The notes under the pieces were generated by a model. The model made no database searches and had not been told where the DNA came from. It was given only the letters and a program-made list of their open reading frames with translations. Below are positions 1 to 64,000 of a stretch of DNA of 64,000 nucleotides, piece by piece. The position numbers and the translations under genes were made by a program. Location: NCBI RefSeq assembly GCF_009789675.1, contig NZ_CP046914.1, positions 1,612,001 to 1,676,000 on the forward strand, read 5' to 3'. This stretch comes from Paraburkholderia acidisoli (GTDB lineage Bacteria > Pseudomonadota > Gammaproteobacteria > Burkholderiales > Burkholderiaceae). Numbering within the stretch: position 1 is the stretch's first letter; every line of letters begins with the position of its first letter.

Positions 1-129
1 CAGCGCGGCGTAGCCAATATTGGCGCGGTCGATATACGAAATGACGTAAAGAATGAACACGAACGGAATGATGCGCCAGGCGATCTTGCGCACGAGCGCG
101 CGTTCGTCGATTGCGGGAGTGGCTTGCAT
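1..129 (-). CDS. MFS transporter, N-terminal fragment (cut by window edge)
   Basis: Only the first 43 codons are inside the window, read leftwards from an ATG at 129 preceded by GGAGACATCC. The residues show a short charged N-terminus followed by a hydrophobic segment ending in YIDRANIGYAAL, the first transmembrane helix and RAN motif typical of anion:cation symporter (ACS/phthalate permease type) major facilitator proteins. It lies 57 bp downstream of the lactonase gene on the same strand and is probably co-transcribed with it, so it may import the lactonase substrate or a related organic acid. The substrate cannot be told from the fragment. Confidence 0.75.
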   Translation of the reverse strand, partial: MQATPAIDERALVRKIAWRIIPFVFILYVISYIDRANIGYAAL

Positions 130-186
130 GGATGTCTCCACCGGCGGCGCGCGGCCGCCGGTTTTTTGCGTGGGATGAGCGGCGCG

Positions 187-1440
187 TTATGCGGCGTGTG
201 TCGAAAACACCATGCACACGGGGCTGCCCGATTCGGCGACGAAACCCGTAGGCGTGAGGCGTCCCGACTGGGCATCCACGCTGAACGCGACGATCGTGTC
301 GCTGTCTTCGTTGAGCGCATACAGGAAGCGGCCGTCGGGCGTGCTCGTCATGAAGCGCGGCGTCTTGCCGAGCGTCGGTTCGGCGTGCACGAAGCGTAGA
401 TGGCCGGTCGCCGCGTTGATGGCGAACACGGCAATGCTGTCGTCGCCGCGATTCGAGGCGTAGAGAAAGCGGCCGCTGCGATCGACTTCGATCTCCGAGG
501 CGCGGCTGTCGCCCGTGAACGTTTCCGGCAGCGCGGAGAGCACCTGGAACGGCGCGAGCGCGCCTGTCGCGGCGTCGTAACGGTAGCTCGTCACGGTCGA
601 GTCGAGTTCGTTGACGATCCACGCATACTGGCCGCCGGGATGAAACGCGAGATGGCGCGGCCCGGCACCTTCGCGCGAGGCGACGAACGGCGTGGCGGCG
701 GGCGTGAGCGTGCCGTTTTCAAAGCGGAACGAGAATGTGCGGTCGAGGCCCTTGTCGGGAACGATCACGAAACGCCCGCCCGGGTCGAACGGGTTGAAGT
801 GCGGCTTCGACTGCTTTTGTTCGATGCGGTGCGGCCCGATCGGTCCTTCGAGATGCACGAGCTGCGTGAGCGGCAGCAGCGAGCCATCGGCGGCGACGGG
901 CAGCACGGCGAGACTCGCGCCGATGTGATTCGACACGACCACGTGGCGCTCGAGCGGATCGAGCGCGAGATGCACGGGATTCTTGCCCTGCGTGCTCTGC
1001 GTGTTGAGGAACGTGAGTGTGCCGCTCGCCTTGTCCACGGCGAACGCGCTGATGTCGCTCATGTCGCCGTGCACGGTGTAAAGGCGCTCGCCATTGCGGC
1101 TGAGAGCGAGAAACGACGGATTCACGAGGTCCTTCGCGAGTTGCACGAGCGTGAGCGCGCCGGTCGTCGTATCGACCTGATAAACGCTGATGCCGTCGCC
1201 GCGGGCGTTGCGTTCGCGCGTGGTGCGCGAGCCGACGTAAGCAAACATGGATGACTGTCCTTTCAAAACGGGGTGATGCGGTTCCTCTCGGGCCGCCGGT
1301 TGCGCCAAAGCGTGCCGTGGCGCCGCGCCCAGGGTGGCCAGTGCGCCGAACGACGCCGCGCCCAGCACGAGCTTGCGCCGCAAGGTGTCGGGCGATGGCG
1401 CGATCACGGGCATAACAGCGGCCACGGCGGCTTGTCTCAC
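187..1440 (-). CDS. Lactonase family beta-propeller protein, probably Tat-exported
   Basis: The protein has 417 residues from a GTG start at 1440 with AGGAG six bases upstream. It matches the 6-phosphogluconolactonase/carboxymuconate-cyclase-like seven-bladed beta-propeller family: repeats of the type FAYVGSRT, ISVYQVDTTTG, RFLYALNEDSDTI begin near residue 65. The N-terminus carries LRRKLVLGAASFGALATLGA (RR at 21-22) and an ALAQ end near residue 47, a plausible twin-arginine signal. A second ATG at 1248, preceded by AAAGGA at good spacing, would give a 353-residue cytosolic form, which is the usual family length, so the start is not settled. It is divergent from the aconitase gene and followed by an MFS carrier. 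It probably hydrolyses a sugar or organic-acid lactone; the substrate is unknown. Confidence 0.8.
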   Translation of the reverse strand: MRQAAVAAVMPVIAPSPDTLRRKLVLGAASFGALATLGAAPRHALAQPAAREEPHHPVLKGQSSMFAYVGSRTTRERNARGDGISVYQVDTTTGALTLVQLAKDLVNPSFLALSRNGERLYTVHGDMSDISAFAVDKASGTLTFLNTQSTQGKNPVHLALDPLERHVVVSNHIGASLAVLPVAADGSLLPLTQLVHLEGPIGPHRIEQKQSKPHFNPFDPGGRFVIVPDKGLDRTFSFRFENGTLTPAATPFVASREGAGPRHLAFHPGGQYAWIVNELDSTVTSYRYDAATGALAPFQVLSALPETFTGDSRASEIEVDRSGRFLYASNRGDDSIAVFAINAATGHLRFVHAEPTLGKTPRFMTSTPDGRFLYALNEDSDTIVAFSVDAQSGRLTPTGFVAESGSPVCMVFSTHAA

Positions 1441-1452
1441 GGCTGTCTCCTG

Positions 1453-1510
1453 ATTTTTTGCATTTCGGGTTTCCACTGGATTGCATTTTGACCTGGATAA
1501 GTGCAAAAAT
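1453..1510. promoter_or_regulatory. Divergent promoter region with inverted repeat (candidate operator)
   Basis: Between the lactonase start (1440, leftward) and the aconitase start (1517, rightward) the AT-rich sequence contains ATTTTTTGCA at 1453-1462 and its near-perfect inverse TGCAAAAAT at 1502-1510, with a third copy of the core (TTGCATTTT) at 1481-1489. The only regulator nearby is the GntR protein at 4178, so this is a candidate binding site for it. The assignment is inference. Confidence 0.45.
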
Positions 1511-1516
1511 ACACTC

Positions 1517-4147
1517 ATGGAAAACACCGACACCCCACCGATCGCTCGTCTGGAGATTTCAGGCGTCCCGCTGCGCTATGTCGATTTGCCCGCGATGTTC
1601 GGCGCGAATCTGCGCGAATTGCCCGTGGTGCTGCGCCTGCTGCTCGAAAACGTGATCCGCAATACCGAAGGCGGCGAGCGCCGCGAAGCCGTCGACGCGA
1701 TCCTCGCCTGGCGCGAGCGTGCGACGAGCGAGCACGAGATCGCGTTCCAGCCCAATCGCGTGCTGATGCACGACACGACCAGCACACCCGCGCTCGTCGA
1801 TATCGCGGCCATGCGCGACGCGCTCGCCGAGGCGGGCGCCGATCCCGCGGCGCTCAATCCGGTGTTGCCGGTGGATTCGTCGGTCGATCATTCGCTGGCG
1901 GTCGAATACTTCGGCGCAGCCGATGCCGCGCCGCGCAATCTCGCGCTCGAACTGCGCCGCAATGCGGAGCGCTACCGCTTTCTGCGCTGGGCTTCGCGCG
2001 CGCTGACCGGCGTGCGCATTCACGCGCCCGGCACGGGCATCATGCATACGATCAACCTGGAGCAGCTCGCGAGCGTGGTGACGCGCACGATGCGCGACGG
2101 CGAGGCGTGGGCCGTGCCCGATACGCTGATCGGTACCGACAGCCACACGCCGATGATCAACGGCATCGGCGTGCTCGGCTGGGGCGTGGGCGGACTCGAG
2201 GCGCAAACGGTCATGTTCGGCATGCCCGTGATGCAGCGCATTCCCGACGTGATCGGCGTGAAACTCACGGGCGCATTGCCGCCCGGCGCGCTCGCGACCG
2301 ACCTCGCGTTGACCGTCACGCAGCGCCTGCGCGCGATTGGCGTGTCGGGCGAATTCGTCGAATTCTTCGGGCCGGGCGTGGCGACGTTGACGGCGGGAGA
2401 GCGCGCCGTGGTCGCGAACATGGCGCCGGAATACGGTGCGTCCACCGGCTTTTTCCCCGTGGATGCGCGCACGCTCGAGTATTTGCGCGCGACGCATCGC
2501 AGCGAGGAGGCCGAGCAACTCGTCGAGGCTTACACGCGCGCGGCGGGCCTGTGGTTCGATCCCGAAGCCGCGCCGCGCTACACGCGCACGATCGAGATCG
2601 ATCTCGCGCGCATCGGCATGCACGTGGCCGGGCCGCGCCGGCCGCAGGATCTGCTCGATTACACGGCGCTGCCGGCAACGCTCGCGAAGCTCGACTTCAC
2701 GCCCCCGGCACGCGAAGCGGAGATGCCGCGCCATCCCGTGGCGATCGCGGCCATCACGAGTTGCACGAACACGTCCGATCCCGCGCTGCTGATCGCCGCC
2801 GGTCTGGTGGCGCGTAAAGCCCGCGAAAAAGGCCTCACGGTGCCCGCGTGGATCAAGACCTCGCTCGCGCCGGGTTCGCCCGCCGCGGCCGCGTATCTCG
2901 CGCGCGCTGGCTTGATCGACGATCTTTCGGCCGTGGGCTTCGATATCGTCGGTTATGGCTGCACGACCTGCATCGGCAATTCGGGGCCGCTAACGGAAAG
3001 CGTGCGCGACGCGCAAGCCGGAGGCCGCATCTATCCGGTGGCGGTGCTGTCGGGCAACCGCAATTTCGCGGGCCGTATTCATCCCGATCTCGATCTCGGC
3101 TTCATCATGTCGCCGCCGCTCGTGATCGCATTCGCGCTCGCGGGCAACGCGGAGATCGACCTGAGCCGCGAGCCGGTGCAGCGCGCCGCCAATGGCACGC
3201 CGGTGTATCTGCGCGATCTGTGGCCCACGCGCGAGGAAGTGGCGGCGTTGGTGGCGCAATCGGCCGATCCCGAGGATTACCCGCGCGCGTTCGCCGTGGC
3301 GAGCCGCAATCCCGCGTGGCACGAACTCGCGGCGCCTTCGAGCGCGCGCTTCCCGTGGGGCGCGGCGTCCACGGCGTTGCGCCGGCCGCCGTTCGCGTCG
3401 CTCGATCAAGGCAGCCAGCTCGGCCGTTATCGCGCGTATCCGCTGCTCGTGCTCGGCGACGACGTGACGACCGATCACATCTCGCCCGCGAGCGCGATTC
3501 CGAAGGACAGCTTCGTCGCGGACTTTCTCGTTTCGCGCGGCGACGATCGCGACGACCTCAACGTGTTCGCCTCGCGGCGCGGCAACTGGGAAGTGATGAT
3601 GCGCGCGGCGTTCTACAACAAGACGCTCGTGAATCGCCTGAAACCGGGCATGCCGGTCGCGCACACGCTGCATGTACCGAGCGGCGATGTGCTACCGATC
3701 CACGAAGCCGCGCAACGCTACGCGCAACATGGCGACGCGGTGGTGTTGATCGCGGGCGAACGCTACGGCACGGGTTCGTCGCGCGACTGGGCCGCGAAAG
3801 GGCAGCGTCTGCTCGGTATTCGCGCGGTGCTGGCCGCGAGCTTCGAGCGCATTCATCGTTCGAACCTTATCGGCATGGGTATTCTGCCGTTGCGCTTCGC
3901 GCCGGGGACGCACCCGGATAGCCTCGCGATCGGGCCGGGTGATATGCTCGAAGTCGAAGCGGATGCCGCCGCCATCACGCCGCGTTGCGCGGTGCCGGTG
4001 CGTATCGTGCGCGCCGACGGCCGTATCGATTCGATCGACGCGCGCGCGGCCGTGGAAACGCAACTCGAATGCACGCTGTTGCGTTCGGGCGGCGTGATTC
4101 CGCTGATCCTGCAACAGACGCTCGCGCGCGGAGGCAAAAACCGCTAA
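1517..4147 (+). CDS. acnA: Aconitate hydratase A-type (4Fe-4S)
   Basis: The product of 876 residues interconverts citrate and isocitrate through cis-aconitate. The three cluster ligands are visible: Cys416 in SCTNTS and Cys482 and Cys485 in YGCTTCIGNSG, with the same spacing as in E. coli AcnA. The swivel-domain motif GERYGTGSSRDWAAKG follows near the C-terminus. The length is normal for the AcnA/IRP group. ATG 1517 was chosen because the upstream in-frame alternative (TTG 1481) would add non-conserved residues; the ribosome site is weak. It starts a rightward set with a GntR regulator and a solute-binding-like protein and is not next to prpC/prpF, which argues against a 2-methylcitrate AcnD role. 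It may serve citrate or aconitate catabolism rather than the central cycle. Confidence 0.88.
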   Translation: MENTDTPPIARLEISGVPLRYVDLPAMFGANLRELPVVLRLLLENVIRNTEGGERREAVDAILAWRERATSEHEIAFQPNRVLMHDTTSTPALVDIAAMRDALAEAGADPAALNPVLPVDSSVDHSLAVEYFGAADAAPRNLALELRRNAERYRFLRWASRALTGVRIHAPGTGIMHTINLEQLASVVTRTMRDGEAWAVPDTLIGTDSHTPMINGIGVLGWGVGGLEAQTVMFGMPVMQRIPDVIGVKLTGALPPGALATDLALTVTQRLRAIGVSGEFVEFFGPGVATLTAGERAVVANMAPEYGASTGFFPVDARTLEYLRATHRSEEAEQLVEAYTRAAGLWFDPEAAPRYTRTIEIDLARIGMHVAGPRRPQDLLDYTALPATLAKLDFTPPAREAEMPRHPVAIAAITSCTNTSDPALLIAAGLVARKAREKGLTVPAWIKTSLAPGSPAAAAYLARAGLIDDLSAVGFDIVGYGCTTCIGNSGPLTESVRDAQAGGRIYPVAVLSGNRNFAGRIHPDLDLGFIMSPPLVIAFALAGNAEIDLSREPVQRAANGTPVYLRDLWPTREEVAALVAQSADPEDYPRAFAVASRNPAWHELAAPSSARFPWGAASTALRRPPFASLDQGSQLGRYRAYPLLVLGDDVTTDHISPASAIPKDSFVADFLVSRGDDRDDLNVFASRRGNWEVMMRAAFYNKTLVNRLKPGMPVAHTLHVPSGDVLPIHEAAQRYAQHGDAVVLIAGERYGTGSSRDWAAKGQRLLGIRAVLAASFERIHRSNLIGMGILPLRFAPGTHPDSLAIGPGDMLEVEADAAAITPRCAVPVRIVRADGRIDSIDARAAVETQLECTLLRSGGVIPLILQQTLARGGKNR

Positions 4148-4177
4148 CGCCGCGCGCGGCGTCAATCGCCGACTGAC

Positions 4178-5071
4178 ATGATTGACCGATCCATCGCGAC
4201 GCAAATTCTCGAACTGATCCGCAACGAAGGGCTCGAAACGGGCGCGCATCTGCCTGCGCAAATGCTCGCCGACCGCTTGCGCGTGTCGCGCTCGCCCGTG
4301 AACGAAGCGCTCGCGCTGCTGCACGAAAAAGGCGTGCTCACGCGTGAAAAGAATCGCGGCTTCTTTGTCGCGCGGCCGGTGGTGGCGTCGTTGTCGAACG
4401 TGGTGGAAGAACTCGGTCTCGCGGAAACGGACGTGATCACGAGCGTCTATTTCCGCATTGCCGACGATCTGCTCAAAGGCGAATTGCCGAATGAGTTTTC
4501 CGAGCAGATGATACGCACGCGTTACGGCCTGACCAGCGCGCAGCTCACGGCTGTGCTCGGGCGCATTGCGCAGGAAGGCTGGGCCGAGCGCAAACCCGGT
4601 TACGGCTGGGAGTTTTCGCCCATGCTCACGACGCCGGACAGCCTGCTCAAGTCGTACCGGCTGCGCCTCGCGCTGGAGCCGGCCGCGTTGCTGGAGCCCG
4701 GCTACAAGCTCGAACGCAAGGTGCTCGAACGTTGCCGCGAAACGGAAAAGCATCTGCTGGCCGGCGGTATCGAAACCGACACGGCCGATCAGTTGCACGA
4801 CCGCGGCGTGCGCTTTCACGAGTCGCTCGTGGAGGCGTCGGGCAATACGTTTTTCATCGACACGATCCGGCGCGTGAATCGTGTGCGCCGTTTGCTCTCG
4901 TATCGGTCGATGCAGCATCGCGAACGTTATGTCGAACACGCGAAGCAGCATTTGCATGTGCTCGAATTGCTCGAACGCGAGCACAACGAGGAAGCTGCCG
5001 AGGAACTGCGCCAGCATTTGCTGCATACGCTCGACGCGCTCTCGCGCATTCGCGAGATTTTCGAACCCTGA
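4178..5071 (+). CDS. GntR/FCD-family transcriptional regulator with two winged-helix domains
   Basis: The protein has 297 residues. Residues 1-65 form a GntR winged helix (QMLADRLRVSRSPVNEALALL). A second winged-helix-like segment follows at about 88-150 (IADDLLKGELP ... RTRYGLTSAQLTAVLGRIAQEGW, then a wing-like GYGWEFSP). The all-helical FCD ligand domain occupies about 155-290 and has conserved His residues (HDRGVRFHESL, HAKQHLHVLELL). Standard FadR/GntR proteins have only one DNA-binding domain, so the duplication is unusual. It begins 30 bp after the aconitase stop and is probably in the same transcript. It likely controls the divergent promoter at 1441-1516, possibly sensing a tri- or dicarboxylate. 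Confidence 0.85.
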   Translation: MIDRSIATQILELIRNEGLETGAHLPAQMLADRLRVSRSPVNEALALLHEKGVLTREKNRGFFVARPVVASLSNVVEELGLAETDVITSVYFRIADDLLKGELPNEFSEQMIRTRYGLTSAQLTAVLGRIAQEGWAERKPGYGWEFSPMLTTPDSLLKSYRLRLALEPAALLEPGYKLERKVLERCRETEKHLLAGGIETDTADQLHDRGVRFHESLVEASGNTFFIDTIRRVNRVRRLLSYRSMQHRERYVEHAKQHLHVLELLEREHNEEAAEELRQHLLHTLDALSRIREIFEP

Positions 5072-5110
5072 TCCGCGCGCGCCCGTGCGCGGTCTCAACA
5101 GCGAAACCCG

Positions 5111-5848
5111 ATGACCCTCGACTCCGCCCTCGTCCACGCCTTCGCGCCCACGGGCACGCTGCGCGCCTCCATCAATCTCGGCAATCCGATTCTCGCCAAC
5201 CGCGACACGCAATCAGGCGAGCCGTTCGGCGTTTCCGTCGATCTCGCGCGCGCCTTCGCGGAGCGTCTTGACGTGCCGCTCGAACTCGTGGTGTTCGACG
5301 CGGCGGGCAAATCGGTCGAAGCCGTGAGCGACGAGCGCGCCGACTTCGGCTTTTTCGCCGTCGATCCCAAACGCGGGGAAACCATCGCGTTCACCGAGCC
5401 GTACGTGCTGATCGAAGGCTTCTATCTCGTGCGCGACGACTCGCCGGTCCGCAGCAATGCCGAAATCGATCAGGCGCACAACCGCGTCGTGGTGGGCAAG
5501 GGCAGTGCGTACGATCTCTTTCTCACGCGCGAACTCAAGGCCGCGCAGATCGTGCGTGCGCCTACTTCGCCGGCGGTCGTGCAAACGTTTCTCGACGAAA
5601 AACTCGAAGTGGCGGCGGGCGTGAAGCAGCAACTCGAAGCCGATGCCGCGAAGGTGGGCGGCTTGCGATTGCTCGACGAACGCTTCATGGTGATTCGTCA
5701 GGCAATGGGCGTGGCGAAAAGCCGGGGCGAGGCGGCGGCGGCCGCGCTGGGCGCATTCGTGGAGGACATGAAGCGCTCGGGCTTTGTTGCCGCCGCGCTC
5801 GAGCGTCACGGCATTCGAGGCGCATCGGTAGCGCCATGCCAGGATTGA
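5111..5848 (+). CDS. Solute-binding protein family 3-like domain without signal peptide
   Basis: The 245 residues match the bacterial SBP_bac_3 (amino-acid/cyclohexadienyl-dehydratase) fold: GTLRASINLGNPIL, then GEPFGVSVDLARAFAERL, ADFGFFAVDPKRGETIAFTEPYV and a closing MKRSGFVAAALERHGI. There is no signal peptide or lipobox and no ABC permease or ATPase nearby, so it is probably cytosolic and may be an enzyme or sensor built on the binding-protein fold. Some enzymes with this kind of fold (cyclohexadienyl dehydratase; an aconitate isomerase has been described with a periplasmic-binding fold) make an isomerase or dehydratase acting next to the aconitase conceivable. It starts 39 bp after the GntR gene. 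Confidence 0.75.
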   Translation: MTLDSALVHAFAPTGTLRASINLGNPILANRDTQSGEPFGVSVDLARAFAERLDVPLELVVFDAAGKSVEAVSDERADFGFFAVDPKRGETIAFTEPYVLIEGFYLVRDDSPVRSNAEIDQAHNRVVVGKGSAYDLFLTRELKAAQIVRAPTSPAVVQTFLDEKLEVAAGVKQQLEADAAKVGGLRLLDERFMVIRQAMGVAKSRGEAAAAALGAFVEDMKRSGFVAAALERHGIRGASVAPCQD

Positions 5849-5957
5849 TCGCGCCAGATGCCGGGCAGAGAGGTCCAACGGGGCGCGGTTGACGTTCCCC
5901 TCCGATGGATCTTGATTGCCGACACCAGGAGACCTTGGTGGGGTGCGAATTCCGCCT

Positions 5958-6809
5958 TCAGCTCCGGTTGCGAACGAGTGCCTCGTCCAGTAGCGCCTGG
6001 TGAAGACGTTCGGTCTCCGCGTCGACCGGCAGCATGCACTCCAACCGCAGCTCCTGTCCCGCAACGGTTTGCGGCGTCCCGACCGTGGTGACCATCGAGA
6101 AGAAACGAAGCGTCTGTCCGTCTTTCATGAGGGCCAGTGGTACCACCGGCGACGTCACCGCCGATTCGAGACCCTTGGGGGTCTTCCAGTCGCCGGGCAC
6201 GCCGGGATACGCCAGCAAACTCTCGAGCAACGCCGTGGTCTGCTCGTCCACGTGTCTGCCCACCGCCTCGCGGTAGACGCGTTGAATGAGACTGATCGCG
6301 AGATTGTTCCAGCCGGAAATATGCGGCCGAAGGCGCGCCGGATCGAATATCGCGTGCAGGATGTTGTTCGGCCCCGGCCAACTCGAAACATCAGTAAAGC
6401 AGTTGAAAAGGCGCGGCAAGCCCTCGTTCGTCATGAGAACGTTCCAGTAGCGGTCCATCACCACGGCAGGGTACGGTTCTGCATGATGCAGCATCCGTTT
6501 GAGCGCCGTCGTCACGCCCAGCATCGCTTCGTCTTCCCACGTGCCCTCTGCGTAGATCGGTGCGTAGCCCGCCGTGAGCAGCAGACCATTGCGATCCCGC
6601 AAAGGAATATCGAGCGACTCGGCGAGATCCAGCAGCATTTGCCGGCTCGGTGAACTCCGTCCACTTTCAATGAAGCTGATATGCCGCTGCGACACGCCGC
6701 TCGCGAGCGAGAGGCCGAGTTGCGTCTGGCCGCGCACACCGCGCCAGTATCGGAGCAACTCGCCCGTCGCGAGGCGCGTGTTTCTGGATGCCGGGTTCGC
6801 TTCGACCAT
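5958..6809 (-). CDS. XRE-family regulator with MmyB-like ligand-binding domain
   Basis: The protein has 283 residues from an ATG at 6809 preceded by GGAG. An N-terminal helix-turn-helix lies at about residues 12-70 (RGQTQLGLSLASGVSQRHISFIE), followed by the MmyB-like PAS-type domain with its hallmark AYPAVVMDRYWNVL-like stretch (here EPYPAVVMDRYWNVLMTN) and PGPNNILHAIFDPARLRP. MmyB-type proteins bind small hydrophobic ligands and usually regulate a neighbouring gene. This one is divergent from the HD-domain/carbonic-anhydrase pair, separated by about 140 bp containing a perfect inverted repeat, so it probably controls that pair and itself. Confidence 0.88.
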   Translation of the reverse strand: MVEANPASRNTRLATGELLRYWRGVRGQTQLGLSLASGVSQRHISFIESGRSSPSRQMLLDLAESLDIPLRDRNGLLLTAGYAPIYAEGTWEDEAMLGVTTALKRMLHHAEPYPAVVMDRYWNVLMTNEGLPRLFNCFTDVSSWPGPNNILHAIFDPARLRPHISGWNNLAISLIQRVYREAVGRHVDEQTTALLESLLAYPGVPGDWKTPKGLESAVTSPVVPLALMKDGQTLRFFSMVTTVGTPQTVAGQELRLECMLPVDAETERLHQALLDEALVRNRS

Positions 6810-6829
6810 CGTGACTCGCTCCGTGTGTG

Positions 6830-6884
6830 AATTGAGAGTGTGCCTCAAATGAATCACACGCCGATTACCCGGCGGGTAATTGAG
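6830..6884. promoter_or_regulatory. Inverted repeat and direct repeats between XRE regulator and HD gene
   Basis: A perfect 17-bp inverted repeat, ATTACCC-GGC-GGGTAAT, sits at 6864-6880. The heptamer AATTGAG occurs twice, at 6830-6836 and 6878-6884, and an inverse CTCAA at 6844-6848. The position between the divergent starts at 6809 and 6949 suits an operator for the MmyB-type regulator. Confidence 0.55.
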
Positions 6885-6948
6885 CCGTGCCCGGCGCGGC
6901 GAGAGAATCCCGAGTATCGAAAACGGGAATCAACGTACCGGGAACGTT

Positions 6949-7590
6949 ATGAAACCACCTGTCAGCATCGGAGCGTTGACCGCTCCCGATACCGCGCACA
7001 CACGCAAGGCAATGGCGCTCGTCGAGCACATTCATTCGCGGCCGATGATGGCACATGTGCATCGCACCTGGTGGTTTGCGGCGTATCTCGGGGAAAAACG
7101 CGGCTTGAAGTACGACCCCGAGATCGTCTACCTCGCCTCGCTATATCACGACCTCGGTTTAACGGAGCCGTACGGTGCCGGGCAGCGCTTCGAGGTCGAT
7201 GGCGCCGACGCCGCGAGCCGCCTCCTGCTCGCAGACGGCTACACCAAAGAGAAGGCCGATCTCGTCTGGGACGGTATCGCGCTGCACTCGAGCGGCGGCA
7301 TTGCCGACCGCAAGCAGGCGGAAATCGCGCTGATCTATCTGGGCGCGCACGTGGACGTATTCGGTCTGTTTCTGGACGAAATCACACCTTCGTTCGTGGA
7401 CGACGTGCTGCAACTCTATCCGCGCGACGGATTCAAGCTCGCGTTCCAGCAAGCGATTGCCGAAGTCGCGAGAAAAAAGCCGCAGACGGCGGTCGGCACG
7501 GGGCTCGCCGACGTCGCGCGCCGTCACGTGCATGGCTTCGACTGTCCGAATGTTTGCGATCTGATCGACCACGCACCCTTCGAAAGCTAG
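6949..7590 (+). CDS. HD-domain hydrolase, cyanamide-hydratase-like
   Basis: The protein has 213 residues from ATG 6949. It shows a metal-binding HD signature: MMAHVHRTWWFAAYLG (His36/His38), YLASLYHDLGL (His67-Asp68) and a later ALHSSGG histidine. The arrangement resembles the short HD hydrolases that include fungal cyanamide hydratase and related uncharacterised bacterial proteins, rather than nucleotide phosphohydrolases with added domains. It is probably cytosolic and metal dependent. It is followed 54 bp later by a beta-carbonic-anhydrase-type gene and is divergent from an MmyB-type regulator. Substrate unknown; hydration of a small nitrile-like or related molecule is one possibility. Confidence 0.75.
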   Translation: MKPPVSIGALTAPDTAHTRKAMALVEHIHSRPMMAHVHRTWWFAAYLGEKRGLKYDPEIVYLASLYHDLGLTEPYGAGQRFEVDGADAASRLLLADGYTKEKADLVWDGIALHSSGGIADRKQAEIALIYLGAHVDVFGLFLDEITPSFVDDVLQLYPRDGFKLAFQQAIAEVARKKPQTAVGTGLADVARRHVHGFDCPNVCDLIDHAPFES

Positions 7591-7644
7591 ACGGCTTTTC
7601 CGCGCAAGTTCCGGCGATGCATTTTCCACTCGAGGAGCAGCAAT

Positions 7645-8229
7645 ATGTCGGCGAAATATAGTGAGTACGAATTCCGCACGCAATCGTGGTTCGATCAGGA
7701 CGACTTCAAAGGCTTCAATCAGGCGATTCCGATGAAGACGATGGTGATCTGCTGCTTCGACCCGCGCGCCGGCGAAGTGCCGCAGGTCGTCGCGGAACAC
7801 TTCGGCGACGAAGTCTATCCAGGGCAGAACATCCTCGACGCGCAGGGCAACAAGATCGGTCACACGCGCACGCTGTTCGCCGTGTACTGCGCCGCCGGAC
7901 GTGCCGCCTCGGCATTGCAGTCGGTGGCGACGATGGACTACCTGTTCAAAGTGCAGAAAGTGGTCGTCGTGCATCACTCGTTCTGCGGCGCCACCGGTTT
8001 CCGGCCCGACCAGCTGATCGGCAAGTATCACGATTGCCACCACGCCGACATTTCGACGATGTTCGATCACGACAGTCTCGCGATCATGAACTTCGAGGCG
8101 TCGCTGCAACACGACGTGAAACTGCTGCGTGACAGCCCGGCCGTGCCGAAGCACGTTCAGCTATACGGCTTCTTCTACGAGATGAACGGCGGCGATCTGA
8201 TCGAGGTCGTGCGCGACCTGCCCGCGTAA
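7645..8229 (+). CDS. Beta-carbonic-anhydrase-fold protein
   Basis: The 194 residues carry the zinc ligands and catalytic pair of beta-class carbonic anhydrases: Cys37-x-Asp39-x-Arg41 (CFDPR) and His111-x-x-Cys114 (HHSFCGATGF). The start is well supported by GAGGAG seven bases upstream of ATG 7645. Family members hydrate CO2, and relatives hydrolyse carbonyl sulfide or carbon disulfide. The CFDPR version differs from the usual CxDSR, and the segments around it are divergent, so the substrate may not be CO2. Pairing with the HD-domain hydrolase suggests a two-step or waste-CO2/bicarbonate role in the same pathway. Confidence 0.8.
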   Translation: MSAKYSEYEFRTQSWFDQDDFKGFNQAIPMKTMVICCFDPRAGEVPQVVAEHFGDEVYPGQNILDAQGNKIGHTRTLFAVYCAAGRAASALQSVATMDYLFKVQKVVVVHHSFCGATGFRPDQLIGKYHDCHHADISTMFDHDSLAIMNFEASLQHDVKLLRDSPAVPKHVQLYGFFYEMNGGDLIEVVRDLPA

Positions 8230-8277
8230 CGGGTTCGCGGTTGCTAAAGAGGACGACGGTTGGGGGCGTCGCGACCG

Positions 8278-9513
8278 TCAGGCCGAAAGCGGCTCGCGCT
8301 GGCCGGAATCGGGCAGCGCGACTTGCACGAGGTTGCGTCCGGCGTGCTTGGCCGCATAGAGCGCCATGTCCGCCGCGCCGATGAGCGCGTCCGGCGAACT
8401 CTGTCCCAGACGCATGGCGATGCCGATGCTGATCGTGACGCTGACTCGCTGGTTCTCCACGACGAAGTGCAGGTTTTGCACCGCGTCGCGCAATCGTTCT
8501 GCGGTGCGGCTCGCTTCTTCGATGGTCGTGCCCGGCAGCACGACCGCGAATTCCTCGCCGCCGAAGCGGGCGAGCAGGTCGGTGCTGCGCAAGCGAGACG
8601 CAAGACATTGCGCGACGTGGCACAGGCACGCGTCGCCGGCAAGATGGCCGTAGCGATCGTTGAATGCCTTGAAGAGATCGATATCCGCGAGCAGCAACGC
8701 GCCCGTCGCACCGGGTGCGGTCGCGAGCGCGGCGAGCGTCTCGTCGAGCCTGCGCCGGTTGGCGACGCCGGTCAGCGGGTCCGTGTACGAGAGACCGGTC
8801 AGCGTTGCATTTTGAGCGGCGAGTTTCTCGCCGCGCAGGCGTTCCAGCAGTCCGTGCAGATAAATGCGGCGCAAGGCGCGTTCGAACGCATGTCCGCCCA
8901 CCAGCGCCGGAAGCAACAGCGTGTTCATGAAGCCGATCAGAAACATGGCGTCGCTACGGCTGATTTCCGGGCGGACGAACACGGAGAGCGCGTAGACGCC
9001 GAGATTGGCAATGAAGAACGCGGCCGCTTGATGGAAGCGCAGCCGGATGAAGATCAGAACGAAGCTGGCTGGCGGAATTGCAAGAAGAAAGTCGCGCTGC
9101 GTGACGGGCCCCGGCTTGGCGGTGACGACCAGAATTGCCGCGAGCGTGCAAACGAGACAGCACGCGAGCAGCGCGATTTCGCGCCGGGCAACCCCCACGC
9201 TGTTGCGCAGACCGAAGTGGATGATGGCGAGCGTAAGGAGGCTGGCGCCCACCAACTGGATCGCGACACTCGTCCAGTTGGGATTCTCGATGACGATCAG
9301 ATTCAGCAAGACGCCGAGGCAGAAATAGCCGCCTACACCCCAAAGCGCGATAAAACGCATTTCCCGCAGCCTTTCGACGGCGATGTCGCGCCAATAGCGG
9401 GATTCGAGTGCGGCGGGAAAGGCCAGGCGAAAGCCCGAACGCGTCAACTCCGCCTCGGCCAAAACGTCGAGACGAGGTGCGGGTTGCTCGTGACCAGCAC
9501 CGGAGTGCTCCAT
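8278..9513 (-). CDS. Membrane-bound diguanylate cyclase (GGDEF)
   Basis: The protein has 411 residues if ATG 9513 is the start. About six hydrophobic helices lie at residues 54-75, 81-101, 112-132, 141-158, 163-180 and 190-207, forming an unknown membrane sensor. A GGDEF domain follows from about 240 to 395. The active-site motif is GGEEF (318-322) and an inhibitory RxxD site (RSTD, 309-312) stands five residues before it, so the enzyme should make cyclic di-GMP and be product-inhibited. The EAL domain is absent. It is divergent from the MarR gene at 9757 with a 243-bp gap, and convergent with the carbonic-anhydrase-like gene. A purine-rich GGAAGGA almost touches the ATG, so an upstream GTG start (in VHNRVEG) is possible. 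Confidence 0.88.
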   Translation of the reverse strand: MEHSGAGHEQPAPRLDVLAEAELTRSGFRLAFPAALESRYWRDIAVERLREMRFIALWGVGGYFCLGVLLNLIVIENPNWTSVAIQLVGASLLTLAIIHFGLRNSVGVARREIALLACCLVCTLAAILVVTAKPGPVTQRDFLLAIPPASFVLIFIRLRFHQAAAFFIANLGVYALSVFVRPEISRSDAMFLIGFMNTLLLPALVGGHAFERALRRIYLHGLLERLRGEKLAAQNATLTGLSYTDPLTGVANRRRLDETLAALATAPGATGALLLADIDLFKAFNDRYGHLAGDACLCHVAQCLASRLRSTDLLARFGGEEFAVVLPGTTIEEASRTAERLRDAVQNLHFVVENQRVSVTISIGIAMRLGQSSPDALIGAADMALYAAKHAGRNLVQVALPDSGQREPLSA

Positions 9514-9756
9514 TCCTTCCACCCTGTTATGCACGGCCCGCCAGAATACTACAACGAGGCGCGGGCATAGACAGACATTGGCGTGTTGCCTGCACGAGGG
9601 CGCTTCGTCGTCGGATCCACGGATAAGACGGCGAAGCGCGGTTGAATGCGCCGCTGAATACTCTCTCTCAAACGACCGCGCGTTTCGAGGAGCGCTCCGG
9701 CCGATGGGTAACTTGCTAATATTCGGGTCATTCGGATTCTTGCCTGGCGCACCCTC

Positions 9757-10221
9757 ATGTTCGACCTCGAAAGTTTCGTCCCTTACCGCATTACCGTCCT
9801 TGCGTCGCACATCGCGGTGACGTTTGCGCAGCAGCACGCGGAGCGCTTCGGCCTTTCCATTCCGGAGTGGCGCGTGGTGGCCGTGCTCGGGCGCTATGGC
9901 GAGCTATCGTCGGGTGAAGTCATGGAGCGCACCAGCATGGACAAGGCCAAAGTCAGCCGCGCGGTGACGAGAATGTCGGCGATGAAACTGATCTCGCGCT
10001 CCGACAACGTCAACGACATGCGCAGCAACCGCCTGAAACTCACGCGCAAAGGCCAGCAGATTCACGATCAGATCACCCCGATCGCCACGAATCTCGAACG
10101 CGAATTGCTCGACGTCCTCACCGAGAGCGAACGCGAAGTCTTCGTGAATGCGCTGACGAAACTCGACAAGAAAGTGATTGAAATGAGCGCGGGCGATCTG
10201 GGCGGCAACGCTCACGTTTGA
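9757..10221 (+). CDS. MarR-family transcriptional regulator
   Basis: The 154 residues match the MarR winged-helix family: a dimerisation helix at the N-terminus, the recognition region at about 50-75 (LSSGEVMERTSMDKAKVSRAVTRM) and a wing at about 80-97 (LISRSDNVNDMRSNRLKLT). It precedes the dioxygenase/MFS/aldehyde dehydrogenase operon in the same direction, with 115 bp between its stop and the dioxygenase start, and probably regulates it. The inverted repeat at 10304-10332 is a candidate site. Confidence 0.88.
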   Translation: MFDLESFVPYRITVLASHIAVTFAQQHAERFGLSIPEWRVVAVLGRYGELSSGEVMERTSMDKAKVSRAVTRMSAMKLISRSDNVNDMRSNRLKLTRKGQQIHDQITPIATNLERELLDVLTESEREVFVNALTKLDKKVIEMSAGDLGGNAHV

Positions 10222-10274
10222 GCGAGCGGGGAAGCGGACTTCTCGGGAATTTCCCTGGCGGGATCGCTTTCGTC

Positions 10275-10304
10275 TTTACAGGCGCGCGCCGGATAAATTA
10301 GTAT
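10275..10304 (+). promoter_or_regulatory. Predicted sigma-70 promoter of dioxygenase operon
   Basis: TTTACA (10275-10280) and TAGTAT (10299-10304) are separated by 18 bp, with transcription expected near 10311, about 26 bp before the dioxygenase ATG. The -10 element touches the left arm of the inverted repeat that follows. Confidence 0.5.
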
Positions 10305-10332
10305 CGTCTCAAATGAAACAAATTGGAGACGA
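10304..10332. promoter_or_regulatory. Inverted repeat overlapping promoter and ribosome binding site (candidate MarR operator)
   Basis: TCGTCTC at 10304-10310 and GAGACGA at 10326-10332 are perfect inverse copies around a 15-nt AT-rich spacer (AAATGAAACAAATTG). The right arm includes the GGAG ribosome site for the ATG at 10337. It could be a protein operator, an RNA hairpin masking translation, or both. Confidence 0.55.
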
Positions 10333-10336
10333 CCCG

Positions 10337-11239
10337 ATGAGTACCCTTGCCAGCCCCATTTACGACGCTTCCCCCGACATCCGGCAGGCCGCGCAGCGCA
10401 TGAGCGCCCAGCCCATCACGCCTTCGATCGGTGCCGAAGTCAGCGGTGTGCGCCTGGGTGCCGGGCTCGACGACCACGACATCGCCGCGCTGCGCGCCTT
10501 GCTGGTGCGCCATAAGGTGCTGGTGTTCCGCGACCAGGACATCGCGCCGGCCGACCATGTGGCGTTTGCGCGCCGCTTCGGCCCGCTGGAGATCCATCCG
10601 GTGTTTCCGCATCATGCCGATCACCCGGAACTCGTGCTGCTGGGCGGCGACGGCAGCCATCCCGCGCGCGAAAACATCTATCACAGCGACGTGAGCTGGC
10701 GCGAAATTCCTTCGCTCGGGTCGATCCTGCGCTGCGTGGAATGCCCGCCGAGCGGCGGCGACACGCTGTGGGTGAACATGGCGCTCGCGTACGAGGGTTT
10801 GCCCGCCGCGATCCGTGAGGCAATCGACAATCTGCATGCCGTGCACGACATGCTGCCCGGCTTCATCGACCGCATTGCCGTTGAAAAGCGCTGCGCCATT
10901 CGCGCCGAATTTCCGCCGGTGGTGCATCCGGTCGTTCGCGTGCATCCCGAATCGGGCGAGAAGATTCTCTACGTCAACGAAGGCTTCACGACGCATCTGC
11001 TGAACTTTACGGAGTCCGTAGCGTTTCGCGGCATGCCGGAATTCGCCACGGGCGCGCGGGCCTTGCTCGACTATCTGTTCGATCAGGCGCGCCGCCCGGA
11101 ATACCAGATGCGCTTGCGCTGGCAGAAGAACACGGTTGTCTTCTGGGACAACCGCGCGACCCAGCACTACGCCATCCAGGACTATTTCCCGGCCGTGCGG
11201 CGCATGATGCGCGCGACCATCACGGGCGAGCGTCCCTAA
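10337..11239 (+). CDS. TauD/TfdA-family Fe(II)/2-oxoglutarate-dependent dioxygenase
   Basis: The protein has 300 residues from ATG 10337 with GGAG eight bases upstream. The iron-binding facial triad is visible as His116-x-Asp118 (YHSDVSW) and His277 (ATQHYAI), and the 2-oxoglutarate-binding arginines as Arg288/Arg292 (VRRMMRATITG), spaced as in TauD. Such enzymes hydroxylate carbon next to a heteroatom (taurine, sulfate esters, aryloxyacetates, quaternary amines) and release an aldehyde. The following MFS carrier and aldehyde dehydrogenase fit import and aldehyde disposal. The substrate class cannot be fixed from sequence alone. Confidence 0.9.
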   Translation: MSTLASPIYDASPDIRQAAQRMSAQPITPSIGAEVSGVRLGAGLDDHDIAALRALLVRHKVLVFRDQDIAPADHVAFARRFGPLEIHPVFPHHADHPELVLLGGDGSHPARENIYHSDVSWREIPSLGSILRCVECPPSGGDTLWVNMALAYEGLPAAIREAIDNLHAVHDMLPGFIDRIAVEKRCAIRAEFPPVVHPVVRVHPESGEKILYVNEGFTTHLLNFTESVAFRGMPEFATGARALLDYLFDQARRPEYQMRLRWQKNTVVFWDNRATQHYAIQDYFPAVRRMMRATITGERP

Positions 11240-11310
11240 CGGGCGTCCCTGACGTACCACGACCACGCGCTGCCGGCAACGGCACCCGCCATTCGAGCAT
11301 CGAGGTCATC

Positions 11311-12633
11311 ATGTCGGAACGCTCTTTGCGCCGCTCGCCGGCGCTCATCATCGCGCTGCTGTTCGTTTTCATGCTGATCAATTTCGCCGACAAAGCGGCA
11401 CTCGGCCTCGTCGCCGTGCCGCTCATGCGCGATCTGCAGCTTTCGCCGAATCAATTCGGCCTCGTGGCCGGTTCGTTCTTCGCGCTGTTCGCGCTCTCAG
11501 GTATCGGCTTCGGGTTCGCGGCCAACCGCATTGCCTCGAAGCCGCTTATTTTGCTGCTCGCGTTCATCTGGGCCATCGCGCAGTTTCCGCTGGCGATCGG
11601 CGCAATCTCGCTGCCGGTGCTGATCGCCTGCCGCGTGGTGCTGGGGGCGGGGGAAGGGCCGGCGTATCCGCTCGCGCTGCATGCCTGCTACAAGTGGGTG
11701 CCCGACCATCGCCGCAACGTGCCCACGGCGATCATCATGCAGGGCGGGCAGGTCGGCATGCTCATCGCGGGGCCGGTCGTCACCGCGCTCACGATCCACT
11801 TCGGCTGGCGCACGGCGTTCCTCGCGCTCGGTTGCGCGAGCGTCGTGTGGCTGGTGCTCTGGCAACTGTTCGCCGCCGAAGGTCCGCTCGACGAACCCGC
11901 GCTCGCGCAGGGCTCGCGTGCCGCTGCGCCGGTGGCGTCGCTGCCGTACCGGCGCCTGCTGCTCGATCCAACCTACCTCGGCAACGTGGTCGTGTACTGG
12001 AGCGCGTACTGGGTGGTCGCCCTGATCTTCACGTGGATTCCCGCGTATTTGCAGAAGGGTTTGCACTTCGGCGCGTCGGAAAGCGGCTGGATGTTTTCGC
12101 TCTTCATCGCGATCAACATTCCCATCATTTTGCTGGGCTCGTGGATTTCGGAGACGATGCTCCGGCGCGGCGTAGGCTCCCGCGTGTCGCGCGGCGTGCT
12201 CACCGCGGGCTGCACGCTCGCGGGCGCACTGCTGATCGTGATCGCGCTGCGCTTCGGACTGGACCGCATGACGCGCACGGTGTTGCTCGCAGTCGGCTGC
12301 AGCCTGCCGCAGATCACCTTCGTGCTGTGCTCGGCGGTGACGGGCGAGATCACGCCCGCCCGGCAACGCGGCGCGGCGCTGGCGATCGCCAATTCACTCG
12401 CCACCACGGCCGGATTGATCGCGCCGATCAGCATGGGCCGCTTCGTTTCGGCGACGGAAGGCATCGTTGGCTACGAGAACGGCCTGATGTTTGCGGCAGG
12501 CGTGCTCGCCGTCGGCGGCGTGGTGAGCCTTGTCGCCGTGAATCCGGCACGAAGCCGCGCTCGCCTCGAACTCGCGCAGACCGCAGGCACCGCAACGCAC
12601 TCCGATACCCCGCACCCTCAGGCTCTCCAATGA
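11311..12633 (+). CDS. MFS transporter (ACS-like) of dioxygenase operon
   Basis: The 440 residues contain about twelve hydrophobic helices. The first is followed by NFADKAALGLVAVPLM, close to the D-K-A-x-x-x motif of anion:cation symporters, and the second loop has RVVLGAGEGPAYPLALHACYKWVP, a family signature. The hydrophilic midpoint lies at about 195-215. It is 71 bp downstream of the dioxygenase, and its stop overlaps the next start (ATGA at 12630), showing translational coupling to the aldehyde dehydrogenase. It probably imports the dioxygenase substrate, likely an anion. Confidence 0.87.
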   Translation: MSERSLRRSPALIIALLFVFMLINFADKAALGLVAVPLMRDLQLSPNQFGLVAGSFFALFALSGIGFGFAANRIASKPLILLLAFIWAIAQFPLAIGAISLPVLIACRVVLGAGEGPAYPLALHACYKWVPDHRRNVPTAIIMQGGQVGMLIAGPVVTALTIHFGWRTAFLALGCASVVWLVLWQLFAAEGPLDEPALAQGSRAAAPVASLPYRRLLLDPTYLGNVVVYWSAYWVVALIFTWIPAYLQKGLHFGASESGWMFSLFIAINIPIILLGSWISETMLRRGVGSRVSRGVLTAGCTLAGALLIVIALRFGLDRMTRTVLLAVGCSLPQITFVLCSAVTGEITPARQRGAALAIANSLATTAGLIAPISMGRFVSATEGIVGYENGLMFAAGVLAVGGVVSLVAVNPARSRARLELAQTAGTATHSDTPHPQALQ

Positions 12634-14063
12634 ACACCTTCCTCAACACCGTCAACCGCGAGCCGGTTCCCGCGCAAGATACGTTCGAATCCGTCAATCC
12701 CGCTACCGGCGAAGCCATCGGCCGCGTGCCGATGTCGAGCGACGCCCAGGTGGACGAGGCCGTCGCCGCCGCACGCGCCGCGCAACCGGCGTGGGCGGCG
12801 CTGGGCGACGCCGCCCGCAGCGAAGCATTGCTGCGCGTGGCCGATGTCCTCAAGGAGCACGCCGAGCCGCTCGCGCGGTGGATTACCCGCGAGCAGGGCA
12901 AGCCGCTCGGCGGCGTGGGTCCGGACCAGATTCCGGGTTCGCGCTTCGAGATGTGGGGTTGCGAAGTGTGGACGCGCGTGCCCGCGAGCCTCTCGCTGGC
13001 GCCCGAAGTCGTGTTCGAGGACGCCACGCGCCGCGACACGATGCATCGCCAGCCTTATGGCGTGATCGCCGCGGTCGCGCCGTGGAACTGGCCCCTGTTG
13101 ATCGCGATCTGGCAAATCGTTCCGGCGCTCAAGGCGGGCAACACCGTGGTGATCAAGCCGTCGGAGTACACGAGTATCGGGACGCTGGAGATGGTGAGGC
13201 TGATGGCCCAGGTCTTGCCGCCCGGCGTGCTCAACAGCGTGAGCGGCGATGGCCGCGTCGGCGCCTGCCTCACCGCGCACGACGACATCGACAAGATTCT
13301 GTTCACGGGCTCCACGGCGACCGGCGCGCGGATCTCCGCCGCGGCCGCGCAGAAGCTCACGCCCGCGACCATGGAACTAGGCGGCAACGACGCCGCCATC
13401 GTGCTGCCGGACGCGGACCCGAAAGTGATTGCCATGAAGCTCTTCTGGGGCGCGTTTCTCAACATGGGGCAGACCTGCGCCTGCGCGAAGCGGCTCTATG
13501 TGCCCGACGCGCTGCACGACGCCATCGTCGACGAGTTGCGCGCGATCGCCCTCGCGATGCCGATGGGCGATGGCCTGGCGCTGGGCGTGGCGATCGGGCC
13601 GATCCAGAACCGCGCGCAATACGACAAAGTGGTCGCGCTGGTGGAAGACGCGCGCGCGAACGGCGCGACGATCGAATGCGGCGGCGCGCCGCGCGATGGC
13701 GCCGGTTACTTCTATCCGGTCACGCTAGTGACGGGCCTGAGCGACGGCGCGCGCCTCGTCGACGAAGAGCAGTTCGGCCCGGTGCTGCCGATTATTCGCT
13801 ATCGCGACGTGGACGATGCCGTTGCCCGCGCCAATCGCCTGAGTGTGGGGCTGGGCGCGTCGGTGTGGTCGTCGGATATCGGCAAGGCCGAGGCGGTCGC
13901 GGCGCGGATTCGCGCCGGGACGGTCTGGATCAACCAGCACGGTGCGATTCATCCCATGGTGCCGTTCGGCGGCACGGGACACTCGGGCTGGGGCGTCGAG
14001 TTCGGCACGGAAGGATTGAAGGCGATGACGCAGCCGCATGTGATCAGCGTGATGAAGACGTGA
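12630..14063 (+). CDS. NAD(P)-dependent aldehyde dehydrogenase
   Basis: The protein has 477 residues. Active-site features: Asn153 in PWNWP, the cofactor loop FTGSTATG near 225-232, the general base Glu249 in MELGGND, and the catalytic Cys283 in MGQTC. The length is normal for the ALDH superfamily. The ATG overlaps the MFS stop. It probably oxidises the aldehyde released by the dioxygenase. The run MELGGND together with GQTCACAKR resembles broad-range ALDHs, so the exact substrate is open. Confidence 0.9.
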   Translation: MNTFLNTVNREPVPAQDTFESVNPATGEAIGRVPMSSDAQVDEAVAAARAAQPAWAALGDAARSEALLRVADVLKEHAEPLARWITREQGKPLGGVGPDQIPGSRFEMWGCEVWTRVPASLSLAPEVVFEDATRRDTMHRQPYGVIAAVAPWNWPLLIAIWQIVPALKAGNTVVIKPSEYTSIGTLEMVRLMAQVLPPGVLNSVSGDGRVGACLTAHDDIDKILFTGSTATGARISAAAAQKLTPATMELGGNDAAIVLPDADPKVIAMKLFWGAFLNMGQTCACAKRLYVPDALHDAIVDELRAIALAMPMGDGLALGVAIGPIQNRAQYDKVVALVEDARANGATIECGGAPRDGAGYFYPVTLVTGLSDGARLVDEEQFGPVLPIIRYRDVDDAVARANRLSVGLGASVWSSDIGKAEAVAARIRAGTVWINQHGAIHPMVPFGGTGHSGWGVEFGTEGLKAMTQPHVISVMKT

Positions 14064-14201
14064 CGGCAATCTCCCGATAACGGAATGCGTCGATCGACCA
14101 GGAGGTCGGCCCCGACACGCTCGCGTCCATGCCGTTCCACGGCGGGCTGCTCGACTATCCGGCGGCGAAGGTCCGGCACGGGTAATCGTTCGCCCGCTTC
14201 G
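14064..14201. other. Short gap with possible remnant of a gene 3' end
   Basis: Between the convergent aldehyde dehydrogenase and porin genes, frame 14081-14185 (+) reads 34 codons without a start of its own and ends in TAA. It contains protein-like sequence with normal codon bias (DTLASMPFHGGLLDYPAAKV). It may be the tail of a decayed gene. No family was recognised. No clear terminator is visible. Confidence 0.3.
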
Positions 14202-15266
14202 TTAGAACCGCGTGCGCAACGCGACGCGCACGCCAACCTGATTGACCGACGTGGACGCGCCCACGTCGGTGGCCAGGTTCAAGGCAGGCAGCAAGGCCGG
14301 CTGGAACCGGTCATTGAAGGCGTGGGCGTAGAAGACGCCGGTTTGAATGTCGGTGCGACGGGAAAGCAGGTAGTCGCCCGTGAGATTGAACTGTCCGGAG
14401 CCCTTTCCTTCGACTCGCGTGAGCGAGACGCCGGGCGTCAGCAAAAACGTAGGCGTTAGCGCCGCGCGCACACCGAAGTCGGTGCCCTGAATGGACTGAT
14501 GCAGGCCGCCTTTGATGCCGTTGTAATAGCTCGCGTTGATGTTGCCGTACACGGTGAAGCGATCGAAAGCGTAGCGCGCGCCCAGTCCCATGGCCCGCGA
14601 ATCGCTGGCGCCGAACAGGTTCTGCGAGATGCTGGCGCCGGTGCCGTTCGACTTTGTGAAGGCGAAATCGATGCCGAGTCGCCCGCGGTGGTATCGCGCG
14701 CCTGCGCTGACGGTGCGCGGAGAACCGCTCGTTCCGTTGAACGCGCCCACCGCATTGCTGAATCCGTACATCAAGCCCACGCGCAAACCGGCGAATGCCG
14801 CGCTTTCCCACGAGACCGCGTTGTTGACCCACTCGCCGGCGATGCGGTCGGCGTCGTTGTATTGACCCGCCCACAGCGACTGATATTCCATGTTGGAGTC
14901 GGCGAACAGATACGGCGACATGAAGTCGTACTGGCGGCCGAGTTTGAGCGTGCCATAGGGTGAACTGATACCCACGTAAGCCCAGCGGCCGAACATGAGG
15001 CCGCCCGATGCCGTACCCGTCGTCGAATTGAAGCCCGCTTCGAGCTGGTAAATGGCCGCATAGCCGCCGCCCAGAGTTTCCGTGCCTTTGAAACCAAACC
15101 GGTTCGCGGAATCCCAGCCGCTTTCCATGAAAAGGTTCGAATGGCCGGCCTGATTGTTGATGTAGGCAACCCCCGTGTCGATGATCCCGTAAAGGGTGTT
15201 GCTGCTCTGCGCGAACGAGGAAACGGCGGACGATGCCAATGCGCAGGCGAGAAGTGTTTTCTTCAT
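14202..15266 (-). CDS. Gram-negative porin (Burkholderia OmpC-like trimeric porin)
   Basis: The 354 residues begin with a signal peptide (MKKTLLACALASSAVSSFAQ, cut near residue 19), then SSNTLYGIIDTGVAYINN, the usual first strand of beta-proteobacterial porins. RFGFKGTETLGGGYAAIYQLEAGF and LKLGRQYD are conserved family blocks, and the protein ends in Phe as expected for BAM-targeted barrels. It is the last gene of the leftward racemase/MFS/M81 operon, 83 bp after the metallopeptidase, and probably lets the operon's substrate cross the outer membrane. Confidence 0.92.
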   Translation of the reverse strand: MKKTLLACALASSAVSSFAQSSNTLYGIIDTGVAYINNQAGHSNLFMESGWDSANRFGFKGTETLGGGYAAIYQLEAGFNSTTGTASGGLMFGRWAYVGISSPYGTLKLGRQYDFMSPYLFADSNMEYQSLWAGQYNDADRIAGEWVNNAVSWESAAFAGLRVGLMYGFSNAVGAFNGTSGSPRTVSAGARYHRGRLGIDFAFTKSNGTGASISQNLFGASDSRAMGLGARYAFDRFTVYGNINASYYNGIKGGLHQSIQGTDFGVRAALTPTFLLTPGVSLTRVEGKGSGQFNLTGDYLLSRRTDIQTGVFYAHAFNDRFQPALLPALNLATDVGASTSVNQVGVRVALRTRF

Positions 15267-15349
15267 GTTGTTCAGGATGCCGAAGCGTTATTGTCGAGAT
15301 CGGTGGGGAATGCCGAAGGCCGGCGCCGGGCGAGGCCGGCGTCGTGCGA

Positions 15350-16834
15350 TCAGCGTGCTACGTCGTTGCTGTACGGATAGAAGGACGACAGCTCGAGGTT
15401 GGCGTACGCGAGACCTTCGAGTCGCGTGGTGCCGAGAAACGCCTCGTCGGGCTCGGTGATGACGATCGTTTTCGCGAAGCCGCTGTCGTCGAAGCCGCGC
15501 CGGAAGTGAACCCGCGACTTGATGGCGAACACCTTGTAGGCGTTGATGTCCACGCCGAACTGCGCGAGTTCCGCGGGCTCCATCACCTGGGTGAGGTAGC
15601 GGCTGATCACGAGCAGGTTGTTGTCTCCGAAGCGGATCGTCGCAAACGGCAGTTTCCCGGCGTCTTTCGTCTGCAACCCGGGAACGGTGACGAGCGTGCC
15701 GCGCACCACGCGCGGCTGCCCGGCGGAGGCGTCCACCCGGCCGCCGACCTCGATCTCCACCGCGTCACCCGAGGCCGCATGTTTTGCTTGCAGCGCGTCG
15801 AGCGCGGAGGCATCCGTCACGGTGGCGATGACCGTATCGGGCAGCGCTTGCTGGATGATCTGGTCGAGTACCCAGGTGGCGTAGCCGGAACGGTCGCTAT
15901 GGTCCGCGATGACGACCGGGAACGCTCCCCGCTGACAGGCCGACGCGGCGGCCGCTACCGCGTCGCTGACCGGCACGATTTCGGTCGAATTCAGCAACGC
16001 GTCTTTCTGGCGCCAGATGGCCTGCGACATGTCCTCGACGACTTCCGCGGCGAGCGCGGGATTCCCGTTCGTCGTCACCTGCACGAACATGCCGGCGTCG
16101 GGCACGTCCGACCAAGGGAAGCCGAAGAAGACGTTCACGTAGACGTCGGGCTCGCGCGCCTCCCAGGTCAGGGCGCGATTGATCAGCGACATCCAGGCCG
16201 CGCTTCCCGTCCACTGGAGCACCGTCGGCGAGATGAGCGGCACTTTGCGCGACGCATGGGCCGGTGTGAAGTCGCCACGGATGCAGCGAATCAGGTTGCG
16301 CGCCGCGCGCGTGCCCTGCAGGTAGGCGTCGTAGTGCGGATAGTATTTGACGGTGAAGGCAAGGTTGGCCGAAGCGAGGAAGGCTTCGTCTTCGTTGCCA
16401 TGAGGGTCGAAGGTGGCGGCGATAAACGCGGCCTGGCCGACGGCTTCCCGCACCCGGCGCGCAATCTCGGCTTCCGGGCGAGCCACGCCGGTCACGCCCA
16501 TCGCGCCGTGCAGCGCGAGATACACGCCATCGAACGGTCCTTGCGCGCGAAGCGCCTCGACCATCTTGCCGAGGAAATGGTCGAACGCTTCGGTGGTGAT
16601 CCATCCCGAGCCGATGCCCGTTTTGGGTTGCAGCGGCGATTCGATGCCCACCAGCTCGACGTCGGCGTGCTCGCGGGCCGCCTTGACGAAGCCGCCCATG
16701 TACGACTTGGCGTCGATGCTCAGGAGGGCTTCGCCTTTAGCGGGCGAGCCTTCGTAAATGAAGTCGTCGAGCGTGGTCGGATTGGACAGAAACGTGACGG
16801 TCTCGTGCACGAAATGAAGTACGGCAATTTTCAA
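15350..16834 (-). CDS. M81-family metallopeptidase (MlrC-like)
   Basis: The protein has 494 residues. It matches the M81/MlrC (microcystinase C) family: N-terminal MKIAVLHFVHET-type strand with the HET motif, YLALHGAMGV with a conserved His, and the FDPHGNED block, all expected metal-site regions. MlrC cleaves the linear tetrapeptide product of microcystin; most soil homologues probably cut other peptides or amides. There is no signal peptide, so it acts in the cytosol. Its partners (Asp/Glu racemase, MFS, porin) suggest breakdown of an imported peptide or amide containing unusual or D-amino acids. Confidence 0.88.
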   Translation of the reverse strand: MKIAVLHFVHETVTFLSNPTTLDDFIYEGSPAKGEALLSIDAKSYMGGFVKAAREHADVELVGIESPLQPKTGIGSGWITTEAFDHFLGKMVEALRAQGPFDGVYLALHGAMGVTGVARPEAEIARRVREAVGQAAFIAATFDPHGNEDEAFLASANLAFTVKYYPHYDAYLQGTRAARNLIRCIRGDFTPAHASRKVPLISPTVLQWTGSAAWMSLINRALTWEAREPDVYVNVFFGFPWSDVPDAGMFVQVTTNGNPALAAEVVEDMSQAIWRQKDALLNSTEIVPVSDAVAAAASACQRGAFPVVIADHSDRSGYATWVLDQIIQQALPDTVIATVTDASALDALQAKHAASGDAVEIEVGGRVDASAGQPRVVRGTLVTVPGLQTKDAGKLPFATIRFGDNNLLVISRYLTQVMEPAELAQFGVDINAYKVFAIKSRVHFRRGFDDSGFAKTIVITEPDEAFLGTTRLEGLAYANLELSSFYPYSNDVAR

Positions 16835-16901
16835 GAACTGACTCCTGCAATGGAATGAGGGACCCGGCCCAAAGCGAAAAGGCCGGCGTCGCGGTGCGGC
16901 T

Positions 16902-18188
16902 TCACGCGGTGCGCTCGCCGTCGCGCCATGTCACGGCCACGAGGAACGCGCCGGCGCCGGCCGCGACCAGAAACAGCATGGCGGGGACGAACGAACCCGC
17001 GTAATGCGCAACCAGAAGTCCCATCACGGCCGGCGAGATGGACGCCGCCAGTTGGCCGCCGAAATTCACGACGCCCGAAGCGGAGCCGATCATCCCGTCG
17101 GGCAGGCGCTTGAGCGGGATCGCGAACACGGTGCCGTAGACGAAGGTGTAGCTCATCATGCAGAGCGTCCAGCAGGTCAGCAGCGTCCAGAGTTGCGAAC
17201 AGGTGACCATGAGCGCCATGAACACCATCATCGAAAACGCACCGCCCGCGAGGAAGCGCCGCTCGTGTTTTTGCCCATGGCGGTCGAGCAACCAGCCAAC
17301 GACATTCAGACAAACGAAGCTGCAGAGATAGGGCAGGGAGGACGCGAGGCCCGCCGCCATGAGGTTGACGTGTTTCGTCTTCACCAGATACGTGGGCATC
17401 CACGACATCAACCCGACCATCACGAGATTGCTGAAGAAAAAGATCAGCGCCGTTCGCCGCATGATGGGCGTGCGCAGGAGCGCCTTGACGCCCGGCCGCG
17501 TTTGCCGGGTGCCCGCGGCCTGCACGGGCGGCTTTTTGACGACGAGCCAGAGCACGATCGCCATCGCGACGCCGACCGCGCCCAGCACGTGATAGGCGAA
17601 GCGCCAGCCGTGCGAGTGGATCATCGTGGCGATCCATCCGGAACCCACGGCGCTGCCGAGAAAGGCCGCACCGATGACGAGGCTCTTCGGTTTCGCGCGT
17701 TCGCTCTTGCGGTACGCCTCCGCAATGGTGACCGTGCTGGCGGGTGCGAAACCGCCTTCGCCAATGCCGAAGAGCGCACGTATCGCGATCAGGGAGCCGA
17801 GCGACCAGGCCATGCCGGTCAGCGCCGTGAACACCGACCACGACGCGACGCAGAACACCAGGACGCGTCGCGAGCCGATGCGGTCGGAGAGCCAGCCGGC
17901 CAGCAGATTCATGACCGCGTACGTGACGTAAAACGCACTCAGCACGAGGCCGGTCTCACGGGAGTCCAGGGAGAATTCCTGGGTCATCGGGACGATGGAA
18001 ATACTCATCGCGATGCGGTCGGCATTGGCCAAAACCCACGCAGCCAAAAGGACGATCAGCAGGATGATCTTGCGCGGTTTCGAGTAATGCGTGACCGGTT
18101 CGCTTTCCTGCGCCAGCGGCGATTCGTGTTTTTCCAGGCGGCTGGCCGTCATGCTCGGGCTGGCTTGCGTATCGAGTGAGTTGTTCAT
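16902..18188 (-). CDS. MFS transporter of racemase/M81 operon
   Basis: The 428 residues start at ATG 18188, which overlaps the racemase stop by four bases (ATGA). After a 45-residue hydrophilic N-terminus there are about twelve helices, with ANADRIAMSISIVPMTQEF and ALFGIGEGGFAPASTVTIAEAY, characteristic of the ACS branch (glucarate/hexuronate/phthalate-type carriers). Translational coupling to the racemase and the 67-bp gap to the M81 gene indicate one operon. It is the likely inner-membrane importer of the operon's substrate. Confidence 0.88.
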   Translation of the reverse strand: MNNSLDTQASPSMTASRLEKHESPLAQESEPVTHYSKPRKIILLIVLLAAWVLANADRIAMSISIVPMTQEFSLDSRETGLVLSAFYVTYAVMNLLAGWLSDRIGSRRVLVFCVASWSVFTALTGMAWSLGSLIAIRALFGIGEGGFAPASTVTIAEAYRKSERAKPKSLVIGAAFLGSAVGSGWIATMIHSHGWRFAYHVLGAVGVAMAIVLWLVVKKPPVQAAGTRQTRPGVKALLRTPIMRRTALIFFFSNLVMVGLMSWMPTYLVKTKHVNLMAAGLASSLPYLCSFVCLNVVGWLLDRHGQKHERRFLAGGAFSMMVFMALMVTCSQLWTLLTCWTLCMMSYTFVYGTVFAIPLKRLPDGMIGSASGVVNFGGQLAASISPAVMGLLVAHYAGSFVPAMLFLVAAGAGAFLVAVTWRDGERTA

Positions 18189-18970
18189 GGCGTTTCGGGC
18201 GATAGCGTTGACGGATGGCTGAATGCCTGCTCGGCGAGGCGCGCGGCGAGAACGTCGGCGGCATCGACCACGGCGCCCGCGGCGTACTGGCCCGGATGGA
18301 TGACGAGGCCGAGTTCCGTGCATCCCAGCACGACACAATCGGCTTCCCGCAAGGCGCAGGCGACGGCGGCTTCGAGCGTCCGGGTCGCGGCCGGCAACGC
18401 GCCGGCCTTGATCTGGAAGATCGCCTCGTGGACCTGCTGCATTTCACGGGGCGACCGTTCGATCACGCCGAGTCCCGCTTCGACCAGCGCACGGCGATAC
18501 AGGCCGCTCTCCTGCGTGGCGGTGGTCGCGAGCACGGCGGCGGTTTTCGCGCCCGTTCGCCGCACGGTGGCCGCCGCTTCGCGTGCGATATGCACGAGCG
18601 TCATGTCGGGGAACAGGCGCTCCATGTCTTCGTGCCAGAGGTGCGCGGTGTTGCAGGCAATGCCGCACAGCCGCGCGCCCGCCGCCCGGGCCGTGCCGAG
18701 CGCCGCCACGAGTGCCGGCACCGGCGAGTCGCCCATGCCCTGGAAGGCGGCCGTGCGATCGGGGACGCAATACTGGATGAGGACATGCGGCGGATAACTC
18801 TGGTCCGTGACGGGAACGCCGCGCCGGGCCATTTCCTCGCGGCAGGCGGTCAGGAACCGCGACGTCATGTCGACGCCCGCTTCGGGTCCCATGCCCCCGA
18901 TGATAGCCACCGCGCTCGTGGGCGCGGGACGTGGCGCGCGCTGGGCGGCAACCGTGGTCTGATTGAACAT
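18185..18970 (-). CDS. Aspartate/glutamate racemase family protein
   Basis: The protein has 261 residues with ATG 18970 as start; the open frame extends upstream into the promoter and LysR region, so longer starts are unlikely. The two catalytic cysteines are visible: Cys106 in GIACNTAH and Cys217 in VLGCTEL, with the N-terminal VAIIGGMGPEAG motif typical of the YgeA/aspartate racemase branch. It could racemise an acidic amino acid or act on a related hydroxy or amino acid. It is first in the leftward operon and divergent from the LysR gene. Confidence 0.87.
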   Translation of the reverse strand: MFNQTTVAAQRAPRPAPTSAVAIIGGMGPEAGVDMTSRFLTACREEMARRGVPVTDQSYPPHVLIQYCVPDRTAAFQGMGDSPVPALVAALGTARAAGARLCGIACNTAHLWHEDMERLFPDMTLVHIAREAAATVRRTGAKTAAVLATTATQESGLYRRALVEAGLGVIERSPREMQQVHEAIFQIKAGALPAATRTLEAAVACALREADCVVLGCTELGLVIHPGQYAAGAVVDAADVLAARLAEQAFSHPSTLSPETP

Positions 18971-18983
18971 GCTATTTCCATCA

Positions 18984-18995
18984 CAAATCGATTTG
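18984..18995. promoter_or_regulatory. Perfect palindrome CAAATCGATTTG in LysR/racemase divergent promoter
   Basis: The 12-bp palindrome lies just upstream of the racemase start (18970) and 67 bp from the LysR start (19062). LysR-type regulators usually bind dyads in such divergent regions. It is the best operator candidate here. Confidence 0.5.
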
Positions 18996-19061
18996 CGCAT
19001 GGTACGGTTGCCAAAAATCCCCTCATAATGACCATTTTCAATGTCAGGATGAGTTTTTCGC

Positions 19062-19958
19062 ATGAAGCGATCGATCGGCAGAAGCATTCCTTCCAGCGAT
19101 TCCCTCATCATCTTCGACGCCTGCGTGCGCTTCATGAACTTCACTCAGGCGGGCAATTCCGTGGGGCTGACGCAAAGCGCCGTGAGCCGGCAGGTACTCG
19201 ACCTCGAGCAATTCCTGAACGTCGCGCTTTTCGAGCGATCCGGCCGCCATCTGACGTTGACGGCGTCGGGCAAGGAGTATTGGGAGAAGATCGCGCCGCT
19301 GCTGGACGAACTGGAGGCGGCCACGGTGCGTACGCAGATGCGTCACACGCTGCGTAACACCTTGAATTTGTCGGTGGCCGGCAGTTTCTGTAATCGGTGG
19401 CTCATTCCCAATCTGCCGAACTTCGTCAAGGAGCATCCCGGCATTCTCGTGAACGTCACGTCTCGCGTGGGTCACATCGATCTTTCGCGCACGCAGTTCG
19501 ACGCGGCCATCATCAATTCCCCCACACGACCGCCGGGCACGCAGATGACGAAACTCTTCCCGCTCTCGCTCGCGGCGTTTTGCGCGCCGTCGCTATTGAA
19601 CGAGCGCGCGACGCTTTCCGCGAAGGACATTGCCGCCTTGCCGCTGCTGCATCTGAAAGAAATGCCGGAGGCATGGAGCGAGTATCTGGCGGCGCTGGGG
19701 TTACAGAACGTCAAGGTCGAAGCCGCCAGTTATTACTCGCTGCTGCTGTTGAGTTGCGAGGCCGCGCTGGCCGGCCTGGGTGTCGCGCTGCTGCCGCCGG
19801 AATTCGTGACCGAAGACGTGAGGACGGGGCGGCTGGTGCGCTTATCGCCCATGACGATTCCCACGAAATTTTCTTATTGGTTTACGTGGCAGGCGACCGA
19901 AGAGCGCTCGGACGCGTTGATCGCGTTCCGGCATTGGCTCGAAGCGCGTTGTCAGTGA
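19062..19958 (+). CDS. LysR-family transcriptional regulator (GcvA-like)
   Basis: The 298 residues show the LysR helix-turn-helix at about 15-75 (FMNFTQAGNSVGLTQSAVSRQVLDLE ... LFERSGRHLTLTASG) and the type 2 periplasmic-binding-like effector domain after about residue 95 with an SVAGSFCNRWLIPNLPNF beginning, as in the GcvA subgroup. It is divergent from the racemase operon and most likely activates it in response to the pathway substrate. Confidence 0.9.
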   Translation: MKRSIGRSIPSSDSLIIFDACVRFMNFTQAGNSVGLTQSAVSRQVLDLEQFLNVALFERSGRHLTLTASGKEYWEKIAPLLDELEAATVRTQMRHTLRNTLNLSVAGSFCNRWLIPNLPNFVKEHPGILVNVTSRVGHIDLSRTQFDAAIINSPTRPPGTQMTKLFPLSLAAFCAPSLLNERATLSAKDIAALPLLHLKEMPEAWSEYLAALGLQNVKVEAASYYSLLLLSCEAALAGLGVALLPPEFVTEDVRTGRLVRLSPMTIPTKFSYWFTWQATEERSDALIAFRHWLEARCQ

Positions 19959-20012
19959 AGGGCGTGGCTCGCCTGGCGAAAACCTGCCGTGGGCGCCTGA
20001 GATGCGTTCGGG

Positions 20013-20396
20013 CTACGGCATCTTTTGCACCCAGCGGGAACGCCACGCCGGCGCTTCGAAAGGCTCCGAAAAGTACTGGGTTTCGTGCGTCACCCTGCCG
20101 TGGCGGAACTCCATGATGCTGACCGTGAACGCGTCACGGTCGCCGTAGGTAATGGTGTATTCGGTGATCCACAGGTTGCCGGCGCCCTGCATCCGTCTTA
20201 CCCCGAAACCCGATGGCCGGGCGGGATGCGCGCTGCGCAGCGCCTGCAGATTCGCGCGGCCGAGAATGCGTTCGCCCGATTGCGGATAGTCGCAAATCAC
20301 GTCTTCGGCGTAGATCTGGTGCTCCGCTTCCAGGTCGCCCGCCGCCGACGCCCGCCAGTGCGCCTCGAGCGCGTCGAGTATGGCTTGATCTTGCAT
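20013..20396 (-). CDS. NTF2/SnoaL-like protein
   Basis: The 127 residues start at ATG 20396 with GGAGA six bases upstream. The sequence has the cone-shaped alpha+beta NTF2-like pattern: an N-terminal helix AILDALEAHWRASAAGD, then EDVICDYPQSGERILGRANL and a curved sheet ending FRHGRVTHETQYFSEPFEAPAWRSRWV. SnoaL-like members are small cyclases, isomerases or steroid-binding proteins; many are uncharacterised. It stands alone, convergent with the LysR gene, upstream (opposite strand) of the ABC importer promoter. Its role is unknown. Confidence 0.8.
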   Translation of the reverse strand: MQDQAILDALEAHWRASAAGDLEAEHQIYAEDVICDYPQSGERILGRANLQALRSAHPARPSGFGVRRMQGAGNLWITEYTITYGDRDAFTVSIMEFRHGRVTHETQYFSEPFEAPAWRSRWVQKMP

Positions 20397-20686
20397 GGTA
20401 GGTCTCCGAACGTAAGCAATCGCAGGCGTATTTCCGGCTCGGGAATACCGGTTCACTGCTATTCGACTGCGAGGCGTGCGCTGCGTCAACTGCGTGGCGC
20501 AGCCATGCCGAAATATCGCAAATCGTCAGGATCGCGAAATAAATTGCCCGCGTTTTCGCAAGGTGACGTGACGCCATATTCTCGAAAGCGGACTTCCGCC
20601 AAGCAACGACCCCCCCGGTCGCCTGGTATCCCCAGCGAGTCCCGCGCTCCTTCAGCACGAATCGTCGAATATGGGGTTTACCCTTA

Positions 20687-20715
20687 TTGCGATGACTTTT
20701 TTCGCGGAAAATTAT
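20687..20715 (+). promoter_or_regulatory. Predicted promoter of the TorT-like ABC/HyuAB operon
   Basis: TTGCGA (20687-20692) and AATTAT (20710-20715) are 17 bp apart. The -10 box abuts the palindromic site at 20712-20727, so a bound repressor would block transcription start. Confidence 0.45.
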
Positions 20716-20727
20716 GATGCATCAAAT
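20712..20727. promoter_or_regulatory. GntR-type operator, copy 1
   Basis: TTATGATGCATCAAAT contains the perfect palindrome TGATGCATCA (20715-20724). The identical 16 bases recur at 30285-30300, directly downstream of the GntR/FCD gene at 29549. The sharing of 16 bases between two promoters of one cluster supports a common regulator. Confidence 0.7.
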
Positions 20728-20760
20728 ACGTAACATCATCCCAACAGCAGAGGACTCGTT

Positions 20761-21813
20761 ATGCGGTCGACCTGGTGCAGGAAGCTTTGGGCAATACTCA
20801 GTCTCTCCTCGGTGGCGGCGCTCGCGCAGGCGCAAAGCACATGGCCGCCGTTCAACGTGGAAAGCGTGCAGGGCGGCAAGGCCACTGCCACGCAGATCAC
20901 GCCGCTCACGAAAGCGAGCCGCAAATGGAAGCTTTGCGTGCTCATCCCGCATCTGAAAGACAGCTACTGGAGCGCCGTGGATTACGGCGTGATCAGCGAG
21001 GCGCGCCGCATTGGCGTTTCGGCGACCATCCTCCAGGCGGGCGGCTACGACAAGTTGCCGGTGCAGGTCTCGCAGTTCGACGACTGCCTCGCCTCGGGCG
21101 CTGACGCCATTGTCGTCGCCCCCATTTCCGAAGCCGGCCTGACCGCGAAGTTCAAGCAGAGCCAGGCGAAGGGCATTCCCACGGTGGTCTTCATCAATCC
21201 GGTCGACAGCGCGCCGGTCACGTCGAAAATCTTCGTCGATTTCCAGACCAAGGGCGCGCTCACGGGCACCTATCTCAAGAACGCGCTGGGCGCGGCGGGC
21301 GGTCAGGTCGTGGCGTTTCCCGGTCCGCAGGGTTCCGGCTGGGCGGAGAGCTATCTGAAGGGCTTCCAGTCGTCGATGAACGGCGGCAAGGTCAAGGTCC
21401 TCGACGTGAAATTCGGCGAAGCGGGCGTGCCGGAACAACTGCATCTGGTCGAAGACGCGTTGCAGACGTATTCGGGCGTCAACGCGGTCTGGGGCGCGGC
21501 GCCCGCTGCCGAAGCCGCGGTCGGCGCGGTGTCGGAGGCCGGCTTGAACAAGGTGACGATCGTCTCGTCGTACGAGAACCAGGCCATGCTCGATCTCTTG
21601 CGCAGCGGCAAGATCGCGGCGTTCGCCACCGAATTTCCGACCATGCAGGCGCGCGCCGCCGTCGATCTCGCGGTGCGCGCGCTCGAAAAGCAGCCGGTCG
21701 CGCCGCAATACCGTGTCGTGCCGAAGATGGTGACGCGCGAAAGCGTTGCGCAGATCGACACCACGCAGATTCTCGCGCCCGCGAACTGGCGGCCCGTGTT
21801 CGAGCAGAAGTAA
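20761..21813 (+). CDS. Sugar-type ABC transporter periplasmic binding protein (TorT-like)
   Basis: The 350 residues begin with a signal peptide cut at about Ala24/Gln25 (SSVAALAQAQ). The mature part matches the periplasmic-binding-protein type 4 family (ribose/galactose-binding, TorT subgroup): KLCVLIPHLKDSYWSAVDYGVISEA, DCLASGADAIVVAPISEAGL, GQVVAFPGPQGSGWAESYLKGF, AVWGAAPAAEAAVGAV. It is first in an operon with an ATPase and two permeases, and it delivers the substrate to them. The ligand is probably the compound processed by HyuAB, not necessarily a sugar. Confidence 0.9.
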   Translation: MRSTWCRKLWAILSLSSVAALAQAQSTWPPFNVESVQGGKATATQITPLTKASRKWKLCVLIPHLKDSYWSAVDYGVISEARRIGVSATILQAGGYDKLPVQVSQFDDCLASGADAIVVAPISEAGLTAKFKQSQAKGIPTVVFINPVDSAPVTSKIFVDFQTKGALTGTYLKNALGAAGGQVVAFPGPQGSGWAESYLKGFQSSMNGGKVKVLDVKFGEAGVPEQLHLVEDALQTYSGVNAVWGAAPAAEAAVGAVSEAGLNKVTIVSSYENQAMLDLLRSGKIAAFATEFPTMQARAAVDLAVRALEKQPVAPQYRVVPKMVTRESVAQIDTTQILAPANWRPVFEQK

Positions 21814-21833
21814 GCGTCGCGACGAAGGTGGCG

Positions 21834-21858
21834 GTGAGCGCCGTGCGCGGCGCTTCAC
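21834..21858 (+). repeat. Intercistronic hairpin after binding-protein gene
   Basis: GTGAGCGCCG, a TGCG loop, and CGGCGCT-T-CAC form a GC-rich stem with a single bulge between the binding-protein stop and the ATPase start. Such stems commonly stabilise the upstream mRNA segment and lower expression of the downstream transporter genes. No U-tract follows, so it is not a full terminator. Confidence 0.5.
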
Positions 21859-21909
21859 GGCAACACCCCATTCGGCGGCGATCCGTAACGGAACCCGGAC
21901 GGACTCATC

Positions 21910-23520
21910 ATGGCGGAAACTTTGTTGCGGCTGACCGGCGTAAGCAAGCGCTTTCCTGGCGTGCGTGCGCTGAGCAGCGTCGATTTCGATCTGCGCGCCG
22001 GCGAGGTTCACGTGCTGTTCGGCGAGAACGGCGCGGGCAAGTCCACGCTCATCAACGTGATCACGGGCATTCTCGTGCCGGAGGAAGGGCGCATCGAGAT
22101 CGATGGTCAGGTCCATGCCGATCTCACGCCGCACGCGGCGCGCGAAGCGGGCGTTTCGGCGGTGTTCCAGGAGTTCAGTCTGGTCGCGAGCCTCGACGTG
22201 CTCGACAACCTGTTTCTCGGCCGCGAGCTGACGCGCTTCGGCCGCGTCGACCGCAAGCGGATGGCCGCGCTCGCCACGCAATGCATGCGCGAACTGGGCT
22301 TCGAACTCGACCTGCACGCGCTCGTCGGCACGCTGTCGCGCGCAGAGCAGCAGATGACCGAGATCACCAAGGCGGTGCTGCAAAAGAGCCGCATCCTGAT
22401 TCTCGACGAACCCACGGCGTCGCTCACCGACGCCGAAGCCGACCGTCTGCTCGCGCTCGTGAAGTCGCTGCGCGCGCGGGGCGTCGGCATCATCTACGTC
22501 TCGCACCGGATGCGCGAGATTCGCGCGCTGGCCGATCGCGTGACCGTGCTGCGGTCCGGCTCGCGCGTGGGCGTGGTCGAAGCCGCTGCCGTTTCGGAAG
22601 CGCGTCTCGTCGAAATGATGACGGGCCGCAGCGTGGACGCGTGGCCCGCCATTTCGCACCGGCCCGGCGCGGTGCGGTTGCGCGTCGACCGGCTGGCGAG
22701 CCGCGACGGCAAGCTCGCGGAGATGTCGCTGGTCGCGCACGCGGGCGAGATCGTCGGCATCGCGGGGCTGGTCGGGTGCGGCAAGGAAGCGCTCGGGCGT
22801 TGCCTGTTCGGGCTGGCACCGATCGCGCGCGGCGAAGTGCAACTCGACGGCCGTGCCGTGCAGCCGCGCAGCCCGCGCCAGATGCTGCGCGAAAAGCTCT
22901 GTTATTTTCCCGCCGATCGCGGCGCGGAAGGTCTCGCGCTCGAACGCAGCGTGCGCGAGAACGGCAGCATGGCCGCGCTCGATCTCGCGGCGTTCAACCG
23001 GCGCGGCGTGATGCGGCCGCGCGACGAACAGCGGCGCACGCTCGCGGCGATGGAGCGGCTGGGCCTGCGTCCGCTCGACACCGAAGTGGCTGTGCGCACA
23101 CTCTCCGGCGGCAACCGGCAGAAGGTGATGCTGGCGCGCGGCCTGCTGCGCGACGTGGACGTGTACGTATTCGACGAACCGACGGTCGGCATTGACGTGG
23201 GCGCGAAGGCCGAGGTGTATCGCCTCATCGCGCAACTGGTCGAGCGGGGCGCGTGCATCGTGCTGATCTCGTCCGATCTCGCCGAAGTCGTGCATCTCAG
23301 CCATCGCATTTACGTGCTGCACGAAGGGCGGCCCGTTGCCGAACTCGACGCCGAGCATCGCACCGAAGCCAACGTGCTGGAAGCCTTCTTCGGCAAGCGC
23401 GCCGCGCCCGCGCCACGCGTGACGGGCCATGACACCGGCGCCGAAGTCGACGCTCAAGCCGCTGCGCAAACGCCGCGCAATTCGTTCACCGACACCTTCA
23501 CCTCGAGGCAGGCTTCATGA
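21910..23520 (+). CDS. Sugar-type ABC transporter ATP-binding protein, duplicated (RbsA-like)
   Basis: The 536 residues consist of two ABC domains. The first has Walker A GENGAGKST (38-46), a divergent signature LSRAEQQMTEI and Walker B ILILDEPTASL. The second has a degenerate Walker A (LVGCGKEAL), the intact signature LSGGNRQKVMLARGL and DVYVFDEPTVGID. This arrangement is normal for ribose/xylose-type importers. Its stop overlaps the start of the first permease (ATGA at 23517). It powers import through the two membrane subunits that follow. Confidence 0.92.
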   Translation: MAETLLRLTGVSKRFPGVRALSSVDFDLRAGEVHVLFGENGAGKSTLINVITGILVPEEGRIEIDGQVHADLTPHAAREAGVSAVFQEFSLVASLDVLDNLFLGRELTRFGRVDRKRMAALATQCMRELGFELDLHALVGTLSRAEQQMTEITKAVLQKSRILILDEPTASLTDAEADRLLALVKSLRARGVGIIYVSHRMREIRALADRVTVLRSGSRVGVVEAAAVSEARLVEMMTGRSVDAWPAISHRPGAVRLRVDRLASRDGKLAEMSLVAHAGEIVGIAGLVGCGKEALGRCLFGLAPIARGEVQLDGRAVQPRSPRQMLREKLCYFPADRGAEGLALERSVRENGSMAALDLAAFNRRGVMRPRDEQRRTLAAMERLGLRPLDTEVAVRTLSGGNRQKVMLARGLLRDVDVYVFDEPTVGIDVGAKAEVYRLIAQLVERGACIVLISSDLAEVVHLSHRIYVLHEGRPVAELDAEHRTEANVLEAFFGKRAAPAPRVTGHDTGAEVDAQAAAQTPRNSFTDTFTSRQAS

Positions 23521-24521
23521 ACGTGCACAAACTGTCGTTGCCCGCGCGTGCCGGCGCGCCGCGATTCGCGTGGCGCAACCTCGTCGTGCCGGCGCTGATC
23601 GTCGTGCTGTGCGTGGCGATGGCCGTGTGGGAGCCGCGCTTTTTCAGCCGCTTCAATCTCGTGAATCTTGCGCGTAACTTCGCGATGCTCGCGCTCGTCT
23701 CGGTCGGGCAGATGCTCGTGATGGTGGTGGGCGGCATCGACCTTTCGCTCGGCGCCGTGGTCGCGCTGGCTTCGGTGGCGAGCGCGCTGACGATGACGGG
23801 CGTGCCCGCCCTCTGGCCCGACGCGAGCCCGCTCGCGCTCGTCGTGATCGGCACGCTCGCCGCGCTGCTCGCGGGCGCCGCGGTGGGCGCCGCCAACGGC
23901 GCGATCGTCGCGTGGCTCAAGGTGCCGCCGTTCATTTCCACTATCGGCGTGATGTCGATGGTGGGCGGCGCGGCGCTCTACATCTCGAACGGCGTACCGA
24001 TCTACGGCGTGCCCGATCTGCTCACCGACGCCGTCGGCCGTGCCTTGCTGTTCGGCGTGCCCGTGATCGTGTGGATCTGCCTCGCGGTGGTGCTCGCGAT
24101 CGGCTACGTGATGACGCAGCGGCCGCTCGGGCGTCATCTTTATGCAGTCGGCGGCCGTCCGGAAGCCGCGCGCGCGTCCGGCATTCCCATGACGCGGCTG
24201 TTGCTGCTCGCCTACACGACGGCGGGCGTGCTGGCGGCGCTCTACGGCGTGCTGGTCACGGCACGCATCGGCTCGGGGCAAGCGACGCTCGGCAACACCA
24301 CGGCGATCGAATCCATCGCGGCGGCCGTGGTGGGCGGTGTGTCGCTGCAAGGCGGCAGCGGGCGCGTGGGCCGCGTGGTGGCGGCGGCGCTGTTTCTGGC
24401 CGTGGTGTCGAACGCGCTGAACATGGCGCGCATCGACAGCAAATGGCAAACGCTCGCGCTCGGCGTGGTGGTGATCGTCGCCATGTTGATCGACGTGAAG
24501 ACTTCCGGGAAAGCGAAATGA
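23517..24521 (+). CDS. ABC transporter permease (RbsC-like), first copy
   Basis: The 334 residues form 8-10 hydrophobic helices and carry family motifs of ribose-type permeases: MLVMVVGGIDLSLGAVVAL, PPFISTIGVMSMVGG, GRHLYAVGGRPEAARASGI and IESIAAAVVGGVSLQGGSGRV. The start overlaps the ATPase stop and its stop overlaps the next permease start (ATGA at 24518). It likely pairs with the following permease as a heterodimer. Confidence 0.9.
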   Translation: MNVHKLSLPARAGAPRFAWRNLVVPALIVVLCVAMAVWEPRFFSRFNLVNLARNFAMLALVSVGQMLVMVVGGIDLSLGAVVALASVASALTMTGVPALWPDASPLALVVIGTLAALLAGAAVGAANGAIVAWLKVPPFISTIGVMSMVGGAALYISNGVPIYGVPDLLTDAVGRALLFGVPVIVWICLAVVLAIGYVMTQRPLGRHLYAVGGRPEAARASGIPMTRLLLLAYTTAGVLAALYGVLVTARIGSGQATLGNTTAIESIAAAVVGGVSLQGGSGRVGRVVAAALFLAVVSNALNMARIDSKWQTLALGVVVIVAMLIDVKTSGKAK

Positions 24522-25555
24522 CGACCTCGACGACTCCTCCGGCACGCTCCGCCGCTCGCGTGCGTCTCTATGCGCCCGCGCGCCGCGAACGTCTCACGCT
24601 CGCCGCGGCGACCGTGGCGCTGCTGCTCGTGCTCGGCGCGCTGCAACCGAACGTGCTGAGCCTCGGCAATCTCGAGAACATCCTCGTTCAGGCTTCCTAC
24701 ATGATGGTGTTCGCGACCGCGCAGGCCATCGTGATTCTCACGCGCGGGCTCGATCTCTCGCTGGGCGTGACGGTGTCGCTCGCGAGCGTGTGCGCCGCAC
24801 TGGCAATGACCCATTTCGCCGATCACGCCGTTGCCGCGCCCGCGCTGGGCGTGGCGGCGGGTTTGGGCGCGGCGCTGGCGGTCGGTCTGTTCAACGGCGT
24901 ATGCATTGCGTGGACGCGTATCAGTCCGTTCGTCGTCACGCTCGGCACCATGAACATCGTGCTCACGCTCAGCTCGACGGTGAGCGGCGGCTTTCCTGTG
25001 GCGCCGTTGCCCGCGGGTTTCGCCGCGCTCGCCACGGCGCAGGTGGCAGGCGTGCCGGTGCAATTGCCGATCGTGGCGGTCACGCTCGGCGCGCTGGCCT
25101 GGCTCATGAGCCGTACCGTGTTCGGGCGCTCGCTCACGCTGATCGGCGCGAATCCGGCGGCGGCGCGCGTGGCGGGCGTGCGCGTCAAGCTCACGTTGCT
25201 GCTCGGCTATCTGCTGTGCGGCGCGCTGGTCGCGATCGGCGCGTTGCTGCTCACGGCGCGCACGGGTTCCGGCGAGCCGAACCTGGGCGGCAATCTCGCG
25301 CTGCAGTCGATCGCCGCGGCCGTGCTCGGCGGCATTCGTCTGCAAGGCGGCGAGGGCGACGTGCTCGCGCCGGTGCTGGGTGCGCTGTTCGTCACGATAC
25401 TCGGCAACGGCATGGACCTGCTGCATCTGAACGGCTTTCTTCAACAGATTCTGCTGGGCGCGATCATCGTTGCGGCGCTCGGTCTCGACCGGTTTCGCGC
25501 GCATGCCCGCCTCGGAGCCTTCCTTCAACGTTTCATTCGGCGCACGCAATCATGA
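24518..25555 (+). CDS. ABC transporter permease (RbsC-like), second copy
   Basis: The 345 residues have the same layout as the preceding permease: IVILTRGLDLSLGVTVSLAS, TRISPFVVTLGTMNIV, GRSLTLIGANPAAARVAGV and LQSIAAAVLGGIRLQGGEG. The N-terminus has about 25 extra basic residues before the first helix. Translationally coupled on both sides (starts in the previous stop; stop overlaps the HyuA start at 25552). Two different permeases suggest an asymmetric channel. Confidence 0.9.
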   Translation: MTTSTTPPARSAARVRLYAPARRERLTLAAATVALLLVLGALQPNVLSLGNLENILVQASYMMVFATAQAIVILTRGLDLSLGVTVSLASVCAALAMTHFADHAVAAPALGVAAGLGAALAVGLFNGVCIAWTRISPFVVTLGTMNIVLTLSSTVSGGFPVAPLPAGFAALATAQVAGVPVQLPIVAVTLGALAWLMSRTVFGRSLTLIGANPAAARVAGVRVKLTLLLGYLLCGALVAIGALLLTARTGSGEPNLGGNLALQSIAAAVLGGIRLQGGEGDVLAPVLGALFVTILGNGMDLLHLNGFLQQILLGAIIVAALGLDRFRAHARLGAFLQRFIRRTQS

Positions 25556-27639
25556 CCTATCAGGTTTGCATCGACATCGGCGGCACGTTCACGGATTGCC
25601 TCGTCTCGGACAGCACGGGTGAGATCAACATCTTCAAGTCCCCGACCACGCCCGGCGAGTTCCACAAGGGCTTCATCAACGTGCTGCATGTCGCGGCCGA
25701 AGGCTACGGTCTCGCGCCGCGCGACTTCATCGCACAGATCAAGCTGATCGTGCACGGCTCGACGGTGTCGACCAACGCGCTCGTGGAGCGCAAGGTGGCG
25801 ACGGCCGGTTTGATCCTCAACGAAGGCCACGCCGACATCCTCACGCTGCGCGAAGGACCGCGCAAAGGCGCGTTCGAATGGCGGCTCGATTATCCCGAAC
25901 CGTATATTCCGCGGCGTCTCACGCGCACCGTGCGCGGCCGTATCGACGCGCGCGGGCGCGAACTCGAAGCACTCGACGAGGACGGCATTCGCGCCGCCGC
26001 CGGCTACCTGCGTCAGGCGGGCGCGCAGGCCGTGGCGGTGGGGCTGCTGTGGTCGGTGGTGAATCCGGCGCACGAGCGGCGCGCGCGCGAATTGATCCAC
26101 GAAGTCTGGCCCGACGTGCCCGTGACGCTGAGCCACGAGGTGAGTTCCGTGCCGCGCGAATACCGCCGCGTGGTGGCGGCGGCGATCGATGCCTCGATCA
26201 ATCCGATCATCCGCAAATATGTGGGCGAACTGCAAACGGCGCTGGGCGCGAGCGGTTTTGTCGGCGAACTGCTGCTCGCCAACTGCGTGGGCGGCATGAT
26301 GCCCGCGCAGGAAATCATCCGCCGGCCGATCTATAGCGTGATGTCGGGGCCGACGCTCGCGCCCATGGCCGCACAGGCGCTCACGGAGGAAGCGGACGTG
26401 ATCGTGGGCGACATGGGCGGCACGACCTTCGACGTTTCCGCGATCCGCAACCGCCAGATCATCATTGCGCCCGACGCGATGATTCACGACGACGCGCTCG
26501 GCATTCCCAAGGTGGACGTGCGCTCGGTGGGCGCGGGCGGCGGCTCGATCGCGCAGGTCGACGCGGGCGGCCTGCTGGTGGTCGGTCCGCACAGCGCGGG
26601 CGCGTGGCCCGGGCCGGCCTGCTACGGCAACGGCTCGACGGCGCCCACGGTGACGGACGCCAACGTGGTGCTCGGCATCATCGACCCGGACTACTTTCTG
26701 GGCGGCAAGATCAAGCTCGACCGCGCGCTCGCCGAAGCCGCCATCGCGCCGCTCGCGGAGCGGCTCGGGATCAGCGTGCTCGACGCCGCGTACGCGATCC
26801 ACACCACCAGCAACCACAACATGGTGGCCGCGATCGAGGACATCACGATTCGCGAGGGCATCAATCCGCGCGAGAGCTTTTTCGTGTCGGGCGGCGGCGC
26901 GACGGCGTGCCATATCGCCGAAATGGTCGACATTCTCGGGCTGGAGCGCTACATGATTCCGCGCTTCGTGGCGGGGCTCTCGGCGTTCGGCGGCCTGATC
27001 TCGGACATTCGCTGGGAAGAAAGCGCGACCCTGCTCACGCAAAGCCGCGAGTTCGACCGCGAGGGCGTGGAGCGTCTGCTCGCGCAGTTGCGCGAACAGG
27101 GCAAGCGCTTTCTGGACGCGGCGCACGTCGCGCCCGAAGACCAGCTGTTCGAATACGTGGCGATGGGCCGCTACGAATATCAGGCGTGGGAAATCCCGGT
27201 GCAGTTCGAACTGCGCGACGGCCGCCTTGCCGATCGCGCCGCCGACGATCTGGCGCAGGCGTTTCACCGCATGCACGAGCGCATCTATTCGATCAGCAAC
27301 GAAAGCGAACTGGTGGAGTTCACCAACTGGCGCGTGCAGGCCATCGGCCGCCGCCCGAGCCAGCAGGTCTGGCGCAAGTTCGCGCTGGGCGAGGCGAGCG
27401 GCGCGCCGGTTGCCGCGCGGCATCGTCCGCTCTACGTGCATCGGCTGGGCGGCCTGACCGAGGTGCCCGTGTACGACGCGGCCACGCTGGGCGCGAACGC
27501 CACGCTGCAGGGACCGTGCGTGGTGGAAGCGACAACCTTCAGCGCGGTGCTGCTGCCCGACCACACCGGCACGATGGACCGCTACGGCAACCTGACCGTG
27601 CAGGTGGCGCGCGAAGCCGCGCTGGCGAAGGCCGCCTGA
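25552..27639 (+). CDS. hyuA: Hydantoinase/oxoprolinase subunit A (HyuA)
   Basis: The 695 residues match the HyuA/ATP-binding subunit of N-methylhydantoinase, 5-oxoprolinase and acetophenone-carboxylase-type enzymes. The N-terminal actin-like phosphate loop is CIDIGGTFTDCLV (about 6-17), and a second ATP motif DMGGTTFDVS lies near residue 286. Together with HyuB it couples ATP hydrolysis to opening a lactam or hydantoin ring or carboxylating a ketone. The start overlaps the permease stop, which ties the enzyme tightly to the importer. It acts in the cytosol. The substrate is unknown. Confidence 0.92.
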   Translation: MTYQVCIDIGGTFTDCLVSDSTGEINIFKSPTTPGEFHKGFINVLHVAAEGYGLAPRDFIAQIKLIVHGSTVSTNALVERKVATAGLILNEGHADILTLREGPRKGAFEWRLDYPEPYIPRRLTRTVRGRIDARGRELEALDEDGIRAAAGYLRQAGAQAVAVGLLWSVVNPAHERRARELIHEVWPDVPVTLSHEVSSVPREYRRVVAAAIDASINPIIRKYVGELQTALGASGFVGELLLANCVGGMMPAQEIIRRPIYSVMSGPTLAPMAAQALTEEADVIVGDMGGTTFDVSAIRNRQIIIAPDAMIHDDALGIPKVDVRSVGAGGGSIAQVDAGGLLVVGPHSAGAWPGPACYGNGSTAPTVTDANVVLGIIDPDYFLGGKIKLDRALAEAAIAPLAERLGISVLDAAYAIHTTSNHNMVAAIEDITIREGINPRESFFVSGGGATACHIAEMVDILGLERYMIPRFVAGLSAFGGLISDIRWEESATLLTQSREFDREGVERLLAQLREQGKRFLDAAHVAPEDQLFEYVAMGRYEYQAWEIPVQFELRDGRLADRAADDLAQAFHRMHERIYSISNESELVEFTNWRVQAIGRRPSQQVWRKFALGEASGAPVAARHRPLYVHRLGGLTEVPVYDAATLGANATLQGPCVVEATTFSAVLLPDHTGTMDRYGNLTVQVAREAALAKAA

Positions 27640-27692
27640 CGATAGCCGCAGAACCCGATAACGCAGAGAGAACCCCGGACAGGAGCTGCAAC

Positions 27693-29519
27693 GTGAAACG
27701 TGACCCCATCGGCACCGACGCCCCGAACGGCAATCGTATCGACCCGTTCATGATGTCGGTGCTCAAAAGCCGCTTCGAGGCCATCGTGCGCGAGATGACG
27801 CTCGTGGTGATGAAGGCGAGCCGCTCGGCCGTGATCAAGAACGCGAAGGATCTGTCGTGCGCGATCCTCACGTTCGACAACCGGCTGGTTTCGACCGAAG
27901 ACGCGCTGCCGATCCACGTGATGTCGATGGACATGGCGACGCGTCCGATCGGCGAGCATTTCGACGATATCCGGCCCGGCGACGGCTTTCTCAACAACTC
28001 GCCCTATACGGGCGGCACGCACCACGCCGACATGATCATGGCGATGCCGGTGTTCTTCGAAGGCGTGCCGCTGTTCTGGGTGGTCGCGCTCTCGCATCAC
28101 GCCGACACCGGCGCGCCGACGCCGTCGACGTATTTGCCGTTCGCGAAGAACGTGTACGAGGAAGGGCTGCATTTTCCCTGCGTGCGCGTGATGGAGAACT
28201 ACAAGGAAAAGCGCGACATCCTGCGCATGGGAATGACGCGCAATCGCGTGCCGGAGATCTGGGAAGGCGATCTGCGCGCGCAGATGGGCGCGTGCATGAC
28301 GGGCGAGCGGCGTATCCACGAATTGCTGGAGAAGTACGGTACGCAAACGGTGATGAACTTCGTCGAAGACTGGTTCGATTACGGCGAGCGCCGCATCGTC
28401 GCGGAAATCGGCAAGCTGCCGGCGGGGCGCTTCGAGTACGAGATTCGCCACGACCCGGTGCCGGGCGTTGCCGACGAAGGCATTCCCGTGCGGCTCGCGA
28501 TCGAGGTCGATCCGGAAAACGGCTACGTGACGGTGGACGTGCGCGACAACATCGACTGCGTGCCGGGCGGCCTCAATCTCTCCGAAAACACCACGACGGG
28601 ATCGTGCCGTATCGGCGTATTCAATAATCTCGACGCTTCGTTACCGCACAACCACGGTAGCGCGAGCCGCATTCGCGTGCTGCTGCGCGAAGGCGCGGTG
28701 GTCGGCAAGCCGCGTTATCCGGCCGGCACCTCGGTCGCGACCACCAACGTCAACGACCGGCTCATCACCGCGGGCAATGCCGTGTTTTCGCGCATGGGCG
28801 AACCGTACGGGCAGGCGGAGGGCGGCCCGCATCTTCCGGTCGGCATGGCGGTGATTTCGGGCGGCGATCCGTACAAGCACGGCCGCGCTTACGTGAACCA
28901 GCTCTTCATCGGCTATGCGGGCGGCGGCGCGCTGCACGGCCACGACGGCTGGCTCACCTACTGCGGCGCGGCCAACGGTGGTCTCATCACGCTCGATTCG
29001 GTCGAAGTCGACGAGTCGATGTACCCGATCGTGATCGCCTCGCGCGAGATACGCGCCGACACGCAAGGCGTGGGCGAGTTCGAAGGCGCGCCGGGCGTGG
29101 GCGGCGTGTTTTATCCGCTCGATCACGACATGACCGTGGTGTATGCCGCCGATGCCTCGCAGTTTCCGCCGCGCGGCGTGAACGGCGGCCGCGACGCGCA
29201 GCCGACCACCAGCCGCAAGCAGCTTGCCGACGGCAGCGTGAGCGACCTGCCGGGCTTCAACGAAGAGGTCTGCGGCCCCGACGAGAAAATGCTGTTTTTC
29301 GCCTGCGGCGGTGGCGGTTACGGCGACCCGCTGCGGCGCGATCCGGCGCGCGTGCTGCGCAGTCTCAATCGCGGCTGGCTCGGCGCGGAGCGCGCGCGCG
29401 AGGCTTACGGCGTGGTCGCGGCCTACGACGAAACGCGGCTCGAATATCGGCTCGACGAACAGGCGACAGCCGATCTGCGAAAATCGCGGTTTGCGGCCCG
29501 AACGGACGCCGGCATGTAA
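27693..29519 (+). CDS. hyuB: Hydantoinase/oxoprolinase subunit B (HyuB)
   Basis: The 608 residues start at GTG 27693 with AGGAG seven bases upstream. Family blocks are clear: an N-terminal helix FEAIVREMTLVVMKASRS, DNRLVSTEDALPIHV, NSPYTGGTHHADMIM (conserved metal/substrate region), and GGGGYGDPLRRDPARVL near the C-terminus. HyuB carries the hydrolytic site and partners HyuA. It lies 53 bp after hyuA and 29 bp before the GntR gene, all in one direction. Confidence 0.92.
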   Translation: MKRDPIGTDAPNGNRIDPFMMSVLKSRFEAIVREMTLVVMKASRSAVIKNAKDLSCAILTFDNRLVSTEDALPIHVMSMDMATRPIGEHFDDIRPGDGFLNNSPYTGGTHHADMIMAMPVFFEGVPLFWVVALSHHADTGAPTPSTYLPFAKNVYEEGLHFPCVRVMENYKEKRDILRMGMTRNRVPEIWEGDLRAQMGACMTGERRIHELLEKYGTQTVMNFVEDWFDYGERRIVAEIGKLPAGRFEYEIRHDPVPGVADEGIPVRLAIEVDPENGYVTVDVRDNIDCVPGGLNLSENTTTGSCRIGVFNNLDASLPHNHGSASRIRVLLREGAVVGKPRYPAGTSVATTNVNDRLITAGNAVFSRMGEPYGQAEGGPHLPVGMAVISGGDPYKHGRAYVNQLFIGYAGGGALHGHDGWLTYCGAANGGLITLDSVEVDESMYPIVIASREIRADTQGVGEFEGAPGVGGVFYPLDHDMTVVYAADASQFPPRGVNGGRDAQPTTSRKQLADGSVSDLPGFNEEVCGPDEKMLFFACGGGGYGDPLRRDPARVLRSLNRGWLGAERAREAYGVVAAYDETRLEYRLDEQATADLRKSRFAARTDAGM

Positions 29520-29548
29520 GCGTCCGCACCCTTTTTCATCATCGACGT

Positions 29549-30235
29549 ATGAGCCAATACGACCTGAAAACCGTCGAGTTCGACAATCTTGGAACGACCA
29601 TTTATCAAACGCTGTGCGAAGGTTTGATCAAGGGAAATTTCAAGCCCGGCGACCGGCTGAAGATTCGCGACATCGCGACCGAACTCGGCACGAGCGTGAC
29701 GCCCGTGCGCGACGCGGTGCTGCGTCTCGTGCAGGACGAAGCGTTGGTGATGAAATCGGCGCGCGACATTCGCGTGCAGCACCTCACGAAAGCGGCGTAC
29801 CTGGAAATTCGCTCGATTCGCGTGCGGCTCGAAGGACTGGCGGCGGAAACGGCGGCGCACGTGGCCACGCCCGCCGACATCGCGCGGCTCGAGGCGCTGC
29901 TCGTCGAGAACGAAGCGGCGATGCGCGCCGGCGACACGCTGCGCGCGACCGAGCTGAATCAGGTGTTCCACTTCCTGCTGGCCGATATCGCGGGCATGCC
30001 GGTGCTGCAAGGCATCCTGCGACGGCTGTGGCTGCGCATGGGACCGATGATCGCCGACGTGTACGCGGGCGCGGGCCGCTCGATGATCGATCACCACTAT
30101 CCGATCGTCGCTTCGATCCGCGAGCATGACGGCACCTCGGCTGCGCGCGCGCTGCAACAGGACATCGTGGAAGGCGGCGGCGCCATTCTCGAACGTCTCA
30201 CCGAACTGGAAATGTCCATCGACTCGGCAGCCTGA
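29549..30235 (+). CDS. GntR/FCD-family regulator of the HyuAB cluster
   Basis: The 228 residues have a GntR winged helix at about 15-80 (TLCEGLIKGNFKPGDRLKI, then ELGTSVTPVRDAVLRL) and an FCD all-helical effector domain at about 88-215 with the metal-type residues RVRLEGLAAETAA, NQVFHFLLADIAG and DHHYPIVASI. It stands between hyuB and the kinase gene. Identical palindromes (TGATGCATCA core) precede the importer operon and the kinase gene, so it is probably the local repressor released by a pathway metabolite. Confidence 0.9.
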   Translation: MSQYDLKTVEFDNLGTTIYQTLCEGLIKGNFKPGDRLKIRDIATELGTSVTPVRDAVLRLVQDEALVMKSARDIRVQHLTKAAYLEIRSIRVRLEGLAAETAAHVATPADIARLEALLVENEAAMRAGDTLRATELNQVFHFLLADIAGMPVLQGILRRLWLRMGPMIADVYAGAGRSMIDHHYPIVASIREHDGTSAARALQQDIVEGGGAILERLTELEMSIDSAA

Positions 30236-30284
30236 CGGCAGCGCGACCGCGCTGTGCCGTCCGACGGCCTCCTGGTGAAAAAAT

Positions 30285-30300
30285 TTATGATGCATCAAAT
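30285..30300. promoter_or_regulatory. GntR-type operator, copy 2, over the kinase start codon
   Basis: TTATGATGCATCAAAT repeats the site at 20712-20727 exactly; the palindrome core is at 30288-30297. It covers the likely ATG at 30287/30290 of the kinase gene and lies 49 bp after the GntR stop. Confidence 0.7.
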
Positions 30301-31366
30301 ATTTCATGCATCCGCGGATGTCGTCAACGACGCGGCCGACGTGCTGAGCACGCATCCGCCGGCCTTGTCCGCCGACGAAGCGCAACGGTTCGCGTGGGAG
30401 TGGTACGGGCTGCGCGTGCGGGTGAGCGCGCTCAACGGCGAGCGCGATCTGAATTTTCTCGCCGTGGGCGAGGACGGCCGCAAGTACGTGCTGAAATTCG
30501 TCAACGCCGCCGAACCGCGCGACGTGACAAATTTCCAGACCGAAGTCCTGCTGCATCTGGGGCGCCGCGATCCGTCGCTGCCGGTGCCGCGCGTGGTGGC
30601 CGCGCGCGACGGGCGGTGCGAGCCGGAACTCGAGTGCGGCGGCCAGCGTATCGTCATGCGTCTCGTGAGTTATCTCGAAGGCGTGCCGCTGCACAACGTG
30701 ACGCCCGGCATCGCGCTGATGAGCGACATGGGCACCGTGCTCGCGCGGCTCGATCGCGCGCTCGCCGACTTTTCGCATCCAGCCGCCGCGCGCGACCTGC
30801 TCTGGAATATCTCGCACGTGCCGCGTCTCGCTTCGCGGCTCGACTATGTCGTGGATCCCCGGCGCCGCGCCTCGGTACAGCGGTTCTTCGATCACTTCGG
30901 CGCTCGCGTCGCGCCGCGTCTCACGGCGTTACGGCATCAGGTGATTCACAACGACATGAATCCGCAGAACGTGATGGTCGATGCGCGGCGCCACGACCGG
31001 CTCGGCGGCATCATCGACTTCGGCGATGCGCTCGTCGCGCCGATGATCAACGACCTCGCCACGGCGCTGGCGTATCACGTTTCGGTAGGGCAGCCGCCGT
31101 TCGAAGGCATGCAGGCGTGCGCGCTCGCCTATCACCGCGTCGTGCCGCTGGAAGCGGCGGAAATCGAACTGCTGCCCGAACTCGTGCGCGCGCGTCTCGC
31201 GCTCATCATCGCGATCTCGCACTGGCGCGCTGCCAGTTACCCCGGCAATGCCGCGTATATCCTGCGCAACAATGCGCGCGCCTGGGAGGGCTTCGAACGC
31301 ATGGACGCGCTCACGCCCGCCGCCGCCGCGAGCCTGTTTCGCCCGACGTTGATGGAGAATTCATGA
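30287..31366 (+). CDS. APH/choline-kinase-family small-molecule kinase
   Basis: The protein has 359 residues from ATG 30287 (GGTGA eight bases upstream; ATG 30290 is equally possible). It shows the aminoglycoside phosphotransferase/homoserine-kinase-II fold: nucleotide loop GERDLNFLAVGEDGRKYVLKF, catalytic His221-x-Asp223 ... Asn228 in VIHNDMNPQNVMVD, and metal-binding Asp244 in IIDFGDAL. Its stop overlaps the start of a class III PLP enzyme (ATGA at 31363). In animals, hydroxylysine kinase of this family works with an aminotransferase-fold phospho-lyase, so a kinase that phosphorylates an amino alcohol is the favoured reading. Antibiotic phosphorylation is unlikely from context. Confidence 0.82.
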   Translation: MMHQIFHASADVVNDAADVLSTHPPALSADEAQRFAWEWYGLRVRVSALNGERDLNFLAVGEDGRKYVLKFVNAAEPRDVTNFQTEVLLHLGRRDPSLPVPRVVAARDGRCEPELECGGQRIVMRLVSYLEGVPLHNVTPGIALMSDMGTVLARLDRALADFSHPAAARDLLWNISHVPRLASRLDYVVDPRRRASVQRFFDHFGARVAPRLTALRHQVIHNDMNPQNVMVDARRHDRLGGIIDFGDALVAPMINDLATALAYHVSVGQPPFEGMQACALAYHRVVPLEAAEIELLPELVRARLALIIAISHWRAASYPGNAAYILRNNARAWEGFERMDALTPAAAASLFRPTLMENS

Positions 31367-32673
31367 CCGCCGCCGCTGCCTCGCTCACGCCCGATGTCGC
31401 CCTGTCCGATGCCGATCGAGCGCTGCTCGAACGCCGGCGCCGCCTGCTCGGGCCGAGTTACCGGTTGTTCTACGAGGAGCCCGTCCATCTCGTGCGTGGC
31501 GAGGGTGTCTGGCTCTACGATGCCGATGGACGGCGCTATCTCGACGCCTACAACAACGTGGCCTCGGTCGGGCACTGCCATCCCGTGGTGGTGGACGCGA
31601 TCGCGCGCCAGTCGGCCACGCTCAACACGCATACGCGTTATCTGCACGAAGGCATACTCGATTTCGCCGAAGACCTGCTCGGCGAATTTCCCGGCGAACT
31701 CGGCAACGTCGTGCTCACGTGCACCGGCAGCGAAGCCAACGATCTCGCGCTGCGCGTGGCGCGAGCGCACACGCAAGGCACGGGCGTGATCGTGACCTCG
31801 TATGCGTATCACGGCGTGACCGCGGCGCTGGCGGAGCTTTCGCCTTCACTCGGGCCCGCGATCCAGCCCGGGCCGCACGTGCGCTATGTCGCGGCGCCGG
31901 ATCCGTATCGAGACCCGAACGCCGCAACCCGTTTCGCCGACGACGTGCAGCACGCGCTCGACGACCTGCGTGCGCACGGCATTCGGCCCGCGGCCATGCT
32001 GGTCGATTCGATTCTTTCGAGCGATGGCATCGTCGCTTCGCCGCCCGGCTTTCTCGCCGCCGCCGCGCAGCGCGTGCGCGCGGCGGGCGCGCTCTTCATC
32101 GCCGACGAAGTACAACCGGGGTTCGGCCGAACCGGCGCAACGATGTGGGGTTTCGAGCGCCACGGCTTCGTGCCCGACCTGGTCACGCTCGGCAAGCCGA
32201 TGGGCAACGGTCATCCCGTGGCGGCGGTGGTGGCGCGGCCCGAAGTGATGCTCGCGTTCGGCACGCAAATGCGCTACTTCAACACGTTCGGCGGCAATCC
32301 GGTTTCGTGTGCGGCGGCCGCGGCCGTGCTGAACGTGATTCGCGACGAGCGGTTGCGCGACAACGCGGCCAGTACGGGCGCGTTGCTCGGCGACGCCTTG
32401 CGTGACCTGGCGAAGCGCTACGAAGGCATGGGCGACGTGCGCGGCGCGGGTTTGTTCGTCGGCGTGGAACTCGTGACCGATCGCGCCACGCGCGCACCGG
32501 ACGCCGGGCTGGCGAGCCGCGTTGTCAACGGCATGCGACGCCGGGGCGTGTTGATCAGCGCCTCGGGCCCGCACGCCAACGTGTTGAAGATCCGGCCGCC
32601 GCTGGTTTTTCGCTCCGAGCACGTGAGCATGCTGGTCGCGACGCTGGACGAGGTGTTGCGGGAAACGGCTTGA
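31363..32673 (+). CDS. Class III PLP enzyme: aminotransferase or amino-alcohol phosphate phospho-lyase
   Basis: The 436 residues match class III aminotransferases. Lys278 in TLGKPMGNGHP is the Schiff-base lysine, Asp248 in FIADEVQPGFGRTG binds the PLP pyridine nitrogen, and TGSEAND (121-127) binds the PLP phosphate. The N-terminus (YEEPVHLVRGEGVWLYDADGRRYLDAYNNVASVGHCHP) resembles the AGXT2L1/AGXT2L2 branch, whose members eliminate phosphate and ammonia from phosphoethanolamine or 5-phosphohydroxylysine. Coupling to a kinase gene strengthens the lyase reading. A normal transaminase remains possible. Confidence 0.85.
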   Translation: MTAAAASLTPDVALSDADRALLERRRRLLGPSYRLFYEEPVHLVRGEGVWLYDADGRRYLDAYNNVASVGHCHPVVVDAIARQSATLNTHTRYLHEGILDFAEDLLGEFPGELGNVVLTCTGSEANDLALRVARAHTQGTGVIVTSYAYHGVTAALAELSPSLGPAIQPGPHVRYVAAPDPYRDPNAATRFADDVQHALDDLRAHGIRPAAMLVDSILSSDGIVASPPGFLAAAAQRVRAAGALFIADEVQPGFGRTGATMWGFERHGFVPDLVTLGKPMGNGHPVAAVVARPEVMLAFGTQMRYFNTFGGNPVSCAAAAAVLNVIRDERLRDNAASTGALLGDALRDLAKRYEGMGDVRGAGLFVGVELVTDRATRAPDAGLASRVVNGMRRRGVLISASGPHANVLKIRPPLVFRSEHVSMLVATLDEVLRETA

Positions 32674-32789
32674 GGGGGGCGGCGGGTGTGGCGGAGCGCG
32701 CGGCATCGACCCGCTCTCTGCCGGGAATGGCCGCGCTCACGCCGTACCTCTGACATGGCGGACGAATTCGCGTTGGCTCGAATCAAACG

Positions 32790-33056
32790 CTAGTCGATTG
32801 GCGTGAGCACGGGACCGTTGGCATACGGTTCCAGCAACTGCTTCAAGCGGATGATGTCGGTGAGGCCGAACTGGCCCACATCGATCGCGGGCTGGCTCTC
32901 TCCGGCAAGCAGGCGCGCGGCGAGCCGATACGCCATCAGGCGCTCCCGCAGGAGCGATTCCAGCCCTTCCAGCAGCGTGCCGTAGTCGTCGGACGACATG
33001 GACGGCGGCGAGGCGCTCGCGCCGCGTTTCGTCTTCGGTGCAGTCGTCGGGCGCAT
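32790..33056 (-). CDS. Small protein of unknown function downstream of GMC oxidoreductase
   Basis: The 88 residues start at ATG 33056 with GGAGAG four to nine bases upstream. They show an alpha-helical pattern (LLEGLESLLRERLMAYRLAARLLAG, IIRLKQLLEPYAN) after a basic Pro/Ala-rich N-terminus. Codon use is like its neighbours. It begins 16 bp after the GMC oxidoreductase stop on the same strand and is probably co-transcribed. No family was recognised. It could be an accessory or assembly subunit of the dehydrogenase, but nothing in the sequence proves that. Confidence 0.7.
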   Translation of the reverse strand: MRPTTAPKTKRGASASPPSMSSDDYGTLLEGLESLLRERLMAYRLAARLLAGESQPAIDVGQFGLTDIIRLKQLLEPYANGPVLTPID

Positions 33057-33072
33057 CGTGCTCTCCGTCGGC

Positions 33073-34728
33073 TTAAACCGTCGCGCGATCGGTCGAATGG
33101 CGCCGCGCGGCGGCCGGTCGATCGGGCGCGGTCAAGGTCTTGCCCAGCACCATGTCGGCCGCGCGCTCGCCGATCATGATGGTCGGCGCGTTCGTATTCG
33201 ACGAAACCACGCGCGGCATGATCGACGAGTCGCACACGCGCAAACCTTCGAGTCCGTGCACCTTGAGCGTGAGCGGATCGACCACGGCCATGTCGTCGGT
33301 GCCCATCTTGCAGGTGCCCACCGGGTGATAGTCGGTTTTCGAATGGCGCGCGGCGTGCGCGACGATCTGCTCGTCCGTCATCACGTCGGGACCGGGAATG
33401 CGTTCGGCCAGCACGTAAGGCGCGAGCGCGGGCTGTGCCATGATTTCGCGCGCCAGCCGGAAACCGGCAATCGACATGGCCTTGTCGTAAGGATCGTCCC
33501 AGAAGTTCGGGTCGATGAGCGGCGCGGCGGCGGGGTCGCTGTTCGCGAGCGTCACCGTGCCGCGCGAACGCGGATGCATGATCGCGGAATTCAGCGTGAC
33601 GCCGCATTCCTGCCACAGCTTCTCGCCCGCGCGCTCGACGCTCGAACCGAGCATGAAGTGGAACTGGATGTCGGGGGCGCGCGAGGCGGGATCGGTAAAC
33701 CAGAATCCGCCCGCTTCGCACAGGTTGGACGCCACCGGCCCGTTCTTGAACAGTGCGTACTGCAAGCCCGCCCACGCCGCGTGATGCGGCGCGTTGTACT
33801 TGTCGTAGGTGAACGGGCCGCGGCACTCGGCGATCACGTAGAGATCGAAGTGATCGTGCAGGTTCTTGCCGACGCCGGGCAGATCGTGCACGGGCGTGAC
33901 GCCGGCCTTGCGCAATTCGTCGGCTTGACCGATGCCCGACAACAGCAGCAGGCGCGGCGAGCCGATCGCGCCGGAGGTCACGAGCACTTCGCGCTCGCAG
34001 CGCACGATCTCGCGATTCGACGAACCGTCCTTCACGACTTCGATGCCGGTGGCGCGCGCACCTTCCACCACGATGCGCGTGGTTAGCGCTCCGGTCCAGA
34101 CCGTGAGATTCGGGCGCCCGAGCACGGGCTTCAGATAGCCGGTTGCGGCGGAACAGCGCTTCGCGTTGAGCGTCGTCAGCTGATAAAAGCCGCAGCCTTC
34201 CTGGCGGGCGCCGTTGAAATCGGGGTTGAACGGAATACCGGCTTCCTGAGCGGCGCGCAGATACGCGTGCGAAATGGGCGCGGGTCCGATCGGGTCCGAC
34301 ACGCCGAGCGGGCCGCCGTACGCGTGGTAATCGTCGCACAGGCGCTGGTTGTTTTCCGCGCGTTTGAAATAGGGCAGCACGTTCGCATAAGCCCAGCCCG
34401 GGCAGCCGCATTCGTTTTCCCAGTCGTCGTAATCGGCACGATTGCCGCGCATGTAAACCTGCGCGTTGATGGACGAGCCGCCGCCCAGCACCTTGCCTTG
34501 CGGATAGACGAACACCTTGTTGTCGACATGCTTCTGCGGCACCGTCGACCAGCCCCACGAGCCCATGCCGGCCGAAAGTTTCGCGAACCCGGCCGGAAAA
34601 TGAAAATACGGATGACGGTCGGGCTTACCCGCTTCGACCAGCAAGACGCGGATGGACGGGTCGTCCGAAAGGCGGCGCGCCAGCACGCAGCCAGCCGGAC
34701 CCGCGCCCACGATGATGTAGTCGTACAT
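33073..34728 (-). CDS. GMC-family FAD-dependent alcohol/choline-type dehydrogenase
   Basis: The protein has 551 residues from ATG 34728, preceded by GGGGAGACAGC. It has the Rossmann FAD loop YIIVGAGPAGCVLARRLS, the GMC signature GGGSSINAQVYMRGNRADYDDW, and the catalytic His468 in DYHPVGTCKMG followed by the MPRVVSSNTNAPTIMIGERAADM block. GMC enzymes oxidise alcohols or sugars to aldehydes or lactones. It lacks a signal peptide. One of the three 21-bp sites lies 73 bp upstream of the start, and the MFS gene is next upstream on the same strand. It is predicted to do the first oxidation of the pathway shared with the ABC operon at 36.4-43.6 kb. Confidence 0.9.
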   Translation of the reverse strand: MYDYIIVGAGPAGCVLARRLSDDPSIRVLLVEAGKPDRHPYFHFPAGFAKLSAGMGSWGWSTVPQKHVDNKVFVYPQGKVLGGGSSINAQVYMRGNRADYDDWENECGCPGWAYANVLPYFKRAENNQRLCDDYHAYGGPLGVSDPIGPAPISHAYLRAAQEAGIPFNPDFNGARQEGCGFYQLTTLNAKRCSAATGYLKPVLGRPNLTVWTGALTTRIVVEGARATGIEVVKDGSSNREIVRCEREVLVTSGAIGSPRLLLLSGIGQADELRKAGVTPVHDLPGVGKNLHDHFDLYVIAECRGPFTYDKYNAPHHAAWAGLQYALFKNGPVASNLCEAGGFWFTDPASRAPDIQFHFMLGSSVERAGEKLWQECGVTLNSAIMHPRSRGTVTLANSDPAAAPLIDPNFWDDPYDKAMSIAGFRLAREIMAQPALAPYVLAERIPGPDVMTDEQIVAHAARHSKTDYHPVGTCKMGTDDMAVVDPLTLKVHGLEGLRVCDSSIMPRVVSSNTNAPTIMIGERAADMVLGKTLTAPDRPAAARRHSTDRATV

Positions 34729-34800
34729 GCTGTCTCCCCACTTATGCCGGGCTACGCGTAGCCCTGTTCGATTTTGCCCACGATAGCACAAGCCGCCCGA

Positions 34801-34821
34801 AAGTGAACAAAATTATTACTT
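34801..34821. promoter_or_regulatory. 21-bp regulon site, copy 1 (GMC dehydrogenase promoter)
   Basis: AAGTGAACAAAATT then ATTACTT. It differs at one position from copy 2 (36304-36324). Outer arms AAGT/ACTT form an imperfect dyad. It lies upstream of the leftward GMC gene and downstream of the leftward MFS gene. Confidence 0.75.
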
Positions 34822-34848
34822 ATGTCGATGGCGCGAAGAAGGCCGGGA

Positions 34849-36165
34849 TCAGCGCGCGGCGCGCTCCAACCGGTCCGCGGTCGCGTGCGTGTCGCGTTCG
34901 AGCGGTTCGTCGCTGCGCGGCCGCACCACGATCCAGATGATGGCGGCGGCGGTGAGGTCGAAGACGGCGAGGCACGCGAACAGCGGATTGAAGCCGACCT
35001 TGCTGGCGAGATAACCCACGAGCAGCGAGAACAGCGTGCCGCCGCCGTAACCGAACATGCCCGCGCCGCCCGTGGCGGTGCCCACGTCCTTGCCGTCGAA
35101 GCTATCGACCGTGAGCGAATACAGGCAGGTCGAAAGGCATTGGTGGGCGAACGCGCCGAAGCAGAACAGCAGAATGGCGACATAGGCGTTCGACACCAGC
35201 CCGATGGAGCCCGGGCCGATCATCAGCAGACAACCGAACGTGAGCACGATCTTGCGCGACGCGCCGAGCGAGACCGGCGTGAAGCGATACACCATCGAGG
35301 CCAGATAGCCGCCCACCACCGCGCCCAGATCCGCGGCGAGAAACGGCAGCCACGCGAACGCGGCGATCGCCTTGAGATCGAGGTGGCGCACCTGCACGAG
35401 ATAGAGCGGAATCCAGAAGCTGAAGGTCTGCCACGCGGGCTCGGTGAGAAAGCGCGCCGCCGCGATGCCCCAGAAGTTGCGCTGGCGGATCACGCTGCGA
35501 AAACTCGGCCGCGCAGCGGCGCCCGACGCAGCGGCGCCCGACGCGGCGTGCTCGCTGCGCAAAACGGCCAGTTCGCGCTCGGCCATGCGCGGATGCCGCT
35601 CCGGCTCGCGATAGAACAGCAGCCACGCGGCCACCCAGACGAGCGCGATGCCGCCCGTCACGGCAAAGCCCACCTGCCAGCCGTAATTGAGGATGCAGTA
35701 CACCATGATCGGCGGCGCGAGCATCGAGCCGAATCCCGCACCGAAACTGATCCAGCCTGCCGCGACCGAGCGTTCGCTTTTCGGAAACCATGCCGAGATG
35801 GCCTTGAGACCGGCGGGAAAGATCGCGGCTTCGGAGAAGCCGAGCAACCCGCGAAACACGGCGAGTCCCTGCCAGTTCGTGGCGAGCGCGTGCAGCATGT
35901 TGGCCGCCGCCCACGCAACCGCGAAGAGCGCGAAACCGATGCGCAAGCCAATGTGATCGAGGATCCAGCCCGCAATGGGCTGCGCGACCGTATAGGCCGC
36001 CTGAAACGCCGCGACGACGTACGAGTACTGCGCGGTGGATACCTGCAGGACGTGGGTGAGCGTGGGCGCCGCGACGGATAGCGAACTGCGGGCGAGGTAG
36101 TTCAGCACCGTGCCGGCCGTAATCAGGGCAATGATGTAGTAGCGAAGCCCCCTGATTTTCTTCAT
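34849..36165 (-). CDS. MFS transporter (hexuronate/ACS-type)
   Basis: The 438 residues contain about twelve helices. Characteristic are LNYLARSSLSVAAPTL after helix 1, FRGLLGFSEAAIFPAGLKAISAWFPKSERSVAAG in the second loop, and FGAGFGSMLAPPIM, all typical of ExuT/GudP-like carriers of sugar acids. The middle cytoplasmic loop has a duplicated 15-bp unit (35514-35543) encoding repeated AASGA. It is divergent from the ABC operon at 36444; the shared region holds copy 2 of the 21-bp site, so both are probably controlled together. Confidence 0.88.
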   Translation of the reverse strand: MKKIRGLRYYIIALITAGTVLNYLARSSLSVAAPTLTHVLQVSTAQYSYVVAAFQAAYTVAQPIAGWILDHIGLRIGFALFAVAWAAANMLHALATNWQGLAVFRGLLGFSEAAIFPAGLKAISAWFPKSERSVAAGWISFGAGFGSMLAPPIMVYCILNYGWQVGFAVTGGIALVWVAAWLLFYREPERHPRMAERELAVLRSEHAASGAAASGAAARPSFRSVIRQRNFWGIAAARFLTEPAWQTFSFWIPLYLVQVRHLDLKAIAAFAWLPFLAADLGAVVGGYLASMVYRFTPVSLGASRKIVLTFGCLLMIGPGSIGLVSNAYVAILLFCFGAFAHQCLSTCLYSLTVDSFDGKDVGTATGGAGMFGYGGGTLFSLLVGYLASKVGFNPLFACLAVFDLTAAAIIWIVVRPRSDEPLERDTHATADRLERAAR

Positions 36166-36277
36166 TAACCGATGTCTCCGTAAGTTCTCGATGAGTGCAT
36201 TGTCGCGCGCGAGGATGTCGTGCCGATGCTACGTACTGGGACTTTCCCGAAGTCGCCCGAGTCTGCCCGACTGCTGC

Positions 36278-36307
36278 TTGACATGATGCCACGGCCCCAA
36301 CTAAAGT
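36278..36307 (+). promoter_or_regulatory. Predicted promoter of second ABC operon
   Basis: TTGACA (36278-36283) and TAAAGT (36302-36307) are 18 bp apart. The -10 element overlaps the left end of the 21-bp site at 36304-36324, the arrangement of a repressor that occludes RNA polymerase. The leader to the ATG at 36444 is about 130 bp. Confidence 0.6.
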
Positions 36308-36324
36308 GAACAAAATTTTTACTT
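36304..36324. promoter_or_regulatory. 21-bp regulon site, copy 2 (MFS/ABC divergent region)
   Basis: AAGTGAACAAAATT then TTTACTT. Copies 1 and 3 each differ from this one at a single base. It sits in the 278-bp region between the MFS gene (leftward from 36165) and the binding-protein gene (rightward from 36444). Confidence 0.78.
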
Positions 36325-36443
36325 GTGCACGATGAAGGCTGGCGTCGTCCTCTCATCGGCAAGCCGTTCATGACGGCGGTTTCGGTGGCGCCGCGGTGGT
36401 CAGGTGGTCAAGAGAGCAACAACAATCCTTAGGAGACTGAAAC

Positions 36444-37355
36444 ATGCAGACTCGCATCAAGAAGCAGCTGGCGCTCGCCGCTGCGGCCTTCGCCGTGTCC
36501 ACGACCTACGCGCACGCCGCCGGTCCCAAGCTGTGCATCAGCACGTGGGACCTCACGAACTCGTACTGGGTCAATCTCGTGAACGGCGCGAAGGAACAGG
36601 CGGCGAAGAACGGCAGCGAACTCGTCGTCAGCAATCCTTCCAACGACACGGGCAAGCAGGTCGATTCGATCGAGAACTTCACCACCATCGGCTGCAAGGC
36701 GATCATCATCGCGGCGATCAACCCGCAGGCCACGAAGAGCGCGCTCACGGAAGCGCGCGCGAAAGGCGTGAAGATCATCGCGCAGTCGATCGAAACGCCG
36801 GTGGCCGACGTGTGGGCTTCCGCCGACGAGAAAGACATGGGCGAGACGATCGGCGCCGAAGCGGGCAAGTGGATCAAGGACAAGCTGAACGGCAACGCCG
36901 AAGTGCTGGTGCTCGACAACGACCGCATTCCGCAGATGATCACGCGCAAGCAGGGCATCGAGGACGGCATCAAGAAGTACGCGCCGAACGCGAAGATCGT
37001 GGCGGAGCAACCGGCGCCGGGCACCTCCGAAGCCATGCAGGTGACGGAGAACGTGTTGCAGGCGCATCCCAAGCTGCAGGTCGTCGTGTCGATCAACGAC
37101 GCGAGCGCGCTGGGCGCACTGGCGGCGGTGGAGTCGGCGGATCGCAGTTCGCCGACCTTCTTTATCGGCGGGATCGACGCCACGCCGGAAGCGCGCACCA
37201 AGATCGCGGCGGGCTCGGCGTTGCGCGCGAGCGTGGACAACCGTCCGTTCGAGAATGGCAAGCAGGACGTGGATATCGCGCTCAAACTCATCAAGGGCGA
37301 GAAGCTGCCGTATCGCCAGGTCGTGGCCGTGAAAGCGTTCACGAAAGCCCAGTAA
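36444..37355 (+). CDS. Sugar-type ABC transporter periplasmic binding protein (RbsB-like)
   Basis: The 303 residues begin with a signal peptide cut near Ala25 (VSTTYAHA). The mature sequence matches the ribose/galactitol-type periplasmic binding family: KLCISTWDLTNSYWVNLVNGAKEQA, IENFTTIGCKAIIIAAINPQA, VLVLDNDRIPQMITRKQGIEDGI, ENVLQAHPKLQVVVSINDASALGAL. It is first in an operon with an ATPase and one permease, then catabolic enzymes. An AGGAGACTGAAAC ribosome site precedes the ATG. The ligand is predicted to be a sugar or polyol-like compound. Confidence 0.9.
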   Translation: MQTRIKKQLALAAAAFAVSTTYAHAAGPKLCISTWDLTNSYWVNLVNGAKEQAAKNGSELVVSNPSNDTGKQVDSIENFTTIGCKAIIIAAINPQATKSALTEARAKGVKIIAQSIETPVADVWASADEKDMGETIGAEAGKWIKDKLNGNAEVLVLDNDRIPQMITRKQGIEDGIKKYAPNAKIVAEQPAPGTSEAMQVTENVLQAHPKLQVVVSINDASALGALAAVESADRSSPTFFIGGIDATPEARTKIAAGSALRASVDNRPFENGKQDVDIALKLIKGEKLPYRQVVAVKAFTKAQ

Positions 37356-37419
37356 TCGCACCGCCATGCAGATCGAGCGCACCATGCTTCCAGCCGGTTC
37401 TATGCACGAAGGAAACGAG

Positions 37420-38898
37420 ATGAGAGAGACGCTGCTTGCGATGAAGGGCATCCGCAAGACCTATCCCGGCGTCGTGGCGCTCGATCAGGTCGATCTCACC
37501 GTGCTCAAGGGCGAAGTGCACGGGCTGATGGGCGAGAACGGCGCGGGCAAGTCCACGCTCATCAAGGTGCTCGCGGGCGCGATCCAGCCGGACTCCGGCG
37601 AGATCGCGTTCGAGGGCACGGTGTGCGCGCAGTTCGATCCGAAGACGGCGATCGATCTGGGTATCGGCGTGATCTATCAGGAGTTCAATCTGGTACCGGC
37701 GCTGAGCGTGGCCGAGAACATCTATCTCGGCCACGAGTTCGGCAACGGCGTGTTCGTCGATCGCGCGCAGGCGAGCCGGCGCGCGGCGGAACTGTTCGAG
37801 CGCCTCGGTCTCGACATCGATCCGGACAAGCCGGTGCGCGAACTCACGGTGGCGTATCAGCAGATGGTGGAGATCGCCAAGGCCGTGTCGCGCAAGGTCA
37901 AGCTGCTCGTTATGGACGAACCCACCGCGCCGCTCTCGAATCGCGAAGTCGAGCGCTTGTTCGAACTCATTGCGCGCCTGAAAGCGCAGAACATTTCGAT
38001 TATCTATATCTCGCATCGGCTCGAAGAAATTTTCGAGCTGACCGAGAACGTCACGGTGATTCGCGATGGCCGCTTCATCAAGCGCGTAAACACTGCCGAA
38101 ACGAGCCGCGCGGAACTCGTCGCGCTGATGGTCGGGCGTGAGTTGAGCGAAACGTACCCGCAAGGCGGTCATGCGGCCAGCGACGTGGCGCTCGAAGTGC
38201 GCAACCTGTGCGGCGAGCGCTTTCGCGACGTGTCGTTCGCGTTGCATCGCGGTGAAATTCTCGGCATTGCCGGGCTCGTGGGCGCGGGCCGCACGGAAAT
38301 CGCGCGGGCGATTTTTGGTGCCGATCCGGTTACGGGCGGCGAGATACTGATCGACGGCAAGCCGGTGAAAATCGCCTCGCCGCAGGACGCGATCGATCAC
38401 GGCATCGCGCTGATTCCCGAGGACCGCAAGGGGCAGGGTTTGCTGCTCAACATGACGGTTGCGGAGAACGCGACGCTCGCCCAACTGTCGCGGCTCGGCC
38501 GTATCGGCATGTTGAATTTGCGCGCGGAGCGCAGCGTGGTGAGCGGTTACGTCGACAAACTACGCATTCGCACGCCGCACATCGCGCAGAAGGTCAAGCT
38601 GCTCTCGGGCGGCAACCAGCAGAAGGTGGTGGTCGCCAAGTGGCTCATGATGCAGTCGCGCATCATCATCTTCGACGAACCCACGCGCGGCGTGGACGTG
38701 GGCGCGAAACACGAGATTTACCGCCTCATGCGCGAACTCACGGCGCAAGGTATTTCGATCATCATGATTTCGTCGGAAATGCCGGAACTGATCGGCGTAT
38801 CCGACCGCATCATCGTATTGTGCCGGGGGCACGTTGCGGGCGAGCTGAAGTCGGGCGACTACACCCAGGACCGCATACTCGAACTGGCAGCGGGCTAG
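37420..38898 (+). CDS. Sugar-type ABC transporter ATP-binding protein (RbsA-like), second system
   Basis: The 492 residues start at ATG 37420 with AAGGA nine bases upstream. Two ABC domains are present: the first with GENGAGKST Walker A, LTVAYQQMVEIAKAV in place of the signature and LLVMDEPTAPL; the second with degenerate GLVGAGRTEIARAI, signature LSGGNQQKVVVAKWL and IIIFDEPTRGVDVG. This is the standard RbsA/MglA layout. It lies 64 bp after the binding protein and 31 bp before the permease. Confidence 0.93.
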   Translation: MRETLLAMKGIRKTYPGVVALDQVDLTVLKGEVHGLMGENGAGKSTLIKVLAGAIQPDSGEIAFEGTVCAQFDPKTAIDLGIGVIYQEFNLVPALSVAENIYLGHEFGNGVFVDRAQASRRAAELFERLGLDIDPDKPVRELTVAYQQMVEIAKAVSRKVKLLVMDEPTAPLSNREVERLFELIARLKAQNISIIYISHRLEEIFELTENVTVIRDGRFIKRVNTAETSRAELVALMVGRELSETYPQGGHAASDVALEVRNLCGERFRDVSFALHRGEILGIAGLVGAGRTEIARAIFGADPVTGGEILIDGKPVKIASPQDAIDHGIALIPEDRKGQGLLLNMTVAENATLAQLSRLGRIGMLNLRAERSVVSGYVDKLRIRTPHIAQKVKLLSGGNQQKVVVAKWLMMQSRIIIFDEPTRGVDVGAKHEIYRLMRELTAQGISIIMISSEMPELIGVSDRIIVLCRGHVAGELKSGDYTQDRILELAAG

Positions 38899-38929
38899 GC
38901 CCGGGATTCAGGCATCAGGAGACATCACA

Positions 38930-39952
38930 ATGAACAACCTGCGTACTTTCGCGTCCCGATACGGCATGGCCTTCGTGCTGCTGGCGCTGATCATTCTGTT
39001 CGCGTCGCTGTCCGACGTGTTTCTCACCGGCGAAAATCTCACCAACATTTTGCGTCAGGTGTCGATGCTGGGCATTGCGTCCGTTGGCGCGACGCTCGTG
39101 ATCCTCACCGGCGGTATCGACCTTTCGGTCGGTTCGGCGGTCGCGCTAACCGGCGTGGTGAGCGCCATCGCCATGACGCAGTTCGGCTGGGGCGCGCTGG
39201 CGGCGAGCCTGCTCGGCATTGCATGCGCGGGCGGCGTTGGCGTCGTGAACGGCGTGGCGGTCACGCGCTTTAGCATTCCGCCGCTGATCGCCACGCTCGC
39301 CACACTCACGGCCGTGCGCGGTCTCGCGTATATCCTCAGCGGCGGCTTGCCGATCTTCGGGTTCCCGCACAGCTTCGGCTTCATGGGGCGCGGCATGATC
39401 GGCGTGGTGCCGGTGCCCGTTATCGTGATGATCGTGGCGATGGTGCTCGGCTGGCTGATCCTGAACCGCACGCGTTACGGGCGTCATCTGTATGCGGTGG
39501 GCGGCAACGCGGAAGCGGCGCGTCTCGCCGGCATTCGCGTGTCGCGCAACCTGCTGATGACCTACATCGTTTCCGGGCTGTTCACGGGCGTGGCGGGTGT
39601 CATCATGCTGTCGCGGCTGAACTCGGCGCAGCCGAACACGGGCACCGGCTTCGAGATGGACGTGGTGACGGCGGTCGTGCTGGGTGGTATCAGCATCGCG
39701 GGCGGCGAGGGCCGCTTCATGGGCGTGGTGTTCGGCGTGTTCGTGATCGGCGTGCTGAGCAACGGCATGACGCTGCTGAACGTGCAGGATTACTACCAGT
39801 TGGTCATCAAGGGCGCGGTGCTGATGTTCGCCGTGGGCCTCGACCAGTATTACGTGCGCGCGAGCCAGACGGCTTCGCGGCGCAGTCAGGCGGCCGCCAT
39901 TCTGCAACCGCGTGAAACGCCGGTGGCCGAAACCCGCAAGCAGCATTCGTAA
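38930..39952 (+). CDS. ABC transporter permease (RbsC-like), second system
   Basis: The 340 residues form about ten helices with ribose-permease motifs: ATLVILTGGIDLSVGSAVALTG, FSIPPLIATLATLTAVRGLAY, GRHLYAVGGNAEAARLAGI and VVTAVVLGGISIAGGEGRFMG. AGGAG lies eight bases before the ATG. Only one permease is encoded here, so the channel is probably a homodimer, unlike the first importer in this window. The C-terminus has a 30-residue hydrophilic tail. Confidence 0.92.
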   Translation: MNNLRTFASRYGMAFVLLALIILFASLSDVFLTGENLTNILRQVSMLGIASVGATLVILTGGIDLSVGSAVALTGVVSAIAMTQFGWGALAASLLGIACAGGVGVVNGVAVTRFSIPPLIATLATLTAVRGLAYILSGGLPIFGFPHSFGFMGRGMIGVVPVPVIVMIVAMVLGWLILNRTRYGRHLYAVGGNAEAARLAGIRVSRNLLMTYIVSGLFTGVAGVIMLSRLNSAQPNTGTGFEMDVVTAVVLGGISIAGGEGRFMGVVFGVFVIGVLSNGMTLLNVQDYYQLVIKGAVLMFAVGLDQYYVRASQTASRRSQAAAILQPRETPVAETRKQHS

Positions 39953-40011
39953 TTCGTGCCGCCGGCACCTGGCTGGGGCCGGTTTGAGGCGACTCATTCA
40001 AGCAAGGAGCA
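38930..40011 (+). other. Placeholder region note: permease gene and following 63-bp gap
   Basis: The permease gene occupies 38930-39952 (listed separately). The short gap to the aldehyde dehydrogenase GTG at 40016 contains a GC-rich imperfect stem (GCCGGCACC ... GGGGCCGGT, about 39961-39982) and the AAGGAG ribosome site; no promoter is evident, consistent with one transcript. Confidence 0.35.
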
Positions 40012-40015
40012 GCGT

Positions 40016-41512
40016 GTGAACACACTCGCGGACAGCATTTTCAGTACGCCCCGTTCGTTCGATCATTTCATCGACGGTCAATGGCACGCCGGACGTGGCG
40101 ACACCATCGTGCGCAACAGTCCCGCGCACGGCGTGCCGGTTTCCACGGTGCGCGCCGGTACGGCGGAGGATGTCGATCGCGCCGTCGCGGCGGCGCGGCG
40201 GCGCTTCGAAAAAGGCGGCTGGGCGAACATCACCTCGGCGCAACGCGCGACCTATCTGCGCCGCGCGGCGGATTTGATCGGCGAACGCGTGGACGCGCTC
40301 GCGATGATCGAAACGCTCGAAAGCGGCAAGCCGCTCGCGCAGTCGAAGGGCGAAATCGAAGGCGCCGTGGCGCTGTGGCACTACGCGGCCGGTCAGGCGC
40401 AGGCGCTGCACGGCGAAACGCACAACACGTTCGGCGACGGCCTGCTCGGTCTGGTGCTGCGCGAACCGGTGGGCGTGGTCGGCCTCATCACGCCGTGGAA
40501 TTTCCCGTTCTGGATTCTCGCGGAACGCCTGCCGTTCATTCTGGCGGCGGGCTGCACCGTGGTCGTGAAGCCGAGCGAATATACGTCGTCGACCACGCTG
40601 ATGATGGCCGAAATCCTGCGCGATGCGGGTGTGCCGGACGGCGTGGTCAACGTCGTCACGGGATATGGCGATCCGGTCGGCCAGGCGATCGTCGAACATC
40701 GCGGCATCGACATGGTGTCGTTCACGGGTTCGACGCGCGTGGGCCGCTCGGCCGTGGTGGCGTCGGCGGGCAATCTGAAGAAGCTGAGCCTGGAACTGGG
40801 CGGCAAGAATCCCGTGATCGTGTGCGCCGACGCCGATCTCGACAAGGCCGCCGACGGCATCGTCTACGGCGTGTGTTTCAACGCGGGCCAATGCTGCGTG
40901 TCGGGCAGCCGTTTGATTGTTGCGAAAGACGTGATGCAGCCGCTCAGCGAGCGCATTGTCGCGCTGATGAAGCAGGTGCGCGTGGGCGACCCGCTCGACG
41001 AAGCCACGCAGGTTGGCCCGATCGTGAACGAGGCGCAGATGCAGCGCATTCTGCGTTTGATCGGCACCTGCCCGGACGAAGGCGGCCGCGTGCTGACCGG
41101 CGGCGAACGCGTGCCGCCGGAAAATGGCTATTTCGTCGCGCCCACGCTGCTCGGCGGCGTGCAGTCGAGCATGACCGTGGCGCGCGAGGAAATCTTCGGG
41201 CCGGTGTTGGCCATGATGCCGTTCGATACGCTGGAACAGGCCATCGATCTCGCGAACGACACGGACTACGGTTTGTCCGCCACGGTCTGGACGCAAAGCC
41301 TCGATCAGTCGATGCACGCCATGCGCAAGATGCGCGCGGGTCGCGTGTGGGTCAACACGACCATCACGGGCGGCCCGGAAATGCCTATCGGCGGCTACAA
41401 GGAATCGGGCCTCGGCCGCGAAACCGGCTTGCAGGGCGTGGCCGAATATACCGAAGTCAAGTCGGCGCTGATCGATCTGGGCGCGCGGCAAAAATGGGTG
41501 CGCACGGCATGA
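40016..41512 (+). CDS. Aldehyde dehydrogenase of the second ABC operon
   Basis: The 498 residues start at GTG 40016 with AAGGAG six bases upstream. Active-site features: Asn162 (ITPWNFPFW), cofactor loop FTGSTRVG (237-244), Glu260 (SLELGGKNP) and catalytic Cys294 (FNAGQCC). Sequence and length resemble betaine/lactaldehyde-type ALDHs. Its stop overlaps the SDR start (ATGA at 41509). It is predicted to oxidise the aldehyde generated by the GMC or SDR enzyme of the same regulon. Confidence 0.92.
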   Translation: MNTLADSIFSTPRSFDHFIDGQWHAGRGDTIVRNSPAHGVPVSTVRAGTAEDVDRAVAAARRRFEKGGWANITSAQRATYLRRAADLIGERVDALAMIETLESGKPLAQSKGEIEGAVALWHYAAGQAQALHGETHNTFGDGLLGLVLREPVGVVGLITPWNFPFWILAERLPFILAAGCTVVVKPSEYTSSTTLMMAEILRDAGVPDGVVNVVTGYGDPVGQAIVEHRGIDMVSFTGSTRVGRSAVVASAGNLKKLSLELGGKNPVIVCADADLDKAADGIVYGVCFNAGQCCVSGSRLIVAKDVMQPLSERIVALMKQVRVGDPLDEATQVGPIVNEAQMQRILRLIGTCPDEGGRVLTGGERVPPENGYFVAPTLLGGVQSSMTVAREEIFGPVLAMMPFDTLEQAIDLANDTDYGLSATVWTQSLDQSMHAMRKMRAGRVWVNTTITGGPEMPIGGYKESGLGRETGLQGVAEYTEVKSALIDLGARQKWVRTA

Positions 41513-42303
41513 CGACGCATACGGCAACCGCGCCAGGCGAGTCGCGCCCGGTCGCGCTGGTCACGGGCGCCGCGCGCGGTATCGGCGCGGCCATCGCGCT
41601 GCAGCTCGCGAAGCGCGGCTTCGACGTCGCGCTCGCCGACCTGCGTTTCGACGACGGCGACGCCTTGCGCGCCAGCATCGAAGCCACGGGCGCGCGAGCC
41701 GATCTGTTCGTCGGCGATATTGCCAGGCTGGACGAGCATGAAGCGCTGCTCGCGCAAGTGCTCGCGTGGGCGGCCAAGCCGCTCGACTGCCTCGTCAACA
41801 ATGCGGGCGTCGCACCCGAACAGCGCGTCGATCTGCTGGAGATGAGCGCGGCGTCGTTCGATCGCGTGCTCGACATCAATCTGCGCGGCACGCTTTTCCT
41901 CACGCAGTGCGTGGCGCGGCATATGGCGGGCACGGCGAGCGAACACGCGCGCGCGATCGTCTCGGTGTCGTCGGTGAGCGCGGAAATGGCTTCGCCCGAA
42001 CGCGCGGAGTATTGCGTGTCGAAGGCGGGCATCGCCATGCTCACGAAGCTCTTTGCGGTGCGGCTCGCGCCGCTCGGCATCGGCGTGTTCGAAGTGCGGC
42101 CCGGCATTATCGCCACGCCGATGACGCAGGCTGTCGCGGAGAAGTACACGAAGCGCATCGAGGAGGGGCTCGTGCCCGCGGCGCGTTGGGGCCAGCCGGA
42201 AGACGTCGCGCGTGCCGTTGCGGCGCTGGCTGACGGTTCGTTCGGCTTTGCGACCGGCAGTGTCGTGAATGTCGATGGCGCGCTTTCGGTGGCGCGTTTG
42301 TAA
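41509..42303 (+). CDS. Short-chain dehydrogenase/reductase (SDR)
   Basis: The 264 residues have the classical SDR pattern: TGAARGIG cofactor motif (19-26), NNAG (97-100), and the catalytic Asn124/Ser155/Tyr168/Lys172 set (VSVSSVSAEM, YCVSK). Asp44 after strand 2 (ALADL) suggests NAD(H) preference. It has extra 13 N-terminal residues without clear role. It is translationally coupled to the ALDH and probably oxidises a sugar or hydroxy-acid intermediate. Confidence 0.9.
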   Translation: MTTHTATAPGESRPVALVTGAARGIGAAIALQLAKRGFDVALADLRFDDGDALRASIEATGARADLFVGDIARLDEHEALLAQVLAWAAKPLDCLVNNAGVAPEQRVDLLEMSAASFDRVLDINLRGTLFLTQCVARHMAGTASEHARAIVSVSSVSAEMASPERAEYCVSKAGIAMLTKLFAVRLAPLGIGVFEVRPGIIATPMTQAVAEKYTKRIEEGLVPAARWGQPEDVARAVAALADGSFGFATGSVVNVDGALSVARL

Positions 42304-42344
42304 ACGCGGCTGCAAACGCGGCAGTAAGCGCGACTAAATCACGA

Positions 42345-42366
42345 GGCGCGGCTTTCGGGCCGCGCC
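42345..42366 (+). repeat. Intercistronic hairpin between SDR and DUF993 genes
   Basis: GGCGCGGC, loop TTTCGG, GCCGCGCC form a perfect 8-bp GC-rich stem in the 135-bp gap. It is not followed by a U-run, so read-through with mRNA stabilisation or partial termination is more likely than full termination. Just upstream are degenerate repeats of ACGCGGC. Confidence 0.45.
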
Positions 42367-42438
42367 CGGCAAGCTTGAATAGCGGTGTATCGCAATCTCC
42401 CAGGCGGTTCCCGTCCGACAAGAAAAGGATTCCTAACT

Positions 42439-43605
42439 ATGAAAATGCAGTTGCCTCAGGAGGACGGGTCGTTGCTGGCTTACCACGTCAAAGGCGAGCC
42501 GGTTGGACTGGCGGTGGCGGGGCGCGCGTTCAATCGCGAAGCCTATGCGGCCGCGCACGTGGTGGTCGACCCGATCGCGTCGGGCAATTCCGGTCGCACG
42601 CCCGTCGTGATCGACTGGGACGCGACGCTCGCGTTTCGCGAGTATCTGTGGTCGCACGGCTTCAAGGTTGCCGAGGCGATGGACACCGCGCAGCGCGGCA
42701 TGGGTCTCGACTGGCCGGAGGCGCGCGAGCTGATTCAACGCAGCGTGCGGCATGCGAAGACGCGCGGCGGCGGCATCGCGTGCGGTGTGGGCACGGACCA
42801 GTTGAGCGCGGAGCGCGACTACACGCTGGCCGAGATCGAAGCGGCGTATCTCGAACAGCTCGACGTGGTAGAGGCCGAAGGGGGTGACGTCATTCTGATG
42901 GCGAGCCGCGCGCTCGCACGCGCCGCGCGAAACGCCGACGACTATCTGACGCTCTACGGGCGCTTGCTTGATCGTGCGTCGCGGCCCGTGATTCTGCATT
43001 GGCTCGGCGAAATGTTCGACCCGTCGCTGGCCGGCTATTGGGGCAGCGCGACGTTGTCGGCGGCGCTCGACACGGTTGTCACGCTTATCGCCGCGCACGC
43101 CGACAAGGTTGACGGCATCAAGGTCTCGCTGCTGGACCCGCAATGGGAAGTGGCGCTGCGGCGCCGCTTGCCGGCGTCGGTCAAGATGTACACCGGCGAC
43201 GACTTCAACTATGCGGACATGATTGCCGGCGACGAGCACGGCCACTCGCACGCGCTGCTCGGCATTTTCGACCCGATCGCCTCGGTGGCGGCGGCCGCGC
43301 TCGAACGTCTCGCGGCCGGCGACGTATCGGCGTTCCGCTCGCTGCTGGACCCGACAGTCGAGTTGTCGCGCGAGATCTTCCGCTCGCCCACGCAGTACTA
43401 CAAATCGGGCGTGGTGTTTCTCGCCTGGCTCAACGGTCATCAGGAGCATTTCTCGATGGTCGCGGGTGCGCAGTCCGCGCGCGGCGTCGCGCACTATGCA
43501 AAGGTGTTTCAGCTTGCCGATGCCTGCGGCGCATTGCGCGACCCGAATCTCGCTTGCGAACGCCTGGCCAGCTATTTGCGGGTCGCGTGCGGCATCTCGG
43601 TCTAA
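42439..43605 (+). CDS. DUF993 / dihydrodipicolinate-synthase-like protein
   Basis: The 388 residues resemble DUF993 proteins, annotated as a TIM-barrel group related to dihydrodipicolinate synthase/N-acetylneuraminate lyase. Blocks such as DWDATLAFREYLWSHGFKVAEAMDTAQRGMGLDWPEA, GGDVILMASRALARAA, RPVILHWLGEMFDPSLAGYWG, VDGIKVSLLD and SVKMYTGDDFNYADMI (Lys in both of the last two could be the Schiff-base residue) are visible. AAGGA lies nine bases before the ATG. It probably performs a retro-aldol or dehydration step on the oxidised sugar-derived intermediate. The family has little experimental work that I can name. Confidence 0.8.
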   Translation: MKMQLPQEDGSLLAYHVKGEPVGLAVAGRAFNREAYAAAHVVVDPIASGNSGRTPVVIDWDATLAFREYLWSHGFKVAEAMDTAQRGMGLDWPEARELIQRSVRHAKTRGGGIACGVGTDQLSAERDYTLAEIEAAYLEQLDVVEAEGGDVILMASRALARAARNADDYLTLYGRLLDRASRPVILHWLGEMFDPSLAGYWGSATLSAALDTVVTLIAAHADKVDGIKVSLLDPQWEVALRRRLPASVKMYTGDDFNYADMIAGDEHGHSHALLGIFDPIASVAAAALERLAAGDVSAFRSLLDPTVELSREIFRSPTQYYKSGVVFLAWLNGHQEHFSMVAGAQSARGVAHYAKVFQLADACGALRDPNLACERLASYLRVACGISV

Positions 43606-43612
43606 ACAGAAA

Positions 43613-43640
43613 GGGCGTCGGACCGAAAGATCCGACGCCC
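43613..43640. terminator. Strong hairpin after DUF993 gene (bidirectional terminator candidate)
   Basis: GGGCGTCGGA (43613-43622) and TCCGACGCCC (43631-43640) form a perfect 10-bp stem with loop CCGAAAGA, eight bases after the DUF993 stop and between convergent genes. There is no U-tract, so termination may be weak or Rho-assisted. Confidence 0.55.
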
Positions 43641-43644
43641 TGAA

Positions 43645-43705
43645 CGCTGGCCGCGAGTTCGCTGAGCGCTAGCCGCGAGTTCGCTGAGCGCTGGCCGCGT
43701 GTTCG
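43645..43705. repeat. 22-bp tandem repeat, 2.8 copies
   Basis: Units at 43645-43666, 43667-43688 (one mismatch) and a partial 43689-43705 repeat a sequence beginning CGCTGGCCGCGAGTTCG. They lie between the hairpin and the TetR stop codon region (43707). Confidence 0.8.
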
Positions 43706-43706
43706 A

Positions 43707-44390
43707 TTAAGCGGGCGGATTGCGATTGGTCAGCGCGGCCGTGACCAGCTTCACCACGTGCTGGCGACGCTCCTTCAGGAACGCGGGCTTGGCCACGCGC
43801 GAGCTGAATACAGCGGAAAGCGTCGAGCGGTTCGAGAGCGCGAAATAGCACAGACCCGCGATGTCGATGTAGAGATGCAGCGGGTCGAACGGCTCGGCGA
43901 AGGTGCCGTCCTCCACGCCTCGCGCGCTCAGGTCGGCGAGCGTTTCGAGCAACGGCGACTGGATCGCACGAATCGTCTTCGAACTCGTGATATAAGCGCC
44001 GCCATTCAAATTCTCCTGGCTCAGCAAGCCCATGAATTCGGGCTTCTCGACGTAGTAATCGAACGTGAATTCGACGAGACGCCGCACGCCGTCGAGCGGC
44101 TTCATCTCGTTCATGTGCAACGCCACCTCGGAGAGCCGCACCTGTTCGTACGCGAACTCGAGCGTCGCCACGTAGAGCTGCTCCTTGTTCTCGTAGTAGT
44201 GGTAGAGCATGCGGTGCGACATCTGCGCCTCCGCGATGATGTCGGTCACGCGCGCGCCGCCCAGCCCGAAGCGCGAGAAGTGGCTCATGCCGGCAAGCAG
44301 CAGGCGCTTGCGGCTTTCCTCCGGATTGCGCTTGCGCGGCTCAGTGCCTTGTTCCTCGCTCGATCGGCTGACGGCAGGTCTATTTTTCAT
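43707..44390 (-). CDS. TetR/AcrR-family transcriptional regulator
   Basis: The 227 residues start at ATG 44390 with AGGAAAG upstream. The N-terminal helix-turn-helix lies at about 25-72 (ESRKRLLLAGMSHFSRFGLGGARVTDIIAEAQMSHRMLYHYYENKEQLYVA pattern), followed by an all-helical ligand domain with FTFDYYVEKPEFMGLLSQEN. It is the only regulator between 33 and 46.6 kb and is therefore the best candidate for binding the three 21-bp sites. Its own promoter lacks a copy of the site, so it is probably not autoregulated through it. Confidence 0.88.
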   Translation of the reverse strand: MKNRPAVSRSSEEQGTEPRKRNPEESRKRLLLAGMSHFSRFGLGGARVTDIIAEAQMSHRMLYHYYENKEQLYVATLEFAYEQVRLSEVALHMNEMKPLDGVRRLVEFTFDYYVEKPEFMGLLSQENLNGGAYITSSKTIRAIQSPLLETLADLSARGVEDGTFAEPFDPLHLYIDIAGLCYFALSNRSTLSAVFSSRVAKPAFLKERRQHVVKLVTAALTNRNPPA

Positions 44391-44441
44391 ATGCTTTCCT
44401 GCGGGGCGTAGGTGAGGGACGATGCCTGACGCGCTGCGTGC

Positions 44442-44876
44442 TCAGGCGTTTTCGACCCACTTGAGAATATGGTTGGCCACGACGGCGACCGATCCGTCTT
44501 CGGTCGTGATCTCGATGTTGGCCACCGAGCGCCGTTTGACCGTATCGATCTCGCTGATCGTATAAGTGACGGTTACTGTATCACCGATACGCACCCCTTT
44601 CAGGAAGCGGATGCGATCGTAGCCCAGCGAGACCGGGACTTCCTTCGCCGAATTGCGGGTTTTCGCGCAGGCCATGGTCGAGCACGCGGACATGTACCCG
44701 ACCAGCAACGCGCCGTGTGCGATGCGACCGCCGTAAGGCGTTTGCTTCATCGCCGCTTCGTCCACATGGTTCGGCGAAAGATCGCCCGTAATGCCTGCGA
44801 AAAGATAAACGTCCGACTCCGAAACCGTCTTGCGGAACACGAAGGTTTCACCGATCTCTACGTAAAAAGCTGTCAT
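44442..44876 (-). CDS. MaoC/PhaJ-like hot-dog (R)-hydratase
   Basis: The 144 residues match the MaoC dehydratase family with the hydratase-2 motif AGITGDLSPNHVDE (catalytic Asp32 and His37), then GRIAHGALLVGYMSA. Such enzymes hydrate enoyl-CoA or unsaturated CoA thioesters. It lies 101 bp downstream of the CoA-transferase on the same strand; the gap holds the 14-bp repeats. A role on a CoA ester made by that transferase is likely. Confidence 0.87.
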   Translation of the reverse strand: MTAFYVEIGETFVFRKTVSESDVYLFAGITGDLSPNHVDEAAMKQTPYGGRIAHGALLVGYMSACSTMACAKTRNSAKEVPVSLGYDRIRFLKGVRIGDTVTVTYTISEIDTVKRRSVANIEITTEDGSVAVVANHILKWVENA

Positions 44877-44914
44877 GGAAAAGGCTCGTCTTGAAGGGAG
44901 GGCAGATCGATTAC

Positions 44915-44996
44915 ATGCGAGTCAATACGCGTGAGTCAATACGCGTGAGTCAATGCGCGTGATTCAGTACGCGTGAGTCAGTACGCGTGAGTCAGT
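44915..44996. repeat. 14-bp tandem repeat spanning the 3' end of the CoA-transferase gene
   Basis: Unit ACGCGTGAGTCAAT: a 12-nt partial copy (44915-44926) and five 14-nt units (44927-44940, 44941-44954, 44955-44968, 44969-44982, 44983-44996), two exact pairs and one diverged copy. The stop codon of the CoA-transferase (44978-44980) lies inside the fourth unit. Confidence 0.9.
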
Positions 44997-46537
44997 GCGT
45001 CGCTCGATGCGAACAGCGCGGCGTCCATCGGTTTGGGCGAACGCACGATCGGCGTGAAGGCCATGCGGTCGAGAATGTCGCGCTGGATATCGACACCGGG
45101 CGCGACTTCGATCAGTTCGATGCCTTCCGCCGTGAGACGGAACACCGCGCGTTCGGTCACGTACGTCACCTGCTGCCCGCGCCGGATCGCTTCGGCGCCG
45201 GAGAAGGTGATGCCCGACACGTGCTCGACGAGCTTCGGAATCTGGCCGTGCGAGGCGATGGTCAACTGGCCGTCCGCCGCGTGAACCTTGAGCCCCTTGG
45301 CCGCGAAACTGCCGCAAAACACGATGCTGCGCGCGCCCTGCGTGATGTCGATGAAGCCGCCGGGGCCGCTCATGCGCCCCGCGATATGCGAGACGTTGAC
45401 GTTGCCGTGGCCGTCCATCTCCGCCATGCCGAGGAAGGTCTGATCGAGTCCGCCGCCGCTGTACAGATCAAATTGCGCCGCGGAGGAAACGATCGCCGAG
45501 GGATTGCGCGCGATGCCGAACAAGTCGCCCGTCATCAGCGAGCCGTTGTGCAAACCTTGTTCGACGGTGAACCAGTACTCGCCTTTGGCGCCGCGCTGCG
45601 CGATGAGCGCGGCGACGTCGGCCGACATGCCGAAGCCGAAGTTGAGTGTGGAGCCCGGCACGAGTTCCTGCGCGGCGCGCCCGGCGATGATGCGGCGCAT
45701 GGCGTCGGAGAAGTCTGGCATGGGCGGATGTTCGTCGGACTGCACGAGGCCCGCGAGCGAGAGATCGTAGTCGCCGAAATAGGTTTGCATCTGCTCGGGG
45801 CACACCACGATGGCATCGACCAGGTTGCCGGGAATGGACACTTCGCGCGGACGAATCGTGCCGCGCGGCACGATCTCGCGCACCTGCGCGATCACCTTGC
45901 CGCCGCAGTTGTGCGCGGCGAGCGCGACGTTGTAGGCGTCGAGATCGGCGGGTTCCTCGATCGCGCTGATGTTGCCGTCTTCGTCGGCCACGGTGCCGCG
46001 CACGAGCCCGATGTCGACCTTGAACGGCTTGTAGCGCAGATATTCGCGGCCGTCGATGGTGGCGAGTTCGACGATTTCCTCGGTGGTGTTCGCATTGACG
46101 CGGCCGCCGCCCAGTCGCGGATCGACGAATGTGCCCAGCCCGACGTGCGTGAAGAGGCCGGGGCGGCCCGCGCCGATTTCGCGCACGAGATGAACGATCG
46201 CGCCGCTCGGCAGGCAATACGCCTCGATTTCGCCGTCGCGCGCCATGTCCAGCATCTTCGGCGACCACGTCCAGTGCCCGCCGATCACGCGTTTGACCAT
46301 GCCTTCGTGCGCGAAGCGGTTGGTGCCTTTCGCCGATTTGTCGCCGATACCGAGCGCGTGAACCAGCGTGAGTTGCGCGGGATGGCCGGTTTTGAGAAAC
46401 GCCGCCTCGAAGCCGGCGAGGAGTTCATCGGGTTCGAGCAGGCCACCGCCCGAGCCCGTGGTCACGACGGTGGCGCCGTCTCCCACGCTGGCCAGCCAGC
46501 CGGCAAGTTCGGACTGTGCCAGTACGGTTTTTTTCAT
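44978..46537 (-). CDS. Acyl-CoA:acetate/3-ketoacid CoA-transferase (fused alpha-beta, YdiF type)
   Basis: The 519 residues start at ATG 46537 with GGAG five bases upstream. N- and C-terminal halves correspond to the two subunits of family I CoA-transferases. The catalytic Glu326 is in FTVEQGLHNG, and GMSADVAALIAQRG plus the GGGLDQTFLGMAEMDGHGNVNVS block are typical of YdiF/propionate CoA-transferases. It moves CoA between short acyl or 3-oxo acids. The last codons (ALTHAY) come from a 14-bp tandem repeat. The third copy of the 21-bp site lies 63 bp upstream, linking it to the GMC/ABC regulon. Confidence 0.92.
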   Translation of the reverse strand: MKKTVLAQSELAGWLASVGDGATVVTTGSGGGLLEPDELLAGFEAAFLKTGHPAQLTLVHALGIGDKSAKGTNRFAHEGMVKRVIGGHWTWSPKMLDMARDGEIEAYCLPSGAIVHLVREIGAGRPGLFTHVGLGTFVDPRLGGGRVNANTTEEIVELATIDGREYLRYKPFKVDIGLVRGTVADEDGNISAIEEPADLDAYNVALAAHNCGGKVIAQVREIVPRGTIRPREVSIPGNLVDAIVVCPEQMQTYFGDYDLSLAGLVQSDEHPPMPDFSDAMRRIIAGRAAQELVPGSTLNFGFGMSADVAALIAQRGAKGEYWFTVEQGLHNGSLMTGDLFGIARNPSAIVSSAAQFDLYSGGGLDQTFLGMAEMDGHGNVNVSHIAGRMSGPGGFIDITQGARSIVFCGSFAAKGLKVHAADGQLTIASHGQIPKLVEHVSGITFSGAEAIRRGQQVTYVTERAVFRLTAEGIELIEVAPGVDIQRDILDRMAFTPIVRSPKPMDAALFASSDALTHAY

Positions 46538-46599
46538 TGCGTCTCCAAGGCGAAATCGTGGCGCACGCCCGAGTGTTCGAGGCGACCGGGTGCGGCCGT

Positions 46600-46620
46600 A
46601 AGTAAAAATTTTGTACACTT
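46600..46620. promoter_or_regulatory. 21-bp regulon site, copy 3 (CoA-transferase promoter, inverted)
   Basis: On the minus strand: AAGTGTACAAAATT then TTTACTT, one base different from copy 2. It follows directly after the predicted -10 box of the leftward CoA-transferase promoter, the same geometry as copy 2. Confidence 0.78.
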
Positions 46621-46649
46621 AGGGTAATGCGAAGCCGGCATTTCGTCAA
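46621..46649 (-). promoter_or_regulatory. Predicted CoA-transferase promoter
   Basis: On the minus strand TTGACG (46649-46644) and TACCCT (46626-46621) are 17 bp apart. Transcription would begin inside the 21-bp site, so a bound repressor would block it. The remainder of the 46538-46853 gap holds no recognisable gene. Confidence 0.55.
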
Positions 46650-46853
46650 TTGGAGATGGCTTGGTGCCTGCATCGAACGGCTGCGGCGATTCGTGGTCTC
46701 GAACAGCGTGCGGGACGGTTCGACGCGCTGGAGGCATGAACGATGGCTGCCATTGCATCCGGTGCGTTCGCAGGCGTTAATTGGCCGCTGGCAGTCCGGA
46801 GTTGATTTCGTGAATTGCAGGACGATATGATTGCAATAACGAACGGAGGCCCC

Positions 46854-47045
46854 ATGAAAGTCATACGCAGCAAGCGACTCGAAACCGTGCTGAAGGACCC
46901 CAAGGCCGCCGAGCAACTGCGTGCCTTTCTGGCTTCGGCCTCGCTCGCGCGGCCGAGCGATGTGGAAATCACAGTCCGGGACGCCAACGGTAACGCCGTG
47001 CGCTATCAGCCCAAACTCGTTCGCGTTGCGGGTTCGGACGCATGA
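46854..47045 (+). CDS. Small hypothetical protein (63 aa) paired with membrane protein
   Basis: The 63 residues start at ATG 46854 behind a strong GGAGG at four bases. Sequence pattern: basic N-terminus MKVIRSKRLETVLKDPKAAEQL, a helix AFLASASLARPSDVEI, then a strand-rich TVRDANGNAVRYQPKLVR. No family was recognised. The stop overlaps the start of the membrane protein gene (ATGA at 47042), so the two are translationally coupled. It may bind the membrane protein or regulate it; this is inference. Confidence 0.7.
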   Translation: MKVIRSKRLETVLKDPKAAEQLRAFLASASLARPSDVEITVRDANGNAVRYQPKLVRVAGSDA

Positions 47046-47836
47046 ACGTCGCCTTTCCGGCGCTATTCATCTTCCTCGTCGTTCTTCCCGGTTTTCTGTT
47101 CCGCCAGTTCTTTCAACGCAACGAAGTGCGTACCTTCGATCACGCGCCGTTCAGCGCGGTGGTGTTGAAGGCCGTGCTGTGTGCGTTCGTGTTCGACGCA
47201 GCCGGTGCCGTCGCGGCCCATGTGGCGGGGTACGAAATCGAATTGGGCGACATCGTTCGCCTGCTTGTCGGTGGCCCGGCGTCGCTCGACGATCTGAACG
47301 GCCGTCTCGCGTGGCTCAACGCCCATCCGCTCGCGGGGTCGGGATACTTCGTGTTCACGAACGGTCTCGCGCTCGTGGCGGCCTTCGTGTGGCGCGGCGC
47401 GGTGCAACGCTGGCAGCTCGATCGGTCGGGGCACCGGCTCGCGCGCCTGACACGCGGCGATGCGCCCTGGTACTACCTGTTCGCTGGGCTCGATCATCCA
47501 AAAGAGGACGCCATCGACGGGGCGATGATCGCGGCGGTGGTCGAGTTCCGCGAGGGAACGTTCCTGTTCACGGGCATACTCGACGACTACGAAGTGAATG
47601 CCGACGGGCAACTCGACCGGCTCATGCTGATTCAGGCGCAGCGCAGGCGGCTGGAAAGCGACCGCAAGTACGACGCGGCGAGCGATCAGTTCATCGACGA
47701 CGCGACGCGCTTTTATCCCATCGCCGGCGACGTCTTCGTGCTGCGCTACGACGAGCTCAAGACGCTCAATGTCACCTACCTTTCTCTCGAGCCGCAAAGC
47801 CGTCCGGTTCCGCATGATGCGGCCGACGCGGCGTAG
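47042..47836 (+). CDS. Membrane protein of unknown function with cytoplasmic domain
   Basis: The 264 residues begin with a hydrophobic segment (FPALFIFLVVLPGFLFRQFF), a second (FSAVVLKAVLCAFVFDAAGAVAAHVAG) and a third (GYFVFTNGLALVAAFVWRGAV), followed from about residue 125 by a soluble part (DAPWYYLFAGLDHPKEDAIDGAMIAAVVEFREGTFLFTGILDDYEVN pattern) that looks like a small beta-rich domain. The early LPGF motif recalls the DUF6338-type group, but I cannot confirm that. It is coupled to a 63-residue protein upstream. Function unknown. Confidence 0.7.
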   Translation: MNVAFPALFIFLVVLPGFLFRQFFQRNEVRTFDHAPFSAVVLKAVLCAFVFDAAGAVAAHVAGYEIELGDIVRLLVGGPASLDDLNGRLAWLNAHPLAGSGYFVFTNGLALVAAFVWRGAVQRWQLDRSGHRLARLTRGDAPWYYLFAGLDHPKEDAIDGAMIAAVVEFREGTFLFTGILDDYEVNADGQLDRLMLIQAQRRRLESDRKYDAASDQFIDDATRFYPIAGDVFVLRYDELKTLNVTYLSLEPQSRPVPHDAADAA

Positions 47837-48045
47837 CGCATGCGAGCCGGGTTCGAACGCCAAGCGCCCGCGCGCCAGCGAGCGAAGGTCTGCCGTATGG
47901 GTTGATGCCGATTAAACGCCGCAGGCCGTGGCTAACCGCAGGTTTAGACAGGCTTGGGAATAAACGGGAAGGGACGAGGGCGTTGATTTGAACGGTGCCG
48001 TGAAGACGCGCTTCGCGGACCGGATTGATTCAGGCGGGCGCAACG

Positions 48046-48252
48046 TCAGCTGCTGAGTTCCGAACTGTTTCTCTCGGCCACCAGTTGCGCAATACGCAGT
48101 TCTCCGATCGCGCCGCTCCACGCCGTCACCCAGCGCGAGGCGCTGAGCTTTTCTTCCGGTTCGTCCGCGTCGATCAGGCGTCCCATGGCCTTGTGAAGCC
48201 GCGTGATGGCATAAGCCCTGCGTTGCGCATCGGTTTCTAACGAAGGATTCAC
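48046..48252 (-). CDS. Small hypothetical protein (68 aa)
   Basis: The frame starts at GTG 48252 with AAAGG seven bases upstream and is helix-rich (RRAYAITRLHKAMGRLIDADEPEEKL, TAWSGAIGELRIAQLVAERN). Codon use agrees with the genome. It stands alone between the membrane protein gene and a gene-poor stretch, with a 209-bp empty gap at 47837-48045. No family was recognised. Confidence 0.5.
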   Translation of the reverse strand: MNPSLETDAQRRAYAITRLHKAMGRLIDADEPEEKLSASRWVTAWSGAIGELRIAQLVAERNSSELSS

Positions 48253-48514
48253 AATATCGCCTTTCAGAATGCTATTTGAAATGATCTGATGAATCTAACG
48301 TATCACGCGGGCGAAGCGAACGAATAAGACGAATGGCCGCAGAACCTCCAGGCCCATTCTTGACAATTCTGTGACGTCATTGCCCGCGACGATTCTCAGT
48401 GGCCATTAGCACGCCGTCAACGGGAAAAATTAGCGCGGGAATTGCGCAGCATAGCGATCGATTTAGCGCTCGATCACCTTTTAGCCGTCTCCCGCCACGT
48501 GATTGGCCGCCGCA

Positions 48515-48720
48515 CAAAAAGAGGCCGCACGAACGTGCGGCCTTGCCAATACAACCCTCTGGGGGCTTTTCCCGAGGGCGTATTGCGAATCTAGCGCGCC
48601 AACAGCGACTGTGCGTTCAGCGTGCACGCGAATGCGGTGGCAAAGCAACATGCGTGATGCGACCGACATGGCACAAGCGGCAACCCGCTCCGGAAAAACC
48701 CGAGTTTCTTATGCAAATGG
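48515..48720 (-). ncRNA. Candidate small RNA ending in an intrinsic terminator (5' end not defined)
   Basis: Reading leftwards, a 39-nt stem-loop (48585-48547: CAATAC and CCCTC pair with GAGGG and GTATTG) is followed at once by a perfect terminator hairpin and U-run. About 135 nt before it contain no convincing gene: the one open frame, 48481-48669, lacks a ribosome site and family features. The 5' boundary given is a guess; no clear promoter was found. Alternatively this is the 3' UTR of an unrecognised short gene. Confidence 0.35.
48516..48543 (-). terminator. Rho-independent terminator (minus strand)
   Basis: AGGCCGCACG (48522-48531), AA, CGTGCGGCCT (48534-48543) form a perfect 10-bp stem; on the minus strand it is followed by CTTTTTG (U-run at 48520-48516). 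No annotated leftward gene ends here. Confidence 0.75.
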
Positions 48721-48876
48721 AATGAATCGGCCCATTCCCCACACAACAAATTTCGAATTTTTATTCGGGTTTCCTCGCTGACACGATTTAGTCAGTTGAG
48801 AAATTTTTTCCGATCGTATAACGTCGAGTCAGCGGCTGAGGGCAGGGTCGCAAAGATAGAACCTGAGAGACACACA

Positions 48877-49176
48877 ATGAGTACCGAGAATGCACTCCGT
48901 GCCCGCAGAGGCAACGGTGCGACTGCGCTCGTCGGGAGCGGCGCGGAGGTTTACGTCGAAATTCGCTTTGGCGACGGTATTAGCAGGCTAAGCGATTTCG
49001 ACGGTATAACCGCCAACGGGGATATCCACGTCATCGTTATCGACTCGACCCTCGATGTCGCTGAACAATTGCGCAGCCCCATAGCAGATGTTTGCCCCGG
49101 CGACGCGCTTATCGTTTATGTCGACACCGCGAGGTCGTATCGCGCCGTAATCGAGGTGCTGGATCTTTACGCTTAA
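48877..49176 (+). CDS. Hypothetical protein (99 aa)
   Basis: The frame starts at ATG 48877 (GAGAG upstream). It is predicted beta-rich (AEVYVEIRFGDGISRLSDFDGI, DIHVIVIDSTLDV, DALIVYVDTARSYRAVIEVLDLY). Upstream, TTGAGA (48798) and TATAAC 15 bp further could be a promoter with short spacing. Acidic, no Cys, no signal peptide. No family was recognised. Codon use includes more ATA/TTA-type and AGG/AGA codons than neighbours, a hint of foreign origin. Confidence 0.6.
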   Translation: MSTENALRARRGNGATALVGSGAEVYVEIRFGDGISRLSDFDGITANGDIHVIVIDSTLDVAEQLRSPIADVCPGDALIVYVDTARSYRAVIEVLDLYA

Positions 49177-49214
49177 TCGCGTATTGAAAGCTTGCTTGCG
49201 ATTTCAATGCGTTT

Positions 49215-50108
49215 TTATATCGCCACTCTATGGTCGATCAGCAAAGCTGCGAACAATAGCGTGAGATAAAGAATCGAGTATTTGAACATCGAGCGGGCCA
49301 AAGCATCCGAATACCCGCGATACAGGCGAATGGCGTAGGCGAGAAAAACCGCGCCAAGCAGGAGCGCGCTCGCGAGATACAGCAGTCCGCTCATTCCCGT
49401 GAGCCACGGCATGACGGTCACCGCGCACAGCAGAACGGAATACAGCAGGATCTGCAGCTGCGTGTAGGCCACGCCGTGGGTGATCGGCAGCATGGGCAGG
49501 CCCGCGCTGCGGTAGTCCTCGCGGCGATACAGCGCGAGCGCCCAGAAGTGCGGTGGCGTCCACACGAACACGATCAGCACGAGCAACCAGGCGTCGGGCG
49601 GCAAGCTGTTGGTCACGGCAGCCCAGCCGAGCGCGGGCGGCATCGCGCCCGAAAGTCCGCCGATCACGATGTTCTGCGGCGTGGCGGGCTTCAGGATGGC
49701 CGTGTAGATCAGCGCATAGCCCACGAAGGTCGCGAGCGTCAGCCACATCGTGAACACATTCGTGCACGTGGCGAGCAGCACGGCGCCGGCCGCGCCGAGC
49801 GCGAGCGAGAACACGGCAATTTCCTTCGGCGCGATCGCGCCTTGCGCAGAGGCGCGGTGGCGCGTGCGTTTCATGCGCGCGTCGATCTTCAGTTCGAGCA
49901 GGCAATTGAACGCGAACGCGGCGCCCGCGAGCAGCCAGATGCCCGCGGTTCCTCCCACCAGCACGCGCCATGGCACCGAACCGCGCGTGGACAGAAACAT
50001 GCCGATCACCGCGGAAAATACGGCGAGATTGGCGATGCGGGGCTTGGTGAGCGCGAGAAACTGGGCGAACCGGCTTTGACCGGGCTGGGAAAGAGTGTGT
50101 GTCTGCAT
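49215..50108 (-). CDS. ctaB: Protoheme IX farnesyltransferase (heme O synthase), lone copy
   Basis: The 297 residues form eight to nine helices and carry the UbiA-type prenyltransferase motifs: [19 protein letters not shown] (about 68-86; the first Asp of the usual NxxxDxxxD is Glu here) and [17 protein letters not shown] in the second site. The enzyme adds a farnesyl group to heme B to make heme O for terminal oxidases. No oxidase subunit or heme A synthase gene is adjacent, so this is an isolated or second copy. A perfect FNR-type box 150 bp upstream suggests oxygen-responsive expression. Confidence 0.9.
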
Positions 50109-50454
50109 GGTTGCCGTCCGACTGCTGCGCGCCTGGCGCCCGAGGAGATCGTGGCGGCCTCGAAGCGGGGCACGTCACCGGCGACGGCCTCTCGAGCGCG
50201 ACTGAGCGCCCAATATTAAGACAGCCTGTCAGCGGATGGCGTCAATGACAGTGGCGCTTGATAACGATCAAGCAGATGGCGGGAAATGGGCGCATTGCGT
50301 TGCGCCTGTTTGTCGCAGATCCGGCTTTTTCTTGATTTTTTTCTCGCCGAGAAACATCGATGAATGACAGTTGCGTGACAGCGCAAGCGTCTAAGTCCAG
50401 CCTCAATCAGCTAAATGACATGTTCAATGCGTCGCTCGAAGCAGCGCTTCCGGT
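50109..50454. other. 346-bp intergenic region upstream of heme O synthase gene
   Basis: No gene is visible. It contains the FNR-type box at 50258-50271. A T-rich stretch (CTTTTTCTTGATTTTTTTCTC, around 50324-50344) further right may terminate leftward transcription from the 90-residue gene, but no strong stem precedes it. Confidence 0.55.
50258..50271. promoter_or_regulatory. Perfect FNR/Anr-type box TTGATAACGATCAA
   Basis: It matches the FNR consensus TTGAT-N4-ATCAA exactly. For the leftward ctaB gene (start 50108), a class II activated promoter centred here would begin transcription near 50223, leaving a leader of about 115 bases. Confidence 0.7.
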
Positions 50455-50727
50455 TTAAATCACCCGGCCGCCGAGTGCTTCTTCCACGATGCGCCGGCCC
50501 ACGCTGTAGCCGCGCATCAACGCATCGACTTCGGTCGTGAACCAACGGTCGCCAAGGTCGGTCAGGCGCATGTCCGGAAAGCAGGCCGTGACGCTGTCCG
50601 ACTTGAAGATCGACACCATTGCGACATAACCGCTGTCGTTCATGTGCAGTTTGCGCAGTATCGGCATCGAAATGGATTCCGTGCTGACGCGAATGGCGTA
50701 TCCCATGTAATCGTAATCGCGTTCCAT
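50455..50727 (-). CDS. Hypothetical protein (90 aa)
   Basis: The frame starts at ATG 50727 (GGGGAGCAAAGAGAT upstream; longer starts exist). Pattern: MERDYDYMGYAIRVSTES, KLHMNDSGYVAMVSIFKS, FPDMRLTDLGDRWFTTEVDALMRGYSVGRRIVEEAL. The central strands and final helix resemble small stand-alone proteins common in Burkholderiaceae, but I cannot name a family. It is alone, upstream of ctaB on the same strand and separated by 346 bp. Confidence 0.65.
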   Translation of the reverse strand: MERDYDYMGYAIRVSTESISMPILRKLHMNDSGYVAMVSIFKSDSVTACFPDMRLTDLGDRWFTTEVDALMRGYSVGRRIVEEALGGRVI

Positions 50728-50996
50728 ATCTCTTTGCTCCCCGTAAAGCCCATGCTTGCTACGAATGAATGCGCCTCTCTGGTTGGGCGGTGAAGTCACG
50801 TCGAGAGGATTTTTCCAGCGCGTTGATAACGTGTTCGGCACAGCGATTCGCGGTGATGTGCACGCGTATCGCTACTCTATTTCCACGTTAACGAGCGCTC
50901 GCTGGAAAAATTGAGAGCAAGGAACGTGCCCTCTTTAAACCGGATTGATGCCCCGTTATGGGGCATTCGATTCCGCTGCCATTGCAGAAGGCCTTA

Positions 50997-51731
50997 TCAC
51001 GCCAAAGAAGGCGGCGCGCCGAGCATCCGGCACAGCGTACGAAGTTCGTTGAGGGTGACATACGGGCGCGTTGCAGCAGGGCTGGAGGCATCGACCAACG
51101 CGTGCGCGGACGTCACGTTTTCGCGCACGAGCCACGCGGCCTGAAGTCCCGCGTCCAACGCGCCCAGGACGTCGAGCCGGAAATCGTCCCCAACATGAAG
51201 CATGGTTTCGGGCGCAACCCCGGCTTCGCGCGCGGCGCGATGAAATATCTCCTCATGCGGCTTTGCAATTCCGACTACTGCCGCGCTCAAGGTCGCGCGG
51301 AAAAACTCGCTGCCGCCCGTGAGCCGCAAGTCCGCGTTGCCGTTCGTCACGGCGACCAGCGGAAAGCGGGCACTGAGCCACGCCAGCGCGGGCATGACGT
51401 CTTCGAAAAATTCCACCTGCTGGCGCGCGGCGAAAAACACGTCGTAGGCGTGTGCGGCGAGCAACGGGTCTTCTTTCGCCAGGCTCAGCGCGAGGTCGAT
51501 CGAGCCGAGGCGCAATGCACGGAAGTCGCCAGCAAGGTCGGGTCGCGAACGCTCGTACTCGTTGCGCAGTTCGGCGAGCGCCATGCGGGACGGCAACACG
51601 CTCGCCGTGCCGGGCGCGTGCTCGAGCAGCCACGCATGCAGCGCGTCTTCGGCACGTTTGACGGTCACGCCGAACGACCACAAGGTGTCGTCGAGGTCGA
51701 AGGAGAGCGCCGCTACGTGGTTCAGGCGCAT
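50997..51731 (-). CDS. HAD-superfamily hydrolase
   Basis: The 244 residues show the haloacid-dehalogenase motifs: FDLDDTLW with nucleophile Asp12 and Asp14, VAVTNGNADL (motif II), GIAKPHEEIF (motif III Lys) and HVGDDFRLDVLGALDAG (motif IV). The cap type resembles YjjG/GPH-like phosphatases, so it probably dephosphorylates a small metabolite. Its start overlaps the end of the ybaK-like gene by ten bases, indicating one leftward transcript. Confidence 0.88.
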   Translation of the reverse strand: MRLNHVAALSFDLDDTLWSFGVTVKRAEDALHAWLLEHAPGTASVLPSRMALAELRNEYERSRPDLAGDFRALRLGSIDLALSLAKEDPLLAAHAYDVFFAARQQVEFFEDVMPALAWLSARFPLVAVTNGNADLRLTGGSEFFRATLSAAVVGIAKPHEEIFHRAAREAGVAPETMLHVGDDFRLDVLGALDAGLQAAWLVRENVTSAHALVDASSPAATRPYVTLNELRTLCRMLGAPPSLA

Positions 51732-52195
51732 AGCGGTTCGAGCAGCGGTTGGGCGATGCGCACGTAGTCGGCGGAAGCGAGCACGATCGATTTGTCGAGG
51801 CGCCCGGCGTTGAAAGCGATCTCGTCGAAGCGGGCGATCAAACCGGGATCGACGATCAGTGCGATGGCGGGCGAGAACACGAAGGGCGGGATCGCGCCGA
51901 TCACGCAGCCGGTTTCGCGCATGGCTTCCTCGGGCGAAGCCAGCGTGGCTTTCTTGATCTGCGCCGCGGCCGCGACCTTTTTGAAGTCGAGCTTCTGGTC
52001 GCCCGGCAGTATGCAGAGAATCAGCCGCGCGTCGTCCTTGCTCTTGCACAGCATGGCTTTTGCGCCTTGCCCGGGCTCGGTGCCGCGAATCGCGGCCACC
52101 TGATCCGAGCGCCCTTCGGCGGGATGATCGATGACGCGATACGTCGCGCCTTCCTTGTCCAGCAGCGCGACCAGCGCTTCGTACACGTTCGGCAT
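51722..52195 (-). CDS. YbaK/ProX-type aminoacyl-tRNA editing-like protein
   Basis: The 157 residues match the YbaK/ProX editing-domain family: YRVIDHPAEGRSDQVAAIRGTEPGQGAKAMLCK (with the conserved Lys), DDARLILCILPGDQKLDFKKVA, and a GAIPPFVFSP loop. Family members hydrolyse mischarged Cys- or Ala-tRNA(Pro) or related tRNAs. The gene overlaps the HAD gene and lies 35 bp after the ornithine cyclodeaminase stop codon region on the same strand. Confidence 0.85.
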   Translation of the reverse strand: MPNVYEALVALLDKEGATYRVIDHPAEGRSDQVAAIRGTEPGQGAKAMLCKSKDDARLILCILPGDQKLDFKKVAAAAQIKKATLASPEEAMRETGCVIGAIPPFVFSPAIALIVDPGLIARFDEIAFNAGRLDKSIVLASADYVRIAQPLLEPLCA

Positions 52196-52230
52196 TGCGT
52201 GAGGAGGGGAGAGAGTGAATCGGGCTTACG

Positions 52231-53202
52231 CTACCACGGCCAGGCCACGCGCGTGCCCGCGCCGGTGTCGAGCGCATGGCGGTACAGGAAGCGCGCCACG
52301 GTCAAGTCTTGCAACGCGAGCCCCGTCATGTCGAACACGGTGATGTCGCTGGCGGCGCGCGCGACGGGCGTCGTGCCGCCCAGCACGTCGCCGATCTCCG
52401 TGCACGGCAGGCCCGGCGCCCACTGGCATTCGCCAATGCTGCGCGCCTGCTGCGTGTCGTCGACGTAAATGCGCGCGCGCTGCAGCACGCCTTCGGGGAG
52501 TTCGCGCTTGCCCGCGGTATCCGCGCCTACGCAGGTGAGATGCGTGCCGGGCCGCACGGCGCTGGCGTCGAACAGCGGGCCGCCGCCGGGCGTGGCCGTA
52601 ATGACGACGTCGCTGCTCGCCACGGCTTCATTGCGGTCATGGGCCAGGCGGATCGCGCAGATATCGCGGAATGCCGCTTCGAACTCGGGCACCGCCTGGC
52701 CGCGCGTGCTCACGTATTGCACGGTGCAACGCCGCGGCAGGATGCGCAGCGCGTAGGTCAACTGGACCCTGGCCTGCACGCCGGTGCCGAACACGCAGAT
52801 TCTGGTGCTTTCCGGCCGCGCGAGTTGTTGCAGGCCGATGCCGCCCGCCGCGCCGGTGCGCGCCGTGGTGATCGCGTTGCCGTCGAGCAGGCATAGTGGC
52901 CGGCCCGTGTGCGGATCGAACAGGGCGACGGTGGCCTGATGCGGCTCGCCGCCGAGTTGACGATTACCGGGCCAGAAACCCGCCGCCTTGAAACCGAGCA
53001 GATCCTGGCTCGCGACATCGCCGGACTTGATGCCGAACACGCCGCCCGTGGCGAGCTTTTCGCGCACGACGGGAAAGACGCGGCCCGCGCGCTGGCTATG
53101 CAGGACGAAGGCTTCGCGCACGGCCGCGAGCACCTGTTCGGCCTGGAGTGCGGGCTCGACGGCGTCGCGGTCGAGCAACAGGAGTTGGGCGTGGCTGGGC
53201 AT
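52231..53202 (-). CDS. Ornithine cyclodeaminase/mu-crystallin family protein
   Basis: The 323 residues match the family: an N-terminal dimer domain with LAAVREAFVLHSQRAGRVFPVVREK, GGVFGIKSGD (substrate Lys), RPLCLLDGNAITTARTGAAGGI, and a Rossmann motif CVFGTGVQARVQLTYAL. Members deaminate ornithine to proline or reduce imines such as pyrroline-2-carboxylate. The ATG has no good ribosome site. It is divergent from a DauR-like regulator whose family controls D-arginine/amino-acid catabolism, suggesting a role in amino-acid utilisation. Confidence 0.87.
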   Translation of the reverse strand: MPSHAQLLLLDRDAVEPALQAEQVLAAVREAFVLHSQRAGRVFPVVREKLATGGVFGIKSGDVASQDLLGFKAAGFWPGNRQLGGEPHQATVALFDPHTGRPLCLLDGNAITTARTGAAGGIGLQQLARPESTRICVFGTGVQARVQLTYALRILPRRCTVQYVSTRGQAVPEFEAAFRDICAIRLAHDRNEAVASSDVVITATPGGGPLFDASAVRPGTHLTCVGADTAGKRELPEGVLQRARIYVDDTQQARSIGECQWAPGLPCTEIGDVLGGTTPVARAASDITVFDMTGLALQDLTVARFLYRHALDTGAGTRVAWPW

Positions 53203-53233
53203 GGCGAAGAGCGCGATCACACGGTATCGACGA

Positions 53234-53261
53234 ATTATATAATAATAGACAAATCGTACAA
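53234..53261 (-). promoter_or_regulatory. Strong sigma-70-like promoter for ornithine cyclodeaminase gene
   Basis: On the minus strand TTGTAC (53261-53256) and TATAAT (53239-53234) are 16 bp apart. On the plus strand the same AT-rich island offers TTATAT and TACAAT for the divergent regulator. The island (53230-53266) is strikingly AT-rich for this genome. Confidence 0.6.
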
Positions 53262-53342
53262 TATTGGTGATTGCGCGTTTGTGCCGGGCGCGCAGTACTG
53301 CGCCGCCCGCTCCCTGCGCGCCAGTGAGATCCATCGTCCAGC

Positions 53343-53984
53343 ATGCGAAAACCCCGATCCGCCAAATTCACGCACGAGCAGCAAGTCATGCTCGATCAGG
53401 TCAAGCAGATTGCCGCGGGACTCGGCGAGACGCTCGCGCCCTTTACGGAAGTGGTCGTGCACGATCTCCGCTCGCCCAGGCATGCGATCCTCGCGATCCA
53501 CAACAATCTCTCGGGGCGCGAAGTGGGCGATCCGGCCACGGAACTGGGCCTCGCGCGCCTTGCCGACGACGACTATCCGCAGGTCATCGCGAACTACGCG
53601 AATCGGTTCGCCGACGGGCGCCGCGCGAAAAGCACCTCGATCGGCATCAAGGATGCGGACGGCCACTACTTCGCCGCGCTGTGTCTGAACGTGGATGTCA
53701 CGCTGTTTCGCAGCCTCTCCACGTTGCTCGAACAGTTTTCGCTGCCGAAGAACGCCGCGCTGAAGGAGACGCTCGATCCTTCGAGCGCCGACGCGATTCG
53801 CGAACGTATCGACCGTTACGCGGCGAGCCTCGCGACCACACCGCAGGCGCTGCGCGCGGAGCAGCGCAGGGCGTTGCTGCAGACGTTGCGCGACGAGGGC
53901 TACCTCGCGTTGCGCAAGTCGATGGAAACCGTGGCGCAGCATCTGGGCGTGTCGCGCGCCACCGTGTACAACGCCGTGAAATGA
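53343..53984 (+). CDS. YheO/DauR-like PAS-HTH regulator
   Basis: The 213 residues contain a YheO-like PAS domain (about 18-125: LAPFTEVVVHDLRSPRHAILAIHNNLSGREVGDPATEL, STSIGIKDADGHYFAALCLNVD) and a C-terminal helix-turn-helix (about 193-212: TVAQHLGVSRATVYNAV). This is the architecture of DauR, the repressor of D-arginine utilisation in Pseudomonas. The gene is divergent from ornithine cyclodeaminase with overlapping promoters and probably regulates it. Confidence 0.87.
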   Translation: MRKPRSAKFTHEQQVMLDQVKQIAAGLGETLAPFTEVVVHDLRSPRHAILAIHNNLSGREVGDPATELGLARLADDDYPQVIANYANRFADGRRAKSTSIGIKDADGHYFAALCLNVDVTLFRSLSTLLEQFSLPKNAALKETLDPSSADAIRERIDRYAASLATTPQALRAEQRRALLQTLRDEGYLALRKSMETVAQHLGVSRATVYNAVK

Positions 53985-54008
53985 GCGGCGCTGTACGCCG
54001 TGATGCGC

Positions 54009-54407
54009 TCAGGCCTTTGCGAAACGCTGCACGGCTTCGGGCGTGACTGGCGTGAAGAAGTTGACGAGATTGCCGTCGGGGTCGCGCACCAGCAGCGAAC
54101 GGTTGCCCCACGGCTGCGTGGTGGGCGCTTGCACGATGTCCTTGCCGCGCGCCTTGAGCGTTTGAAACAGCGCGTCGACGTCGTCGACGATGAATTCCAG
54201 GATTACCGCGCGATTGCTGCCGGGCGTGGCCGCGCCGCCAAAAAACCGGTCCATCGTGGTTTTGGTGCCGACCGCGAGCGTGCACGCGGGCGACTTCAGT
54301 TCGGCGAATTCGCCGGTGAACCAGTTGGCCTGCAGGCCGATGTCTTCGTAAAATCGCACGAGCGGGGCGATGTCGTTGGTGATGATGCGGGTCGAAACGA
54401 AGTTCAC
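54009..54407 (-). CDS. VOC/glyoxalase-family protein
   Basis: The 132 residues have one vicinal-oxygen-chelate pattern: RIITNDIAPLVRFYEDIGLQANWFTGEF, then AVILEFIVDDVDALFQTLKARG and RSLLVRDPDGNLVNFFTPV. The family contains glyoxalases, dioxygenases and antibiotic-binding proteins; the metal ligands are incomplete, so a binding or detoxification role is uncertain. It is divergent from a YafY-type regulator with a perfect 22-bp inverted repeat between them. Confidence 0.87.
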   Translation of the reverse strand: MNFVSTRIITNDIAPLVRFYEDIGLQANWFTGEFAELKSPACTLAVGTKTTMDRFFGGAATPGSNRAVILEFIVDDVDALFQTLKARGKDIVQAPTTQPWGNRSLLVRDPDGNLVNFFTPVTPEAVQRFAKA

Positions 54408-54454
54408 GTTGACTCCTTGCGTCAGAGGTTGATGCCGCCATGCTACAAAAGCCC

Positions 54455-54476
54455 TGCTGACACCGTGCTGTCAGCA
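54455..54476. promoter_or_regulatory. Perfect inverted repeat between VOC and YafY-type genes (operator)
   Basis: TGCTGACA (54455-54462), CCGTGC, TGTCAGCA (54469-54476). It lies 48 bp upstream of the VOC start and ends 12 bp before the regulator start, so it probably serves both autoregulation and control of the VOC gene. Confidence 0.7.
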
Positions 54477-54487
54477 TCGAAACCGCC

Positions 54488-55192
54488 ATGCGCCGATCCG
54501 ACCGACTGTTCCAGATCATTCAAATCCTGCGGCGCTCCACGCGCCCGCTCACGGCCCAGCGTCTCGCGCAGGAGCTGGAGGTCTCGGTGCGCACGGTGTA
54601 TCGCGACATCGCCGACCTGATGGGCCAGCGCGTGCCCATCCGCGGGGAGGCGGGCACGGGCTACGTGCTCGAGCGCCACTACGACATGCCGCCATTGATG
54701 CTCACCGCCGACGAACTCGAGGCGGCGGTGCTCGGCGCGCAATGGGTCGCGCAACGCGGCGATCCCGTGCTCGCGCGCGCCGCGCAGGATCTGATCGCGA
54801 AGATCGCGGCCTCGGTGCCGGAGCGCTTGCGGCCGTTCATCGCCGAACCGGCCAGCGGCCCGATGACGCCGCTCGCGAACTCGGTGGATACGCTCGACGT
54901 CGCGCGGCTGCGCGAGTGGATTCGCGCGGGCCGCAAGCTGCGCATCCGTTATCGCGACGAACGCGGGCGCATCAGCGAACGCACGGTGTGGCCGCTGCTG
55001 ATCGGTTACGCCGACGCCTTGCGCGTGGTCGCGGCATGGTGCGAATGGCGTCAGGCATTTCGGCACTTCCGCACCGACCGTGTCGTTGCCGTCGACTACC
55101 TGGACGAACGGCACGGCGAACGCCGGTCCGTGCTGGTGGCGCGCTGGAAGCGCCATATGAAGGCCACGCGCGGCGTCGAGCTGGCGGAGTGA
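54488..55192 (+). CDS. YafY/DeoR-type HTH regulator with WYL-like domain
   Basis: The 234 residues have an N-terminal winged helix (RRSDRLFQIIQILRRSTRPLTAQRLAQELEVSVRTVYRDIADL) and a C-terminal WYL-like domain (RKLRIRYRDERGRISERTVWPLLIGYADALRVVAAWCEWRQAFRHFRTDRV), as in YafY regulators commonly found next to VOC-family genes. The canonical W-Y-L triplet is altered. It most likely represses the divergent VOC gene until a ligand binds. Confidence 0.9.
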   Translation: MRRSDRLFQIIQILRRSTRPLTAQRLAQELEVSVRTVYRDIADLMGQRVPIRGEAGTGYVLERHYDMPPLMLTADELEAAVLGAQWVAQRGDPVLARAAQDLIAKIAASVPERLRPFIAEPASGPMTPLANSVDTLDVARLREWIRAGRKLRIRYRDERGRISERTVWPLLIGYADALRVVAAWCEWRQAFRHFRTDRVVAVDYLDERHGERRSVLVARWKRHMKATRGVELAE

Positions 55193-55211
55193 GCGCCAGC
55201 GCCGCTCGCGA

Positions 55212-55583
55212 TCAGGGCGAACGCGGCTGCGGCGCGTTGATCGTGGCGGCGGGCACCGTCGACATCAACCTGGGCAACGTGAAGCCGAAATCTTCCGGCG
55301 CGATGTCGAGGCGCACGCGAATGGACTCGCCGCGCTCGTGCGTGCCCGTCACGTAGACGCCGGGCGGCGAACGCGGCAGCAAGGCCAGATGCGAACGCGT
55401 GTCCCGCAGCGTTCGGCCTTCGAGGGCGAGGTCGAGCCATTGGCGCGGCGCGCGAAATGGCAGCACGGTCGCGCTCGAACGGCGCGGGACAGGCGGTGGG
55501 GCGGGCGGCGTGAGCGCAACGGAGAGCGCGTGGGCGTGGGTCTTCGGAGCGGGCACGCGGGGCGTGCGTGATGTCGGTGGCAA
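55212..55583 (-). CDS. Hypothetical protein (about 123 aa, start uncertain)
   Basis: The longest frame starts at TTG 55583; no good ribosome site is visible and the first 40 residues are Pro/Ala/Arg-rich. The region from about residue 45 (WLDLALEGRTLRDTRSHLALLPRSPPGVYVTGTHERGESIRVRLDI pattern) has third-position GC typical of real genes here, on the minus strand. No family was recognised. It ends 20 bp from the convergent YafY-type gene. Confidence 0.5.
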   Translation of the reverse strand: MPPTSRTPRVPAPKTHAHALSVALTPPAPPPVPRRSSATVLPFRAPRQWLDLALEGRTLRDTRSHLALLPRSPPGVYVTGTHERGESIRVRLDIAPEDFGFTLPRLMSTVPAATINAPQPRSP

Positions 55584-55672
55584 GCAGCTTGGCGGGCGGC
55601 GCGTAAAACGCCCGTAAAGATTGCGCCGCGACGTATCATGGGCGTCTTGCGCTCCCCAGGCTCACGCACGCC

Positions 55673-56269
55673 ATGTCCTCCGAATCGCCAACTTTCAGTA
55701 CGCCCACTTTGAGCGGCGCGAACGTCGAACTGCGTCCGCTGCGCGCGACCCATGCGCCCGACCTGCTCGCGGCCGCCGCCGACGGCGAGCTATGGAATCT
55801 GAAAGTTACCGTGGTCCCCGGCCCGCAAACCGTCGACAGTTACATCGCGCGCGCGCTCGAAGGCGAACGCGCGGGCACCGTGATGCCGTTTGTCATCGTC
55901 GACACAACACAGGATCGCGTCGTGGGCAGCACGCGCTTCTGGAAGGTCGATTACGCGAACCGCAAGCTCGAGATCGGCAGCACGTGGCTCGCGGCGTCGG
56001 CGCAGCGTTCGCCTGTCAACACCGAAGCGAAATTCCTGATGCTCACGTACGCGTTCGACACGCTGCGCTGCGTGCGCGTGCAGTTCACCACCGACGTGCT
56101 GAACGACAAGTCGCGCGCGGCCATCCTGCGCCTTGGCGCGCAACAGGAAGGCGTCGTGCGGCACGAACGCATCATGCCCGACGGGCGCAAGCGCGACTCG
56201 GTGCGCTTCAGCATCATCGACGACGAATGGCCGGACGTGCGCGCCAGGCTCGCGGCGCGGCTCGCGTGA
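55673..56269 (+). CDS. GNAT-family N-acetyltransferase (RimJ/RimL-like)
   Basis: The 198 residues match the RimL-type acetyltransferases: LRPLRATHAPDLLAAAADGELWNL at the N-terminus, PFVIVDTTQDRVVGSTRFWKVDYANRKLEIGSTWLAASAQRSPVNTEAKFLML across strands 3-5, then VQFTTDVLNDKSRAAILRLGAQQEG with the acetyl-CoA helix. They acetylate the N-terminus of ribosomal proteins or small amines. It stands alone, convergent with the small membrane protein gene. Confidence 0.88.
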   Translation: MSSESPTFSTPTLSGANVELRPLRATHAPDLLAAAADGELWNLKVTVVPGPQTVDSYIARALEGERAGTVMPFVIVDTTQDRVVGSTRFWKVDYANRKLEIGSTWLAASAQRSPVNTEAKFLMLTYAFDTLRCVRVQFTTDVLNDKSRAAILRLGAQQEGVVRHERIMPDGRKRDSVRFSIIDDEWPDVRARLAARLA

Positions 56270-56278
56270 GTCGCCCGA

Positions 56279-56515
56279 TCACGAGCGCCAGCGCGGCGGT
56301 TCGCCTTTGAGCCAGCACACGCCGATCAACCCGGCGCTCAGCAGCGCGACGAGCGCGATGAACGCCCAGCGGTGCCGGTCCGGCCTGACCAGCACGCCCA
56401 CCGCGACGAGCGCCGCGACATAGACCGCGAGCACGAGCCAGCCTTGCCAGTGCGTGGGCAGACCCCAGCCCCAGCCGTAACGTTTAGCGGGAAACCAGTA
56501 GTCGGGATCGTTCAT
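56279..56515 (-). CDS. Small two-helix membrane protein (78 aa)
   Basis: The frame starts at ATG 56515. The N-terminus DPDYWFPAKRYGWGWGLPTHW is followed by two hydrophobic helices (GWLVLAVYVAALVAVGVLV and WAFIALVALLSAGLIGVCWLKG) and a basic end. Similar short proteins with a WFPAKRYGWGWG start are, from memory, widespread in proteobacteria, without known function. It lies 28 bp after the AraC-type gene stop on the same strand. Confidence 0.75.
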   Translation of the reverse strand: MNDPDYWFPAKRYGWGWGLPTHWQGWLVLAVYVAALVAVGVLVRPDRHRWAFIALVALLSAGLIGVCWLKGEPPRWRS

Positions 56516-56543
56516 GTCGATGTGGTGGCGGAGGCACACGCCG

Positions 56544-57329
56544 TCATTGTGAAGCCAGATAGCGCTGCGGCGCCTCGCCGGTGACCTGGCGGAACATGAC
56601 GATGAACGCGCTCGCGCTGCGATAGCCAAGATTGCGCGCCACGTGCGCCACGGATTGCCCGAGCGCGAGCCGCGTGATCGCTTCGGCCACGCGCATTTGC
56701 TGCCGCCACGCCACGAACGTCAGCCCCGTTTCCGCATGCAGGCGCCGCGCGAGCGTGCGGCCGCTCGCGCCGAACTGTTCGCCCCAGAAGTCGAGCGTCA
56801 ATTCGCTCGCCGGGTCGTTCATCATGTGCTCGCAGATTTTCAGCAGGCGTTCGTCGCGCGGCAGCGGCACGCCGGGCTCGGGCAGGCCGGGCGTTTCCGC
56901 GAGCACCTTGAGGAGCAGCGGCACCGCGAGCGCGGCGCGGCTGTCGCCGCCGTACTTCTCGCCCGCCGCGCCGATCGTGAGCGCCAGTTCGCGCATCAGC
57001 GCCGACACCGCGATGACCGCCGCGTCGCGCCACGGCCACGGGCACACGTGCGACTCGATATAGACGCTGCACAGCACCGTCTCGCCCACGGCATGCAACT
57101 CGTGATCGACATCGGGCGGCAGCCAGGCGGCGCGCGACTGCGGCAGCGTCCACGTGCGCGTGGGCGTGAGCACGCGAATCACGCCCTGGATCGCGAACAC
57201 GAGTTGACCATGCCGATGCTGGTGCCACGAGACCCGTTCGCCGTGCCGGTAGTTGATGACCGATGCGCTGACCTCGTGCGCGAGCGGCGTGCGCGCGAGC
57301 GGATAGCGCTTGAGCAGAAATTCCTTCAT
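56544..57329 (-). CDS. AraC-family regulator (cupin plus HTH)
   Basis: The 261 residues have an N-terminal cupin-like sensor (HGERVSWHQHRHGQLVFAIQGVIRVLTP with the HxH pattern) and a C-terminal double helix-turn-helix (about 165-258: LTLDFWGEQFGASGRTLARRLHAETGLTFVAWRQQMRVAEA, VAHVARNLGYRSASAFIVMFRQVTG). It resembles NimR-type regulators that control a neighbouring transporter. It is divergent from the siderophore exporter gene; a split inverted repeat (57400-57440) lies between them. Confidence 0.88.
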   Translation of the reverse strand: MKEFLLKRYPLARTPLAHEVSASVINYRHGERVSWHQHRHGQLVFAIQGVIRVLTPTRTWTLPQSRAAWLPPDVDHELHAVGETVLCSVYIESHVCPWPWRDAAVIAVSALMRELALTIGAAGEKYGGDSRAALAVPLLLKVLAETPGLPEPGVPLPRDERLLKICEHMMNDPASELTLDFWGEQFGASGRTLARRLHAETGLTFVAWRQQMRVAEAITRLALGQSVAHVARNLGYRSASAFIVMFRQVTGEAPQRYLASQ

Positions 57330-57399
57330 GGCGAATGCGGGCAGGTTCGGACGGAAAGCAGCGTGAAGCGCACGGCAAAAGGTCGATTAGACCGCCGAT

Positions 57400-57440
57400 G
57401 ATATCGAGAATTGTCCAAAAATTGTCAAAAATTCGATATC
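57400..57440. promoter_or_regulatory. Long inverted repeat with internal direct repeats (candidate AraC operator)
   Basis: GATATCGA (57400-57407) and TCGATATC (57433-57440) are perfect inverses; the flanks GCCGAT/ATCGGC extend the dyad with one inserted base. Between them AATTGTC-CAAAA and ATTGTC-AAAA form a direct repeat. Position: 71-111 bp upstream of the AraC start. Confidence 0.6.
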
Positions 57441-57519
57441 GGCTGTCATCCTCTCTCGCGCGGAAGCCGGTAATCTCCTTTTCCGGCAACGATTCGCGCG
57501 CGATTCCCGCTCAAATCAG

Positions 57520-57534
57520 GAATGATTCGCATTC
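57520..57534 (+). promoter_or_regulatory. Fur-box-like palindrome upstream of siderophore exporter
   Basis: GAATGATTCGCATTC is a perfect 5-5-5 inverted repeat (GAATG ... CATTC) and resembles Fur sites with the ATGATTCGCAT core. It ends 19 bp before the ATG at 57554, where a bound Fur would block transcription or early elongation of the iron-uptake operon. Confidence 0.6.
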
Positions 57535-57553
57535 TTGCCCTGAATGACCCCGA

Positions 57554-59194
57554 ATGACTTCCGGCCGTGCCATGCCCTTGATCGTCTCGTTGATACGCAG
57601 CTCGCGCTGGCTGCTGCCTGTTGCCTTGCTGGTGAGCCTCCTGAGCGGCTTCGCCAACGCGGCGCTGGTCGCGCTCATCAATCAGGCGCTGCGGGCGACG
57701 GGTGCCCAACTGGCTACGCTCGGTCTGCGCTTTCTGCTGCTCGGCCTGGTCGTGCTGGTCACGCGCGTGGTCTCGCAAACGCTTTTCATGTATCTCGGCC
57801 AGCGCGCCAAGGCGCGGCTGCGCATGCAGACGATCGACCGCCTCGCGCGCGCCTCGTTCCGCGATCTGGAGCAGTGCGGCGCGGCGCGCGCGATGGGCGC
57901 GCTCACGCAGGATCTCGACAGCATCGTCATCTTTTTCGTGAGCCTGCCGTCCATCGCGATGCAAGGCGCGGTGATCGCGGGCTGTCTCGTCTATCTCGGC
58001 GTGCTCTCCGTGCCGATCCTCGTGTTCGCGCTCGCGGTGATCGGCATCGGTTCGCTGGGCACGCATCTCGTGGGCGCGCGGGCGCTGCGCCACTTGCGTG
58101 CATCGCGCGCACGCGAGGACGATCTGCTGCGCCAGTTCCGCGCGCTGTTCGACGGCGCGAAGGAATTGAAGCTGCATCACGCGCGCGCCCAGGCTTTCGT
58201 CGCGCGCGAACTCGCGCCGCACGTGGAAGCCGTGCGCATTCAGCGTACGCGCGGCTACGTGCTCAACGCGTTCGCGGCGAGCTGGGGCACGCTGGTGCTG
58301 TTCGGTTTCGTCGGCCTCACGATCTTCGTGCTCGCGCGTGACTTTCACGCCGACGCGAGCGTGATGTCCGGTTACGCGCTCGTGTTTCTCTACCTGATCA
58401 TGCCGGTGGAAGGGCTGCTTGCCGCGCTGCCCACGGTCGGCGCGGCGCGCGTGGCGTTCGAGCGCATCGCGCAACTCGAGGCGAAGCTGCCGCCCGAGCC
58501 ATCGCATGCGGCCGCGCTCGTGCCCGCGTTCGAGCGCATCGTGTTCGAAGGCGTCTCGCATCGCTATGCGCGCGAAAGCGAAGACGGTTTCTTCACGCTC
58601 GGGCCGCTCGATCTCGCGTTCGAGGCGGGCGAGCTCGTGTTCCTCGTGGGCGGCAACGGTAGCGGCAAGACCACGTTCGCGAAGCTGCTTGTGGGCCTTT
58701 ACGCGCCGGAAGCGGGGCGGATTCTCGTCGATGGCGTGGCGGTCGAGGCGGCCACGCGCGCCGCGTATCGACAGCGCTTTTCGGTCGTGTTCAGCGACTT
58801 TCATCTGTTCGATTCGCTGCTCGGCTTGCCGCCCGAACGCGACGCCGAGGCGCGCGCGCTGCTCGCCGCGTTGCAGCTCGATCACAAGGTGCGCATCGAG
58901 AACGGCACGTTTTCGACGCTCGCGCTCTCGCAAGGCCAGCGCAAGCGGCTCGCGCTGCTCGTGGCGATGCTCGAAGACCGGCCGTTCTACGTGTTCGACG
59001 AATGGGCCGCCGACCAGGATCCCGCGTTCAAGGACGTGTTCTATCGCACGCTGCTGCCGCAGTTGAAGGCGCTTGGCAAAACGGTGCTCGTCATCACGCA
59101 CGACGACCGCTATTTCCCTCTCGCCGATCGCCTCGTCAAACTCGACAGCGGTCAATTGAGCGCGGGATCGTTGCCGATGGCGGACGCGGCATGA
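57554..59194 (+). CDS. Cyclic-peptide/siderophore export ABC transporter (PvdE/SyrD type)
   Basis: The 546 residues fuse a six-helix membrane domain (about 1-320) to an ATPase domain: Walker A GGNGSGKTTFAK (about 370-380), signature LSQGQRKRLALL, Walker B PFYVFDEWAADQDP and switch His in VITHDDRYF. The VFDEWAADQDP form is typical of cyclic-peptide exporters such as PvdE and OrbE, which move siderophore precursors to the periplasm. It is the first gene of the operon behind a Fur-like box and overlaps the next gene start (ATGA at 59191). Confidence 0.9.
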   Translation: MTSGRAMPLIVSLIRSSRWLLPVALLVSLLSGFANAALVALINQALRATGAQLATLGLRFLLLGLVVLVTRVVSQTLFMYLGQRAKARLRMQTIDRLARASFRDLEQCGAARAMGALTQDLDSIVIFFVSLPSIAMQGAVIAGCLVYLGVLSVPILVFALAVIGIGSLGTHLVGARALRHLRASRAREDDLLRQFRALFDGAKELKLHHARAQAFVARELAPHVEAVRIQRTRGYVLNAFAASWGTLVLFGFVGLTIFVLARDFHADASVMSGYALVFLYLIMPVEGLLAALPTVGAARVAFERIAQLEAKLPPEPSHAAALVPAFERIVFEGVSHRYARESEDGFFTLGPLDLAFEAGELVFLVGGNGSGKTTFAKLLVGLYAPEAGRILVDGVAVEAATRAAYRQRFSVVFSDFHLFDSLLGLPPERDAEARALLAALQLDHKVRIENGTFSTLALSQGQRKRLALLVAMLEDRPFYVFDEWAADQDPAFKDVFYRTLLPQLKALGKTVLVITHDDRYFPLADRLVKLDSGQLSAGSLPMADAA

Positions 59195-60201
59195 GCGGCG
59201 CGCGTTCACGCCGGGCTCCCGCGCGCCGGCGCTGGCTGGGCGGCGCGGCAATGTCGATGGCGTCGCTCGCGCTCGGCGGCATCGGCGCGTTGCCGCGCGC
59301 GCTGCGGGCGGCGAACGCTGCGCGAACACCGGTGCCAACGTCCGTGCCGACACCCGTGCCGAACCGCATCGTCGTGCTCAACTGGGAGCTGACCGAAACG
59401 CTGCTCGCGCTCGGCCGCGCGCCCATCGGCATTCCTTTGCCCGACTGGTACACGGCGACGATCGTGACGCCGCCACTGCCGCCGCGCGTCGCCGACGTCG
59501 GGTTGCTGTATCAGCCGAATTTCGACGTGCTGCGCGACCTCGCGCCCGACCTGCTGATCGTCACGCCCGAGCATGCGGGTCTGCTCGCGCCATTGCACCG
59601 CATCGCGCCGACGCTCACGCTGGGCGCCTACATGAACGCCGCGCAGCCGTACGACGCGCTGCAGGCCGAAACGCTCGCGATGGCGCACGCGCTCGACGCC
59701 CAGCCGCGCGCTCACGCCTTGATTGCCGATACCGCGCGCGCGCTCGACGCGGTGTCGGCGCGGTTGCGCGGCAGCGCGCCACGCACGGTGATCGTCGCCG
59801 ACGCCATCGACGAGCGCCATTTCCGCGTCTACGCGAAGGGCAGTTTGTTCGACGCGGTGCTCGCGCGCCTCGGCGTGATCAACGCGGTGAATCCGCGCGA
59901 GGCGAGCGCGGCGCAAGCGCGCTGGACCGCGAACGCGATGGGCTCGGCCGTCGTGCCGCTGCAACGGTTAACCGACGTCGCGCACGCCGACATGCTGCTC
60001 GTCGGCCCGCTGCACGACGAGACGCGCGCCGCGCTGGGCGCGAGCCCGCTGTGGCGTGCGCTGCCCGCCGCGCGCGAGCGTCGCGTGGCCGTGCTGCCCG
60101 TGATCGCGCCGTATGGCGGTTTGCTGTCGATGCGGCGCTTCGCCGTGGCTGTCGAAGCCGCGCTCGGCGCCATCGCGAACGCGGGAGGCGGACTTGGATA
60201 A
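59191..60201 (+). CDS. Ferri-siderophore periplasmic binding protein (FhuD/OrbB-like), Tat-type signal
   Basis: The 336 residues begin with RSRRAPARRRWLGGAAMSMASLALGGIGA, a twin-arginine-like signal. The mature part has the type III binding-protein layout: NRIVVLNWELTETLLALGRAPIGIP, VADVGLLYQPNFDVLRDLAPDLLIV, a backbone helix, and DAVLARLGVINAVNP in the second lobe. It captures iron-loaded siderophore for the FhuB-like permease that follows. Start overlaps the exporter stop. Confidence 0.88.
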   Translation: MSGARSRRAPARRRWLGGAAMSMASLALGGIGALPRALRAANAARTPVPTSVPTPVPNRIVVLNWELTETLLALGRAPIGIPLPDWYTATIVTPPLPPRVADVGLLYQPNFDVLRDLAPDLLIVTPEHAGLLAPLHRIAPTLTLGAYMNAAQPYDALQAETLAMAHALDAQPRAHALIADTARALDAVSARLRGSAPRTVIVADAIDERHFRVYAKGSLFDAVLARLGVINAVNPREASAAQARWTANAMGSAVVPLQRLTDVAHADMLLVGPLHDETRAALGASPLWRALPAARERRVAVLPVIAPYGGLLSMRRFAVAVEAALGAIANAGGGLG

Positions 60202-62221
60202 CGCCACGCTGCCCGTGCGCGCCGCGCCGCCGCGCGTGGGGCCGCGCGCCATCGCCGGTACGCTGTTCGCGCTCGCGGCGTGCCTCGCCGCCGTGCATCT
60301 GCATCGGGCGCTCGGCGGCGCGGCGTGGTGGCCAGCGCTGGTCGCGCCCGACCTGACGGACATGCGCGACGTGCTCGTGCACGAGAGCCTGCTGCCGCGT
60401 ATTGCCATGACGCTGCTGTGCGGCGGCGCGCTGGGTCTCGCGGGCGCGCTCGCGCAGCAGGTGTTGCGCAATCCGCTCGCGGAGCCCATGACGCTCGGCA
60501 TTTTTCCGGGCGCGTATCTCGCGTTGAGCGTCGCGAGCGTGTGGGCGCCGGGCTGGCTCGCGCTGGGCCGCGACACGCTCGCGCTCGCGGGCGGCGCGCT
60601 CGCCATGCTGCTCGTGTTCGCGCTCGCATGGACGCAGCGCATGTCGCCGCTCGGCGTGATTCTCGCGGGCATGGTCGTGAACCTCTATTGCGGCGCGATC
60701 AGCCTCGCGATCTCGGTCGTGCATTTCGACTTCCTGCGCGGCCTGCAAATCTGGGGCGGCGGCGCGCTCGATCAAAGCGGCTGGCAGAGCGCCACGCATC
60801 TCGGCGTGCGCGTCGCGGCATGCGCGTTCGGCGCAGCGCTGCTGTACCGGCCGTTGAGTCTCTTCGATGCGGGCGATGCGACCGTGCGCAGCCTCGGCGT
60901 CGCGGTTGGCTGGATGCGCGGCGCGGCGCTGTTCGTCGCGGTGGCATTGACGGCGTGCGTGGTCGCGGAAGTGGGCGTGATCGGCTTCGTCGGGCTCGCC
61001 GCGCCGCTGGTCGCGCGGCTCGCGGGCGCGCGGCGCTTGCGCGAGCGTTTGATCTGGGCGCCGCTCACGGGCGCGGCGCTGCTGTGGCTCACCGACGAAA
61101 TCGTGCGCTACGTGGGCGAGACCGAGTTGTTTTCGGCACATCTGATTCCCACCGGCAGCGTGACCTCGATACTCGGCGTGCCGCTGCTCGTCGCGTTGTT
61201 GCCGCGCCTGCCTGTCCGGCCCGAAGCGCAGGCGACGGCCGCGCGTTTCCCGTCCCCGCCGATGTCGCGCATGATGCCGCTCGCGTGGCTGCTGCTCTTG
61301 CTCGACGCGTGCGCGATGTCGCTCGCCTTCACGCGCGGCGTGCACGGCTGGAAGCTCGCGTCGCTCGCGCATATCGACGCGCTGCTGTTCTGGAACGTGC
61401 CGCACCTGCTCGCGGCGCTGGCGGCGGGCAGCCTGCTGGCGACGGCGGGCGTGCTGCTGCAGCGCATGACCGCGAATCCGATGGCGAGCCCCGATCTGCT
61501 CGGCGTGGGCTCGGGCGGCATGTTCGGCATCGTCGCCGTGCTGTTTCTCACCGGCAGCATGATGCCGGCCGCGTTGTTCGCGGGCTGTGTGGCGGGCGCG
61601 CTCGCCACGCTCGTGTTGCTGCTGTGGTTCGGGCGGCGCGCGCAGTTCGCGCCCGAGCGCCTGCTGCTCGTGGGCCTCTCGATCAGCTCGCTGTTCCAGG
61701 CCGTGGTGGGCGCGGTGATGGCGAGCGGCGACCCGCGCGCGGGCGTGCTCATCGACCTGCTGGTCGGCTCGACCTACTACGTGCCGTCGGTGGTGGCGTG
61801 GGGCACGGCGGCGCTCGCCGTGCTCGTGCTCGCGGTCGCGCCGCTGGGCGTGCGCTGGCTCGCGGCGCTCGGCGTGGGGTCGCACGCGGCGGCGAGCGTG
61901 GGCGTGCCCGTGGGCGTCGCGCGCTTCGCGCTGTTGCTGCTCGCCGCGCTCGCCACGGCGGCGGCGACGGTCGTGGTGGGGCCGCTCTCGTTCGTCGGCC
62001 TGATCGCGCCGCATATCGCGCGGCTGTCCGGCGCGCGGCGGCCGCTCGCGCAGCTGTATTGCGCGGCCGTGCTGGGCGCGCTGCTGATGGTCGTTGCCGA
62101 CTGGCTCGGCCGCCAGATCGTCTTTCCCGAGCAACTCGCGGCGGGACTCGTGGCGACGTTGATCGGCGGTCCGTGGCTCGTCGCGACGATGCTGTGGCGA
62201 GCGGCAGCGCGAGAAACATGA
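60194..62221 (+). CDS. fhuB: Double-length iron-siderophore ABC permease (FhuB-like)
   Basis: The 675 residues are a tandem fusion of two FecCD permease halves (about 1-340 and 350-675), each ending in a VGFVGLAAPLVARLAGARR / GPLSFVGLIAPHIARLSGARRPL block. About 18-20 helices are predicted. The likely start is TTG 60194 with GGAGG five bases upstream, overlapping the binding-protein gene by eight bases; no ATG in a better position exists. It partners the binding protein at 59191. The matching ATPase (FhuC type) is not present in this window. Confidence 0.88.
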   Translation: MDNATLPVRAAPPRVGPRAIAGTLFALAACLAAVHLHRALGGAAWWPALVAPDLTDMRDVLVHESLLPRIAMTLLCGGALGLAGALAQQVLRNPLAEPMTLGIFPGAYLALSVASVWAPGWLALGRDTLALAGGALAMLLVFALAWTQRMSPLGVILAGMVVNLYCGAISLAISVVHFDFLRGLQIWGGGALDQSGWQSATHLGVRVAACAFGAALLYRPLSLFDAGDATVRSLGVAVGWMRGAALFVAVALTACVVAEVGVIGFVGLAAPLVARLAGARRLRERLIWAPLTGAALLWLTDEIVRYVGETELFSAHLIPTGSVTSILGVPLLVALLPRLPVRPEAQATAARFPSPPMSRMMPLAWLLLLLDACAMSLAFTRGVHGWKLASLAHIDALLFWNVPHLLAALAAGSLLATAGVLLQRMTANPMASPDLLGVGSGGMFGIVAVLFLTGSMMPAALFAGCVAGALATLVLLLWFGRRAQFAPERLLLVGLSISSLFQAVVGAVMASGDPRAGVLIDLLVGSTYYVPSVVAWGTAALAVLVLAVAPLGVRWLAALGVGSHAAASVGVPVGVARFALLLLAALATAAATVVVGPLSFVGLIAPHIARLSGARRPLAQLYCAAVLGALLMVVADWLGRQIVFPEQLAAGLVATLIGGPWLVATMLWRAAARET

Positions 62222-62368
62222 GTGGTGAGGTTGCACCGTGCGAGGTGTCGCATGAAGCGACTCGGTTAGCTATCCGAAATAAATAACAAAGAACGGTCCC
62301 CCAGCAATTCACGCCCGCTTCTGGCGGGTGGATGCCGTTCGGCCTTTTAACAGTGGGATTGATAGCGA

Positions 62369-64000
62369 ATGAAAACGAGAACAGACCAGGCCGCCGCGCA
62401 ACGCGCGCCGGGATCGGGATGGCGCAGAATGGCGCCGCACATGACGCCGCTCGCGCTGGCGGCGTTGAGCCTCGCCTCGCCGTATGCGCGCGCACAGAGC
62501 ACGCAAGCGCCGGCGGATGCCAGCGTGCTGCCCGCCGTGACGGTGACGGGCACCGCGAGCGCCGACGCCACCACGGAAGGCACCGGCACCTACGCCACGA
62601 AGAACGCCACCATCGCCGGAAAAACGGCGCAGCCGATCAAGGAAGTGCCGAACTCGGTTTCCGTGCTCACGCGCCAGCAAATGGACGACATGAACGTGTC
62701 GACGATCCAGGACGCGCTGCGCTACGTCACGGGCGTGAATTCGATCAACTACGGCGACGGCACCGCGTATTACCGCGCGCGCGGCTCGCAACTGGGCGTG
62801 GAATTCGACGGCGTGTCGATCGTGAGCGGCCTGCAATATCAATTGCAGTTCGACCTCGCCATGTACGACCGTATTGAAATCCTGCGCGGCGTGGCGGGCG
62901 CCATCGACGGTATCGGCGAACCGGGCGGCATCGTCAATCTCGTGCGCAAGCGTCCGCAGGACCAGTTCCATGTCGCCACGGAAACGCAGGTCGATTCGTT
63001 CGGCAGCGTGCGCCAGATGGTGGACGTGACCGGGCCGCTCAACAAGGACGGCACCGTGCGCGGGCGCGCGGTGATCGTGGGCAGTGACGGCACGCAGTCG
63101 ATCGACCGCACGCGCAGCAAGGAAGTCATGGCGTATGGCGCGATCGATTGGGACATCACGCCGCGCACCACCATCTCGGCTTCCGGCACCTACCAGGTGT
63201 CGCCGACTTCGGGCATCGACTACGGCGCGGGCGGCGTGCTCAACAGCAGCCTGACTGCGCTCTCCGGTCAGCGCGTGCCGAGTTCGTACACGCAGAACTT
63301 CAGCCCGAGCTGGAACTACGCCTACACGTCGATCGAGGAAGGCAACGTCAATCTCGTGCATCGTTTCGAGAGCGACTGGAAGTCGTCGACGACGGTGTTC
63401 TATCGCCATGAACTCTCGAAAGCGAACTACGCGTATTCGGGACCCGGCGCGACGTCGACCGGTCTCGCGGAATTCGGCGATCAGGCCCAGCGCACGGCAT
63501 ACGACTGGTTCGGCGCGGACACCAACGTGTCCGGTCCGGTTCATCTGTTCGGGCAAACGCACACGCTCACGTTCGGCGCGAACTATTCGGTAACCACGTC
63601 TTCGGCGCTCTCGGGTTATCAGGCGGTGACAGGACCGTATAGCGCCCTGGGTTTGTTCAGCCTCTACGATCCTAACGCGGTGCCGAAGGTGTACGTGCCG
63701 TACACGTTCGGCACCAACACGCGCACGGTGCAGTACGGCGTGTACGCGCAGGCGCGCATCAAGCTCGCGGACCCGCTCACGCTCGTGCTCGGCGGCCGTG
63801 AAGCCTTCCTGCAAGGCCGCACGCAATCCACCTTGCCGACCGTGGAAGACTGGACCACGAGCGCGCAGGTCAATCATCGTTTCCTGCCTTCGGCGGGGCT
63901 CGTGTGGGACATCGTGCCGTCGATCACGGCGTACGCGAACTATGCGCGTTTTCTCGATGCGCAGACGCAAACCACCTACTCGGGCGCGGGCTTGCCGCCG
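62369..64000 (+). CDS. TonB-dependent siderophore receptor, N-terminal part (cut by window edge)
   Basis: The frame is open from ATG 62369 to the window end (544 codons). The first 43 residues form a long basic signal peptide (cut near YARA/QSTQ). The plug domain follows: IKEVPNSVSVLTRQQMDDMNVSTIQDALRYVTGV, then RGSQLGVEFDGVSI and EILRGVAGAIDGIGEPGGIVNLVRKRP, the classical FhuA/FpvA-type blocks. After that come beta-barrel strands. It is the outer-membrane gate of the siderophore system, 147 bp after the permease gene. The gap shows a short hairpin (CCCGC ... GCGGG, 62312-62326) but no clear Fur box. Confidence 0.9.
   Translation, partial: MKTRTDQAAAQRAPGSGWRRMAPHMTPLALAALSLASPYARAQSTQAPADASVLPAVTVTGTASADATTEGTGTYATKNATIAGKTAQPIKEVPNSVSVLTRQQMDDMNVSTIQDALRYVTGVNSINYGDGTAYYRARGSQLGVEFDGVSIVSGLQYQLQFDLAMYDRIEILRGVAGAIDGIGEPGGIVNLVRKRPQDQFHVATETQVDSFGSVRQMVDVTGPLNKDGTVRGRAVIVGSDGTQSIDRTRSKEVMAYGAIDWDITPRTTISASGTYQVSPTSGIDYGAGGVLNSSLTALSGQRVPSSYTQNFSPSWNYAYTSIEEGNVNLVHRFESDWKSSTTVFYRHELSKANYAYSGPGATSTGLAEFGDQAQRTAYDWFGADTNVSGPVHLFGQTHTLTFGANYSVTTSSALSGYQAVTGPYSALGLFSLYDPNAVPKVYVPYTFGTNTRTVQYGVYAQARIKLADPLTLVLGGREAFLQGRTQSTLPTVEDWTTSAQVNHRFLPSAGLVWDIVPSITAYANYARFLDAQTQTTYSGAGLPP

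Follow-up and report, generated by a model that had tools for sequence, protein, structure and literature searches.

The window is a 64,000-nucleotide stretch of the Paraburkholderia acidisoli genome. Positions 20712-32673 carry a four-gene ABC importer, hyuA, hyuB, a GntR/FCD regulator gene, an APH-fold kinase gene and a class III PLP enzyme gene. All are on the + strand, and every gene claimed in the initial annotation is present. The importer comprises a TorT-like periplasmic substrate-binding protein with a sugar-binder fold (20761-21813), an ATPase of the ribose/arabinose type (21910-23520) and two permeases matching PF02653 (23517-24521 and 24518-25555). It is followed by hyuA (25552-27639), which encodes the ATP-binding subunit of a predicted ATP-dependent cyclic-amide hydrolase, and by hyuB (27693-29519), which has a GTG start and encodes the metal-site subunit. 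The regulator gene gntR (29549-30235), the kinase gene (30341-31366) and the gene for the PLP enzyme (31363-32673) complete the cluster. No aldehyde dehydrogenase gene is found within it.

ATGA overlaps occur at 23517, 24518, 25552 and 31363. The coupling claimed initially holds where the importer joins hyuA and where the PLP enzyme joins the kinase, but it is not continuous; gaps of 96 and 53 bases separate the binding protein from the ATPase and hyuA from hyuB. The binding protein resembles sugar binders. A role in TMAO sensing was set aside, although the protein scores above one TorT cut-off and below the other.

Operators and the GntR/FCD regulator

Two identical copies of a 17-mer, TTATGATGCATCAAATA, lie in the cluster. 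The first (20712-20728) contains a palindrome at 20715-20724, whose first base is 46 bases ahead of the importer start; the second (30285-30301) precedes the kinase. Describing the cluster as operator-bounded is right in substance, except that the second copy lies just ahead of the kinase and not at the far end. The palindrome, TGATGCATCA, occurs eight times in the 7.9 Mb genome, including the two occurrences in this cluster, against none for the reversed control; the other six copies lack the flanks of the 17-mer.

The palindrome also accompanies related regulators in other genera. Among 20 loci with a gntR product more than 45% identical, it lies nearby in 15 with at most one mismatch and is absent from five (L043, L059, L169, L170 and L172); it is exact in L213 and L214. 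No operator-like site is found in L196, L197 or L233.

The regulator is 68-69% identical to an Azospirillum regulator that precedes a kinase-lyase pair. The order there is operator-gntR-operator-kinase-lyase; by comparison, the window has the appearance of an importer-hyuAB insertion behind the first operator. The GntR/FCD protein would act at both identical operators, one preceding importer-hyuAB-gntR and the other preceding kinase-lyase, and would probably act at these putative sites as a repressor.

Predicted enzymes of the cluster

HyuA and HyuB carry Hydantoinase_A and Hydantoinase_B domains above the Pfam cut-offs. Caprolactamase is the best solved and the best NCBIfam match for HyuAB. 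The best solved chain for HyuA is 6yra_A (caprolactamase CapA; 415 bits), and the NCBIfam caprolactamase equivalogs give 538 bits for HyuA and 264 bits for HyuB, below the curated cut-off of 1000 for each. HyuA retains the ATP-site residues Asp11 and Asp295 of caprolactamase (hand-counted on the alignment); HyuB retains the metal ligands Asp41, His99, Asp102 and His124 (CapB numbering), and has A-N where the caprolactamase pocket has Cys410-Cys411. Mutant results for these ATP-site and metal-ligand residues of caprolactamase are given in PMC8453981. Assignment of HyuAB as an ATP-dependent cyclic-amide hydrolase with the caprolactamase catalytic residues is supported at the level of sequence.

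N-Methylhydantoinase and the acetone/acetophenone carboxylases belong to the same family as HyuAB. In addition, certain kinase-lyase pairs have a gene of M20 type close by, identified by Pfam in L059 and L092 and annotated as Zn-dependent hydrolase in L224 and L226. Both facts would suit a HyuAB that is a carboxylase or that opens hydantoin, N-methylhydantoin or another cyclic ureide, in which case the compound would be no simple lactam. The absence of an M20-type gene from the cluster and the best matches to caprolactamase, though below cut-offs, make this distinctly unlikely.

The kinase frame is open from 30254 to 31366, but where translation begins is uncertain. ATG 30287 falls inside the operator; GTG 30341 is preferred because in two Azospirillum plasmids the annotated kinase start lies 47 bases downstream of the palindrome's first base, and because pLDDT is below 50 over model residues 1-17. 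The protein matches PF01636 (APH domain). D223, N228 and D-F-G-D 244-247, numbered from 30287, are invariant across 40 sequences; a conserved Asp, an Asn and a D-F-G motif are features which we take to be those of APH-fold kinases.

Compared with PDB sequences, the kinase matches only 6ef6, a microcompartment-associated aminopropanol kinase (E 2.4e-5); structural alignment of the two gives 19% identity. Homoserine kinase is also among the best NCBIfam matches, and relatives are named in their sources as hydroxylysine kinase (several) or as serine or homoserine kinase (others). Membership of the amino-alcohol kinase family is supported by these sequence comparisons. In the fold list, the homoserine kinase 2ppq comes first, and N-acetylhexosamine kinases and an amicoumacin kinase stand above 6ef6. 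Sugar and antibiotic kinases are thus also listed, and fold alone is not decisive. A resistance enzyme is judged unlikely: the NCBIfam match to APH(2'')-Ig reaches 21.8 bits where the cut-off is 620, and the best matches are the fused protein NF004799 and homoserine kinase.

The fused kinase/aminotransferase NF004799 (PRK06148) is the top NCBIfam match for the kinase, through its N-terminal part (278 bits), and for the PLP enzyme, through its C-terminal part (528 bits). The window differs in having two genes with a 4-base overlap, and both scores fall short of the 1128 bits set for the whole fused protein. Seven of 89 kinase-lyase pairs are fused in one frame among the loci examined.

The class III fold, together with the naming of relatives as aspartate aminotransferase family protein, would allow the PLP enzyme to be an ordinary omega-aminotransferase, with the kinase serving something else. 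Against solved chains, however, the enzyme scores 393 bits with 5g4i and 363 bits with 6tor, both phospho-lyases and nearly double any other solved chain (next 204 bits). It keeps 26 of 41 phospho-lyase-specific columns, defined as common to 5g4i and 6tor and absent from six comparison enzymes, which hence keep none by construction; the median for 93 other kinase-linked enzymes is 59%. In 88 of 109 loci, all of which were retrieved through a kinase or PLP-enzyme match, it stands next to a kinase, present as a gene or as a domain. A plain transaminase is judged unlikely on the bit scores, and an omega-aminotransferase beside an unconnected kinase is very improbable. Placement in the phospho-lyase branch, not among the transaminases, is supported. 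The three enzyme classes named initially (HyuAB, amino-alcohol kinase and phospho-lyase) are those that the sequences support.

Recurrence in other genomes

The initial annotation expected the combination to recur in related genomes, and the kinase-lyase pair does recur with HyuAB elsewhere. Single hyuA-hyuB-kinase-lyase operons are found in four other loci (L196, L197, L231 and L233). In two more loci these parts are close together: L088, which comes from a MAG and also has an aldehyde dehydrogenase, and L066/L183, with gntR and the same type of importer within about 16 kb. Identity of HyuB to that of the window is only 27-42% in loci with the pair; for L196 and L197, HyuA and HyuB are each 39% identical.

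The closest HyuAB and importer relatives among the loci opened are L207-L211 (HyuB 68-74%), followed by L212 (56%). All six lack a kinase-lyase pair over a distance of about 10 kb, and four have aminotransferase genes: one of class IV in L207 and L209, and a different class III enzyme in L211 and L212. The type of HyuAB found in the window may therefore serve for lactams that bear no hydroxyl. The lack of the pair in these loci and the low identity of the recurrent HyuAB suggest that the link between HyuAB and the pair is facultative.

By tblastn with few queries, HyuA or HyuB lies within 9 kb in only four of 88 loci with a kinase-lyase pair, and PxpABC, another type of lactamase, lies near the pair in five of 88, whose kinases form one clade. 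HyuA/HyuB is near one of 11 kinase matches opened in plasmids (L233). Genes in unannotated loci were called by a simple codon-usage script, and PF01968 counts take in long 5-oxoprolinase-type proteins too. In 37 genomes, a subset of those with a kinase match, three HyuA and three PxpA are observed against 0.22 and 0.17 expected by chance. These values are nominal: the window prompted the question and is itself counted, and related operons are counted more than once (G403 and G387 share an operon).

The cluster could instead combine two pathways under one regulator, with importer-HyuAB converting one cyclic amide to an ordinary amino acid, for transamination outside the cluster, and kinase-lyase degrading a different amino alcohol (for example hydroxylysine, aminopropanol or ethanolamine). 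The nearest importer-HyuAB relatives opened lack the pair, Azospirillum gntR-kinase-lyase has no HyuAB within 12 kb, and 84 of the 88 loci with the pair show no HyuA/HyuB within 9 kb. Such a division is nevertheless rather unlikely, given the identical 17-mer operators ahead of both halves and the single operons in four other loci.

In FastTree trees, the rows nearest the window are L065 for the PLP enzyme and L213 and L214, then L222, L215 and L164, for the kinase. A single clade of five HyuAB-linked kinases (window, L088, L066, L196 and L197) is rejected (AU p 0.000934) in a quick tree of 44 of 94 kinases that leaves out L231 and L233 and has long branches at L088, L065 and L061; the window falls inside no well-supported set. 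Set against PxpABC-linked rows alone, the HyuAB-linked rows need one change; intervening unlabelled rows break them up.

A possible route for hydroxylated cyclic amides

From the observed gene content, families, catalytic residues, operator copies and recurrence, we infer every activity and the substrate. With moderate confidence, we read the cluster as a jointly regulated set of genes for breaking down a cyclic amide with a hydroxyl next to the N-bound ring carbon. The sugar-type ABC importer would take up the cyclic amide, and HyuAB would open the ring at the expense of ATP, releasing a vicinal amino alcohol acid whose amine is probably terminal. The APH-fold kinase would phosphorylate the hydroxyl, and the PLP enzyme would eliminate the phosphate; the product would hydrolyse to an aldehyde (semialdehyde) and ammonia. 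An aldehyde dehydrogenase encoded elsewhere would then oxidise the aldehyde. The sequence from cyclic amide through amino alcohol and phosphate ester to aldehyde, much as proposed initially, is the best reading and is not proven; it is qualified by the lack of the pair in the closest importer-HyuAB relatives opened and by the low identity of HyuB where the pair does occur. The missing aldehyde dehydrogenase gene, the likeness of the binding protein to sugar binders and the sugar and antibiotic kinases in the fold list also count against it.

As described in PMC6061476 and PMC8453981, the caprolactam pathway of Pseudomonas jessenii uses caprolactamase CapAB, an omega-aminotransferase and 6-oxohexanoate dehydrogenase, and like the proposed route it begins with a HyuAB-type ATP-dependent lactamase, the ATP-site and metal residues being kept in the window. 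In both, a class III PLP enzyme removes the amine to give a semialdehyde (proposed for the window), and a regulator gene lies within the cluster, of CsiR type in P. jessenii. CsiR is presumably a GntR-kind regulator. In contrast to the P. jessenii pathway as there described, the class III enzyme of the window is of the phospho-lyase branch and is accompanied by a kinase, and its HyuAB falls below the equivalog cut-offs and lacks the pocket Cys-Cys pair. The only PLP enzyme of the cluster being a predicted phospho-lyase, no omega-aminotransferase step appears to be encoded. The window is best read, though not proven, as the caprolactam scheme with the transaminase replaced by a kinase and a phospho-lyase.

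Veiga-da-Cunha reportedly described, in 2012, a hydroxylysine kinase with 5-phosphohydroxylysine phospho-lyase, and ethanolamine-phosphate phospho-lyase. The window resembles these systems in joining a kinase to a class III PLP phospho-lyase for a vicinal amino alcohol, the closest solved chains being 5g4i and 6tor. Neither pathway is known to include ring opening; in the window, by contrast, shared operators link the pair to an importer and to HyuAB. No earlier description of HyuAB combined with a kinase-phospho-lyase pair, or of a breakdown route running from ring opening through kinase to phospho-lyase, was found in titles and abstract openings of the open-access literature among the matches listed.

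More tentatively, the kinase-phospho-lyase pair may form a common final stage in the breakdown of hydroxylated cyclic amides, joined several times to enzymes of unrelated kinds that open rings or amides (HyuAB, PxpABC, M20 hydrolases, amidases and perhaps hydroxyectoine opening); this would make an undescribed class of catabolic routes ending in phosphate elimination and not in transamination. If the proposed route of the cluster is correct, it would account for the presence of amino-alcohol kinases and phospho-lyases beside lactamases of two types, and genes that so far carry only the labels phosphotransferase, aminotransferase or hydantoinase would gain a function. It would also offer a testable way in which bacteria feed on hydroxylated lactams and related cyclic amides, and its enzymes could be of use for opening and deaminating stable lactam rings under mild conditions.

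4-Hydroxy-2-pyrrolidone, the example given in the initial annotation, is one candidate substrate among several; a hydantoin, an oxazolidinone and hydroxylysine lactam are other candidates. The example agrees with succinate-semialdehyde dehydrogenase genes found beside relatives of both the importer-HyuAB half and the kinase-lyase half. The kinase-tree neighbours L164, L215 and L222 have genes for GABA transaminase and succinate-semialdehyde dehydrogenase close by.

The putative catabolic gene cluster and its enzymes

The window spans positions 1612001-1676000 of one contig in a genome of 7.9 Mb and five contigs. Window 20761-32673 contains nine genes, every one on the + strand. They encode, in order, a TorT-like binding protein, an ABC ATPase, two permeases, HyuA, HyuB, a GntR/FCD regulator, an APH-fold kinase and a class III PLP enzyme; four of the junctions are ATGA overlaps. 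The initial annotation described these genes as one cluster with ATGA overlaps, and this description is borne out.

Among solved chains, the window HyuAB is nearest to caprolactamase, scoring 415 and 234 bits. According to PMC8453981, CapA Asp11 and Asp295 and CapB Asp41, His99, Asp102 and His124 are required for caprolactamase activity. All six are retained in the window HyuAB; the four CapB residues are also kept in the comparison loci L066, L088, L196 and L197. Where the caprolactam pocket has the vicinal pair Cys410-Cys411, the window has A-N (G-N in L088, L196 and L197; A-C in L066). The window HyuAB falls far short of the NCBIfam caprolactamase cut-offs.

The best solved relatives of the PLP enzyme are 5g4i, a named phospholyase (393 bits), and 6tor, an ethanolamine-phosphate phospho-lyase (363 bits); the next solved chain scores 204 bits. 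The enzyme retains 26 of 41 columns that are identical in 5g4i and 6tor and were chosen because none of six enzymes used for comparison has them; these six are GABA transaminase, one racemase and four paralogues from the same genome.

Regulator and putative operator

The 17-mer TTATGATGCATCAAATA, a putative operator for the GntR/FCD regulator, is found at 20712-20728 and, before the kinase, at 30285-30301. The palindrome TGATGCATCA inside it starts 46 bases ahead of the first importer gene. There are eight copies of this palindrome in the genome and none of a reversed control; the 17-mer flanks are missing from the remaining six copies.

Judged from sequence, regulator and putative operator belong with the kinase-lyase pair, since the palindrome accompanies gntR or the kinase in other loci. 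With at most one mismatch, it lies within 500 bases of either gene in 15 of 20 fetched loci whose gntR is more than 45% identical; it is absent on the same terms from L043, L059, L169, L170 and L172. Azospirillum plasmids L213 and L214 (gntR 68-69%, kinase 52% and PLP enzyme 63-64% identical) carry exact palindromes both ahead of gntR and ahead of the kinase. Exact copies also lie between gntR and kinase in L066 and L084, and ahead of the kinase in L042. On an E. coli plasmid, TTTATGATGCATCAAATA precedes an SDR-kinase-PLP gene row; at the E. coli plasmid locus L215 (NZ_CP107722.1 41453-62397) the pair is accompanied by an importer, by genes for GABA transaminase and succinate-semialdehyde dehydrogenase, and by this same operator. 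The annotated Azospirillum kinases start 47 bases past the first palindrome base; this favours GTG 30341, 53 bases past it, as the predicted window kinase start.

In the window, the importer and hyuAB genes sit between the first operator and gntR, which is the strongest sign that the importer-hyuAB half and the kinase-lyase half share one function.

Two further gene groups flank the cluster. Window 36444-43605 (+ strand) encodes another ABC importer of the sugar type, an SDR (both named from reading), an aldehyde dehydrogenase and a DUF993 protein; no operator copy is present at this unit. Window 15350-19958, possibly another small catabolic unit, holds on the - strand an Asp/Glu/hydantoin racemase family protein and an M81 metallopeptidase, together with an MFS transporter and LysR gene named from reading.

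Recurrence of the pair with predicted ring-opening genes

Kinase matches (E 1e-30 or better, this genome counted) occur in 16 of 144 genus, 30 of 299 family and 36 of 398 phylum genomes, the three samples overlapping. Kinase and PLP genes or domains are adjacent on the same strand in 88 of 109 fetched loci, counted outside the window, and 7 of 89 pairs are fused in one frame. HyuA or HyuB was found within 9 kb of the pair in four of the 88 (L066, L088, L196, L197). PxpA, with PxpB and PxpC of this other lactamase type, was found there in five: L052 (Pxp Pfam families checked), L054 (both Caballeronia), L098, L186 and L199. In these five, the pair and the pxp genes belong to a conserved block with a divergent Cpn60-like protein and intervening importer genes, the latter named from reading. 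Among 37 kinase-bearing genomes, HyuA and PxpA are each near the pair in three, against nominal expectations of 0.22 and 0.17.

Plasmids of Variovorax paradoxus VAI-C (L231) and Burkholderia arboris (L233) carry hyuA-hyuB-kinase-PLP gene rows. L088, L196, L197, L231 and L233 all have, close by, genes for an SDR and for an FrsA-like hydrolase, which suggests one shared pathway in these five. The alpha/beta hydrolases found in this company, as at L196:6516-7652, L231:2840-5235 and L088:18657-19751, are 30-62% identical to the L196 one. Within about 16 kb, Aureimonas glaciei (L066/L183) has gntR (48% identical to the window), kinase (40%), PLP enzyme (62%), the same importer type (44-55%) and HyuB-HyuA (27-33%). 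At L183:5704-17244, HyuA/HyuB are grouped with two copies of pxpA, with pxpB and pxpC, and with a gene of biotin-carboxylase type (named from reading), so that a single region may contain both types of lactamase.

A quick tree of 44 of 94 kinases, with long branches for L088, L065 and L061 and with L231 and L233 left out, rejects (AU p 0.000934) a grouping of the HyuAB-linked kinases of the window, L066, L088, L196 and L197 as one clade. No well-supported group in this tree includes the window, and it is unlabelled rows in between that split the HyuAB-linked kinases; set against the PxpABC-linked rows alone, they need a single change.

Other results speak against a link between the two halves. 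HyuB from loci with the pair is only 39-42% identical to the window HyuB (27% in L066), and no operator-like site was found in L196, L197 or L233. Among the loci opened, L207-L211 are closest in HyuAB and importer (HyuA 64-68%, HyuB 68-74%); for about 10 kb around, both these five and L212 (HyuB 56%) lack the pair. A class IV aminotransferase gene and genes for succinate-semialdehyde dehydrogenase occur in L207 and L209. L210 encodes a succinate-semialdehyde dehydrogenase that exceeds its NCBIfam cut-off, L211 encodes an aldehyde dehydrogenase as well as a class III enzyme from a different family, and L212 has a different class III enzyme; no gene of these kinds was seen in L208. Despite having no pair, L211 has a gntR 51% identical and an exact palindrome upstream. 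The pair is present in one (L231) of ten plasmid records examined out of 928 with a HyuB match; of about 311 that match the kinase, 11 were examined, and one (L233) has HyuAB within 9-12 kb. HyuB searches of 369 class and 399 order genomes, scoring at most three candidates per genome, gave only 39-43% matches outside this genome; the window form therefore seems rare in class and order, and may have been acquired.

Pathway type and candidate substrates

In the known lactam route, as set out in PMC6061476, a lactamase is followed by an omega-aminotransferase and a semialdehyde dehydrogenase. By comparison, the window appears to have a kinase and phospho-lyase where the aminotransferase stood. 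This would be sensible if the opened product had a hydroxyl beside the amine, and such a replacement within the lactam scheme is, on balance, probable.

A C4 substrate such as 4-hydroxy-2-pyrrolidone is a fair candidate, though of low probability. It would give 4-amino-3-hydroxybutyrate and then succinate semialdehyde; it is proposed because the relatives that stand near the window kinase in the tree (L164, L215, L222) have GABA transaminase and succinate-semialdehyde dehydrogenase genes nearby.

On a bolder reading, plausible if somewhat doubtful, the pair is a general-purpose module that ends breakdown routes and has been combined with several different ring-opening enzymes. This is supported by the PxpABC, M20 and amidase neighbours and by a Chelatococcus plasmid on which ectoine and hydroxyectoine genes adjoin the pair. 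In the latter (L224, NZ_CP012399.1 254266-273237), genes for gntR, a Zn-dependent hydrolase, the kinase and the PLP enzyme are followed within 4 kb by annotated eutB, eutC, doeA and doeB. Opened hydroxyectoine would be a vicinal amino alcohol; the L224 pair may therefore serve hydroxyectoine breakdown.
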